This document shows, piece after piece, positions 1-64,000 of a stretch of DNA of 64,000 nucleotides; position 1 is the stretch's first letter, and the number at the start of each line of letters is the position of its first letter. The notes below the pieces were generated by a model. That model ran no database searches, was not told the DNA's origin, and saw nothing but the letters and a program-made list of their open reading frames with translations. This DNA comes from Populus alba (taxonomy: Eukaryota; Streptophyta; Magnoliopsida; Malpighiales; Salicaceae), in assembly GCF_005239225.2 (NCBI RefSeq), contig NC_133288.1, positions 16,932,169 to 16,996,168 of the forward strand. The letters run 5' to 3'. The position numbers and the translations under genes were made by a program.

Positions 1-677
1 TTTATGGCACAAAGTACTAGAAAAACTTGAAAAGCAACATTTGTGCAACGCTCTTGAAGTCTCCTGTTCAAATAATAAATCAACTGGATACCAAAATATG
101 CTCATGAATACGACTGGCAAGATGTTAAGAGATGAGATTTTTGTAGAGCCTTTATTTGAATTTATCAGGAATAAAATGATTATGAATAAAACTTCTGACC
201 AACTTGTAAAGAAATGTGGTGGTTTTAGTTTCATCCTTTCTGAGTGTTGCCAAAATTGGGGGCCAACATTTGCCTTGCTCATAAAGCACTTCTGACCATG
301 CATTTGTTTTGTAAGAACTTTTGCACATCAGATAGAAAACCCTAGTATTTCAGATAAGCGAGTCTTAGATGGTTGTGTTATCTAGATTGTGATGCATAAT
401 CAATGTTACCCGATGTGGGAGTTTCATAGAGTGCATTGAAAGTATTCTTAGGAATTGTCTTATGCCTGGCGGAGCACTTGCCCTTGCCTGCTAGCTCAAG
501 ATTTTACCACCGTAACTCCCTTCTACGAGCAGCAAAAGAGGAGCAGTCTTTTTCAGCTATGCTACTTCTCCGCCTTCTTCACAATAATGCTCCAGATATT
601 GTAGAATGTGTGCCTGAATTTTTTTTTAATCATTATCTTTTCAATGTTTTAAGTTTTCCTGTTTCATTAATTTGCAG
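1..677. other. Non-coding or intronic stretch upstream of the LACS exon
   Basis: I see no recognisable coding sequence here. Short open frames on the + strand (for example 436-765) do not resemble acyl-CoA synthetase or any other family I know. The stretch ends in a plausible branch/pyrimidine region and an AG acceptor at 676-677, so at least the right part is probably an intron of the gene whose last exon follows. The preceding exon expected for the family was not found in these 677 bases. It may lie to the left of the window or be lost. Confidence 0.4.
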
Positions 678-845
678 GCAGCAAAGGCAGCACGATTGGA
701 GAAGCTTGAGATCCCAACAAAGATCAAATTGCTTCCTGATCCATGGACTCCTGAAACTGGCCTAGTCACTGCAGCTCTCAAGCTTAAGAGAGAGGCCGTT
801 AGGAAGGCTTTCTTTGAAGAACTCTCGAAGTTATATGAATCTTGA
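678..845 (+). CDS. Long-chain acyl-CoA synthetase, terminal exon (partial)
   Basis: This is the C-terminal exon of a long-chain acyl-CoA synthetase of the plant LACS8/LACS9 type, which activates free fatty acids to acyl-CoA by way of an acyl-adenylate. In plants LACS9 acts at the plastid envelope. Read from the AG acceptor at 676-677, the exon gives 55 residues and a TGA at 843-845. It contains the block [20 protein letters not shown] and then a basic tail ending in ELSKLYES. The conserved [13 protein letters not shown] segment is near the end of these enzymes, after the adenylation core. No upstream exon is visible in the first 677 bases, so this is either the end of a gene that begins outside the window or an isolated gene fragment. 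The exon itself has no lesion. Family assignment is from remembered motifs and was not checked by a search. Confidence 0.75.
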
Positions 846-2756
846 GTCAGAAACTCTCGAAGTTTTTACACGTATCCTGCAATAATTTTTCTTGTATATT
901 TACTGGTATTCCTTTTTGGTAAAGATCAGAGAACGGTGAACTTTTAAGAGCCCTTCAATTTGATGCCCTCTCCCAAACATTTTCCTGATATTTCAAACTT
1001 GAAAAAGCACAGGCCTTGGGCCCTGAATTAGAGCGCACCACAAGAGACCTCCTCAGTTAGGCAATATAAGTCGTGGCTAAAAAATATCTGCAACTACTAC
1101 TGCAATTATTTGTAGGTACTTCACTGTAATCACGTCCATGGTAGGCCCACTGATATAGTGTAGGTTTTTTTTTTTTTTTTTTTTGAAGTAAAATGCATGT
1201 TTTTTCTAAGTTTTTAAAAGTATTGATATTGTACATTTAAAAAAAAAACCATTATATTTCCGAGCCAAACACACTCATAACCAGCTCTAATGCTATAACT
1301 TTTGATTGATGATACAGGTAAAATACAAATCCTTTCCTAAAATCAACTATTCACATAAAAAAAGTGTTTAGAGTTTCCACAATTTTTTTTTACTAATTAT
1401 CCTCAATAATTGGTTAGCATAATTAATAAAGGGTTTATTGCCCAATAATTTATGTTTTTTTAAAAAATTAAGCAGTTAGGGTTCTGGGCAACAATGAACA
1501 ATTTAAATTACAATTTGGGATTCTTCTATGTTTTCAAATAAACAATAATAAAAGATTTTTCACTACCACAATCATATTTTTATGTTGGTTATTATCAATT
1601 AAAGAAGAATCAATCAATTTTTTAGGGTTTTCTAGCTCTTCAAGATTAATGTTGCATTATAGCAAATTTGATTTTTTTAAAGCTAGAGTTATACAACCTA
1701 TAAACAATTGAATAATCATTTTTCTTACCACATCACAACACATTATCATTAAGTTTCAAAGCCATCATTTGAAAAAATAAAAAATAAAAACCAACTTGCT
1801 ATATATTGATTTGAGGATAAAACCTATGAGAGATCCCACCACCCAGAAAAGACAACAACGTTGAAACACAAATTCGTGCAATAAATAAGTTTCAATAGTA
1901 ATTCTATGTTGTTTGATTTGAGAGAAATCACAAGTTCTGCAAGAGAGATGGAGGGAGAAGAGACCTCTTGTTTGGTGTCTTTTATTGTTATAATATATAT
2001 GGGGAACTTTGGTCATTTCCTTCAATTTGAAATATTTCTTTGACCATGATTGCAAATTGTAATTTTTTGTAACTTGGTAAGCAAGTGTAATTTTAAATGG
2101 ACTATAAAATATTATGGGTAATTTCATCTTTTTATATTTTTATATTTGGTTTGTTCTATAAATTTATTTATTGTTATAAATGAGTTCAAATAACATGAGT
2201 TTAGCTTGTTTTTAGGTTTAATATTATTGGATTCAGTCGAGTATTAAGCCTAATCAAACATAGGTTTGGAAAACTGTCAAATCTAATATCATTTGGTTTA
2301 GCTACATGTTAAGTCTAAACATACAAGGATTTAGTAAATTGCCAGACCCAACATCCTTGATTTCAGCTATGCATCGAGCTAAGTGTTCGTATTTTAATTT
2401 TTAAATAATTTATTCTTATAAAAACAAAAATAAATACTTTTATGCTTATAATTTAAAAGTCTTTTTCTTATTTATTACAATTCCTAACTAAAAATGACTG
2501 ATTTTATTATTGAAGCTCACTGAACCCTACCATAAAAAATGTTTGAAAATAATGCCTTACTCTCGAGCCAAGCCTCAGAAATCAAAGGAAATAAGGTAAA
2601 ATAATCATTACATTACGATAACCCAATATATATTTTACAGTGGATTGAATTAAAGTAAATGACGTACAGTTTTTGGTGTATTTGTTAATCTGTCAACTAG
2701 GGAAAACGAAATGAAAGAAAGCAAGAAGAAAAGCTATGGAGTGGACAAGTTCCTGT
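846..2756. other. AT-rich intergenic region
   Basis: This stretch contains homopolymer T and A runs, for example at 1167-1184, and no convincing coding region, terminal repeat or RNA gene. A minus-strand open frame at 1765-2127 has no recognisable motif and a composition that looks random. The first 100-200 bases are presumably the 3' untranslated region of the acyl-CoA synthetase gene. Confidence 0.5.
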
Positions 2757-2957
2757 AAACCAGTAGAATCATGGCACCTTACCTCCACTCCAGAGAGCCA
2801 TACCTGTACTGCCTTTTAGTGGTTCCAAAATTAAACGGTAGTTGCAAATGTTGACTTCACCGTTATTCCATTGACCCATTCCACCATCCAATGTCTTCTC
2901 GGTGAACAGGATCTTGTCTTTCTGAGTAAGATTGCTAGCCACCATAGTCAATTGCAC
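2757..2957 (-). pseudogene. Possible lectin-like gene fragment
   Basis: A minus-strand frame of about 60 codons has a non-random composition. Its segments ILFTEKTLDGG and NYRLILEPLKG faintly recall the repeating beta-strand unit of bulb-type (mannose-binding) lectin domains, in which a YRL/F-I-L/M-Q strand follows a glycine-rich turn. The usual QxDxNxVxY sugar-binding motif is not present. No neighbouring exon was found, and a GTAAG at the 3' side of the frame could be a splice donor. It may be a broken lectin-domain gene or simply an unrelated open frame. Confidence 0.2.
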
Positions 2958-3407
2958 ATTTTCTTTAGTGGAAAGATCGAAAAAGCTAAGGCCCCTAGAT
3001 TATTGATTAATCACTAATTAATTACCTAAGCACTAGACGTTTTCTTTCGCGAAAAATCCCCTCCCTCCCTTTTCTTTTTAGCTTTGCACAACATGCTTTG
3101 GATAAAAAGTTAGAAAAAAGTGAAAAGAAGCAAGCCAAGCAGAGCGAGTTCCATGAAAGTTCCAAGAAAAACCCTATTCTTAAGCAATTCTTGGTTTCTC
3201 TCAAAAGGGAAATGGATTCTGAAATTATACAAGAATGTCTCTGAAAAACCCACAGGCCACTGCCCTTCTCTTATATTCTTCAAACTTGAGTGATTCTAAT
3301 ATTTATTAGGGTGCCATCTTCAGTAGTATGATCTTACTTGTCGATGAATTCTTTATTAGTATGTAATTAATCCCTCAATTAATTAATTTAAATTTCACTC
3401 CACCATA

Positions 3408-3415
3408 CATATATA
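3408..3415 (+). promoter_or_regulatory. Probable TATA box of the two-exon gene
   Basis: A TATATA run lies about 110 bases upstream of the ATG at 3522, followed by a CT-rich leader typical of plant 5' untranslated regions. The spacing suits a transcription start near 3440. Confidence 0.45.
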
Positions 3416-3521
3416 GTTTATACAAGCAAACAAACACACATTCTAACTTCAATTTCTCTCTCCCCTATAACTCCACAGTATTTTGCTCTCTCTTCCACTA
3501 GATCCTCTTCATCACCATACC

Positions 3522-4873
3522 ATGAATGCCTACAGATCAGAAGACAATTCATACTGTTATTTCCATCCCAAAGAGGTTGTTGTTGGGGTTTGTCCACTAT
3601 GCTTGAGTGAGAGGCTCCTCCTATTGGCTGCAAAGCAAGGCAATCTTTCTTCTGCTAGAGCAGCTCGTAGAAATGAAGGCACAACACACAAAAAGCCACC
3701 CATAAACCTTCCAAAGATTTTCGCTCTTGGTTCTTTGCTAAACCGGCTTGAGCTTCGGAACCGGAAGTCTAATAACTCTGATCACGATGCTGAACCCACC
3801 AGTCAAGAAGGTATAATTTTTGCTGCTAATGTTTTCTGCTGTTGTTTGGCACTTTGATTGTTAGTGCTATTATTATTATTACAAGAGTCCCAGTTCTTTT
3901 GCTGTTCTTGAACTCCTTCCAGCAAGAGGGTAGTCTGTCTATGCAAAATTATTGTTTGTGTCGTGACAAAAGTATAGGCAGTCAGAGTACATATACATAC
4001 CATCCAGATCAGTCCGCACTTAACAGATGAGATTTAGAAACTTTTTAATTATTAGTATCATTGTGTTTCGTTATTTCTAATTGTTTTGCTACTGTAAATC
4101 AAGCACGTAAAAAAATAAAAGAAAAAAACTTGTAATTCACGAACCTACATAGCCCACGTTTCTGAGGAAAAAACTAGCCCACAACATTATTGTAGGAAAA
4201 GAGTTAATGAAAAGATGAATTTCTATATAATGACAGATAGCGGTAATCATATGGATATGTAATTTCATCAGTGTAATATTCAACAGATCATGCTAATATT
4301 CATCACACAGATAGGTCATGCAAACAAAACCTAACAACGGACCCCTTAGGATGTCTTTTCTTGCAGATCATGTTTTATATGGCTAATACTATGCATGAGT
4401 CTCCGCTTATTTGTATTTAAAAATTACTGATGCAATTGAAACGCAACATGCATCTGTGCTTCCAAGTAGAAAGTATACAAAATATGCTACTTTTTTCATA
4501 TCTTTCGATCCCTTTTCTCTTTGTAACTCACTATCTCAATTTAATTTAATAAGCTTTTGCAGACTCCTTTATATCAATCAAGTTTGAGGACAATGGTGCT
4601 GCCTCATGGGAAAAGGGCACAGTTTCTAAGGTCTTCATCGATCCTTGTAGCAAGTCATGGAATCAAAATCTCAACATGGAAGCCAAACAAGGCAGAGACA
4701 TTAAGGAGACCGTCAGTATGATAGAGCAGGCAAAACCGCGTTCCTCACTGAGGTGGCGAAGGGGGATTGGTCATATGTTCCAGCTAATCAGATGGAAGAG
4801 GTCCACCATGGTGGAGGGAGTCAAGGTGAGGAAGAGCTGGATAAGGACTCTGACAAAGAGGAGAACCAAATAA
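3522..4873 (+). CDS. Small two-exon plant protein with a CxxHP / GxCxxCLxERL motif
   Basis: This is a two-exon gene. Exon 1 is 3522-3810, with a GT donor at 3811. Exon 2 is 4563-4873, with an AG acceptor at 4561-4562. The joined frame is 199 codons plus stop and has no interruption. The N-terminal region has YCYFHPKEVVVGVCPLCL followed by SERLLLLA, a cysteine/histidine signature like the start of plant DUF740/OCTOPUS-type proteins (CxxHP...GxCxxCLxERL). The second exon opens with DSFISIKFEDNGAASWEKGT and ends in a very basic tail (KRSTMVEGVKVRKSW and onward). No transmembrane segment or signal peptide is evident. The start was chosen because the ATG at 3522 directly precedes the conserved region and follows a TATA box and CT-rich leader; the frame upstream has no ATG. 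Function is unknown. Membrane-associated regulatory roles are known for OCTOPUS relatives, but this much shorter protein need not share them. Confidence 0.7.
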
Positions 4874-5086
4874 GAAAGAGAATTCTATAGAAAGGAACAC
4901 CTGCCTTTTCCACCGCACCATTCCTGTTTGTGGCTTGAGCTTCATTCTGGACTGTAAAGCTCTATATTCTTGAGATGGTAGAGTCAAAATAGCTTTATCA
5001 TCACTCTTAAAAACTGCTTGGCTTTGAGATTTATGGGTTTCTCTATTTTTTATTTTTACCTTTTTTTTCATATTTATATACAGTAT
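4874..5086. other. 3' flank of the two-exon gene up to the LTR element
   Basis: This is a short flank with no coding content. The sequence AGTAT at 5082-5086 borders the LTR element and is the left half of its imperfect target-site duplication. Confidence 0.5.
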
Positions 5087-6078
5087 TGATGACGTTTAAA
5101 AATAAAATATATGTAAATAATAAGTTATTTAGTGTTTGAGATAGTGATTAATCAATATGTTTGATACTTTGATTCCTTTTTATAGACTAAGAAATTCCAA
5201 GGTTATGGTAAAAGTTTGAATACCTGCAAAAATAGTCTCAATCGGGAGGATTTAAAGATCATCCGATAAAAAAGTTGGTATATTAATGAGAAAGACAATA
5301 AATGACTTACAAAAGCTTTAAATTTAAGGAACAAAAATGTTTGTTCTTAAGTTTTAAGTTAATTAATGCTTTGAAATTTATGAGTTTATCTTAAGAGATA
5401 AAAAGTTTTGAACCTTTACTCGGATGGTTCAGAGGGTATTTATACCCCTTGAATCATATCGTTTTCAAATAATGGAAAGACTGGAAAGCTCTTTGCTTTC
5501 GATGATATTAATGAAAGACAAATATCCCTTACATATCATTAATGAGATAATAAATATGGTTGGTCTCTTAAGAGACCTTGTATATACATATGAGTATAGG
5601 GATATCATTACATCAATATGAATGATTATTCCAGATAAAAAGGCAGAGCGATTTGTCATGCTTTCAATACTTTTATTTTAGAGGATCGTCTAGGATCAAA
5701 CATATAGCCTTAGAACTTGGTAATAGTTGAATTCAAATGCTTCGGGCCTGTCATACTTGCTAGACCCATGTTACTCTGGGCTTGACTGACTACCATGCCT
5801 AAGTATTTTGGGTTTGACATATTTTATAGACCCTCGCTACCTTGGGCTTGGCTGACTGCCAAGTCTAAGTTCTTTGAGTTTGGTATGCTTGCTAGACCCA
5901 TATTGTCTTAGACTTGGCTGATTACCAAGTTCAAGTTCTTTGGGCTTGACATATTTGCGAGACCCACACTATTTACCAAGTCTAAGTTCTCTAGGTCTTG
6001 TGTGTCTGCTAGACCTATTTTGTTTTTAAGATAATTTTTATTTTTTAAAATCTATAATAAAAAAATATTGACTCATCA
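5087..6078 (+). repeat. Left LTR of the degenerate element
   Basis: This 992-bp repeat aligns along its length to the right LTR at 9614-10900, sharing for example the opening TGATGA, GGTTATGGTAAAAG (near 5203) and ACTCATCA at the end. Its right third consists of a degenerate minisatellite. Confidence 0.8.
5735..6025 (+). repeat. Minisatellite in the left LTR, about 4 units
   Basis: Units of roughly 70-75 bases share the pattern CTTGGGCTTGGCTGACTGCC, then AAGTTCTTTGGGTTTGACAT and GCTAGACCCA. About four imperfect units are present here, against about eight in the right LTR. Confidence 0.7.
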
Positions 6079-9000
6079 GTTTCCCCTAAACTTTTAATGT
6101 GTAATCTTGTATTAAAGGTTGGTACACGTCTTATTTTTATTTGGGAAAAAGGTGTTTAGACATTGGTGATCTAAACAGATTTTTTAGGGAAAAAGAAGCA
6201 AAGTTTTTTGGGAAGACCACCCGAAAGTTTGTAATAAATATTGCAAGCTTTTGACATTCCTAAGTTACAATGAGGTGACATTTGTCTCTCATTTTTATAT
6301 TTCCCCTCTTTCTTTTGCTTTTACTAAACCTTTTTTTATAGTATTCCCTAACTTAGGAATTTTGAATTTTTCACAATAAGAGAACAATTTAATAGCAGGG
6401 AGGATTTCTTTGGCTAGGTAAACTAGATTCTTTCCTTGTGTTTTCGTAAAAACTCTTTCAGCCTTTTCTTCCCTCTAACATTATGACTTCTAGAAAAGGG
6501 AAGCAAAATATATCTCTTGAAGGTGATTTCACTTTCAGACCCAAAACTGAAATCATTTGTTGAAGATCTTTGGCCATAAGGATTAACCCGAGATCTGAAA
6601 CGGATGATGCTCAACCATTTTTTGCTAGAAGAAAAGATGAGGTCATTCCCTAAGAAGTTTCAAACCTGAGGGGATAACTAAGTTTTCCTAGGACTTTGAT
6701 GGATGACACATGGAGTTTAGTGACTTGAGATTAAGTAACCTTAACCAATGCTAGTCAGCTAAGAGAGTATATAATGATAGCCCCTAAAACTGGTGATAGT
6801 ATTTCTTTGGTCATCAGCAAATATGATGGGGGTAATATTATCATTATTGCCCCCATATGTCTATATGAGCTTGAATACTCGTTTCTTTTACATGGATTTG
6901 TAAATGATGTTTTGAGGTATTACAACCTTAGTCCTACTCAGATTTATACTAATGGATGGACCATTCTATCGTTATTTCAAAAGTTATTAAGGATTTTGAA
7001 TAAGGAGCCTATGGTTAGGGTATTTAAGCAATATCATACCTTGATCAGTAGCACTGAAAATGGACTTTAAATCCCTTTGTTTTTTTACTTTCATCAATAG
7101 ATGAAATAGGCCAATGAAGAACATTATAAGGGGGAACTCCTCTCGCTAAAAAAAATAGAGGGAACAATGGGTGATAGTGAGGTACGATGACCTAGCTAAA
7201 CCTCAGGATGAGTATAGTCCAATCTGGGGCTGTACCTATTATTGGAGAACACCCTCAATAGGTGTGAATGATAAGCCCTTCTTGGGTCCAAAGGAGGAGA
7301 GGGTGTGCACCAGGTTGAATAATCTCCATACCGAATATGATATCGATTGTATGGCTAAAGAGAATATTGTGTTTTAGGTAATCTCGTTTTCATATGTTTT
7401 TATTTTTTTATTTATTTTAGTACCTTTCATCTTCTGACTGATTCTTATACAAGGTCTTTACATGGGACTGTTGGATTCAAATTCAATGGGTTTACCCCTT
7501 CTATGCCCTTTTCCAGTGGAGGCTTCTCTTCTAAAGACAGTTAATCATTGATGCGAAGATGAAGAGTTAGGTTTTTTATTCAAATGAACATTGAGGAGAT
7601 TGCCACAGTCTAAGCCGATGATGTTTCTGAAGACATCCTTGTAATTGGCCTTCTTATTGATAAGATGTGTCAAAAGGCAACAAAGGGGTCTCGGTCTGCC
7701 TTACCAAGGGGCCACAAGGTGCCAACACTAACCTCGGTCATTCTAGAGGTTGTCTTTCAATGGAAGAGAAAGAGAGTTTCCATCCTTTCAAATTATAATA
7801 TGGAGATTGTCCCTCCTCCATATAGTGTTCATGCTCCCTCAAGCCTAGTTTACTTTTTTCTCGGATCCTCCAGCCAAGCCCTACATCTTCTCGAGAGGAG
7901 GATATCTTCTCTAATCTCAAATTAAACCACACCTCTATTTGTTTCCCCATTCTAAGTGAGGAAGGGAGGGGGATAATGGAGACCATTCTTTAAGGGATAT
8001 CAATATTGAGACTTGGTGGTTTGGATGTGATAAAGACATTAGATAAACTCCTCACCTTTCCTTCTGATATGGAATGATTGATTGACCTAAGCTTCTAGCT
8101 CTACTTGACCATTATTGGACATATAGCTTTTCAAGTAAGATAACGAACTAAATATTTTTCTTTATCTATTTTATTATGCTATTTTTAAACATAACTTATC
8201 TTATCTTTTTGGTTGTTTAGACCTTTATGATGTGTTTATACTTGAAAAGTAGGCGGGTTAAGGAGAGAAGGGTTAATGAGGAGGCCATTAAGCATTACTG
8301 TGTTGAAAAGTCTGAAGTACACAGACTTGAAAAAGAAAACTTTGCTCAAGTTATTGAGATGAACTCTTTTAGGACTACTTACTCTAGGCTGCAGGGGCAG
8401 ATAAGAGCTCAGACTATGTCTTGGAGTCAACTAAGCAAAGGATGACAGAGACTTACAATCGTATTGACTTCCTGGAGAGAGGGATGACTAATTAAAAAAA
8501 AAAATGGTTGAGCTGAAAAGGGTGAGGGAGACTTTGAGAGAGGAGCTAGGGATAACTAGGAAGGAGGTTTAGAACTCTTGTACACATATGGAAAACTTGA
8601 AGAACTCCTCCCAAGTTTTTTGGACCGAATATAAGGAGTATGTCTCTAACGAAGACATTAGGAGACAAGCTTTTCATGGTAATGTCAAACTTGTATTTAT
8701 TTAACCTTTCTAGAGGGATATAAGTTGACTTTAGTGAGAGTTTCCTAGAAGGCCAAGTCATCGACTTTGTTGATGTCTTCCCAATCAGAGCTACATCAAC
8801 AAGGGATGAAGTTTACCTAGCTTAGGAACCTGGCATGAAGATGTAGTTTCCTTTAGATTTTTTGTTATTTCCTTTAAGTGTTATATAATGTATTGAATGC
8901 TTGGGCTTTTAAAAGCCTTGAATTTGGCTATAAGGCCTATGTTTTATATTTTAGTTTTTTGAAATTTTATGTTACATCACTTGCATCATTATTATGTTTA

Positions 9001-9613
9001 AGCATGCTAACATGTGTTAAGTAATCATAACAGTCAAATGCCTAGATTTAGGAAACATACATATTTTATACTTAGAAAATTCTTTAGAAAATTTTTATTG
9101 ACCAACAACCAACAAACCAACATAGGTCAACACAGGTCTAACGCCAATGGTTGGAAAACATATTTTCCCAGGTCCAACACATAAAATTTTTAAGAAAAAT
9201 TTTAAAACCAACAAGGAAAGTTTAAACGACCAACATCCAACAATGATTATATATCCATGTTGTCCCCTACTAAGGGTGGAGATGGGTTCTCTGCGACAGG
9301 TAGTTTACATGCTGTTGAGACCCAAGATGTTAGATAACTTGGTGATTGTTGTAGTTGGGACTATTGTCTTTATGAGACCATTTATCAATCGCTTAGAGAT
9401 TGCTACTAGTGAGAACACATACCATCTCTAATGCTCTGAGCCTATAAGCTTCATTCCTAACTACAACTATTAGATGCGACTCTTCTAGGAAGTTAAGATT
9501 AGTCTTAAGATTTTGTTCATTGCTTTCTAAGGTGTAATAAACTACCTGGTGGCTTATACATTTGATTTTAGCTATTTATGACTTTTTGTAAGTATTCCTA
9601 TAGACAACACCAC
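6079..9613 (+). other. Internal region of the degenerate LTR element
   Basis: This is 3.5 kb without recognisable retroelement enzymes. The frame 7171-7377 (containing SPIWGCTYYWRTPSIGVND) and the frame 8227-8445 look like remains of one longer coding sequence now cut by stops. The second is charged and could be coiled coil. I do not recognise the family. Confidence 0.4.
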
Positions 9614-10900
9614 TGATGATGTTTTAAAATTCAAGATACATAAATAATAGGTTATTTAGTATTTGAGATAGTGGTTAATCAATATGTTCTGATACTTCTC
9701 TTTAGACTAAGGAATTATAAGCTTATGGTAAAAGCTTGAGTACATGAAAAAATAGTCCTAGTCGAGGTTGATTTAAAGATCCTGTAATGATAAAGTGAGT
9801 ATATTTATGAGAAAGAAAAAAAATAACTTACAAAAGCTTTAAATTCAAGAAACAAAGATGTTTGTTATTGAGATTTAAGTTAGTTAATGTCCTGAAATCT
9901 ATGAGTTTATCTTAAAAGATAAAAATTTCTGAACCCTTACTTTGATGGTTCAAGGGGTATTTATACCCCTTGAATCTTATCGTTTTACAGAATGGATAAA
10001 TTGGAAAGCCTTTTGCTTTTGGTGATATTAATGGGAGACACATATCCATTACATATCATTAAAGAGATAGTAAGTATGGTAGGTCCTTTAAGAGACCTTG
10101 TATGCACCTATGAATATAGAAAATTATTACATTAATATGAATGATTATTATAGATGGAGAGGCATGGTGGTTTGTCATGCTTTCAATACTTTTATTTTAA
10201 ATGATCGTCTAGGGTCAAGCATATAGCCTTAGAACTTGGTAATGATTGAATCCAAATACTTCGGGTTTGGCATGCTTGCCAGGTAATCACTACCTTAGGC
10301 TTGGTTGACTGCTAAACTCAAGTGTTTTAATTCTAGCATGGTTGCCAGACCCATGTAATTTTAGATCTGGCTGACTACCAAGTTCAAGTTCTTTGGATTT
10401 GACATGCTTGTCAGACACTCACCACCTTGGACTTGGCTGACTTCTAAGTTAAAGTTCTTTCGGCTTGACATGTTTGTCAGATCCATGCTACCTTAGGTTT
10501 GGCTGATTGCCAAGACAAAGTGCTAACATGCTAGACCCACAATATTTTAAACTTAGATGATTGTCAAGTCCAAGTTCTCTAGGCCTGACGTGTTTGTTAT
10601 ACCAAGTCCAAGTTCTTTGTATTTGGTGTACTTGGCAGACCCACATCATCTTGGATTTGGCTAATTTCTAAGTCCAAGTTCTTTAGGTCTGACATGTTTG
10701 CTAAACCCACATTATTTTGGACTTGGCTAACTACAAAGCCCAAGTTTATTTGGTATGACGGGCTTGTCAAACCAATGCTATCTCGGGCTTGACTAACTGC
10801 TAAAACTAAGTTTTTTGATTTGACGTGTTTACTTGACCCATTTTATTTTTAATATGATTTTTATTTATAAAAATCTATAAAAAAAAATGTTGACTCATCA
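9614..10900 (+). repeat. Right LTR of the degenerate element
   Basis: This 1287-bp repeat is homologous to 5087-6078. The extra length of about 295 bases falls in the minisatellite portion. Confidence 0.8.
10245..10845 (+). repeat. Minisatellite in the right LTR, about 8 units
   Basis: This is the same 70-75 base unit as at 5735-6025, here repeated about eight times with substitutions and small indels. Confidence 0.7.
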
Positions 10901-13754
10901 CGTATAGACTGTAAAAGATTTGGTGCCATGTGCTTTTTCTTCACAATTTGCATTGATGATGTTGAACATACCCTGCAGAGAGAAGTATTTGTAAGTATTT
11001 CCTTGCCCATTTTAATTAAAGCTGCTTGGCTTTCTGATTGTGCACATATAGAGTTGAAACATTTGGTCATTCAAGGGCCCTCACGTAGCTTTTATCACTT
11101 GTCTTGTAATTGTCTAGACTGGAACATAAATGTTTGGTTCCTTGGACGTTATATATCTTGTGTTCCTAATTCTTAAAGAGCACATAATTTATGATACTAT
11201 AAAGAGCTGCATCAAATCCTCGTGTTTAATTGTTCTGTGTTTCATGAATTAAGAAGAAATTAAGTTCATCATCAACCTCATGTTTCCCTGCCCCTCGTGT
11301 GAGTCATCTTGCATGTGCAAAGAAGGCCATGAGGCTTGATTTGTTCATTAGGACCCTTCACAGGGCATGTTATGTCCCTGTTTCAACCTAATTAATAGGA
11401 CCATTCCTTCACAGGACCATGAGAAAAGCCTCAGAAGGAGTGGGCGAAAATGACAAGGCATCAATCTTCACCCAGCTCAAGCGACAACAATACAAGAAGA
11501 AGATGGCAATTGGATCCACCAGTTGCGTATGAAAATATTGACTGTATCTATATTCCTTTATGCCCACAGCACTGTATGATGGCAACTTCAACTATTTACT
11601 TTCCAATCGAGTTACATGACTTCACCAAAGTTTATGCCAACATATACACAATCTTTTTATACATAATATGTTAAAATATACAAGACGATAAGCATAGAAA
11701 GCAAAAGAGTATTGGAGCTGCCATAAGGACTCCATAATTCTTCCACTCCACCATGATCCAAGAACGCGCGTGGTCAGAAACATTAAAGGGTAACAATTTT
11801 AGTTTCTTTACTTGTATGATGATGAAGGGCTTTCTGTGCAATCTTAAGCAAACAACTTTTCCGCTGGGGGTACACTTTCACATTGTTTTGTCACACCTCA
11901 TAGAGAGTGAACTCCTGTCCACGTATCCAAACTATTTTTGAAATAATTACATTAGAGACTTTAAATACCTAATTGGTAGGCCTCTGCCCATAACTATCTC
12001 CTCCTCCTCCTCCTTCTTTACCAATTCTTCCTGCTTCCCCTGGCATTTTAGATTTCACAGGGGAATCTCATACACTCCGATATTCTCCCTTAACCGTAGT
12101 TATCTCTCTAGGCTTGATTCTCGTGTCAGTTTTATTTTCATTCGCTTGGTTGGATCGATGCGAAGTCAGGAATATGCTTTTGCTAGCATTTAATTGTTTG
12201 CTTGTGGGAGGCTAAGAGCTCCTACTTCGTACATGGTGACTGGTGAGTCCATGGTGTGATGAAACAAGTCCTCATCATGCATTATATACTGGTCTCTTGA
12301 CACATGAACTTCACCCTAACTTTTTAGCAGAGAGTAGAGACAGAATTAAAAGCACTGAAACGTTGAAACCACATCCATGTGACCACCATAGAAGAGACAG
12401 TGACTGGGACAAAGATAAGAACTTGCCTGACTACGTATGGACTGAATTGAAACACATCCCATCTACTGTGCTAGCAGATGATGGCTTCAAAGTGTTTTTT
12501 GGACCTTTCAGTCCATTTTCCTTAATATCTATTTTGGGAAAAGAAAAAACTTCCCTACTTGTTTATTCGTTTTCTTTCTTGCGATCACTTCCCCCTTCTC
12601 CTATGCTGTGGATGCTAGCTTGATGTAATGGATGTTGGGAAACAGCGTATACTAATCCAAAAACATTGAAAAACGTTGTGCTACACAAGCCATGTAATTT
12701 CTTAATTAGTAATCCATAGCTAGCTAGCTAGCTAGGCCATCATTCTTGATCAGGAAAATAGTGTTTCTGAAATAGACAGCACACAGCATATGCACCAAAA
12801 CAATCATCAAGACAAATAATGTTAGATATTGTCTCAATGAATATGCATCCAGAAAACATGGACCCCAGGAGCTTTTACAACGAATGATCATATATATATA
12901 TAACCACACTGGTGGAACGCTGGTTATCTGAAAATGGAAAAACAATGCTAGTTATAATGTAGACTTGTATTTCAATTAACAAGTAAAGAAAAGAAGAGTG
13001 GCCATGATTTGCAATCAGGCAAATAATACGTGGAAGGTAACCGTGGATCCAGTAACGTGGACCCAAAATGATCCTAACTTTTATCTTCTAGTTATTTTTT
13101 TTTTTGCACAACAACAACTTGTTTTGCAACTTGTATTATCAAGAAATCATAAGTTAATAATATGTAGACGGGCAAGAACGTTTAACAACGAGAATGCAAA
13201 TATAGGAGAGTTTATATTATGATGATCATGTGTTGTTTTATTCTATGAACTTTTCTTGACCTTGTGTGTTATTACTTAGTGACCCAATGTATTTATATAA
13301 CTCAATCACATGAAATTACCTTGTTTAGTGTAGAGTTGCAAAAACCATGTTGAGTAATGATGGAAAAGAATTATCTATACTGCATATGTAAAGTCGTGTT
13401 GGTGATGTATTGGAAGGTTAGGCTCTATAATAATTGGTGGGAAAGTTTGGCATCTATAGATGAATGGTAAAAAAGACTATTGTTATATTGATAAGGTGTG
13501 AAGTGTATTTTCATTGGTGGTAGTTATTGTAAATAAAACTTGGCGCCACACTAACCTCTTTGAGGTCATAACACTATAGTGTTAAGTGTGCCAATGCTAG
13601 GCTTCTTGGGCATTTGTGTGGGATTAGATTGAGGCCCATATATGATTTGTTATTGAAGGCCTAAAACTAGGAAACAACCAAGTTGTTCATTTGAGTTATT
13701 AGTGAATATGCTCTATAACTAATCAGTTGGTTATACATAATAACACTAATTTTA
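10901..13754. other. Intergenic region without a supportable gene
   Basis: The longest open frame (12243-12623, +) starts at a GTG, has no ATG until its last few codons and no family motif, so I do not call it. A CT-rich patch at about 11998-12025 and a run of four TAGC units near 12717-12735 are the only notable low-complexity features. Other short frames look random. Confidence 0.45.
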
Positions 13755-13771
13755 CACTACCAGAAACTCGC
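13755..13771 (+). repeat. Left terminal inverted repeat of the CACTA element
   Basis: This is the CACTACCAGAAA terminus characteristic of plant CACTA elements. The three bases to its left are TTA. Confidence 0.85.
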
Positions 13772-13774
13772 TAA

Positions 13775-14225
13775 ATACCAACGGAATCCCCGACGGCATA
13801 TTTCTGTCGGTATTTTTCGGTCGAAATTACCGACAGAATATTTTCGTCCGTAATTCGGTCGGTAAACCGTCGGTAATTACCGACCGAATTACGGACATAA
13901 AGTTCAGAATTAATGAAAAAAGGGCGGGTACCTGAGGTGGAGGTTTTGGCGGATGATTTTTCCAACAGAATCACCGATGGATTCAAAACCTGGGACCTGT
14001 ACGGGTGACATGACCGGTTCACCGTCACAAATACCGACGGAATCACCGACGGATTTGAATGCCAGATCCATACGGGTGAAGTGACAGGTGCACCGTCAAA
14101 AAATACCGACGGAATCACCGAGGGATTTAAAAAAGCAGGTCCGTGTGGTGACGTGTCGATTCCCCGTCACAATTAGCGACGGAGTCACTGACGGAATAAA
14201 ACCGTCGATGAGTCCGTCGGAAAAA
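13775..14225. repeat. Left subterminal repeat field
   Basis: Many copies of short motifs based on ACCGACGGAAT and its complement occur in both orientations, often as small hairpins (for example ACCGACAGAAT / ATTTCTGTCGGT). In characterised CACTA elements such subterminal motifs bind the small TNPA-type protein that brings the ends together. Confidence 0.8.
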
Positions 14226-14721
14226 GTGAATATATGGCCGCCCTGCCGACACTCTCCTCCCCCATTTCTCCTTCTTCTTCCTCTCCCCATCTGCAAATAA
14301 CTAGCCCCCCCTCGCCCCCAAACAAAAATCTTTCTCATCTCAGCAGTTGTATTTCTTGAAGTTTTGTGGTCACAGCATCCGTGTTCTGATTTACTGACGG
14401 ATTTTATTAATTTTTGTAAGTAATTCTATCTTTTTAAATTTTAACATTTAAATGTCAATTTTATTGTTTTTTTAGTATATGTATTTTTATTAGTAGAAGT
14501 ACATGTTTTATTGTTATTTCTCAAACAAACTTGTAGTTTATGAATGTATAATTTTATACCTGTTATGATTTGTTTTAGATTTTGTAAGATTGTATTTGTT
14601 TGTAAATTGTTAAAACTTTGTGGAATTACCAAATTACATGTTATGTTTTGAAATAATTAATAGCTTGCTTAATGGGTCATTTTTAAGTTTTATCGATGGT
14701 ATTGCAGAGTGGTAATTTCTG

Positions 14722-14725
<4 letters not shown>

Positions 14726-14752
<27 letters not shown>
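14726..14752. repeat. (TA)n microsatellite
   Basis: A simple TA dinucleotide run of about 27 bases in the leader of the transposase gene. Confidence 0.8.
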
Positions 14753-14757
<5 letters not shown>

Positions 14758-14924
14758 ATGGACGTTGATAAATGATAATGAATATTTAATATTTATGAGA
14801 AGTTGTGATTGGTTTGTTGGATAATCTCGAGGTAAAGTAATATATTTACAGGTTTATTTACCTAACTTAGTTAATTAATATATACATGATGTCATCATAA
14901 TTTTATAGAGGTTTGATAGAAGTC

Positions 14925-17900
14925 ATGGATGATCGTTCATGGATGTATCTAGATTCACCCCAAGGATTGCGGAGGATGGATTATTGTAACGGGGTTCAGG
15001 GTTTTATTAATTTCACAACATCTATTCCAGAAATTTTACTGGAGGCGGTATTAGGTGTCCATGCAGGAAGTGTCAAAATAAAAAGTATTTGCATCCAGAT
15101 TCTGTAATGATGCATCTTCTACACAAAGGGTTTGTGGAGGATTACTAGTGTTGGTATGCACATGGAGAGGTATTTGTTAGTAATAGGAGAATGAGAGAAA
15201 TGGTGGTTGGGTCAACTTTTAGTGCTAGCAACGTGCATGAAGCGACAAATGACAACACTAATCCTTACAGAAACATGGTTATGGATGCAATGAAAATGAA
15301 TTAAGGTAATGTCAGTCAATGTCCAATCATAGAAGAAGAACCTAATACAGAGGCAGCTAGGTTTTTTGATTTGTTGAAAGATTCTGACGAACCATTATGG
15401 GATGGCTGCACATACCACAATAAATTGTCGGCCGTGGCACAGGTGTTCACCATCAAGTCAGATCACGGGCTGAGTGAGGCCGGGTATGATAAAATTATTG
15501 ATTGGGCAAGAAGCATTTTACCTGAAGGGAACAGGCTCAAAGAGAACTTCTATGCTGCGAAGTCCATGATGAAACCCCTCGGTTTAGGATACCATAAAAT
15601 TGACATGTGCCCTAACTTCTGCATGTTATACTACCTTGAAAATGCTGAGATGAGCGAGTGTATGACATGCGGGCATTCGCGTTACAAACCCAGAACTGGC
15701 AGGGGAAAGACTCTAGTGGCGTATAAAAAACTTAGATATTTCCCAATCACACCTAGACTGCAGAGGTCATTCATGTCACGAAGGACTGCTGAGCACATGA
15801 CATGGCACCAAACACATGATGCGGTTGATGGTGTGATGGTGCATCCTTCTGACGGTGAAGCGTGGAAACGCTTTAACAGTGTGCATCCTGATTTTTCAGC
15901 TGAATCAAGGAATGTCCGTCTTGGGTTGTGTACAGACGGATTCAACCCATTTGGGTCATTTGCTGCTCCCTATTCTTGTTGGCTGGTCATACTCACAATT
16001 AATAACTTGCCACCGGGAATGTGTATGAGGCCGGAGTTCATGTTTTTTTCTACTGTCATACCCGGTCCAAGCAATCCGGGGTGGAATATAGATGTTTGTC
16101 TTCGACCGTTGATTGATGAGCTGGCGTAGTTGTGGTCCTCTAAAGCTCTGACTTATGATATATCGAGGAAACAGAATTTCCTTATGAGGGCGGCTTTGAT
16201 GTGAACTATCAATGATTTTCCAGCTTATGGAATGCTTTCTGGTTGGAGCACACATGGGAAACTCGCATGTCCATACTGCATGGAAAACAACAAGGCATTC
16301 ACGCTAGCAAACGGAGGTAAAACTTCTTTTTTTGACTGTCACCGTCGCTTGTTGCCACTTAATCACAGGTTCAGAAAGAACATAAAAGATTTCTTTGTTG
16401 GCAGAGTTGAAAAAGATGTTGCATCCCCGCGTCTTTCTGGTGAAGAATTGCATCATGTTGTATCAGAGTACGGTGACATTATGTTTGGCGTTCAATCAAG
16501 TAAGCAAAAGTTTCCTGGTTTTGGTTTGACCCATAATTGGGTAAAGCAGAGTATCTTTTGGGAGCTTCCTTATTGGAAGACCAATCTTTTCCGCCATAAC
16601 CTTGACGTCATGCACATCGAAAAAAACATGTTTGAGAATATTTTCAACACCGTCATGGATGTGAAGGGGAAGACAAAGGATAACATCAAGTCTAGATTGG
16701 ATATAGCTTTATACTATAACCGTAAAAATATGGAGTTGGTTTATGAGGAGTCACGGGTCGCAAAACCAAGGGCAAGCTTCGTGTTAGAGAAAAACGCACA
16801 ACTGCTAGTCTACAAATGACTTAAGAGTCTGCGTTTTCCGGATGGACATGCATCGAACATATCAAGGCTTGTTAACATAGAGGACTGCAGATTGTATGGA
16901 ATGAAGAGTCATGACTGCCACGTGTTTATGCAAACACTCATCCCATTAGCTTTTCGTGATTTGTTGCCAAAGGGAATATGGGATGCATTGACGGAGATCA
17001 GTCATTTCTTCAGAGATATATGCTCCAGCAAGTTGAATGTTGAGCACATTGAGAGGCTTTAAACGAATATCATCGAGACACTATGCAAACTTGAGATGAT
17101 ATTCCCTCCTTCATTTTTTGACTCAATAGAGCATCTCCCTATACATCTACCGTTCGAGGCAAAAGCTGGAGGACCGGTCCAGTATAGATGGATGTACCCA
17201 TTCGAACGGTGAGGTATTACAGTTGCAATGGAATTCATATCTAAAAGTTTTTTCTATGTTTTTCTTAATTGGAAATACTTGAATTGTAATTCAATGCAGG
17301 TACTTGTTTTATCTCAAGAAAAATGTTAAGAACAAGGCGCATGTTGAGGCTTCGATATGTGAGGCCTATATTGTTGAAGAGATATCAACATTTATCTCGT
17401 ATTATTTCGAACCTCATATGAGAACAAGAATCAATCGTGTTCCACGGCATGACGATGGCGGTGAAGTGCCTTCCAGTGGGAACTTGTCAATATTCTCCAA
17501 TACTGGACGACTCACACCTAAAAATGCCGTACGAGGAAGATATTTTTCGGAAATAGAATTCAAACAAGCACACAACTATGTTCTATTTAACTGTGATGAG
17601 CTGAGACCATTTATTCAGTAAGTTTATATATGTGTAATACTAATTAAACTTTGTCAGTCAAATATTGGCAATTATATATTGTGAAATCATACACTCATTA
17701 TCACTTGCAGGCAACATCGATAATATTTGCTCTCCAATAACTCGCAGCTAACCAACTCCCAGATCTTTCAATTACAAGATGAACAATTTACCACATGGTT
17801 CAGAACACATGTAAGCACTATCACAAACTCATTCTAACTTGCAAAATTACTGTACGTATGCATGCCATTACGAGATTCTCGTTCATTTATCGTTTATTGA

Positions 17901-18695
17901 TGTACATTACATGTATACAAGGTTTATCAAATAGGAAGAAGTGCGTCTAAGTCATTGTCTTCACTAAGCCTCGGGCCTGAAAGAAAAGTTAAGTGCTACA
18001 ACGTGTATTTTGTCAATGGATATGTTTTCCATACTGAAGAATACGGGCAAGGAAGAAAGACATACAACTGCGGTGTTTGTGTTAAAGGATCCATAAGTAG
18101 TGAGTTAGAAATTGACTACTATGGTAGATTAGAAGAGGTTGTCAAACTACAATATCATAGCGAGCAGAATACAGTGTTTTTATTCAAATGCTATTGGTAT
18201 GACAAGATGGACAGATGAATCAGAGTTGATACGCACCATGGTCTGGTTGAAATCAACTCAAAAGCTAGACTCCGCAACATAAATGATGTCTTTGTTTTTG
18301 TAAAGCAATGTCAACAAGTTTATTACACATACACCCCTTCATTTAGAAAGGATCGATCAAAAGTTGATTGGTTGTCCGTTTTAAAAACGAAACCACGGGG
18401 TCGTGTCAAGGTTGTTCAGGATGAGAACGAAGAAACAAGTGTGTGGGATGAAGTCTTTCAAGTTAGTGAGTTGGTTGAACCATATCGAGTTGCTCCTTCG
18501 ATTGAATTGGAAGAAAATTCAAATTTTCGTGTTTCCGATGATAGTCTTGTTTATGTTGACGTAGAGGAGTTGAACGTTGTTTTGAGCTCTAGCGGACAAG
18601 AAAATGTTGATGAAGAAGATGATATCCATATTGAAGATTGCGATGAAGGTGATGACTATTCAATTGATGACGAAGAAGAAGAAAATTCTGACTAA
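14925..18695 (+). pseudogene. TNP2-type CACTA transposase, broken
   Basis: This is the transposase that cuts and joins CACTA ends. The N-terminal transposase-associated domain starts at MDDRSWMYLDSPQGLRR (14925). After a frameshift near 15030 it continues in another frame with a CPCRKC motif, and meets a stop near 15147. The TNP2 core follows (15371-16129, then 16232-16819), with CTDGFNPFG and HNLDVMHIEKN, both hallmark motifs of the family. A DUF4218-like region spans about 16985-17620, interrupted by an intron at 17209-17299 with GT/AG ends that preserves the frame. A DUF4216-like region and an acidic tail occupy 17955-18695. In-frame stops occur at 15302, 16127, 16201, 16819, 17059 and 18216. 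Most of them read as former CAA/CAG or TGG codons. The protein is non-functional as it stands. Confidence 0.85.
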
Positions 18696-18889
18696 CTATC
18701 AAAACGAAGCCCTGTGTAAAACCCTTTTCTTAATGTAATTTACATTATGGATGATATATTTTGAAACATGAAATATATATTTATTGTTTAAGCACTGTTG
18801 CTATTGTTTTGTGCGATGGACAATTTATCATTGCATTTTTTACAGGAAGGTAAATAGAAAATACAAACACAACACCTCTTGTACATTGA

Positions 18890-19390
18890 ACAATCACCGA
18901 CGTCCATACCGACGGACAGCCGTCCGTCGGCATCTCACAGAGAGTTCAAAAATAATTACATCAAAATGCCACAATCACCGACGTCCATACCGACGAACAG
19001 TCGTCCGTCGGCATCTCATAAAGAGTTCGAAAATAATTACACCGAAATGCCACAATCACCGACATCCATACCGATGATGTTATCGACGTCCATACCGATG
19101 GACAACCGTCTGTCGGCATCTCATAGAGAGTTTGAAAATAATAACACCGAAATGCTACAATCATCGACGTCCATACCGACGGACAGTCGTCCATCGGCAT
19201 CTCACAGAGTGTTCAAAAATAATTACACCGAAATGCCACAATCACCGACGTCCATACCGACGGACATTTGTCCGTCGGCATATCACAGAGAGTTTGAAAA
19301 TAATTACACCAAAATGCCACAATCACTGACATCCATACAAACGAAGTTATCGACGTCCATACCGACGGAATTCATCCGTGGGTAAGTTGT
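18890..19390 (+). repeat. 81-bp tandem repeat array inside the CACTA element
   Basis: About six units with a period near 81 bases are present. Each contains CACCGACGTCCATACCGACG, then GTCCGTCGGCATCTCA, then AATAATTACACCGAAATGCC. The array contains inverted pairs (CCGACGGAC with GTCCGTCGG), the same core as the subterminal repeats. Open frames across it on both strands are by-products of the 81-base (multiple of three) period, not genes. One unit is shortened near 19075-19100. The motif continues more loosely to about 19620. Confidence 0.8.
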
Positions 19391-20710
19391 CGGTGGGCAA
19401 ATTTTACCGACAAAAATACCGATGGAATGCGCGAATTCCAAAGGGTGTGAATTGAATGCACCTCTAACTGTGTCATATTACCGACGGAATCACCGACGGA
19501 CCGCGAAAAATTTGGAGGGCAATTAAAAAATTCGGTGCGAAATTCAAAACTTACCGACGAATTGTTGACCTATTACTGATGGATTTAAAAAATTAATAAT
19601 ATTTTTTTAATATCCGTCGGTAAATCTGCCATATAACCTATAACTTCCAGCGCCCGCTGCTTCACCTCATTTTTTCTTCTCCTCCGCTGCCCTATAATTT
19701 TCAGTTTTTTGCTCTCAATCCTTCAAGGCTTTCACCTTGAATCTCTTGCAAGATTTGAATAAAGGTATGTGGTTTTTTCTATTTTATTTTATTTTATTTT
19801 ATTTTATTTTTGTTATTTTGTTGTTTTGGTGTATTTTTTGCAATCTAGATAAAGTTTTGAATTGGACATATTATTAAGGTATGTATATTTCATTTCTTTT
19901 CTTGATGTCGGTTTTTTTTTTGAATTTTGTGAATATTTTTTATTGTTGTGTTGTTATAATTGGTATTAGTTAATTTATTGAATATTTGTTGTTAAAGTTG
20001 AATTTAACTTAGAATTAGTAATTGACTATGTTAGAATAATTAGTAATTTTACTCTATTATTGCATGATTTGTATTTAATTATTTCCATTGATTTTAATTG
20101 TTAGTCTATATATATTTTTTAATTTATTGAATATAATTTATTTTTGTATTGCCATATATAATTATTGATTAATTTGTTGAATTAATATTGTTAATGTTGA
20201 ATTTACCTTAGAATTAGTAATTGCATTTGTTGGAATAATTAGTAATTGCATATGTTTTTAATTGTTAGTTTATATTTTTTTTTTAAATTTATTGAATATA
20301 TTTTATTTTTCTATTGCCATAATGAATATTTAATAATTTGTTGAATTAATATTGTTAATGTTGAATTTATCTTAGATTTAGTAATTGAATATGTTGGAAG
20401 AATTATTAATTTTACTCTAACTTGATGATTTGTGTTTAATTGTTTCTATTTATTTTGAATTTATAGTTTTGTTGTATTGACATAATTATTGAATAATTTG
20501 TTGAATTGTAATTGTTAATGTAGAATTTACTTTAGGATTAGTAATTGAATATGTTGGAATAATTAGTATAGATTGGGTCAATTTGTTGTGGCTATTGTTA
20601 ATATTTATAGGTTTGTGGATTTGGGTAGTATCCAAGTATAGGAGAGGTGCTGTCGAATTTTTTTTAACATTTCAATTGAATTATATAATTATTTATATAA
20701 AATTGGTTAG

Positions 20711-22411
20711 ATGCAGAGAATGAAAACTAGAGCTGCACGTACGGTCGCATCTAGTTTGTCTAGCAGCGATGAAGACATTTCCTTAGGTGCCTCTCAAGAA
20801 GAGGCACCTACACCACTTGCGCCGTTAGCTGGTGCTGCCTCTTTCAGCGATGTTTCACGTCACAGAAGTGGAATGCCTTCGCAGCGGAATCGATGGACCC
20901 GCAAGTACGAGGCACAATGGAAGGACGATCTTTCAATGTAAGTTTGTTAAGGTTTTATTTTTTTAAAAAAAACAAATTTAAAACAAATTTATGAAGTCAC
21001 TATTTAATTAATTTCAATTCTTTTCAGGTTCACAAACATTGAGGCTGCCCGAGTAATATCATCGGCGTTTAAAGCGTCGGTGGAGATTTTATTTTTTCAA
21101 TGGAGTCAGATATCCAGGTATCCTGAATGGATGCCTCAAATCAATCCATGGTTTTCCAAATTTGAGGTTCGTGTTAATATATAATTTTCATCTTATTTCT
21201 AATAAATTCTTAATATAATTGCAAATAAATTATTAACATGTTTAAAAATTATTTTTTATACACAGAATCGATTCTGCTGGAACGACGAACACAACGATGT
21301 TGTGAGGAGGGTGTGGGAAAATTACGCGGCAACTAGGTAACATCGAAAACAATACAACTTTTTTTTACAAAAAAATTTATGTTTCGAAATGTAATTTTTG
21401 ATTGCGTTAAGTAGGTTGCGTGATTTTTGGTATGAAGCCCAAAAAAAGGCAAAAAAAACTGCGAGGGATAGGGGGTTCCAAGGCTGGAACGATGTTGCGG
21501 TTTGGAGGGATTTCAAACCGATATACATTCCGGAGGATATATGGCTGCACTATCTTGAGCACGTGACGTCTGAGCGGTTCACACGACGCTCACAGTCCGG
21601 TGCTGGCAACCGGAATCGGCCAATTCATGGCTCAGTGACAACGCACACCGGTAGCTCTGTTCCGTTTGCTGCACATGCGAAACGGATGGTAAGATTAATT
21701 TAAATGAAATATATCATTCAATTAATTTGTTGTTAATAAATTTTTTTCATTATAGGCTACGTCTCTTGGACGTGAGCCGAGCCCTATGGAGCTGTTTGTG
21801 GAGACGCACGTGCGGAGTCAAGATCGCCAAAAAGGGGTGCAACAGTTCGTTGACAGCCACTCTCAACATTTTGTGGTATGTTTATTCATCCATTTTATTT
21901 TGTAAGTTATTATTATGTTTATTGAATTGAATATGATGATTACTTTTTTTTTATTATTTTTTATTTTCAGGAGACCTATAATAATCGGTTGAGGGAGACA
22001 TACGGGGACGATCCTTCGACCCATCCGGAATTCGATCTAGATTTGTGGATGGAGGCTGGATCGTCAGGTGGACCCGATAAGAATCGGGTTTACGGGCTCT
22101 CCAACACTAGGGCCTACAACTTGCGGACGACTCGTACTGCTTCAACCGTCGGGAGCTCCCAATCAATATCGAGCTCCCAATCTAAGGAGTTCATGGCCTT
22201 GAAGCAAAGGTGCGATCACCTATCAGAGGTGTACACAAAACTCAACGAACAATACACAGCAGAATCTGCACAACAAAGAGCGGCCTATGAAGAGCTTCGT
22301 CAAATGGTCATAAACATGTCACAAGGTGGAACATGTGCACCCAATCCAAGTTGGCCGCATAATAGCCAGCCTCCTCCTCCTCCTGATCCTCCTCATCCTC
22401 CTTTATATTAA
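20711..22411 (+). CDS. Second En/Spm-family transposon protein (Transposase_24-like), six exons, intact
   Basis: This is the accessory gene of the CACTA element, of the plant Ptta/En/Spm (Transposase_24-like) family. Exons are 20711-20937, 21028-21166, 21266-21336, 21415-21688, 21756-21875 and 21971-22411. Every junction has GT/AG ends and preserves the frame. The product is about 423 residues: a Ser/Glu-rich N terminus, then a conserved central part with SQISRYPEWMPQINPWF, DFWYEAQKKAKKTARDRGF and GREPSPMELFVETHV. A Gln/Glu-rich, probably coiled-coil segment follows, and the C terminus is proline-rich. In related elements such proteins are thought to work with TNP2, probably by binding subterminal repeats. 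Unlike the neighbouring transposase it has no stop or frameshift that I can see. The ATG at 20711 follows a TTAG that could be a 5' leader splice acceptor. Confidence 0.75.
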
Positions 22412-22629
22412 TTTTTGATAAACATTATTTACATTTAAAATTTCATTTAATGTTTTTTTGAAACATTTCATTTTGTAATGAATATTATTTATCTTTCATT
22501 TTTTGTTTTTGATACTTAATATAAATTTTATCTGCATAATTGGTTTTTATTACCATTAATTTATATCATTTTATATTATGTACTTCTAAATAATTATATA
22601 AAAAAATAAAAAAAAATAAAATTAGAAAG

Positions 22630-22935
22630 GGATTTACTGACGGAATACATCCGTCGGCATTAGACAGTAGCCGCGACCATCACTGACAAATTTCCAGACG
22701 GATAAATTCGGTCGGTGTTTTCATGACTCACCAACAGATTTACCGACGGAATTAATCCGTCGGTAAGGTATAATACCGATGAATTTACAGACGGTATATT
22801 CTGTCGGTATTTCAACAATTCACCGACTAAGTTACCGACGGAAAGTAACTGTCGGTGAATTGTGATATCACCGACGGAATAACAATCCGTCGGTATTATT
22901 GAAGCGGGATTTTTTTTTTGGCGCGCAAATTCCGT
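22630..22935. repeat. Right subterminal repeat field
   Basis: This is the same ACCGACGGAAT/ATCCGTCGGT motif family as the left end, in both orientations, for example at 22741-22770 and 22868-22893. It ends abruptly in AAATTCCGTC at 22926-22935 where the terminal inverted repeat should follow. Confidence 0.8.
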
Positions 22936-23047
22936 CTATAAAGATAAAGTCTATTGGATAAAAATACTTTGCATATGAAATTATAAAGTTGTTATAATTA
23001 TGAGATTTCTATTGTATAAAAGTATTTTTCCTAAATGTTTCTGGTCA
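22936..23047. other. Spacer between the CACTA remnant and Athila-like copy A
   Basis: AT-rich, with two similar stretches (CTATTGGATAAAAATACTTT near 22951 and CTATTGTATAAAAGTATTTT near 23009). TTTCTGGT at 23038-23045 resembles eight bases of a CACTA right terminus but lacks the final AGTG. Confidence 0.4.
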
Positions 23048-23052
23048 ATATT
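23048..23052. repeat. Target-site duplication of copy A, left (ATATT)
   Basis: ATATT directly precedes the TG of the left LTR and is repeated exactly at 34916-34920 after the CA of the right LTR. Confidence 0.9.
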
Positions 23053-24479
23053 TGATTAGTACTTAAAAGTGCATGTTTATCAAGGTTTTATATCATCATT
23101 TTGCACTTGAAGTATCAATAACTCCTTAACTAAAGCATGTTTTATAATAACAAGTTTGATATTATAAGATACCTTAATTTATGGTAAATGCTCATTTTAA
23201 ATGCAGGACTATCACATAAATAAAAGGATTGATTGATGAGTTTAAGCATTGAAAGTTAAAGGACAAAGAGATGGCCAAACTTAGAAAAGAGATGTCGGTG
23301 CAGTCCAAACCGGAACATTGCTCGGTAATTGGATCATATCTGGAGCTCTAGATCTCGGATTTAGGTCCATTTTATATGGAGGGAAAGGTAAAACATAGGC
23401 CTACAACTTTCATTTGGACACCAAGATCTAAGAAGGCTGTTTTCAAGTTCAAATTATAGGAACAACGAAGAAGTCCGAAGCTGTCCTGCAGCCTAGACAC
23501 TATTTAGTGTTCAACCCATATCTTGAGTTCTAGAAGTCCAAATGACCTCATCTTTTTTTTATTGGAAAGCTGAGACAATTTCCTAGAACATTCCTAAGGA
23601 TTCTGGGAAAATTATGATGTTAGCAATGACGTCTTGTTCAGACAAGAAGATAAGGATTGTCACCAAGTCAAGATGTGGCCACCCACTCATCAATTAGTCA
23701 ACAAATCAATAGTTCCAAATTTTGGCCTATAAAAGGAGGCACTTACCATGTATTGAGGCATCTTGGTTTCCAGATCAAGATCATGCTCTTGCTTTCTCTC
23801 TTTGTATTGCTTATGTTTTGCTTTTATTAATATCAAGTTTATGCACTTCATTTCCTTTCCTTTACTTAGTTAACTTCTTTCTCATTTATGTTCTTATCTT
23901 GTTCATCTATGTTTCTTTCTTTCATTATGTTTAGCTAAGTTAATTATGTCAAGGTGAAAAGGGTACACTAATGGTGTAAGAATAAGTATAATATAAACTT
24001 AACATGGACCTTAACGTTGGATACTAACATGTTTTATATTTGTTATCTTGTTCACTTTTAATACTTTGCTTGTTAAATTGTTAATCTAGATTTATGTTGT
24101 ATAACACTTGGTACAATAAATACTTGGTACTTTCATAGCCCATACTGTATGGTATAACCGACACCTAAGCTATGAAAGAAACTTGATTTGTTGTTAACAT
24201 AAGTTATAATCATGAATGCCTGCCAACATTTACAAGTATTAGCTTTATTCGAATAAGATAACTAATGTAATCACGTTAACAATTTATAATCTGATTGGAA
24301 CCTCCTTTATGTGTGGTTTTCCAATTGAGTAATAAGAGTTTATACTATACTTGTTTGAAGTACCATTAGTGGATCCTCTAACCTTGACATTTATTTTTAT
24401 CGTTGTTTAATCCTTACATTAATCTTTCAAATCACAGTTCTCATTAATTTCTTCCTTCTCTTCTTTATTATTATTGTTG

Positions 24480-24520
<41 letters not shown>

Positions 24521-24783
24521 TGTTCATAAACTCAGTATATAGGCTGGAAACCTGTGACCCGATCTTTTAGATCATTCTCAGGTATACCAACGCCACATAC
24601 TGAGTATTATTATTATTATTACTATTACTAGTACTACTATTGTTATTATTATTGTTATTGTTGTGTTGTTATTTATAATTTATACAATTAACCTCTCTGT
24701 GGTTCGACCCCGGTCTTGCCGGGTTATTTATTACTTCGACACTCCTGCACTTGGAAAAAGACATCAAGCTTTTGGTCGTGTCA
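23053..24783 (+). repeat. Left LTR of copy A
   Basis: 1731 bp, starting TGATTAGTAC and ending GGTCGTGTCA. It contains a TATA box, (TTA)n microsatellites near 24470-24520 and 24605-24660, and a short hairpin CCCGGTCTTGCCGGG near 24709-24723. Its partner is 33168-34915. Open frames inside it are incidental. Confidence 0.92.
23729..23735 (+). promoter_or_regulatory. TATA box in the left LTR of copy A
   Basis: TATAAAA in the context GGCCTATAAAAGGAGGC. It is conserved at 33845-33851 in the right LTR and, inverted, in both LTRs of copy B. It is the likely promoter for the genomic transcript. Confidence 0.7.
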
Positions 24784-24789
24784 AGCTTT

Positions 24790-24807
24790 TGGCGCCGTTG
24801 CCGGGGA
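24790..24807 (+). promoter_or_regulatory. Primer-binding site (tRNA-Asp type)
   Basis: TGGCGCCGTTGCCGGGGA lies six bases inside the left LTR. It is complementary to the 3' end of plant tRNA-Asp, the primer commonly used by Athila-type elements. The same 18 bases occur inverted at 59838-59855 in copy B. Confidence 0.85.
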
Positions 24808-25015
24808 GGTAAGTTCTTGTATAAATTATAATATTTAATTTATTTTCTCTTTTCACTTTTCATTTTATCTAACTTTTGTTTCCTTTGTTTTGTTTTGTTT
24901 CTTTTTCTTCTATTTTCTTTTCTTGCTTTTATTCTCTTCTTACACGTGCATGAGAGTTTGGTCAGGTACATTAAGTGGTCGACTTTGTAGGGTATCCTCA
25001 TCATTTTCAGAAAAT

Positions 25016-28000
25016 ATGGCCGAAGAAGATAATCAATCGCTTCATAATGAGAATAATGAGAATAACCGTATGAGAACACTTAGAGACCATATGAATCCCA
25101 CAAGAACAAGTGCACCCTCATGCATAGTTTTCCCTCCTGATGCATCTCATTTTAATTTTAAGCCAGGCATTATTCAACTTCTACCTTCTTTTCATGGTTT
25201 AGACCTAGAAAATCCATACTTGCATTTAAAGGAATTTGAGGAGGTCTGTAATACGTATAATGACTCAAATTGTAGCATGAACACCATTTGATTAAAGCTT
25301 TTTCCTTTTTCATTAAAAGATAAAGCTAAATCATGGCTACAAAATTTGAGACCAGGATCCATTCGTGCTTGGGATGATATGCAACAACAATTTTTAAAGA
25401 AGTTTTTTCCATCTCACAGAACAAATTCTTTCAAAAGACAAATCATCACTTTCACTCAAAAACCAGGAGAAACATTTTACCAATGTTGGGATAGGTATCG
25501 AGATTTGCTTAATACTTGCCCACATCATGGTTTTGAAACATGGAGATTGGTTTCACATTTTTATGAAGGTTTAACACCTAGAGATAGGCAAATGGTTGAA
25601 TTGATGTGCAATGGAACTTTCGAAGATAAAAACCCTAATGAAGCAATGGAGTACCTAGACTTGCTAGCCGAAAATGCTCAAAATTGGGACACCACAGGTA
25701 CTTATGAGGCACCAAGTAAAACACAACCTCATACATCTAGTGGAGGTATGCACAACCTTAGGGAAGATCATGACCTCCAAGCCAAGTTTGCATCTTTAGC
25801 TAGAAAAGTCGAAGCACTTGAATTGAAAAAAAGTGGTCAATTAAAATCTGTTCAAGACATTGTGTGTCAAATCTGTGAAACCAATGAACATTCAACAAAT
25901 GATTGTCCAAATTTGCCTTCTTTTAAGGAATGCCTCCATGAACAAGCCCATGCTTTAAACAGTTTCCAAAGACCCAACCATAACCCATACTCGCAAACAT
26001 ACAATCCTGGTTGGAGAAATCACCCAAATTTCAGTTGGAAGAGTGACAACAATAATACACAAACTTCACAGCCACCGTTTCAAGCACACCATAATTTCCA
26101 AAATTCTCATGGATATGCACCTCCTTATGCTCCACCTCCTAGAAGAAATTTTAAGGAAACATTGCATGCATTCATTGAAAAGCAGGAGACAATCAACACT
26201 CAACTTGCTCAAAGTATGACCGATTTTAAAGATGATCTTGGAAAATTAACATCTGCTCTCAGTTTCCAAGAGAAAGGTAAGTTTCCTTCTCAACCACAAC
26301 AAAATCCAAAGGGGCAATACAATGCAAATGCAAGTGGTTCTGGAAGCCAACACATGGATCAAGTCAAATCAGTCATCACTCTTCGTAGTGGTAAGGTTAT
26401 TGAAAAACCCATTCTTGAACCTTGTGAGAAAGATGATGAGTCTATCTCTGAGGGTAAGGAAGGGGTTGAACCTGAACATTGCAAAGAAAAAACTGATTCC
26501 CCGCCAGCACTTCCATTTCCTCATGCCATGACCAAACAAAGGAAAGTCAATCACAACTCTGAAATCTTTGAAATTTTCAAACAGGTAAGGATCAATATAC
26601 CTTTGTTGGATGCTATTAAACAAGTTCCTTCCTATGCTAAATTTTTGAAAGATTTGTGCACTGTGAAGAGAAAATTGAATGTGAAAAAGAAAGCCTTTTT
26701 AGCCGAACAAGTAAGTGCCATTCTTCAGAACAATAATGCTTTGAAATATAAAGACCCTGGTTGTCCTACAATTTCTTGCTTTATTGGAGAACATAAAATT
26801 GAAAGAGCCTTACTTGATCTTGGAGCTAGTGTGAATTTACTTCCATATTCAGTCTTTCAAAGTCTCAATCTAGGTGAGTTAAAACCAACCTCTGTAACTC
26901 TTTTACTTGCTGATAGATCTGTAAAAGTGCCTAGAGGAATAGTTGAGGATGTGTTAGTACAAGTTGATAAATTCATTTACCCTGTAGATTTTGTTGTCTT
27001 TGATACACAACCTGTTGAAGCATGTAATTCAATTCCAGTCATTTTAGGACGTCCATTTCTTGCCACTTCTAATGCATTGATTAATTATAGGAATGGACTG
27101 ATGAAGCTATCATTTGGAAACATGACATTGGAGATGAATATTTTCAACATTTACAAGCAACCTAGAGATGATAATGATTTACAGGAAGTGGACTTTATTG
27201 AAAATATAGTTCATGATCAATTTCAAACCACTTCCAGTGAAACTGAGATTGATGAATCTGATGATTTGCAAATGGTCTACTTTCAGGAATCAAAGACATG
27301 CAATTGCAGACCATAAATTGAAGAATTGCCACCACGATCAATTGAGCCCATACCTTCAAGTGTTCAACCACCAAAACCTGAATTGAAGCCGTTACCATAT
27401 AATCTCAAATACTCATTTTTGGGAGAAAATGAAACTTTTCCGGTAATAATCTCTTCCAAACTTAATGCGCATCAAGAAGGTAAGTTATTATAGACTCTAA
27501 AAATGCACAAAAATGCATTAGGATGGACCATAGCTGACATAAAAGGAATTAGCCTTTTGATTTGCACACACAAGATTTATTTGGAGGAAAATGCTAAACC
27601 CTCTAGAGAAATGCAACGAAGGCTTAATCCTAATATGAAAGAAGTAGTGAAAAATGAAGTCATTAAGCTTCTAGATAATGGAATCATTTATCCTATTTCT
27701 GACAGCAAATGGGTAAGTCCTACCCAAGTTGTACCCAAAAAGTCTGGAGTCACTGTGATAACGAATGAGAAAAATGAGTTAATTCCAACTAGGACTGTTA
27801 CTGGTTGGCGCATGTGCATTGACTATAGGAAACTTAATTCAATGACTAGAAAAGATCATTTCCCTTTACCTTTCATGGACCAAATCCTAGAAAGAGTTGC
27901 AGGTCATGAATTTTATTGTTTCCTAGATGGCTATTCAAGTTACAATCAAATTGAAATTGCATTGGAAGATCAAGAGAAGACTACTTTCACATGTCCATTT

Positions 28001-30277
28001 GGTACTTTTGCATATCGAAGGATGCCTTTTGGATTATGTAATGCACCAGCCACGTTTCAAAGATGCATGCTTAGCATATTCAGTGATATGGTTGAACATT
28101 TTCTTGAAATTTTTATGGATGATTTTTCTGTTTTTGGTGATTCATTTGATGATTGTTTGACTAACTTAGAAAAGGTTTTGAGCAGGTGTGAAGAGAAGAA
28201 TCTTGTACTGAATTGAGAAAAATGTCACTTTATGGTAACAAACGGCATTGTACTTGGTCACATTGTTTCATCGAAAGGAATTGAGGTTGACAAATCTAAA
28301 ATCAAGTTAATTGCCAACTTACCAACACCAAAATCTGTTAAAGATGTTAGATCATTCTTAGGACATGCTGGTTTTTACAGAAGGTTCATCAAAGATTTTA
28401 GTGTAATATCTAAGCCCTTGAGTAACCTTCTAACAAAGGATAATAATTTTGAATGGAATGAACATTGTGAAGAAGCCTTTGTTAAACTTAAAAACTTGCT
28501 TACTTCTGCTCCTGTCATTCAACCTCCTGATTGGTCATTACCTTTTGAAATAATGTGTGACGCTATTGATTATGCCGTGGGTGCTGTCTTGGGATAAAGA
28601 AAAGATAAGAAACCTTATGTGATTTACTATGCAAGTAAAACTTTAAATAGTGCTCAAATGAATTACACTACCACTAAAAAAGAATTACTTGCAGTAGTGT
28701 TTGCATGTGACAAGTTCAGATCTTATCTTGTTGGCTCACCTGTTGTTGTTTTTAGTGATCATGCAGCATTGAAATATCTTCTCTCTAAGAAAGATTCTAA
28801 GGCTAGATTGGTGTGGTGGATTTTGTTACTTCAAGAATTTGATATCACAATCAAAGACAAGAAAGGCACAAAAAATGTTATCGCGGATCATTTGTCAAGA
28901 TTGACAACCGATTCAAGATCTGACATTACACCAATCGATGACTACTTTCCTGATGAATCTTTATTTTCTGTCTCTACGATGCCTTGGTTTGCTAATATTG
29001 TTAATTTTCTTGTTTCAGGACAATTGCCAGCTCATTGGAGTACCCAAGACAAAAGAAAGTTCTTGAACGAAGTGAAGAACTTTTATTGGGATGACCCTTA
29101 TTTATTCAAATATTGTCCTGATCAAATATTTCGAAGATGCATTCCTGACAATAAGGTAAGTAGTGTCATTAAATTTTGTCATTCTGAGGCATGTGGGGGT
29201 CATTTCTCATCAAGAAAGACAACTGCAAAAATCTTACAAAGTGGATTTTATTGGCCCACCATGTTCAAAGACTCACATGCATTCTGCAAGACTTGTGAAA
29301 ATTATCAAAAGTTGGGATCTATTTCAAAACGTCACATGATGCCTTTAAATCCTATTCTTGTCATTGAGATCTTTGACTGTTGGGGTATAGATTTCATGGG
29401 TCCATTTCCTCCATCATTTGGTTTCGTGTACATATTAGTCGCAGTAGATTATGTTTCAAAATGGATAGAGGCAATTCCAAGTCGAAACAATGATCACAAA
29501 ACAGTGATAAAGTTTTTGAAAGACAATATTTTGAGTCGATTTGGAATTCCTCGAGCCATAATAAGTGATGGTGGAACACATTTCTGCAACAAACCATTTG
29601 CTTCTTTAACGAAGAAATATGGAATCACACACAAAGTTGCCACCCCTTATCACCCTCAGACAAGTGGACAAGTAGAGCTTGCTAATAGGGAGATCAAACA
29701 AATCTTGGAGAAAACGGTGAACCCTAATCGGAAAGACTGGTCTTTAAGACTTAATGATGCACTTTGGGCTTATCGAACTGCATATAAAACATCATTAGGT
29801 ATGTCACCTTATAGACTAGTCTATGGAAAACCTTGTCACTTGCCTGTGGAAATTGAACATAAAGCTTATTGGGCTATTAAAGCTTTCAATTCAAACATTG
29901 ATGATGCTAGTCAGCTGCGAAAATTGCAAATAAATGAGCTTGAGGAAATTAGAAATGATGCATATGACAATTCAAGAATTCATAAAGCAAGAATCAAAGA
30001 GTTTCATGACAAGAAAATACTGAGAAAAACATTCAATGTTGGTCAAAAAGTCTTGCTTTATAATTCTCGACTCCATTTATTTCCTGGAAAACTAAGATCA
30101 AGATGGAGCGGTCCTTTTATTGTGAAACATGTGTATCCATATGGGGCCTATGATATTGAGAATCCAAAGAATGGCAATGTTTTCAAGGTAAATGGGCATC
30201 GGTTGAAAGTTTATTTTGACAATTTTTCAGTTGAAAATGACTCTATTGAATTGAGTGATCCTGTATATAAAGATTGA
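25016..30277 (+). pseudogene. gag-pol polyprotein of copy A, five premature stops
   Basis: One reading frame of 1754 codons encodes the capsid precursor and replication enzymes. Gag lies at about 25016-26600, with a capsid-like segment followed by a CQICETNEHSTNDC zinc knuckle near 25869. The protease has LLDLGASVNLLPYSVF near 26812. RT lies at about 27640-28500, with the catalytic MDD at about 28114. RNase H follows at about 28540-28900. Integrase has an HH-CC-like N terminus (29150-29310), then a core with [22 protein letters not shown] and [19 protein letters not shown], so D, D and E are all present. Five in-frame stops (25289 TGA, 27314 TAA, 27491 TAG, 28213 TGA, 28595 TAA) interrupt it. 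Copy B has CGA, CAA, CAG, TGG and CAA at the same five places. No frameshift is present. An alternative upstream ATG at 24950 is in the same frame. Confidence 0.92.
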
Positions 30278-30487
30278 TTCTTTTTCTCACATTGTTTTGT
30301 GTTTGTTTTGGTGTATCTTTTGTTTTGCTAGTTTCTCTCACCCCGGTCAAATGGCGGATAACGGTACTCCGTGACTCTTAAGTCGGTTCTTTCAGTTTCC
30401 CATGATAACTGATATCTATGTATATAATTGTGCAACTCTCTACTCTTTCTTCTTTCTTTGAATCTCCCATCCAATTCTCATTTAAAA
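30278..30487 (+). other. Leader between pol and ORF-X
   Basis: These 210 bases are without coding sequence, followed by ATG at 30488. A spliced subgenomic RNA would be the expected way to express the downstream frames, as for env-like frames of other Athila elements. I see no convincing acceptor that I can assign. Confidence 0.4.
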
Positions 30488-31126
30488 ATGGACACCACTC
30501 TTGAATAATTGAAAAAGTATTTTCCCACTCTGCCTCAGAATGCGATTACAAAAATTTACCGTGCTAGGTGTGAAAGATTGAGGTTGTTAATGAACCATGG
30601 AATTCCTGAAGATATTTGTTGGCTGATTGAAGCAAAGGTCCGATTATCAGGTGAGTCCTCCAATTCTTTCATTTCACACATGCCTGGAACAGGTAAAAGC
30701 ACTTTTGCAAAGAAACGTCGTGCAAAACGACTAAAAGTCTGTCACAGATGTGCCAGATGGACTTGTAATGTGACATGTCGTTCTTTAGGAATGGTATCTG
30801 TAAACCGTGAAGATAAAATACAATTCATTAAGGATGGCTTGAGTAAGGGGTCTTTAGATAATCTTTTATTGACCCTTGAGACGCATCCTAGTGGAGATGT
30901 GCATCATGTAATTCATGATTTATGGCCACAATTCCATAAAAAACATGATCGACTTAGTCTTGGGAATCTGACTAAAAAAGACCCTGTTTGCCAGTTTTTA
31001 AGAAAACTGGATGGGAAGCCTATCCCCGACCCATATAGGGCGTTTAAGCTGTTCTTGGACGTAAAACCAAGGGAAGATGTGAGCCACAATCACAACTACC
31101 TGTACATACATGCTTTGTTAAAATAA
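30488..31126 (+). pseudogene. ORF-X of copy A: cysteine-rich, basic protein resembling flexivirus nucleic-acid-binding proteins
   Basis: This is a 212-codon frame with a single early stop, a TAA at codon 7 (30506-30508) that may be a former CAA. It is otherwise open to TAA at 31124. Residues 66-83 read PGTGKSTFAKKRRAKRLK, a P-loop-like glycine patch running into a basic cluster. CHRC follows at 85-88, then C93 and C97, giving CxxC-x4-C-x3-C. A GMVSVN...IQFIKDG segment comes at 101-117. Glycine-rich GxSxxA, RRA basic run, CHRC, paired cysteines and then a short hydrophobic FI..G is the order I associate with the viral nucleic-acid-binding (cysteine-rich) proteins of carlaviruses and relatives. 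The C-terminal half (118-212) is unrecognised. It is not an env-like frame: no signal peptide or transmembrane segment is visible. The viral resemblance is recalled, not searched. A host zinc-binding protein is the main alternative. Confidence 0.6.
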
Positions 31127-31274
31127 ATAAATAAAGAGAGAGAGTGTTAGACTACAGCTGGCCTACATGTAGGTGGTATGATTGCATTTTCACTTTTTCA
31201 TTTATAAATTCTTCTCTTCCTTACCTTCATTTCTACTCATCCCATACATTCATCAAATATAGAAGTGTGTAGAA

Positions 31275-31928
31275 ATGGCAGGTTCCTCAAGTCATCACAT
31301 AAGAAATATTTGTGTTTTCGGTGGATCCAGCCCTAGGAAAGAAAAAGAGTTTTTAGAATTAGCAAATCATCTTGGTCAAGTACTAGGTGAGAGAAAGATT
31401 CATTTAGTGTATGGGGGAGGTAGTTTTGGGTTAATGGGAGGTGTTTCAATGGTTGCATTTTTAGGAGGCAGTCAAGTTTTGGGGGTTGTCCCCAAAGCTT
31501 TAGCAAATGGGGACATCATTGGAAAAACAATTGGAGAGGAACTACAGGTCCCAACAATGTTTGACCGACTGAATACCATGTTTAACCATGCTGATGCCTT
31601 CATTGCCTTACCAGGTGGTCTGGGCACATTGGAAGAGATCTTTCATATTTCATCTTGGGCCCAACTGCACATTCACCATAAACCTATAGGTTTGTTAAAT
31701 GTTAATGGTTTTTATGATAAGTTGCTATCTTTCCTTGATCAAGCTGTGGAACAGGAATTTCTAACATCTTCGGCATGACAAATCATAATCTCTGCTGCTA
31801 CTGCTGAACAATTGATTGACCAACTACAATCTTTCATCCCTGTCATTGATCCTTGCATGAGTCGCCTAGATTGGTCAGCTAAGGAAAGCCGTAAAAAGCT
31901 TAGATTAGATTTGAGCCTTCATCTGTGA
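31275..31928 (+). pseudogene. LOG-like cytokinin-activating enzyme carried by copy A, one premature stop
   Basis: This is an intronless 217-codon frame of the LOG family (lysine decarboxylase-like fold). Family members release active cytokinin bases from cytokinin riboside 5'-monophosphates. The start is the ATG at 31275. VFGGSSP (residues 14-20) and VYGGGSFGLMGG (45-56) form the nucleotide-binding region. ALPGGLGTLEE (111-121) is the PGGxGTxxE signature with its catalytic glutamate. Arg98 sits where the family has a conserved arginine, but the adjacent lysine of the usual RK pair is leucine. GLLNVNGFYDKLLSFLDQAV follows. A TGA at codon 168 (31776-31778) cuts off the last 50 residues; copy B has CGA there. 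Host LOG genes normally contain several introns, so a continuous frame inside a retroelement suggests capture of a spliced transcript. The frame ends in DLSLHL and TGA at 31926. Confidence 0.9.
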
Positions 31929-33155
31929 AACCTTGTGTCTTTTGTGTTATTAATAGCATATTATTTTATTTTGTTACTTCTTATATTTGTTTAAGTGTGT
32001 TTCAGGTTTGTCATTGTTCGCTGTTTCAGGTGATGTCTTCTATACTCTATCTTTCTACCTTAGGACATTGAGGACAATGTCTCGTTTTGGTTGGGGGGAG
32101 AGGGTAGTAGTTTTAAAAAAAAAAAAAAACTAACCAACTAACTGTTGTTGTTTTTAAAAAACCATTTGGCAAAACTGTTATTACTAGGATGACAGAGTAA
32201 AGAGGAATTATTCTTGAGACGCATCGTAGTAAATTTTTTCTAATATTTGCAATATTCATAACAAGGCCTATTAGAATACTTCTTGAAATATTCAGGTTTA
32301 CAAACTCTCGCATTGTTATCACTTGATTCTGCTCATATACTCATTTAACAAGTATTATTAAACCTTCATTTTCACACACACACTTTAACATATGATTGTG
32401 GGTTGCACATTGGATTATTACATTATTTATGTTCTTTTGTTAAAGGTAACAACTAAGGGAAAGGGATAGTATATAATTTGCAAAAAAAAAAAAAAAATGA
32501 TAATATTGATGATAATAAAAACGTAGATAAGTTTGGTTTCGTAGCCTCCTTAACCTAAGCAATTAAGCCCGAAGGGGTGTTTTAACACCTAATACCCTAA
32601 AGTCAACTAACTTGGGAGCTATTGGCCCAAAGCTTGTTACATGGGTTAAGGAGAAAAGCTTAAGGGAATCAAACATTGCACTATCTACGTATCAGTATCT
32701 ACAACCCGAGTTGTTAAGCTCGTAGGGGTGTCTCAACACCTAATGCCCTAAGACCAACTGGTCTGGGAGTCATTAGCCTAAAACTCGTTACATGGGTTAA
32801 AGATACATTATGTTGTATGTGTATATAAATAAAAATAAAAATAAAAAAAAGAGAAGAAAAAAAAAGTAATAATAATAATAATCCCAACTCAAGGAAGTTC
32901 ACCTTAAACATTTGAACATAATATTATTTTCTTCCAACAAAAGCCCCATCATCTATGTTTTCATATATTGAGCACATAAAAAGAAGGTTTATTAATATCT
33001 TGTTTAAGAAGTATGAAGCAGTAATATAAATTTAATGAGAGTTTGTTTATCTGGATAGATTAATGGAAGTTGAATGATGAATGCCTTGCTTTGTGAAACT
33101 TGCAAATTGTTTCTCTATTTTAACGCTTTAGATTAGTAGGGACTAGTAATAAGCT
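31929..33155 (+). other. 3' untranslated region of copy A with two G-rich tracts and hairpin repeats
   Basis: This is about 1.2 kb of non-coding sequence. GGTTGGGGGGAGAGGG at about 32089-32104 resembles a second, internal polypurine tract. Two units of an imperfect 151-bp repeat contain hairpins at 32576-32589 and 32727-32740. Poly-A-like and AAT runs occur near 32480-32500 and 32830-32880. Copy B conserves the same arrangement (53230-53520 and 53920). Confidence 0.7.
32558..32805 (+). repeat. Two 151-bp repeats with hairpins in the 3' region of copy A
   Basis: Each unit has AAG-CCC/CTC followed by GGGGTGT..., ACACCTAATxCCCTAA and TTACATGGGTTAA. The first carries the near-perfect hairpin GGTGTTTTAACACC, the second GGTGTCTCAACACC with a mismatched loop. 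Confidence 0.7.
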
Positions 33156-33167
33156 GGTTGGGGGGTG
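33156..33167 (+). promoter_or_regulatory. Polypurine tract of copy A
   Basis: GGTTGGGGGGTG immediately precedes the right LTR, the position of the plus-strand primer. The same G-run occurs, as its complement, at 52882-52895 in copy B. Confidence 0.65.
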
Positions 33168-34599
33168 TGATTAGTACTTAAAAGTGCATGTTTATCAAGG
33201 TTTTATATCATCATTTTGCACTTGAAGTATCAATAACTCCTTAACTAAAACATGTTTTATAATAACAAGTTTGATATTATAAGATACCTTAATTTATGGT
33301 AAATTCTCATTTTAAATGCAGGACTATCACATAAATAAAAGGATTTATTGATGAGTTTAAGCATTGAAAGTTAAAGGACAAAGAGATGGCCAAACTTAGA
33401 AAAGAGATGTCGGTGCAGTCCAAACCGGAACATTGCTCGGTAATTGGATCATATGTGGAGCTCTAGATCTCGGATTTAGGTCTATTTTATATGGATGGAA
33501 AGGTAAAACATAGGCCTACAACTTTCATTTGGACACCAAGATCTAAGAAGGCCGTTTTCAAGTCCAAATTATAGGAACAACGAAGAAGTCCGAAGCTGTC
33601 CTGCAGCCTAGACACTATTTAGTGTTCAGCCCATATCTTGAGTTCTAGAAGTCCAAATGACCTCATCTTTTTTTTTTGTTGGAAAGCTGAGACAATTTCC
33701 TAGAACATTCCTAAGGATTCTGGGCAAATTATGATGTTAGCAATGACGTCTTGTTCAGACAAGAAGATAAGGATTGTCACCAAGTCAAGATGTGGCTACC
33801 CACTCATCAATTAGTCAACAAATCAATAGTTCCAAATTTTGGCCTATAAAAGGAGGCACTTACCATGTATTGAGGCATCTTGGTTTCCAGATCAAGATCA
33901 TGCTCTTGCTTTCTCTCTTTGTATTGCTTATGTTTTGCTTTCATTAATATCAAGTTTATGCACTTCATTTCCTTTCCTTTACTTAGTTAACTTCTTTCTC
34001 ATTTATGTTCTTATCTTGTTCATCTATGTTTCTTTCTTTCATTATGTTTAGCTAAGTTAATTATGTCAAAGTGAAAAGGATACACTAATGGTGTAAGAAT
34101 AAGTATAATATAAACTTAACATGGACCTTAACGTTGGATACTAACATGTTTTATATTTGTTATCTTGTTCACTTTTAATACTTTGCTTGTTAAATGGTTA
34201 ATCTAGATTTATATATGTTGTATAACACTTGGTACAATAAATACTTGGTACTTTGATAGCCTATACTGTATGGTATAACCGACACCTGAGCTATGAAAGG
34301 AACTTGATTTGTTGTTAACATAAGTTATAATCATGAATGCCTGCCAACATTTACAAGTATTAGCTTTATTCGAATAAGATAACTAATGTAATCATGTTAA
34401 TAATTTATAATCTGATTGGAACCTCCTTTATGTGTGGTTTCCAATCGAGTAATAAGAGTTTATATTATACTTGTTTGAAATACCATTAGTGGATCCTCTA
34501 ACCTTGACATTTATTTTTATCGTTGTTTAATCCTTACATTAATCTTTCAACTCAAAGTTCTCATTAATTTCTTCCTTCTCTTCTTTATTATTGTTGTTG

Positions 34600-34633
<34 letters not shown>

Positions 34634-34915
34634 CTGTTCATAAACTCAGTATATAGGCTGAAAACCTGTGACCCGATCTTTTAGATCATTCTCAGGTATA
34701 ACAACGCCACGTACTGAGTATTATTATTATTATTATTATTATTACTATTACTAGTACTAATATTGTTATTATTATTGTTATTGTTGTTATTGTTGTGTTG
34801 TTATTTATAATTTATACAATTAACCTCTCTGTGGTTCGACCCCGGTCTTGCCGGGTTATTTATTACTTCGACACTCCTACATTTGGGAAAAGACATCAAG
34901 TTTTTGGTCGTGTCA
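33168..34915 (+). repeat. Right LTR of copy A
   Basis: 1748 bp, colinear with the left LTR (23053-24783), differing by scattered substitutions and by microsatellite length, mainly in the (TTA)n tracts near 34590 and 34720. It ends TGTCA and is followed by the ATATT duplication. Confidence 0.92.
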
Positions 34916-34920
34916 ATATT
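34916..34920. repeat. Target-site duplication of copy A, right (ATATT)
   Basis: Exact repeat of 23048-23052. Confidence 0.9.
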
Positions 34921-35689
34921 CTATGAAGACTGGAAATTAATTAGATTTATTGAAACCAATACATATCATGTTCTTTCCTTTATGAAACGAAGCAATTGCT
35001 CTCATAAGTTGAGGTATAAGAAACACCTAGAAGTAATAAGTAGGTGCTTATTAGATGACATACACACTAAACTAACTCGCACAAGAATTCCATATAGAAA
35101 GATTACTTATATTTATGTAAAGGCTTACATGACAGTTGTGTAAGTGATCATTAGACTTCAAATCACTAAGTTATCTTTTTATATAAAGAGTGTTATACTT
35201 TGATACTAACTACACATTGTCTTAATCAAGGGTAGCAAATGAGCAACTATTGAGTATAATATAAACTATATGAAGGTATTTTAGTAATTGAGAGAGGATT
35301 TATCACCCTAGGTAAATTATAAATTTTTTTTATTTGTTTTCAAATAGTATTGATTATGAAATCCTTAGCCAATGTGGAATGAGATTTAAAAAAAAAAGTT
35401 TAAAATCTTATTTAAAGAATTAGTAGTGTTAAAAACAAATATGATTTAACAAAGCAGATATACTTTATGCCATAATGTTTAAATCAGAACATTCATGAAG
35501 TTATAATAATTACAATGAGAAAATGATCACTAAAAGGTTAAGTTAAACCGCTTATAAATTTTCTAATATTTACGAGATCATGATATATTACTAGATATTT
35601 TACTTGATCTTCAAATATAAATTAATCAATTATTAAATTGATAATAAATTAATATATTTAATCTTGTTTTACTTAGGATTATGGTTACC
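34921..35689. other. AT-rich flank without gene
   Basis: No family motif or repeat end was recognised. A + frame at 34883-35143 begins inside the LTR and has no recognisable content. Confidence 0.45.
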
Positions 35690-35872
35690 ATCTAAAGAGT
35701 GTAACTCAATTGGTCAGGTCCTAAATTTACTTTCTAGAAGTCACCAGTTCGAATCTCATAAACCTCAGGGCCACTAGAAACTTACATGATTGTTAATTTT
35801 AGAGCCCGTAGAATTAGTTGAGGTACACGCAAGCTGACCTGAAAACCAATATTAATAAAAAAAAAAAAAAAA
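35690..35872 (+). mobile_element. tRNA-derived SINE
   Basis: A box-A-like TAACTCAATTGG (35702-35713) and a box-B-like AGTTCGAATCTC (35746-35757), about 33 bases apart, form an internal RNA polymerase III promoter. A body of about 110 bases and an A-tail at 35857-35872 follow. This is the layout of a plant SINE, and the 3' body (GAGGTACACGCAAGCTGACC) resembles SINE families reported from Salicaceae. That comparison is from memory. The exact 5' end and target-site duplication were not resolved. Confidence 0.7.
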
Positions 35873-36102
35873 GAAGGAAAGATTGGATGGCTGCTTGATG
35901 TAAACACTTAATGAAGAGAAATTATTAAATTTGTCAGGAGTTGTATTCCATCCTCTTCCAAGAACACAAATGTAGCATGAAAATAATTCGTAAATCTCGT
36001 ATTTTTATGAGATAATAGTACAATTCATAGCATATTGAATAATTCATCCTTTATTGAGATTCTAGATTATATGAGAATGAACTATAGATTTATACCTATA
36101 TA
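35873..36102. other. 3' flank of the GDSL gene
   Basis: AT-rich; presumably contains the 3' untranslated region and poly-A signals of the minus-strand GDSL gene. No other feature seen. Confidence 0.4.
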
Positions 36103-38765
36103 TTAACCCACGGTCCTGTGACATGCCATTTTCAAAGGAATAGGGGGATCAGAAAAGGCTCCTGTAGATATTTGCTCAAAAATAAATTTGTTGGCGGCCT
36201 CGGTGTAATGAACTCCATCCCAAACGACTCGTACCGAGGGATCATCACATGAGCCTCCGGAGCCCAAACATGCTACAAGTGGAAGCTCAAATCCTACAAT
36301 ATGAAACGAAACCACATTAAATATGAACAATTTTTAAAAATAAATAAGAGTAAAATATAGGGTTTTACATACCATGTTTTTTGGGTTCGCTGAATAAAGA
36401 ATACTTCACAGAATAGACATCTACGTATGTGAATGCTGCTGAAGGAAAAACCCTCCTGAGGTGAAGTACGGTCTCTTTCAACTCATAATTAAAGTATTGA
36501 GCTACTTCATTGTAAGACTTTGCGCAACCAACGCTGTCTTTTTCAGCAGAAGGAAAATTGGCTAAAATATAACCAAGACAACCAATCGGTCCTGTATTGT
36601 GAATCCAGAATGATCTTGCTCCCGAATTGTATATGCTCTGCATCAAAGTAACTCTGATGTTTTAGATGTATATAATATTTCTAAGCGATAAAATGATTGC
36701 AAAAGTAGAGTGATCTCAACATTGGGTTAAATTAACTCTGTATACTTATTGAGTTATATTTCTGATTACAAGTCTATTTATAAGTTTAAGTTCTTGACAA
36801 ATAAAAAATTAAACTACTAAAAAAAATCATAATATAAATAGTAAATATATTTTGTTAACTTAATTAGTCGACCATTTCTGAAATAATCAACTGATTTATT
36901 TAATCTAATCGGTCGACTGGTACTCAACCGGTAAACTGGCTCATTGTTTTTAGAAAAATTTAAAATTTATTTTATTTCCAATACAAATATCTGAAAAAGG
37001 GGTATGCATCAGCATACACTCTGAATGACGATTAAGAAAAGTAAACTATGAAATTGAATTCTACGTACAAAAACTCAGAATAACAGATGTTGGGGAGGAG
37101 AAGGGAATAGAAACTTGTTACCTTAACATCTGTCAAGAATGTATTGACAATGTTAGGAACAGATGCATTCACTTCCTCAACAGACATATTTCCTAAAAAT
37201 CCAGCTCCAAGATCATTTTGACCAATATCGAATGTGTACAGAGCTTTTTGAAAATATTCCTCCTTGGGCATCAATTGTGCAAATACTCCTCCTACGTACA
37301 AATAGATCATGGCTTAACGAGAAATTCAATTTATTGCCAATTATATCTTAATTCATGAACATCAAAATTCCAGATAAGAAGATTAATTATTTAATTAATG
37401 CTTACCTTGTTTCCTAAACAACTGTGATCTGGCCTTTAACTGCACGAATTGATTATATTGCACTAGAAAGAAGAATGGACTGAATCCATTATTGGCCGGT
37501 ATAATCCTAGCTGGCAATCTAATGGTGGATGCTGCTGTGGCAAAATTTGCTCCGCCAGTGAAGTTGGTCCCCAGAGAGTCGAGGTAAGCACTAAGAAATG
37601 AGAGATTCAAACTCTTTGCTGATACATCACAATATATATAGTGGTGAGCTTCAACATATTTCATATCTTGAATAATCATCTAATAACTTAAAATTTTAAA
37701 TTAAAATGATTTTTTTTATATTTTTATTAACAACTCCAGAAAAAAAGAAGAAGATGAAAAGAAATGAATATTACTCTCCAAGTCTCAAATTATAGTGTTT
37801 TGTAAATGGCAGTTGGGACTACCCACGAAAAATAAGTGTAAGTGATACAGTGAATTCTCATAAATTTTAAATAATTAAATTCTCAAAAAAATAATAATAT
37901 TTACGAGTCAACTAAACTCCACCAAAGTCTTCAGCAATATGCTACGTGAGTACGACTTCCACGATCATTAATGAATATTGCTCTTCAAAGTCTCAAATTA
38001 TAGTATTTGGTAAATGGCAGATGGGACTTCCCACGAAAAATAAGTGTTCAGGGATCCTTATGGCCCGACCATTAATTAGCACTATATCATAAAGCAAAAT
38101 AATTTATAAGCAAATTTTTCGTATTAAACTCCATGTAAATTAATGTGAAACGTGTAAGTGGTAAAGTGATTCTTATAAATTTTAAATAATTAAATTCTCA
38201 AAATAATAATAATAATAATAATTACGAGTTAACTAAATTAACTCCATCGAAATCTTCAATTCATATCAACAAACAACACATGTTGTGACTGGTGTTGCTA
38301 AGTTGTCAACACCTCCTTGTCCTTTACAGAGGTAGGTTTCTTAGAAAAAAGCAAGGAATGAAGCATATGAGAGGCTGATCGCTAACCATGTCTTCTTCAT
38401 AGACCTATCTATTTGTCAGAGTCGGTTCTATCACCCCACAATATTTGTCAATGTCTATTCATATGGCCGCTAATAATTTAGGCAATGATACTAATTTATT
38501 CTAAGCTGGAACTAAAGGTTCGAAACTTACCGACGAAATCTATAATCAGCCTTCCATCGGAGAACCTCCCCGCCGGCATTTGAAAGTAAGTTTCTCCATA
38601 GGGAGAATTAAGAGGAGGGAAGGAAGCAACGAGTCCTCCTGTATCCGAATTTGAGTCGCCAAAGTTAAAGATAGCTGGGAACTTACAACTCTTCAAAGCA
38701 GATATCGGGTTCAAGATGGTAAGTAAAGTGAAAAAAACAAGGCAAAAAGAAGAGATATTTGTCAT
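36103..38765 (-). CDS. GDSL-family lipase/esterase, five exons
   Basis: This is a secreted GDSL/SGNH hydrolase, the class of plant esterases and acyl-hydrolases acting on cell-wall or lipid esters. Minus-strand exons are 38765-38531, 37618-37406, 37291-37122, 36637-36373 and 36293-36103. All junctions have GT/AG ends, and the joined frame is 1074 nt (357 residues). An N-terminal hydrophobic segment (SSFCLVFFTLLTILNPISAL) is a signal peptide. Block I is FNFGDSNSDTGG with the nucleophile Ser; the motif is GDSN rather than GDSL, as in many plant members. Block II has the oxyanion glycine in GGANFATAAST. Block III is IGQND. Block V is WDGVHYTEAAN with the Asp and His. In the last exon VACLGSGGSCDDPSVRV lacks about two dozen residues normally found between the conserved VxCC-G and GSC motifs, a likely internal deletion. 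The ATG at 38763-38765 is the only in-frame ATG before the signal peptide. Confidence 0.88.
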
Positions 38766-38851
38766 GGATGAGAACTCCGCAAGCAATTTTGAGATGAGAG
38801 CTAGGAAGAGAGGGGAAGATTAATTTATGCAGCGATGTTATTTCTATGGTT

Positions 38852-38859
38852 TATTTATA
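38852..38859 (-). promoter_or_regulatory. Probable TATA box of the GDSL gene
   Basis: TATAAATA on the minus strand, about 87 bases upstream of the ATG at 38765, at the expected distance for a plant promoter with a short leader. Confidence 0.5.
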
Positions 38860-39071
38860 CCAACATTTCGCAGTCATGTAAGACCTTTCAAACCTAGGTT
38901 TATGGTCAATTTCTACATGAACGTATTTGTATCGGCAAGACATATTCAATGATGTGTGGAGAAAGAAGATTAATTCATGCACCGACATTCGTGTCTCGTC
39001 CTCTACACGGCTGACTAAGTGTTGACTAAGAGATTATTACATTTGAAATTAGTAAATTATATTATATAGGA
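38860..39071. other. Upstream region of the GDSL gene
   Basis: No motif strong enough to name. The copia LTR begins at about 39072, only about 300 bases upstream of the GDSL start codon. Confidence 0.4.
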
Positions 39072-39449
39072 TGTTGTAAATGTGCGAGCAAGGTTAGAGG
39101 TGAAGGAATTGTTACCTAGGTATTTGATTCAAGGTTACTAAAATACTCAAGTGTATTGATTTTATAAAAAAATTATAAGGTTATATGTTTAAAGGTTTTA
39201 ATGGATTTTTAATCGCTGGCCAGTTTATGGCTTGGGATAAATATTTACTCTTACAAATAAATTTGATGTTTTGAATTATTAATTATTAAATAATATTTAT
39301 ATAGTCTTTTTTATTAAGAGTAGAATGGTACTTTCAGTTTAATCTATATATATTTTATTTGTATTTAGGTTAAGACTATGCACTAATAATATATAAATTA
39401 TTCAGAATTCTAGCCTTCTTTTTGTGTTTGATCTTAATTTACTTTAACA
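39072..39449 (+). repeat. Probable left LTR of the copia element
   Basis: Starts TGTTGTAAATGTG and ends TTAACA just before the primer-binding site. The left boundary is inferred from the TG and the usual few-hundred-base length of copia LTRs, because the partner LTR is off the window. Confidence 0.5.
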
Positions 39450-39461
39450 TGGTATCAGAGC
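39450..39461 (+). promoter_or_regulatory. Primer-binding site (initiator tRNA-Met type)
   Basis: TGGTATCAGAGC, the standard plant copia primer-binding site complementary to the 3' end of initiator tRNA-Met. Confidence 0.85.
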
Positions 39462-39684
39462 TGGTTTTATGGAACGAAGCTTAATCCCGAACATAATTTC
39501 ACGGATCCAAATTTGCGATGAGTTTCTGCTTTTGTAATTTGGTATTCGCGTTCAATTTCTATAATTATTTTGGTATTTCATCAAGAAGATATTTGTTTAG
39601 TTTCTGCAATCTCTATTCAGTTTCTGCAAATTGGTATTTTGTTTTCCGCTGCTTTTGCATTCTGGTTCTCTATGACTGTTAAAT

Positions 39685-41271
39685 ATGGCTACTGAAAGAG
39701 ATGATTCGCTTTAGTCTGTGAGTGTGAGGTTAGATGGGAAGAACTATTCATATTGGAGTTATGTAATGAGAAAGATTTCCTTAAGAGTAAGAAGATGTGA
39801 ATGTATGTTAGTGGAACTTATATGATACCTAAGAATATTAAGGAGGGGGATGTTGTTTTGATAGATACATGGAAAGCAAATAATGCAAAGATCATCACTT
39901 CGATCAACAATTCCGTTGAGCATTCGATAAGTATGCAATTGGCGAAGTATGAGACAATAAAAGAGGTTTCAGATCATCTGCAAAGGTTATTCATATAATC
40001 AAATTTTGCAAAACAGTATCAATTAGAAAATGACATACGAGCTCTTTATCAGAAGAATATGAGTATTCAAGAGTTTTATTATGCTATGACAGATCTTTGG
40101 GATTAATTAGCTCTTATAGAATCCATAGAATTAAAGACATGTGGTGCCTATATTGAGCATAGAGAGCAGCAATGATTGATACAATTTTTAACAGCACTTC
40201 ACAGTGATTTCAAAGGACTTAGAGGTTCAATTCTGCATTGTTCTTCACTGCCTTCTATTGACTCTGTTGTTAGTGAGTTATTAGCTGAAGAAATACGTCT
40301 TCAGTTTTATTTTGAAAAGGGAATTCTTTCTACTTAAAATCCTTCTGTACTAGCAGTACTTTTTAAGCCATTCTCTAATCATCAGAACAAGCCTTACACA
40401 AGGGTTGGCTTCGATGAGTGCAGATTCTATAAGTATAAAGGTCATTGGAAGGCTCAGTGTCCTAAGTTGAGATAACAAAATCAAGTTTGGAAGTCTGGCA
40501 ATCAATCTAATGCTCATAGACCACCTCAGGGTTATAAACCACCATATCACAATACTGCATCAGTAGCTTCCCCAAGTTCTATTATTGATCCTAATACTTT
40601 GACTGAGCAATTTTAGAAGTTTCTCTCATTGCAACCACAAGCAATGTCCACTTCTTTTTCCATAGGTTAGTTGCCTCATAGTTCCCCAGGTATGTCACAC
40701 TCTGAATGAGTTTTGGATTCTAGTGCTTCCCATCATATGTCTCCAGATTCCTCATCTTTTACCTCTGTGTCCCCTTTGTCCTCCATTCCTATTATGACTG
40801 TTGATGACACTTTTATGCCCTTAATAGGTGTTGGTTATGTTGTCACACCTCACTTGTCTTTCCCTAAAGTTTATCTTATTCCAAAACTCAAATTGAATCT
40901 TGCGTTTATTGGTCAAATATGTGATTCTAGTGATTATATTTAGTCATGTTTGATGGTTCGTTTTGTTGTATACAGGATTTGCAGTCTCAAAAGCTGATTG
41001 GGACAGGCCGTAGGGAGAATGGACCATATATTTTGGATGAGTTAAAAGTGCTAATTGTTGTTGCTATTGCTGCTACTACCGTTGATTTGTCTTCCTTTTG
41101 TTTGAGTTTTTCATCTTCTTGTTTTTATTTATGGCATTCCTGTTTAGGTCATGTTTCGTCTTCTCGTTTGAGATTTTTGGCATCCATAGGAGCTTTAGAA
41201 AATTTGAAAACTTGTGACATTTCTGATTGTAGTGGATGTAAATTGGCAAAATTTTCTGCGTTACCATTTTT
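39685..41271 (+). pseudogene. Copia gag, protease and pre-integrase (left half)
   Basis: Gag starts at the ATG at 39685. The region contains GKNYSYWSYVMRK-type sequence, typical of copia capsid proteins of the UBN2 class, and a zinc-knuckle remnant near 40420 in which the second cysteine is now tyrosine. Protease has VLDSSASHHMSPD near 40708, with the usual DSGA changed to DSSA. The pre-integrase region has YLWHSCLGHVSSSRL and CSGCKLAKFSALPF near 41130-41270. The reading frame is then cut by the Tat-like insertion. In-frame stops are frequent (for example 39712). The continuation is at 62022. Confidence 0.8.
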
Positions 41272-43852
41272 TACTACCCAATTTTTTACCCATGTTTTGG
41301 TAAATTTTCAAAAACAATAAAATAAAGGTTCACGTGTGGCGATAACATAGAGTATCAGGGCTAATATTCATGAAGCAATATGTCAATGAGATAATTACTG
41401 CAATATAAAATACCATAGGTATATGATTTGATTCGCGCTAGTTGTGGAAGACAATCTATGCAATATAGAATACCATATATATAGGATTTGTTGGTGCTGG
41501 TTATAAAAGACAATCTCTACAATAATTATTGCAATATTTTCTTGAATAGCACATGTAAATATTTTCTATATAAGTGAACCTCTAGCCATAGTAAAAATAG
41601 AGGAGAAAATTTACATAAGATAATTTTTAAAGAGAGAAATTAAAGGCAACCACAAAGAAACCTAAACCTAATATTTTCTCTAGGCCAAAACCAAGTCGCA
41701 CCCCCACCCTTGGCCTTTGATTTTTTTTTTTCACACCAACCGCCCCATTCCTTTATAAAAAATAGAGACCTCTGTCCTACCCATTTTACACAGACCATCC
41801 CCAACCTCTGCTCCCTTTTGCCTTTCCCTCTCCAAGCCACAACAACCATATCTTGCTCTCCCTCACGAGATCTCCCCTCCCTTTCACCATAAACAAACCA
41901 GAGCCCTTCAATCTGCTCCCAACTAACATGTCCTCCCTTTCTCTTTCCCTTTTTTCCATGTCGGCATCACCCACAAACCCGTCGACCACGAGCCACGTCC
42001 CTTTGCCTCTGTAATCCAGCCAGATTTTCCTCTTCTTACCCATAGCCCGCCATCACTAGACCTTTCCTCTTTGTGGCTCAGCCGTCCCCAACTCTTCCCC
42101 ACACACACCATGAACACCAACATCTAATGTTCCTTCTCTCCAGATCGCGTCAACCATAGCAGCTACAACGGCCACAAGCCCACGGTCTTCATCGTCAGCC
42201 ACATCAACACCTTCTTCATTCAGCACCAGCTAGACACGATAGAAGCCTAGTCATCGACGACCCCTTGGTCTTGCCGCCACCTGAAATAGAGATGAAAGGG
42301 AAAGAAAAAGAAAATAACATATATGTAGAGAGGAAAGCTGATCTAAAATGGTGAAGAAGAGAAAGAAAAAAATAGATCGAAAAAAAAGAAACAAAAACTT
42401 AAAATCAACTGCTATTTGTGTATTTTACTCTTGTTGCAAGTGACAGTGATCTTCACCGCCGGCGAGGATAGTGAAGAGGGAAGGAAGCCATTGCAGATCT
42501 CCCTTATCGTAGCCCATACATTCCCAGAAGTGTTCCTCTGCAATTCCAAAATATTTGGGGGCCTATTTTACAATTTCTGAATTGTATATTATGTGTTTAG
42601 ATTTGTTTTGAATTTTTGTTATCTGTAATTACACATAGGTGTATGAGAAAAACATAATAAAAAGGGATGTGTGTGTGTTTGTAATTTTTTTTTGTGTATG
42701 TTGTTAAATTATAAAATCAAAAAGATTAAAAAAATTGAATGTTTTAATTTGCATATGATCAAGTATTTTAGGGACAAATAAAATTATGTTGTATTTCCCG
42801 TGAAAATGTAAGAACATGTGTCTACATATTTTTTGAAATTTAATAACTGATTTATTAAAGCCTTAAGAATTTGATTAATATGTGGTTTTTTAACTTTAAT
42901 TGTGATTAAATGTAATGTTTGTGTTTTTTAAAGAATAAAATATAAAAAATATTTTTTTTGTGTGTTCCATATGACCAATATTTTAACATGTTTTGAATGT
43001 TCTTTTTGTATAAAAAAATATTGGAAGTTTTGAAAATGTGTTTTCATATGGATTTCTTAAACACAAAAATTATTTTCTTGCATTTCTGGATTTTATAACA
43101 TGTTTGTAAGGCTTCAAATGGTGTTGACCAATATTCCAAAAAATATAAAAATCTTATTTTGGGGAGAAATCATCTAGTATTCACCATTAATGTTTGGATA
43201 AAGAAATCCTAGATGGATGAATATCCAAAATATTATTGGAAATAACTTATTATTCACTGTTAATATTTGGATAAAGAAGCCCTCAATGGTAAATATCAAA
43301 AATAATTTTCTAGGAATTATAAGTCACCACACATCCTTGAAAGAAGCCTTGATTATAATCGAGGACATTTTAATTTTTAACTCCACGGTTTACGAGCCGT
43401 GAGAGTATGAAAAATTAAGGTAAAAATAAACTTTTAAAGCGCCTTGAATTTCCTTAGATTTCTAAATTTTTATCCCTCTTCCTTGCGATTTTACGAGTCA
43501 CAAACTCTTGAAATACTAAGGAAAAAATGAGCTTTTAAAGCACATGGAATCTCCTTAGATTTCTATCTTAATAAATTTAGTTTGAATCAAACCTGGAAAA
43601 AACTAGTGGGATTACAAAACACCAACATCATAGCAATTATAAAGCAAACCAAACACCGAGCAGCTTACCTTAGGTAGGGCGTACTAGGGGTGCTAATACC
43701 TTTCCTTTACGCAACTAGTCCCTTGCCTTAGAATCTCTGAAAGAGCAATTAGGGTTCCTAGTGACCAAAATACTAGGTGGTGACTCCAAAGAACCAATCA
43801 AGCAAAACAAATAAAAAATCACCATCAGACGCCGCGCGAGGGACGTGTGATA
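41272..43852 (+). repeat. Left LTR of the Tat-like element
   Basis: 2581 bp. It is colinear with 49991-51149 plus 61598-62021, except for an extra block of about 1 kb (roughly 42618-43660) that the right LTR lacks. Long antisense open frames at 41640-42123 arise from CT-rich composition and are not conserved as codons. Confidence 0.8.
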
Positions 43853-44950
43853 GAATGACGACTCCACTAGGGACCCTTGGACTAAGCTTGGTAATTGTTT
43901 TTTTTTTATTATGCTATGTGGTTTTTTTTTTTTTACAATGAATGATACTTTGTTTAAAAGCTTTAGCATGCATCTTTACATTCTGTCATACATAGTGTAG
44001 TCATTCATCACTTTATTATTATTTTCTTTTTTGAGAGCACACATTAAATTTTAAGTTAAGTAGGGGACTAGCTGCTTGCCTTATGGCTTGAGTCAAGGTT
44101 TAAGTTTGTGTAAACCCTAACTCTTTGCTAAGTGTTTAGACTAATAGTGATTGGTACACGTGCCATCCCACTATCTGCTGAACCCCTATATTGCCTTTAT
44201 GAGGGTGATCACTAGGATAGCTAGAGACTCTTTTTAGAGACCCTTTTTAGAGACCAAGTAGTAGACTTACCCTATGTCTCACATCAAGGAACTAGAACCT
44301 ATCCTTAGGATGTATGCTCCATAATATCGTTTTTCATCCAAACAAGCCTAATCTCAAAGCATCTTGAATCTCAAGACCTTCATTCAAAAGCTAACCAAGG
44401 GAGAGATGTTCTAGAATTGGGAGAGTCATGAAGCTTCATCAATGTTCAAAATTTAATCAACGATGCTTGTTTGATCATGATATTTTGTTGTTTGCCTTTT
44501 CATTTTTTTTTTACAATCGAGGTTCCAAATGTCAGTTGGATTTTATCCATGTTTTTTAGCCAAACTTTTGCTTTTAATGAGATCATGTATTTTCAAAAGT
44601 TCATCTTCATGTTTTTACTATGCATTTACACATCACTTTCCACTTTCAGAAACCTTGAAAGCAGATCTTCCATAACAAACACCTGCACTTTACACTGAGA
44701 ACGAATGACCAAACTTTAAAGAATACATAGTAGCTGTATAAGAGGAAGAATGAGATGAAAATAACATTAGGGAATTCACCAAATTTATAGGACAATATGA
44801 ACAAGCTTGGAAACCCGCTAGAAAGAAACTTGAAATCATAGATGTGGGCAATGAAGAATCAAGAGAAAAAACTAAGGATATCAATTGTGATCACTCCTAA
44901 AGTAAGAGAAGATTTAATTGCATTACTCCGAGATTATATAGATATGCCTG
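43853..44950 (+). other. Leader and degraded gag region of the Tat-like element
   Basis: Follows the primer-binding region. No gag, zinc knuckle or protease motif is recognisable; the coding part here appears deleted or mutated beyond reading. Confidence 0.5.
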
Positions 44951-45742
44951 GTGGATAGGGTACCACTAGTAGAAGGATGCAAACCAGTTAAGCAAAAGTT
45001 GAGAAGAATCCATCCGGATGTCTTAATAAAAGTAAAAGCAGAAATTGAAAAACAGTGGAACGATGATTTTCTAGAAGTAGTCAAGTATCTACGATGTGTG
45101 TCCAATATAGTGGTAACACCTAAAAAAGAAGATAAAATTAGAGTTTATGTGGACTTTAGGGACTTAAACTGGACTAGCCCTAAAAACAATTTTTCCGTAC
45201 CACACCTAGATATGTTGTTTGACAATGCATCATATAGCTCCACATATTCCTTTATGGATGGATTTTTGGGCTACAATCATATAAAAATAACAAGAGGGTA
45301 AGGAGAAGAAACCTTTGTAACACCATGAGGAACCTATTGTTACAAAGTCATGTCATTTGGGTTAAAGAATGTTGGGGCCACCTACCCAAGGGCTATGATG
45401 ACCTTGTTTCATGACATCATGCACAACGAGATTAAAGTATATGTGGATGACGTGATTGCTAAATCTAGAGAGGGAGAGAATCATGTCCAAATATTGAAGG
45501 AATTATTTGAAAGACTAAGGAAGTACAAGTTGAGGCTTAATCATACAAGGTGTTCATTTAGGGTGAAATCTAGAAAGTTATTGGGATTTATGATAAGTGA
45601 TAAAGGGATAGAAGTGGATCCCGAAAAACTAAATGATATTCAATCTATGCCAACTCCCAAGACTGAGAAGGATGTAAGAGGGTTCTTAGGGAGATTGAAT
45701 TACATTACTCCGATTCATATCCCAATTAACCGCGCATTGTGA
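44951..45742 (+). pseudogene. Reverse transcriptase of the Tat-like element, broken
   Basis: The RT domain reads in order VPLVEGCKPVKQKLRRIHPD, then IRVYVDFRDLNWTSPK, YSFMDGFLGYNHIKI, SFGLKNVGATYPRAM, VKVYVDDVIAKS-type catalytic site near 45437, and LNHTRCSFRVKSRKLLGFMI. Stops at about 45299 (TAA) and nearby, plus small shifts, break it. It ends with RGFLGRLNYI, and then the frame is lost. Confidence 0.85.
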
Positions 45743-45889
45743 CCCAATCTTCGATTGTTAAGGAAGAAGAATCTTGGAATTTGGAATAAGAGTGTGAAGA
45801 AGCTTTCAAGAAAATCAAGCAGTACCTACTGAATCCACCCTTATCTATCAAGCCGAATTAAAAAATGGCAAGTTCTACTGGCTGAGTAC

Positions 45890-46380
45890 GAAATAATATA
45901 TATGACAAGGAAAACCATGAAAGGGAATGTAATCGCCGATCACCTAGTTGACCATGCTATGGAAGATTATGAGCTGTTAAACTTTGATTTTCCTAGTGGA
46001 AATGTGCTTGCAGTTGAGGATGAGAAATCATATTGGTGGATTATGTACTTTGATGGTGCTGTTGGAAATGGAGTGGGGGCAGTGCTAATCTCTCCTGATA
46101 AGAAACATTATCCGGTTTCATTTAAGTCGTAGTTTGGATGCACTAACAAACACAGCTGAGTATTAAAGCTTGTATTCTTGGTTTTAGAGGTTGCATTGGA
46201 GTTGAATATTAGAAAGATAGATATGTATGTAGACTTGATTTTGATTATTTGCCAAGTGAAAGGAAAATAGAAAACCAAGGACGAGAAGTTGAGACCTTAC
46301 CAGGAATATTTGACTAAATTAGCCAGAGAATTTGAGGAAATAAAATCACCCATCTAGGAAGGGAAGGAAGCCAGTTCGTT
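45890..46380 (+). pseudogene. RNase H region of the Tat-like element
   Basis: Contains KGNVIADHLVDHAMEDYELL and then WWIMYFDGAVGNGVGAVLIS. The second block is an RNase H start in the position of the additional RNase H that marks Tat-lineage elements. Stops interrupt it after about 46130. Confidence 0.75.
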
Positions 46381-47030
46381 GACATTTTGTCCACATTAAC
46401 TTTTATGGTTAGAATAGATTTTTGACACAAGGTATAACCGGTACACATGTATATCAGAAAGAACCTAGCTCATTTATTGCTCAGTCAAAATCGATGAAAA
46501 CCCTTGGTACTATAATATCAAGAACTTTTTGGAAAATAGGCATATCCCATAAAGGCATCTAAAATAGATAAGAAGACCTTGAGATGGATGGCAATGGATT
46601 TTTATCTTGATCATCCAGTAGGACTTTGTTGAGATGTTTGGATGAAGTTGAGGCCATAGACACATTATGGGAAGTCTATAAAGGAATTTGCTTAACCTAT
46701 GCTAGTGGACATATAATGGCTAGTTGAATTTGATTAGTGAAAAGAGGATAGCTGCAATCTATCATCATCGAGGATGGTCAAATCATATGATAAGAAGGTT
46801 CTACCTCGAGGATTCCATGAAGGAGATCTTATACTAAAGAAAATATAGCCTTTACCAGAAGAAGATCAAAGTAAATGAGTGCCAAACAATGAGGGCCCTT
46901 ATGTGGTAAAGAAAGAGTTCTCGAGAGGAGCTTTATTGTTATCTAGAATGGATGGAGAAGATCTAGTTAGACCTGTGAATGTTGACTCTAGAAAAAAATA
47001 CCATGCTTCCCGATCAATAAAATAAAGTTC
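46381..47030 (+). pseudogene. Residual integrase C-terminal region of the Tat-like element
   Basis: Only scraps remain. A stretch near 46795-46980 with LPREFHEGDLILKK-like and GPYVVKKEFSRGALLLS-like reading resembles the C-terminal end of gypsy integrase. The catalytic core between is missing. Confidence 0.5.
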
Positions 47031-47829
47031 GGCCATGAATTCTCTCTGTAAAGAACCTTTTCTTCACAAAGCATATGATCTCATAGCATTCAAAATCTTT
47101 TACTTCAATTAACTCTTTTACGCATGACTAAGGAATCATAATATGCTCAAGATGGCTTCATCAATTCCTAAATTGGAGAGAACCAAACCAAATCTAAACT
47201 TGACATGTTTTTGCATACCACACTGGGGGCAAGAAGCGCACGAAGCGCACATAGGGGTACATAGTGAACCAAAGACCAACATTAAGAGGTATCATCATGA
47301 AAACCTTTGAAACACCTTGATGGGAATTGTTTAAAACAAAATAAGTGATTGCATTAAAAGTTTCAGTTTGCATGAACAAAACCAGATTTTTTGAGTTTTC
47401 CTCTTAAAAATAATTTCTCAAAAATGGAAAAGGAAATTAAAACATCGGCAAACGTATAATACAAAGCAACATTCAATGGAGCAAGGAAGGGCCCCATAAG
47501 GAACTAGCGATCTCTTCACCAATCATAAGAAGGATAGGAAATATATAGCGTGGAGCATATTCCAGTCCAAGAGGATAGGTCGGGCAAACAAATGGAAACA
47601 GGAGCTCGAAGAAGGCTATAAGAAAAAGGGGAACCTATGTTTCCAAAAATAGGTAAAGAAAAACATGCATGCTATATTATCATAACACTAACCTAGCAAG
47701 AAAGGTGTGACGAAAGCCAAATAATTCAAAGTTTTTGGGAATCGTTGAGATACAGAATCTCATGTCAACAAAACTATAGAAAAGAATATGAATTGTGAAC
47801 CAGCATTGCTTCTTTTCTTGAGGTAAGAT
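47031..47829. other. Non-coding 3' region of the Tat-like element
   Basis: No coding motif and no clear repeat. Minor tandem sequence (AAGCGCACGAAGCGCACATA near 47234). Confidence 0.45.
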
Positions 47830-48655
47830 AATTTCTTTTGAAATTTAAAATGGGTAGGTTACCTAATATTGAGACCATAAAAAAAAAGAAAAAAAAAGTG
47901 TGGAGTTTTTCTATAATAATAATAATAAATGGATTTTTTCTTAAAAATTTAAGATGGTCTGGTCACTCAATATTGAAACCATTTTTTAGAAAAAACATGG
48001 AGTATTTCTAAAAATCTTAAGATGGGCAAGTCACCCGATATTGATGCCATTGTTTAGAAAAAGCGTGGATTTTTTCTAATTTTTTTTAAAATAGAAAGGT
48101 CATCCGATAGTGAGATCATTTCCTAGAAAAGCGTGGAGTTTTTCTAAAAAATATATAAATTAAAACGGGTAGGTCTTCAGACATTGAGACCCCTTTCTAA
48201 AATCCTTTTCACTTACTTTTAGGTAGATCACCCATCATAATGAGACCTTTATCTTCCATTTGGATAGGTCACCCATCATAATGAGACCATAATTTTTTCT
48301 AGGTAGGTCACCCATTAGAAGGAGACCATTCTTTATTTTTTTACTTGGGTAGGTCACCCATTATAATGAGGCCATTCTTCCTCCTAGGTAGGTCACCCAT
48401 AAGAATGAGATCACTCTTTCCTTTTTCTATTTGGGTAGGTCACCCATTAGAATGAGACCATTCTCTATCTTTTTTTTTTTTTTTTTACTTGGGTAGGTCA
48501 TCCATTATAATGAGGCCATTCTTCCCCTAGGTAGGTCACCCATAAAAATGAGACCACTCTTCCCTTTTTTCCCACTAGGGTAGGTCACCCATAACAATGA
48601 GACATCTTGCATTTGGGTAGGTCCCTTGTCATAATGAGACCACACACATATTTTT
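47830..48655 (+). repeat. Tandem repeat array, GGGTAGGTCACCCAT family
   Basis: Degenerate units of about 50-60 bases share GGTAGGTCACCCATxATAATGAGACCATT. The first units are more divergent (GGTCACTCAATATTGAAACC). The motif reappears at 49690-49860, after the second array. Confidence 0.75.
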
Positions 48656-48659
48656 GTAT

Positions 48660-49685
48660 TGGCTGGTTAAAGGAGATCGCCAGATGGGATCTCAGGTTAA
48701 CCCAACCACATAGAGTTTAGCTTTGGTTAAAGGGAATTGTCAGATGGGATTCCAGGTTAACCGAGCTACACACCAACTTTGCTTAAGATTAAAGGAGATA
48801 GCCAGATGGGATCTTAGGTTAACCCAACCACACATAGTTTAGCTTTGGTTAAAGGAAATTGCCAGATGGGATTTCAGGTTAACTAAGCTACACACCAACT
48901 TTGCTTAGGATTAAAGGAGATTGCCAGATGGGATCTCAGGTTAACCCAACCACATAGAGTTTTGCTTTGGTTAAAGGGAATTGCTAGATGGGATTTCAGA
49001 TTAACCGAGCTACATACCGACTTTGCCTAGGATCAAAGGAGATCACCACATGGGATCTTAGGCTAACCCAACTACACATAGATTTTAGCCTTGGTTAAAG
49101 GGAATCGTCAAATGGGATTTCAGGTTAACCAAACTATACACCGACTTTATTTAGGATTAAAGAAGATCGCCAGATGAGATCTTAGGTTAACCTAACCACA
49201 CAGAGTTTAGCTTTGGTTAATGGAAATTGCCAGATGAAATTTTAGATTAACCGAGCTACACACCGACTTTGCCTAGGATCAAAGGAGATCGTCACATGGG
49301 ATCTCAGGCTAACCCAACCACACATAGAGTTTAGCTTTGGTTAAATGAAATCGTCTGATGGAATTTCAGGTTAACCGAGCTACACATCGACTTTGCTTAA
49401 GATTAAAGGAGATCGCCAGATGAGATCTCAGGTTAACCCAATCACACAGAGTTTAGCTTTGGTTAAAGGGAATTGCCAGATGAGATTTCAGGTTAACCGA
49501 GTTACACACTGACTTTGCTTAGGATTAAAGGAGATCTCTATATGGGATCTCAGGCTAACCCAACTACATAGAGTTTAGCTTTGGTTAAAGGGAATCGCCA
49601 AATGGGATTTCAGGTTGACCGAGTTACACACCGACTTTGCTTTGGGTTAAAAAAGATCGCCAGATGGGATTTTAGGTTAACCCAA
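48660..49685 (+). repeat. Tandem array with a period of about 122 bp
   Basis: About eight and a half units. Each is a pair of related half-units: GGATTAAAGGAGATCGCCAG ... GGATCTCAGGTTAACCCAAC, then TTTGGTTAAAGGGAATTGCC ... GATTTCAGGTTAACCGAGC and CTACACACCGACTTTGC. Unit starts lie near 48663, 48785, 48909, 49030, 49155, 49271, 49391, 49512 and 49636. Confidence 0.85.
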
Positions 49686-49689
49686 TCAA

Positions 49690-49990
49690 AAGGGTAGGTC
49701 GCCCATGAAAATAGACCAGTGTGAGTATGTGGGTAGATTGCTCTTGAAAATAGACCAGGTTTAAGTGTGTGTAGGTAGGTCGCTCATGAGAATAGACAAA
49801 TTTATTTCTTTTTTAAAAAAAAAAGGGGTAGGTCACCTATGATAACAAGACCATTTTATTTAAAAAAGTGAAGTCCTTGGATGAGTGATCACTCAGCAAG
49901 AAATGAAAACTTTTTTTTTTCTTTGCAAGCTTACTATGCAAAATATTGAGAAGTTTTGCTTCGTAAACATTGTAAAGAGGGGGCATCTGT
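49690..49990 (+). other. Tail of the Tat-like internal region with polypurine tract
   Basis: Further GGTAGGTCGCCCATG units, then AAAGAGGGGGCATCTGT (49974-49990) directly before the TG of the right LTR, the expected plus-strand primer site. Confidence 0.65.
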
Positions 49991-51149
49991 TGTTACCCAA
50001 TTTTTTACCCATGTTTTGATAAATTTTCAAAAAAAATAAAAATAAAGGTTTACAAGTGGCGATAACATAGATCATCAGGGCTAATATTAATGAAGCAATA
50101 TGTCAAGAAGATAATTACTGAATCATATATAATTACTGCAATATAAAATACCATAGATATATGATTTGATTTGCGCTGGTTATGGAAGACAATCTCTACA
50201 ATATAGAATACCATGTATATAGGATTTGTTGGTGCTAATTATATAAGACAATCTCTGCAATAATTATTGCAATATTTTCTTGAATAGCACGTGTAGAGAT
50301 TTTCTATATAAGTGAACCTGCAACCATAATAAAAAGAGAGGAGAAAATTTACATAAGACTATTTTTAAAGAGAGAAATTAAGGGCAACTACAAAAAAACC
50401 TAAACCTAATATTTTCTCCAAGTCGAAACCAAGTTGCAGCCCCACCCTTAGCCTTTGATTTTTTTTTTTTCACACCGGTTGCCCCTTTCCTTTACAAAAA
50501 AATAGAGACCACCGTCCCACCCATTTTACACAGACCTTTCCTAACCTCTACTCCCTTATGCATTTCCCTCTCCAAGCCACAGTAGCACATCTTGCTCTCC
50601 CTCACGAGATCTCCCATCCCTTTCACCATAAACAAACCAGAGCTCCTCAATCTACTCCCAACCAACAGGTCCTCCCTTTCTCTTTCCCCTTTTTCCATGT
50701 TAGCATCACCCACAAACTCGCCGACCATGAGCCACGTCCCTCTGCCTTTGTAATCAGACCAGATTTTCCTCCTTTTACCCATAGCCCACCATCACCAAGC
50801 CTTCCCTCTCTGTGGCTCAGCCGTCCCCAGCTCTTCTCCATACACACTATGAACACCAACCTCTAGTGTTCCTTCTCTCCAGATCGCTCCGACCATAGCA
50901 GCTTCAGCGGCCACAGGCCCACGGTCTTCATCGTCAGCCACATTAATGCCTTTTTCATTTAGCACTCGCCAGACCTAATAGAAGCTTAGTCACCGGCGAC
51001 CCCTTAGTCTTGCTGCCATTTGAAATAAAGATGAATGTGAAAGAAAAAGAAAAGAACAAATCTGTAGAGAGGAAAGCTGATCTAAAACGGTGAAGAAGAG
51101 AAAGAAAAAAACAAAGAAAAAAAACTTCAAATCAACTGCTATTTGTGCG
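49991..51149 (+). repeat. Right LTR of the Tat-like element, first part
   Basis: Colinear with 41272-42430 of the left LTR. It is cut at 51149 by copy B and resumes at 61598. The last five bases, GTGCG (51145-51149), are the target-site duplication of copy B. Confidence 0.85.
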
Positions 51150-52881
51150 TGACACAACCAAAAGCTTGATGTCTTCTCCCAAGTGCAGGAGTGTCGAAGT
51201 AATAAATAACCCGGCAAGACCGGGGTCGAACCACAGAGAGGTTAATTGTATAAATTATAAATAACAACACAACAATAACAATAATAACGATAATAATAAC
51301 AATAGTAGTACTAGTAATAGTAATAATAATAATAATACTCAGTATGTGGTGTTGTTATACTTGAGAATGATCTAAAAGATCGGGTCACAGGTTTCCAGCC
51401 TATATACTGAGTTTATGAATAGATAATAATAATAATAATAACAACAACAACAACAATAATAATAATAATAAAGAAGAGAATGAAGAAATTAATAAGAACT
51501 TTGAGTTGAAAGATTAATGTAAGGATTAAACAACGATAAAAATAAATGTCAAGGTTAGAGGATCCACTAATGGTACTTCAAACAAGTATAGTATAAACTC
51601 TTATTACTCAATTGGAAACCACACATAAAGGAGGTTCCAATCAGATTATAAATTGTTAACATGATTACATTAGTTATCTTATTCGAATAAAGCTAATACT
51701 TGTAAATGTTGGGAGGCATTCATGATTATAACTTATGTTAACAACAAATCAAGTTCCTTTCATAGCTCAGGTGTCGGTTATACCATACAGTATGGGCTAT
51801 GGAAGTACCAAGTATTTGTTGTACCAAGTGTTATACAACATAAATCTAGATTAACCATTTAACAAGCAAAGTATTAAAAGTGAACAAGATAACAAATATA
51901 ATACATGTTAGTATCCAACGTTAAGGTCCATGTTAAGTTTATATTATACTTATTCTTACACCATTAGTGTACCCTTTTCACCTTGACATAATTAACTTAG
52001 CTAAACATAATGAAAGAAAGAAACATAGATGAACAAGATAAGAACATAAATGAGAAAGAAGTTAACTAAGTAAAGGAAAGGAAATTAAGTGCATAAACTT
52101 GATATTAATGAAAGCAAAACATAAGCAATACAAAGAGAGAAAGCAAGAGCATGATCTTGATCTGGAAACCAAGATGCCTCAATACATGGTAAGTGCCTCC
52201 TTTTATAGGCCAAAATTTGAAACTATTGATTTGTTAATTAATTGATGAGTGGGTGGCCACATCTTGACTTGGTGACAATCTTTATCTTCTTGTCTGAACA
52301 AGATGTCATTGCTAACATCATAATTTGCCCAGAATCCTTAGGAATGTTCTAGGAAATTGTCTCAGGTTTCCAACAAAAAATAGATGAGGTCATTTGGACT
52401 TCTAGAACTCAAGATATGGGCTGAACACTAAATAGTGTCTGGGCTGCAGGACAGCTTCGGACTTCTTCGTTGTTCCTTCAGTTTGGACTTCAAAACGGCC
52501 TTTTTAAATCTTGGGCTCTGCATGAAAGTTGTAGGCCTTTGTCTTACCTTTCCATCCATATAAAATGAACCTAAATCCGAGATCTAGAGCTCCAGATATG
52601 ATCCAATTACCGAGCAATGTTCCGGTTTGGACTGCACCGGCATCTCTTTTCTAAGTTTGGCCATCTCTTTGTCCTTTCACTTTCAATACTTAAACTCATC
52701 AATCAATCCTTTTATTTATGTGATAGGCCTGCATTTAAGATAAGCATTTACCATAAATTAAGGTATCTTATAGTATCAAACTTGTTATATAAAACATGCT
52801 TTAGTTAAGAAGTTATTGATACTTCAAGTGCAAAATGATGATATAAAACCTTGATAAACATGCACTTTTAAGTACTAATCA
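51150..52881 (-). repeat. 3' LTR of copy B
   Basis: 1732 bp. Inverted copy of the copy A LTR (TGACAC...AATCA as read on the + strand), with the TATA box complement near 52203-52209. Confidence 0.92.
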
Positions 52882-54092
52882 CATCCCCCAACCAGCTTAT
52901 TACTAGTCCCTAGTAATCTAAAGTGTTAAAATAGAGAAACAATTTGCAAGTATCACAAAGCAAGGCATTCATCATTCAACTTCTATTAATCTATCCAAAT
53001 AAACAAACTCTCATTAAATTTATATTACTGCTTCATACTTCTTAAACAAGATATTAATAAACCTTCTTTTTATGTGCTCAATATATGAAAACATAGATGA
53101 TGGGGCTTTTGTTGGAAGAAAACAATATTATGTTCAAATGTTTAAGGTGAACTTCCTTGGGTTGGGATTATTATTATTATTACTTTTTTTTTATTCTCTT
53201 TTATTTATTTATTTATTTATATACACATACAACTTAAAACACAATGTATCTTTAACCCATGTAACGAGTTTTAGGCTAATGACTCCCAAACCAGTTGGTC
53301 TTAGGGCATTAGGTGTTGAGACACCCCTACGAGCTTAACAACTCGGGTTGCAGATACTGATACATAGATAGTGCAATGTTTGATTCCCTTAAGCTTTTCT
53401 CCTTAACCCATGTAACAAGCTTTAGGCCAATAGCTCCCAAGTCAGTTGACTTTAGGGTATTAGGTGTTAAAACACCCCTTCGGGCTTAATTGCTTAGGTT
53501 AGGGAGGCTACAAAACCAAACTTATCTATGTTTTTATTATCATCATTTTTTTTAATTTTTTTTTTTGCAAATTATATACTATCCCTTACCCTTAGTTGTT
53601 ACCTTCAACAAAAGAACATAAATAATGTAATAATCCAATGTGCAACCCAAAATCATATGTTAAAGTGTGTGTGAAAATGTAGGTTTAATAATACTTGTTA
53701 AATGAGTATAGGAGCAGAATGAAGTGATAACAATGCGAGAGTTTGTAAACCTAAATATTTCAAGAAGTATTCTAATAGGCCTTGTTATGAATAGTGCGTC
53801 TCAAGAATAATTCCTCTTTACTCTGCCATCCTAGTAATAACAGTTTTGCCAAATGATTTTTAAAAAACAAAAACAGTTAGTTGGTTAGTTTTTTTTTTTT
53901 AAAAAAAAACTACTACCCTGTCCCCCCAACCAAAATGAGACATTGTCCTCAATGTCCTAAGGTAGAAAGATAGAGTATAGAAGACATCACCTGAAACAGC
54001 GAACAATGACAAACCTGAAACACACTTAAACAAATATAAGAAGTAACAAAACAAAATAATATGCTATTAATAAAACCAAAAGACACAAGGTT
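52882..54092 (-). other. 3' region of copy B with polypurine tract and hairpin repeats
   Basis: Begins with the complement of the polypurine tract (CATCCCCCAACC at 52882-52893). It contains the same two hairpin repeats as copy A (near 53310-53330 and 53460-53480) and the second G-rich tract (CCCCCCAACC near 53923). Confidence 0.7.
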
Positions 54093-54745
54093 TCACAGAT
54101 GAAGGCTCAAATCTAATCTAAGCTTTTTACGGCTTTCCTTAGCTGACCAATCTAGGCGACTCATGCAAGGATCAATGACAGGGATGAAAGATTGTAGTTG
54201 GTCAATCAATTGTTCAGCAGTAGCAGCAGAGATTATGATTTGTCGTGCTGAAGATGTTAGAAATTCCTGTTCCACAGCTTGATCAAGGAAAGACAACAAC
54301 TTATCATAAAAACCATTAACATTTAACAAACCTATAGGTTTATGGTGAATGTGCAGTTGGGCCCAAGATGAAATATGAAAGATCTCTTCCAATGTGCCTA
54401 GACCACCTGGTAAGGCAATGAAGGCATCAACATGGCTAAACATGGAATTCAGTCGATCAGACATTGTTAGGACCTGTAATTCATCTCCAATTGTTTTTCC
54501 AATGATGTCTCCATTTGCTAAAGCTTTGGGGACAACCCCCAAAACTTGACTGCCTCCTAAAAATGCAGCCATTGACACACCTCCCATTAACCCAAGGCTG
54601 CCTCCCCCATACACTAAATGAATATTTCTCTCAGCTAGTACCCGACCAAGATGATTTGCTGATTCTAAAACTCTTTTTCTTTCCCAGGGCTGGATCCACC
54701 AAAAACACAAATATTTCTTATGTGATGACTTGAGGAACCTGCCAT
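54093..54745 (-). pseudogene. LOG-like cytokinin-activating enzyme carried by copy B, frameshifted
   Basis: Counterpart of 31275-31928 in copy A, 653 nt against 654. A single T is missing near 54667, shifting the frame at about codon 27. Downstream the frame is open to the same C-terminus, with VYGGGSLGLMGGVS and ALPGGLGTLEE intact. Arg is CGA at the position where copy A has TGA. The ATG is at 54743-54745. The lesion differs from that of copy A, so the two copies were inactivated independently, and their common ancestor probably had an open LOG frame. Confidence 0.9.
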
Positions 54746-54889
54746 TTCTACACACTTCTATATTTGATGAATGTATGGGATGAGTAGAAATGAAGGGAAG
54801 GAAGAGAAGAATTTATAGATGAAAAAGTGAAAATGCAATCATACCACCTATATGTAGGCCAGCTGTAGTCTCACATTCTCTTTATTTAT

Positions 54890-55460
54890 TTATTTATTTT
54901 GACAAAGCATGTATGTACAGGTAGTTGTGATTGTGGCTCACATCTTCCCTTGGTTTTACGTCCAAGAACGGCTTAAACGCCCTCTATGGGTCGGGGATAG
55001 GCTTCCCATCCAGTTTTCTTAAAAACTGGCAAGCATGGTCTTTTTTAGTCAGATTCCCAAGACTAAGTTGATCATGTTCTTTATGGAATTGTGGCCATAA
55101 ATCATGAATTACACGATGCACATCTCCACTAGGATGCGTCTCAAGGGTCAACAAAAGATTATCTAAAGACCCCTTACTCAGGCCATCCTTAATGAATTGT
55201 ATTTTATCTTCACGGTTTACAGATACCATTCCTAAAGAACGACATGTCGCATTACAAGTCCATCTGGCACATCTGTGACAGACTTTCAGTCGTTTTGCAC
55301 GACGTTTCTTTGCAAAAGTGCTTTTACCTGTTCCAGGCATGTGTGAAATGAAAGAATTGGAGGACTCACCTGATAATCGGACCTTTGCTTCAATCAGCCA
55401 ACAAATATCTTCAGGAATTCCATGGTTCATTAACAACCTCAATCTTTCACACCTCATTGT
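54890..55460 (-). pseudogene. ORF-X of copy B, 5' end deleted
   Basis: Counterpart of ORF-X in copy A. The first 27 or so codons are lost in the integrase deletion, and the frame now begins inside the joined sequence. The basic run and the CHRC...C...C cysteines are fully conserved (near 55258-55330). A TAG after KPIPDP (near 54984) replaces the tyrosine codon of copy A and removes the last 25 or so codons. A fused frame from an ATG at 55517 reads through the junction, but its first 20 residues are out-of-frame pol sequence. Confidence 0.75.
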
Positions 55461-58400
55461 CAGGAATGCATCTTTGAAATATTTGATCAGGACAATATTT
55501 GAATAAATAAGGGTCATCCCAATAAAAGTTCTTCACTTCATTCAAGAACTTTCTTTTGTCTTAGGTACTCCAATGAGCTGGCAATTGTCCTGAAACAAGA
55601 AAATTAACAATATTAGCAAACCAAGGCATCATAGAAACGGAAAATAAAGATTCATCGGGAAAGTAGTCATCAATTGGTTTGATGTCAGATTTCAAATTTG
55701 TTGTCAATCTTGACAAATGATCTGCAACAACATTTTCGGTGCCTTTCTTGTCTTTGATTGTGATATCAAATTCTTGAAGTAACAAAATCCATCGCACCAA
55801 TCTAGCCTTATAATCTTTCTTAGAAAGAAGATATTTCAATGTTGCATGATCACTAAAAACAACAACAGGTGAGCCAACAAGATAAGATCTGAATTTATCA
55901 CAAGCAAATACTACTGCAAGTAATTCTTTTTCAGTGGTGGTGTAATTCATTTGAGCACTCTTTAAAGTTTTACTTGCATAGTAAATCACATAAGGTTTCT
56001 TATCTTTTCTTTGTCCCAAGACAGCACCCACGACATAATCACTAGCGTCACATATTATTTCAAAAGGTAATGACCAATCAAGAGGTTCAATGATAGGAGC
56101 AGAAGTAAGCAAGTTTTTAAGTTTAACAAAGGCTTCTTCACAATGTTCAGTCCATTCAAAAATATTATCCTTTGTTAGAAGGTTACTCAAGGGCTTAGAT
56201 ATTACACTAAAATATTTGATGAACCTTCTGTAAAAACCAGCATGTCCTAAGAATGATCTAACATCTTTAACAGATTTTGGTGTTGGTAAGTTGGTAATTA
56301 ACTCGATTTTAGATTTGTCAACCTCAATTCCTTTCGATGAAACAATGTGACCAAGTACAATGTCGTTTGTTACCATAAAGTGATATTTTTCCCAATTCAG
56401 TACAAGATTCTTTTCTTCACACCTGCTCAAAACCTTTTCTAAGTTAGTCAAACAATCATCAAATGAATCACCAAAAACAGAAAAATCATCCATAAAAATT
56501 TCAAGAAAACGTTCAACCATATCACTGAATATGCTAAGCATGCATCTTTGAAACGTGGCTGGTGCATTACATAATCCAAAAGGCATCCTTCGATATGCAA
56601 AAGTACCAAATGGACATGTGAAAGAAGTCTTCTCTTGATCTTCCAATGTAATTTCAATTTGATTGTAACCTGAATAACCATCTAGGAAACAGTAAAATTC
56701 ATGACCTGCAACTCTTTCTAGGATTTGGTCCATGAAAGGTAAAGGGAAATGATCTTTTCTAGTCATTGAATTAAGTTTCCTATAGTCAATGCACATGCGC
56801 CAACCAGTAATAATCCTAGTTGGAATTAACTCATTTTTCTCATTTGTTATCACAGTGACTCCAGACTTTTTGGGTACAACTTGTGTAGAACTTACCCATT
56901 TGCTGTCAGAAATAGGATAAATGATTCCATTATCTAGAAACTTAATGACTTCATTTTTCACTACTCTTTCATATTAGGATTAAGCCTTCGTTGCATTTCT
57001 CTAGAGGGTTTAGCATTTTCCTCCAAATAAATCCTGTGTGTGCAAATCAAAGGGCTAATTCCTTTTATGTCAGTTATGGTCCATCCTAATGCATTTTTAT
57101 GCATTTTCAGAGTCTGTAATAACTTACCTTCTTGATGTGCATTAAGTTTGGAAGACATTATTACCGGAAAAGTTTCATTTTCTCCTAAATATGAGTATTT
57201 GAGATTAAATGGTAACGGCTTCAATTCAGGTTTTGGTGGTTGAACACTTGAAGGTATGGGCTCAATTGATCGTGGTGGCAATTCTTTAATTTGTGGTCTC
57301 CAATTGCATGCCTTTGATTCCTGAAAGTAGACCATTTGCAAATCATCAGATTCATCAATCTCAGTTGCACTAGAAGTGGTTTGAAATTGATCATGAACTA
57401 ATTTTTCAATAAATTCCACTTTCTGTAAATCATTATCATCTCCAGGTTGCTTGTAAATGTTGAAAATATTCATCTCCAATGTCATGTTTCCAAATGATAG
57501 CTTCATCAGTCCATTCCTACAATTAATCAATGCATTAGAAGTGGCAAGAAATGGACGTCCTAAAATGACAGGAATTGAATTACATGCTTCAACAAGTTGT
57601 GTATCCAAGACAACAAAATCTATTCCTCAACTATTCCTCTAGGCACTTTTACAGATCTATCGGCAAGTAAAAGGGTAAATGAATTTATCAACTTGTACTA
57701 ACACATCCTCAACTATTCCTCTAGGCACTTTTACAGATCTATCGGCAAGTAAAAGAGTTACAGAGGTTGGTTTTAACTCACCTAGATTGAGACTTTGAAA
57801 GACTGAATATGGAAGTAAATTCACATTAGCTCCAAGATCAAGTAAGGCTTTTTCAATTTTATGTTCTCCAATAAAGCAAGAAATTGTAGGACAACCAGGG
57901 TCTTTATATTTCAAAGCATTATTGTTTTGAAGAATAACACTTACTTGTTCGGCTAAAAAGGCTTTCTTTTTCACATTCAGTTTTCTCTTCACAGTGCATA
58001 TATCTTTCAAAAATTTAGCATAGGAAGGAACTTGTTAATAGCATCCAACAAAGGTATATTGATCCTTACCTGTTTGAAAGTTTCAAAGATTTCAGAGTTG
58101 TGATTGACTTTCCTTTGTTTGGTCATGGCATGAGGAAATGGAAGTGCTGGCGGGGAATCAACCTTCTCTTTGCAATGTTCAGGTTCAACCCATTCCTTAC
58201 CCTCAGAGATAGACTTATCATCTTTCTCACAAGGTTCAAGAATGGGTTTTTCAATAACCTTACCACTACGAAGAGTGATGATTGATTTGACTTGATCCAT
58301 GTGTTGGCTTCCAGAACTACTCGCATTTGCATTGTATTGCCCTTTTGGATTTTGCTGTGGTTGAGATGGAAACTTACCTTTCTCTTGGAAACTGAGAGCA

Positions 58401-59629
58401 GATGTTAATTTTGCAAGAGCATCTTTAAAATCTGTCATGCTTTGAGCAAGTTGAGTGTTGATTGTCTCCTGCTTTTCAATGAATGCATGCAATGTTTCCT
58501 TAAAATTTCTTCTAGGAGGTGGAGCATAAGGAGGTGCATATCCATGAGAATTTTGAAAATTATGGTGTGTTTGAAACGGTGGTTGTGAAGTTTGTGCATT
58601 GTTGCTATCACTCTTCCAACTGAAATTTGGGTGATTTCTCCAACCAGGGTTATACGTTTGGGAGTATGGGTTATGGTTGGGTCTTTGGAAACTGTTTAAA
58701 GCATGGGCTTGTTCATGGAGGCATTCCTTAAAAGAAGGCAAAGTTGGACAATCATTTGTTGAATGTTCATTGGTTTCACAGATTTGACACACAATGTTTT
58801 GAATAGATTTGAATTGGCCACTTTTTTTCAATTCAAGTGCTTCGACTTTTCTAGCTAAAGATGCAAACTTGGCTTGGAGGTCATGATCTTCCCTAAGGTT
58901 GTGCATACCTCCACTAGATGTATGAGGTTGAGTTTTACTTGGTGCCTCATAAGTACCTGTGGTGTCCCAATTTTGAGCATTTTCGGCTAGCAAGTCTAGG
59001 TACTCCATTGCTTCATTAGGGTCTTTATCTTCGAAGGTTCCATTGCACATCAATTCAATCATTTGCCTATCTCTAGGTGTTAAACCTTCATAAAAATGTG
59101 AAACCAATCTCCATGTTTCAAAACCATGATGAGGGCAAGTATTAAGCAAATCTCGATACTTATCCCAACATTGGTAAAATGTTTCTCCTGGTTTTTGAGT
59201 GAAAGTGATAATTTGTTTTTTGAAAGAGTTTGTTCTGTGAGATGGAAAAAACTTCTTTAAAAATTATTGTTGCATTTCATCCCAAGCACGAATGGATCCT
59301 GGTCTCAAATTTTATAGCCATGTTTTAGCTTTATCTTTTAATGAAAAAGAAAAAAGCTTTAATCGAATGGTGTTCATGCTACAATTTGAGTCATTATAGG
59401 TATTACAGACCTCCTCAAGTTCCCTTAAATGCAAGTATGGATTTTCTAGGTCTAAACCGTGAAAAGAAGGTAAAAGTTGAATATTGCCTGGCTTAAAATT
59501 AAAATGAGATGCATCAGGAGGGAAAACTATGCATGAGGGTGCACTTGTTCTTGTGGGATTCATGTGGTCTCTAAGTGTTCTCATACGGTTATTCTCATTA
59601 TGAAGCGATTGATTATCTTCTTCGGCCAT
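55461..59629 (-). pseudogene. gag-pol of copy B, integrase missing
   Basis: Gag starts at ATG 59629, with an upstream in-frame ATG at 59695 as in copy A. The zinc knuckle CQICETNEHSTNDC is near 58780. The protease has LLDLGANVNLLPYSVF near 57820, with the family Ser/Thr-Gly context changed. RT and RNase H run from 56961 to about 55730, with an intact [14 protein letters not shown] and [14 protein letters not shown]. Stops at about 59311, 59260 and 55561 are CAA-to-TAA changes relative to copy A. Single-base deletions near 58034 and 56975 shift the frame. The integrase is deleted: after [15 protein letters not shown] and DQIFQRCIPDN-like sequence the DNA jumps into ORF-X. Confidence 0.9.
57600..57765 (-). 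repeat. Local tandem duplication in the copy B protease region
   Basis: About 48 bases beginning CCTCAACTATTCCTCTAGGC occur at about 57627-57672 and again at about 57712-57758. Copy A has this segment once. The duplication interrupts the protease-RT linker. Confidence 0.75.
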
Positions 59630-59837
59630 ATTTTCTGAAAATGATGAGGATACCCTACAAAGTCCACCACTTAATGTACGTGACCAAACTCTCATGCACG
59701 TGAAAGAAGAGAATAAAAGGAAGAAAAGAAAAGAAAAGAAAAAGAAACAAAATAAAACAAAGAAAACAAAAGTTAGATAGAATGAAAAGTGAAAAGAGAA
59801 AATAAATTAAAAATTATAATTTATACAAGAATTTACC

Positions 59838-59855
59838 TCCCCGGCAACGGCGCCA
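59838..59855 (-). promoter_or_regulatory. Primer-binding site of copy B (tRNA-Asp type)
   Basis: Inverted copy of the site in copy A (TCCCCGGCAACGGCGCCA on the + strand), six bases from the LTR. Confidence 0.85.
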
Positions 59856-59861
59856 AAAACT

Positions 59862-60139
59862 TGACACGACCAAAAGCTTGATGTCTTCTCCCAAGTGCAG
59901 GAGTGTCGAAGTAATAAATAACCCGGCAAGACCGGGATCGAACCACAGAGAGGTTAATTGTATAAATTATTAATAACAACACAACAATAACAATAATAAC
60001 GATAATAATAACAATAGTAGTACTAGTAATAGTAATAATAATAATAATACTCAGTACGTGGTGTTGTTATACCTGAGAATGATCTAAAAGATCAGGTCAC
60101 AGGTTTCCAGCCTATATACTGTGTTTATGAACATATAAT

Positions 60140-60178
<39 letters not shown>

Positions 60179-61592
60179 AATAAAGAAGAGAAGGAAGAAA
60201 TTAATAAGAACTTTGAGTTGAAAGATTAATGTAAGGATTAAACAACGATAAAAATAAATGTCAAGGTTAGAGGATCCACTAATGGTACTTCAAACAAGTA
60301 TAGTATAAACTCTTATTACTCAATTGGAAACCACACATAAAGGAGGTTCCAATCAGATTATAAATTGTTAACATGATTACATTAGTTATCTTATTCGAAT
60401 AAAGCTAATACTTGTAAATGTTGGGAGGCATTCATGATTATAACTTATGTTAACAACAAATCAAGTTCCTTTCATAGCTCAGGTGTCGGTTATACCATAC
60501 AGTATGGGCTATGGAAGTACCAAGTATTTGTTGTACCAAGTGTTATACAACATAAATCTAGATTAACCATTTAACAAGCAAAGTATTAAAAGTGAACAAG
60601 ATAACAAATATAATACATGTTAGTATCCAACGTTAAGGTCCATGTTAAGTTTATATTATACTTATTCTTACACCATTAGTGTACCCTTTTCACCTTGACA
60701 TAATTAACTTAGCTAAACATAATGAAAGAAAGAAACATAGATGAACAAGATAAGAACATAAATGAGAAAGAAGTTAACTAAGTAAAGGAAAGGAAATTAA
60801 GTGCATAAACTTGATATTAATGAAAGCAAAACATAAGCAATACAAAGAGAGAAAGCAAGAGCATGATCTTGATCTGGAAACCAAGATGCCTCAATACATG
60901 GTAAGTGCCTCCTTTTATAGGCCAAAATTTGGAACTATTGATTTGTTAATTAATTGATGAGTGGGTGGCCACATCTTGACTTGGTGACAATCTTTATCTT
61001 CTTGTCTGAACAAGACGTCATTGCTAACATCATAATTTGCCCAGAATCCTCAGGAATGTTCTAGGAAATTGTCTCAGGTTTCCAACAAAAAAAAAATGAG
61101 GTCATTTGGACTTCTAGAACTCAAGATATGGGTTGAACACTAAATAGTGTCTGGGCTGCAGGACAGCTTCGGACTTCTTCGTTGTTCCTTCAGTTTGGAC
61201 TTCAAAACGGCCTTTTTAAATCTTGGGCTCCCATGAAAGTTGTAGGCCTTTGTCTTACCTTTCCATCCATATAAAATGGACCTAAATCCGAGATCTAGAG
61301 CTCCAGATATGATCCAATTACCGAGCAATGTTCCGGTTTGGACTGCACCGGCATCTCTTTTCTAAGTTTGGCCATCTCTTTGTCCTTTCACTTTCATTAC
61401 TTAAACTCATCAATCAATCCTTTTATTTATGTGATATGCCTGCATTTAAGATGAGCATTTACCATAAATTAAGGTATCTTATAGTATCAAACTTGTTATA
61501 TAAAACATGCTTTAATTAAGAAGTTATTGATACTTCAAGTGCAAAATGATGATATAAAACCTTGATAAACATGCACTTTTAAGTACTAATCA
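59862..61592 (-). repeat. 5' LTR of copy B
   Basis: 1731 bp, colinear with 51150-52881. A visible difference is an (AAC)n tract near 60137-60175 here against a mixed AAT/AAC tract near 51425-51470 in the other LTR. Confidence 0.92.
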
Positions 61593-61597
61593 GTGCG
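61593..61597. repeat. Target-site duplication of copy B (GTGCG)
   Basis: Exact repeat of 51145-51149. Confidence 0.92.
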
Positions 61598-62021
61598 TTT
61601 TACTTTGTTACAGGTGACAGTGATCTTCACCATCGGCGAGGGAAATGAAGAGAAAAGGAAGCCATTACAGATCTCCTTTGTAGTTTTTTTTCTAGTGGCG
61701 CATGGAGTAGACGCGCCGCCACTGTTTCTGCATTCCCAAAAGTGTTCCTCTGCAATTCCAGAATATTTAGGGGTCTATTTTGTAATTTATGAATGGTATA
61801 TTATGTGTTTAGATTTGTTTTGAATTGAGCAACTTACCTTAGGTAGGGCGTACTAGGGATGCTAATACCTTCCCTTTATGCAACCAGTCCCTTGCCTTAG
61901 AATCTTTGAAACACTAGTTAAGGTTCTTAGTGAAAAAAATACTAGGTGGCGACTCCAAAGAACCAATCAAGCAAAATAGATGAAAAATCATCATCGGATG
62001 CCGCGCGGGGGACGTGCAACA
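61598..62021 (+). repeat. Right LTR of the Tat-like element, second part
   Basis: Continues the LTR after copy B and ends GGACGTGCAACA. Compared with the left LTR it jumps from TTTGTTTTGAATT (about 61825) to GAGCAACTTACC, skipping about 1 kb. Confidence 0.85.
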
Positions 62022-64000
62022 CCTTTTAATTGAAGTATTTCTATTTCTTCTTCACCATTTGATTTGATTCATTCTGATGTATGGGGACTTTCTCCTGTTG
62101 CCATAAAAGGATGGTCTTGATATTATATCTCTTTTATTGATGATCATACTCATTGTTGGGTTTATTTAATGAAACATCATTTTGAATTCTTTGATATATA
62201 TGCAACTTTTTGAGCTCTTATCAAAACTCAACATTTTGCTGTGATCAAATGCTTTAGGTGTGATTTGGATGGGGAATACACCTCTAATAAATTATGCCAA
62301 TTGCTTGTTTTAGATGGAACCATCCACCAAACTTCATGTACAGATACTCTTGAGCAAAATGGTGTTGCTGAAAGAAAACATAAACATATTGTCGAAACTG
62401 CTCGTTCTCTCTTGTTGTCTGCTTTTGTTCCTAGTGAGTTTGGGGAGAAGTTATTCTTACTGCTATAAGTTTGATTAATACAATTCCATCTTCTCATAGT
62501 TCGATTCTTTCTCCTTTTAAAAACTTAAATGGGTATGTCACTAATTATTCCTCATTTAGAGTCTTTGGTTGTACTTGTTCGTTCTTCATCCTCATGTAGA
62601 GCAAAGTAAGCTATCCTTTTGATCTGCTATTTGTGTCTTTTTGGGTTATGGTGAAGGTAAAAAAGGTTATCGTTGTTTTGATCCAATAACACATAAACTT
62701 TATATGTCTCGTCATATTGTCTTCCTTGAGCATATACCTTTCTTTTCTATTCCATCCAATACTCATAGCCTAACTAAATCTGATCTTATTCGTATACATT
62801 CCTTTTCTGAGGATTCTGGTAATGATACATCTCCCCATGTTTGATCAATTTGTACTCATAACTCTGTAGGTACTGGTACTTTACTCTCTTGCACACCTGA
62901 AGCTCCATTCTCATCTACAACCCCTCAAGCTTCATCTGAGATTGTGGATCTACCTCCACGCCATTCCATTTGTATTCGTAAGTCCATAAAACTACTAGAT
63001 TTTGCTTATGCTTGTTATTCTTCATCATTTACTTCATTTTTAGCTTCTATTCATTGTCTCTTTGAGCCCTCTTCTTATAAAAAGGCAATTCTTAATTCAC
63101 TTTGGCAGCAAACTATGAATGATGAACTTTCTGCTTTGCATAAGACAAATACTTGGGATCTGGTTCCTCTACCTCCTGGTAAGAGTGTTGTTGGTTGTCG
63201 TTGGGTGCATAAGATCAAGACTAATTCTGATGGGTCTATTGAGCGATACAAAGCTGGGCTGGTTGCAAAAGGATACTCTCAATAGTATGGTATGGACTAT
63301 GAGAAGACATTTGCCCTGGTTGAAAAAATGACTACTATTTGTACTCTTATTATCGTAGCTTCGATTCATTAATGGCATATTTCTTAGCTTGATGTTAAAA
63401 ATGCCTTCTTGAATGGAGATATTCAAGAAGAAGTTTATATGGCACCCCCTCCTGGTATTTCACATGACTCTGGATATGTTTGTAAGTTTAAGAAAGCATT
63501 ATATTGTCTCAAACAAGCACCTCGTGCTTGGTTTAATAAATTCTCTATTGTGATCTTGTCTCTTGGCTTTATTTCTAGCAATTATGATTCTGCTCTTTTT
63601 ATTAAGTGCACTGATGCAGGTTGTATCATTTTGTCTTTATATGTTGATGACATGATTATTACTAGTGATGACATTGATGATATTTCAGTTTTGAGGAAAG
63701 AGTTGGCTAGACGATTTGGAATGAAGGATTTGGGTTATCTTCAATATTTTCTGGGTATTGAGGTAGCATACTCATCTAGAGGTTACCTTTTTTCTCAGTC
63801 AAAATATGTTGCAGATATTCTTGAGCGGGCTAGACTTACTGATAATAAGACTGTAGATACTCTTATTGAGGTTAATGTAAGGTACTCTTCTTCTGATGGG
63901 TTACCTTAGATAGATCCTACTTTATACCGCACTATTGTTGAGAGTTTGGTATAACTCACCATTACTCATCTAGATATTGCATATGATGTTCATGCTGTTA
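62022..64000 (+). pseudogene. Copia integrase core and reverse transcriptase (right half, continues past the edge)
   Basis: Continuation of the copia pol cut at 41271. The integrase core has FDLIHSDVWG (near 62075), FIDDHTH-type and CDLDGEYTSN sequence, and TLEQNGVAERKHKHIVETAR, so the D, D, E pattern is largely present. RT has NTWDLVPLPPGKSVVGCRWV (near 63150), the LDVKNAFLNGDIQEEVYMAP motif (near 63388), KALYCLKQAPRAWF, and the catalytic LYVDDMIIT near 63640. Several stops interrupt it (62466, 63283, 63371, 63390, 63907). RNase H and the right LTR are beyond the window. Confidence 0.88.

Follow-up and report, generated by a model that had tools for sequence, protein, structure and literature searches.

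A Ty3/gypsy retrotransposon family of Populus alba carries a LOG-like gene with an altered nucleotide pocket beside a carlavirus-type zinc-finger gene

The window, the whole stretch of 64,000 nucleotides analysed here (C5:16932169-16996168 of the 416-Mb Populus alba genome), contains two related LTR retrotransposons, A and B, in opposite orientation. Their features were located by self-BLAST, boundary reading and Pfam (Table 1). A perfect five-base target-site duplication, ATATT, flanks A at 23048-23052 and 34916-34920, and B lies between perfect five-base CGCAC duplications. The K2P distance within the LTR pair is 0.0254 for A and 0.0170 for B (LTRs at 61592-59862 and 52881-51150). Because the target-site duplications differ, A and B are separate insertions, as the sequence-only reading had claimed, and its refuting case of a segmental duplication is ruled out. 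Self-BLAST further shows that approximately 1.4 kb of pol is absent from B. The stretch 41275-42614 matches both flanks of B (49994-51147 and 61598-61826, 86% and 73% alike) without interruption and is apparently an element-free paralogue of the B insertion site.

The domain order reverse transcriptase, RNase H, integrase is present in A and fits the Athila lineage of Ty3/gypsy elements. A also has a G-rich polypurine tract, and its primer-binding site, TGGCGCCGTTGCCGGGGA, is what we take to be the complement of plant tRNA-Asp. Athila elements use a tRNA-Asp-type primer-binding site and carry an env-like ORF after pol. The Populus family shares with them the gag-pro-RT-RH-INT order and an LTR length of about 1.7 kb, and differs in what follows pol, where an NABP-like gene and a LOG-like gene take the place of the env-like ORF. 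The two frames scanned there with Pfam match only the NABP and LOG families and no env-like ORF, and for this reason we use the label Athila-like. No Chromo match was obtained in the five frames of A scanned by Pfam. The family is thus a non-chromoviral, Athila-like Ty3/gypsy family whose two accessory genes lie after pol and before the polypurine tract.

Table 1. Positions of retrotransposon features within the window
Feature	Position	Strand	Evidence
Element A, between target-site duplications	23053..34915	+	self-BLAST, boundary reading
5' LTR of A	23053..24783 (1731 bp)	+	self-BLAST, boundary reading
Primer-binding site of A	24790..24807	+	sequence read
gag-protease frame of A	25346..27316	+	PF03732 4.8e-13, PF13650 1.6e-5
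pol of A (RT, RNase H, integrase), three frames	27503..30277	+	PF00078, PF17917, PF17921, PF00665
Carlavirus-CRP/NABP-like zinc-finger gene of A	30509..31126	+	PF05515 1.8e-6, PF01623 3.3e-6
NABP-LOG interval, TATA-type word ~72 nt before LOG ATG, pyrimidine patch	31127..31274	+	
LOG-like gene of A, in-frame TGA at 31776-31778	31275..31928	+	Pfam, structure match, reading of frame
Basic tail and LxLxL end of A LOG frame with stop, 3' of TGA	31881..31928	+	
3' LTR of A	33168..34915 (1748 bp)	+	self-BLAST, boundary reading
Element B, between target-site duplications	51150..61592	-	self-BLAST, boundary reading
LOG-like gene of B, one-base deletion near codon 26	54093..54745	-	self-BLAST, reading of frame
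NABP-like gene of B, N-terminal part lost with pol deletion	54984..55454	-	

The LOG-like frame of A matches PF03641 (E 4.9e-34) and PF18306 (9.8e-13) and contains PGGLGTLEE; its closest solved structure is AtLOG3 2a33 (E 1.2e-48). A frame with the PGGxGTxxE signature between pol and the right LTR had been reported from the letters alone and is confirmed by these matches. The claim that B carries the gene at the same place holds for the position and fails for the frames, as neither element encodes a whole LOG: in A the TGA is codon 168 and leaves an open part of 167 aa, and B is broken by its single-base deletion. Of 31 loci tried, 30 could be read, and 27 of these, which are related copies, have a TATA-type word and a pyrimidine patch ahead of the LOG ATG. 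Random 130-nt stretches drawn from 32000-33160 contain the same TATA-type words in 36% of cases. This frequency, together with the relatedness of the loci, makes the evidence for an internal promoter weak.

The gene is a constituent of the family, as proposed, and confinement to two copies is ruled out. On either side of LOG, the best 30 LOG loci of the genome, with A among them, can all be aligned to element A, the upstream alignment covering only about 400 bp for L010, L013 and L027. These loci are ranked by protein match. A further sample was chosen on the non-coding stretch 31935-32480 alone (40 rows scored, first 20 after A). LOG sequence is present in 20/20 of these copies, in one as only its last 292 bases. 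The search for copies with an open frame that had been suggested gives 9 of these 20 open and 11 broken, compared to 26 open over 217 residues among the 30 protein-ranked loci. Stops lie inside 4 of 150 LOG matches in the genome search. The LOG query yielded 1664 and the non-coding query 1352 hits, which are candidates rather than verified copies; many family copies are 95% alike.

Host LOGs of Populus have introns, and the element gene was said to lack them. Each of the 19 host-type Populus LOG loci (L031-L049) gives only separate or partial matches to the element LOG; for eight loci (L039-L043, L045, L046, L048) the number of pieces is four to eight. Three element copies were run alongside, and two of them match without a break. 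The claim is therefore borne out.

The first accessory gene encodes a protein resembling the cysteine-rich proteins (CRPs) of carlaviruses and allexiviruses. Both Pfam matches pass the gathering cut-off, PF05515 (Viral_NABP) with 28.5 bits against 23 and PF01623 (Carla_C4) with 27.4 against 20.9. As in the viral proteins, a basic stretch precedes a four-Cys finger, and C85, C88, C93 and C97 are invariant in the 27 rows aligned. It differs from them in being encoded by a retrotransposon. Its relatives comprise 517 proteins, the best 120 of which include Populus, Xanthoceras and Acer records. The family frame starts at about 30488, where A has a stop, and A lacks the stop that the family usually has at 31034-31036; stops or a split match are found in 17 of 30 loci. 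In loci L001-L030, NABP usually ends with TAG or TAA after GKPIPDP, and the next ~28 codons are open and strongly conserved in frame (RAFKPFLDVKPREDVSHNHNYLYIHALSK). Acer P0272 and a further record, P0191, have no stop at that site. The end of NABP may undergo stop readthrough or contain a cis-acting RNA element. Viral proteins of this type are reported to suppress silencing. One of them, p12 of Chrysanthemum virus B, is described in the accessible part of PMC12172455 as a weak silencing suppressor and as a transcription factor that causes hyperplasia.

The AlphaFold model of the element LOG has a pLDDT of 87.8, with residues 203-212 below 50, and superimposes on AtLOG3 2a33 with TMt 0.95 and rmsd 1.0 (Foldseek). 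It thus shares with the host plant LOGs (LOG1/3/7/8; AtLOG3 2a33, AtLOG8 1ydh) the LOG/Rossmann fold, the PF03641 domain of type-I LOGs and PGGxGTxxE. The adenine/prenyl pocket of a type-I LOG (Lys100, His97, Glu125; CgLOG numbering from PMC4979012) is not retained in Populus-type sequences. All 81 host rows keep Met96, His97, Arg99, Lys100, the motif, Glu125 and Trp129, and the Glu122 equivalent is likewise invariant. At the position of Lys100, lysine occurs in 0/150 Populus-type sequences and Leu, Met, Ile or Val in 150/150. The Glu125 equivalent is His in 147/150 and Tyr or Gln in the remaining three, and the His97 equivalent is Ser, Phe, Tyr or Cys. The catalytic Arg (Arg99 equivalent) is kept in 144/150 and the last motif Glu (Glu122 equivalent) in 147/150. 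In the 34 other element rows, the catalytic Arg is present in 24 and replaced by Cys, Gln, Lys or Leu in 10; the Glu122 equivalent is kept in 33. Lys100 and the Glu125 equivalent are each found in 9/34, both only in nine Sapindaceae rows. The Citrus record P0357, with 79 cluster members, reads PGDLATFEA in place of PGGxGTxxE and has lost the last Glu, while its frame and an LDLTLRL tail are kept; in this lineage the tail may outlive the enzyme.

The sequence-only reading assumed a cytokinin-activating enzyme, so that the element would raise active cytokinin where it is transcribed. Fold, motif and the near-constant Arg and Glu of Populus-type sequences speak for this, as does the purifying selection described below, and since eight Xanthoceras rows keep Lys100, Arg99 and Glu125 together, an active enzyme is plausible there. 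On the other side stand the replaced Lys100 and Glu125 equivalents in Populus and in 25 of the 34 other element rows and the lost motif of P0357, changes that occur in none of the 81 host rows. In the accessible portion of PMC4979012, Lys100 counts as an AMP-site residue of CgLOG, and activity was almost abolished by alanine at crucial residues other than Ser19; this portion gives no result specific to Lys100. Loss of the catalytic Arg from part of the element clade further lowers our confidence in a working enzyme. The fold and signature of the earlier description stand, the term cytokinin-activating is doubtful, and we consider cytokinin production by the element unlikely.

Element-type LOGs are found outside Populus, among the matches listed, in Xanthoceras, Acer, Reevesia, Orobanche and Citrus records and in further contigs. 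The protein search used a padded query, which took the 217-residue Populus copies off the list, and it covers the best 120 of 2070 hits. Xanthoceras, Acer and Orobanche have gene models of this clade at 47-63% identity. In phylogenetic analysis, 32 element rows form one clade with support 100/98, apart from 21 host rows. In the tree of all 120 listed rows, one branch (SH-aLRT 96) splits 42 element from 81 host rows, with labels fixed beforehand from the alignment. The expectation was that such a tree would lead to the donor gene. No donor branch emerges from it. The element LOGs form their own clade, and the 19 host-type Populus loci listed reach at most 69% identity per exon to the element LOG; recent capture from a present Populus LOG is ruled out on these grounds.

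Two Xanthoceras records (P0242 and P0244) carry gag-protease pieces (6.6e-15 and 5.6e-14), and one record each of Acer (P0272, 2.3e-55) and Orobanche (P0279, 1.4e-63) has NABP next to LOG; all these E-values come from two-sequence comparison. Among 12 non-Populus records searched for gag-protease and NABP, such pieces were present in four and absent from eight. At least for Populus, Xanthoceras, Acer and Orobanche, the LOGs of this clade hence reside in elements; we assume the same context for Reevesia, the Citrus record and the remaining element rows. In a set of viral contigs, in which records near the window's genome may be absent, neither LOG nor NABP has relatives. In the public models P0242, P0244, P0272 and P0279, which are entered as host proteins, LOG is fused to gag-protease or NABP; such gene models may conceal breaks in the underlying LOG frame.

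We infer a single, ancient capture of a LOG mRNA. Alternatively, Athila-like lineages could have acquired LOG mRNAs on separate occasions, all from the same host LOG subfamily. Trees that nest the element LOGs inside host LOGs, near the vascular LOGs, are not rejected (p-AU 0.35), and such a subfamily could be missing from the 120 hits, as host proteins shorter than about 219 aa fell outside the length window of this third protein search. Against repeated capture, the element rows form a single well-supported clade, a C-terminal tail is common to Populus, Reevesia, Citrus and further element rows, NABP adjoins LOG in Populus, Acer and Orobanche, and none of the host-type Populus loci is close. 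Several captures are therefore improbable.

The tail ends in LxLxL, which is preceded by basic residues in most Populus copies and in 15 of 25 non-Sapindaceae rows. LxLxL lies within the last 15 residues of 62/68 Populus-type proteins, and near the end in 46/47 copies of one genomic set and 18/19 of the non-coding-selected ones. Of the 34 other element rows, 15 have it, all among the 25 rows outside the Sapindaceae (0/9 within). Ten of these 25 are without LxLxL or have degenerate versions (LDTILRL, DAFLSL, LDIDLNR). In contrast, 0/81 host rows have LxLxL at the tail. The motif is short, and shuffled tails gave a mean of 0.72 and a maximum of 5 rows with LxLxL in 2000 rounds. In the accessible text of PMC6479872, LxLxL is the plant EAR repression motif. 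The sequence suggests that the tail is EAR-like, with TOPLESS as a putative binding partner.

The tail could also be merely a nuclear address, with the LOG fold acting as a nucleotide enzyme or binder on a new substrate, e.g. N6-modified or damaged nucleotides in reverse transcription. It would fit that the motif and its last Glu are kept while the base-recognition residues have changed, and a precedent exists in the orchid gypsy elements that took up an RNA demethylase, according to the accessible sections of PMC9289625. The loss of the catalytic Arg in 10/34 non-Populus element rows and of the motif in the Citrus record is hard to reconcile with such an activity, and we regard this possibility as rather remote.

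Selection on the LOG frame was assessed in three samples. The 30 protein-ranked loci (pN/pS 0.21 in 29) are biased to good frames and were set aside for this purpose. The second sample, ranked on 27 residues, comprises 51 loci (L050-L100), 22 of them open by our criteria and some with ends cut by the alignment; without five loci (four shorter than 600 nt, and L057), pN/pS outside the ranking window is 0.47 in 46 copies. The third, ranked on non-coding DNA, gives 0.44 in 19 copies (one below 600 nt dropped). Simulated neutral values of 0.71-0.82 assume less transition bias than the third sample has (ts/tv 4.95). As the simulation under-models this bias, we prefer an N/S test matched to the nucleotide spectrum of the singletons, from which a neutral ratio of 3.00 is expected.

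In the combined 63 distinct copies, singletons show N/S 139/48 = 2.90, in contrast to 36/31 = 1.16 for variants in at least five copies (Fisher p 0.003); the copy-number cut-offs for shared variants were picked after the data had been seen, and a cut-off of at least three copies weakens the contrast (79/42, p 0.096). The second sample alone gives 135/45 for singletons and 31/29 for shared variants (p 0.001). In the 19 non-coding-selected copies by themselves the counts are 50/16 for singletons and 4/7 for variants in at least three copies (p 0.014). Seven stop variants are common to two or more copies. Codon models return omega 0.64-0.67, an average over many dead copies. The free model beats omega 1 by 78 log-likelihood units with kappa fixed at 2.5, part of which may reflect kappa, since the free fit has kappa of about 5.8 and the fixed value went with omega 1. 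For the 18 codons of the tail, pN/pS is 0.39 over the 46 copies and 0.77 within the 22 open ones.

Neutral singletons together with shared variants poor in replacements imply that copies decay neutrally after insertion and that the propagating lineages are constrained. This pattern indicates purifying selection on LOG in the lineages that kept transposing, and neutrality of the frame throughout the family, which had been named as a refuting outcome, does not hold. That LOG is a passenger without function which looks intact because the family is young is very unlikely: similar copies, broken frames in 11 of the 20 non-coding-selected copies, neutral singletons and the damaged NABP genes would agree with it, and the scarcity of replacements among shared variants and the diverged clade members in Xanthoceras, Acer and Orobanche, with motif and tail conserved, would not.

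The reading we favour, at roughly even probability, is that the element LOG is a nuclear accessory protein that serves the element via its EAR-like tail, rather than a bulk activator of cytokinin. The protein keeps its fold and PGGxGTxxE, and it has lost the pocket Lys and Glu outside the Sapindaceae and, in some lineages, the catalytic Arg. After the single ancient capture that we propose, it would act in the nucleus. Recruitment of TOPLESS-type co-repressors by the tail is the most likely mode of action, perhaps combined with a changed capacity to bind or hydrolyse nucleotides. The gene may be expressed from its own promoter, for which the TATA-type word and pyrimidine patch are weak indications. 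The CRP-like protein would be a second host-manipulating factor, so that LOG and NABP may constitute a nuclear host-manipulating module. Only tentatively do we extend this to the proposal that for much of eudicot history a gypsy lineage carried a virus-type CRP and a LOG fold remade as a nuclear TOPLESS-recruiting factor. If this is true, the retrotransposon would act like an effector-bearing pathogen. EAR-type motifs are found in proteins of other foreign agents, namely the TOPLESS-binding effectors HaRxL21 and Jsi1, which are secreted by pathogens, as set out in the accessible parts of PMC7446885 and PMC8126959; for the element LOG, the motif alone is seen.

LOG domains inside gypsy LTR elements are already in print, so the idea of an element-borne LOG is not wholly new. 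In its accessible sections, PMC9289625 reports, in one sentence, a YgdH/LOG domain in LTR-element consensuses of Citrus sinensis and C. clementina, and of P. trichocarpa without filter, and places this in line with Steinbauerova et al. 2011; selection, the clade, NABP, the pocket and the tail go unmentioned in these sections. They also state that extra genes of plant gypsy elements are known, mostly without known domains. The orchid elements, with an m6A demethylase, resemble the present family in having a captured host enzyme and differ in enzyme and lineage. Our literature search found no other publication on LOG-carrying gypsy elements among its best matches (best 15 of 79 and 20 of 291). 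The kind is thus known, and the clade, the NABP partner, the altered pocket, the tail and the selection are new as far as this search reaches.

Here the extra ORF has a recognisable enzyme fold, is selected, is altered at host-invariant sites, and has a new tail and a virus-type partner, and the role of extra ORFs for a retrotransposon becomes testable by standard assays. In Populus, Acer, Xanthoceras and Orobanche, proteins of the clade are listed as ordinary predicted proteins and can inflate LOG family counts.

Elsewhere in the window, self-BLAST shows a tandem array at 48219-49688 with units of about 120-125 bp that are roughly 70-88% alike, and frames at 15371-16819 resemble a CACTA-type transposase, as judged by eye.
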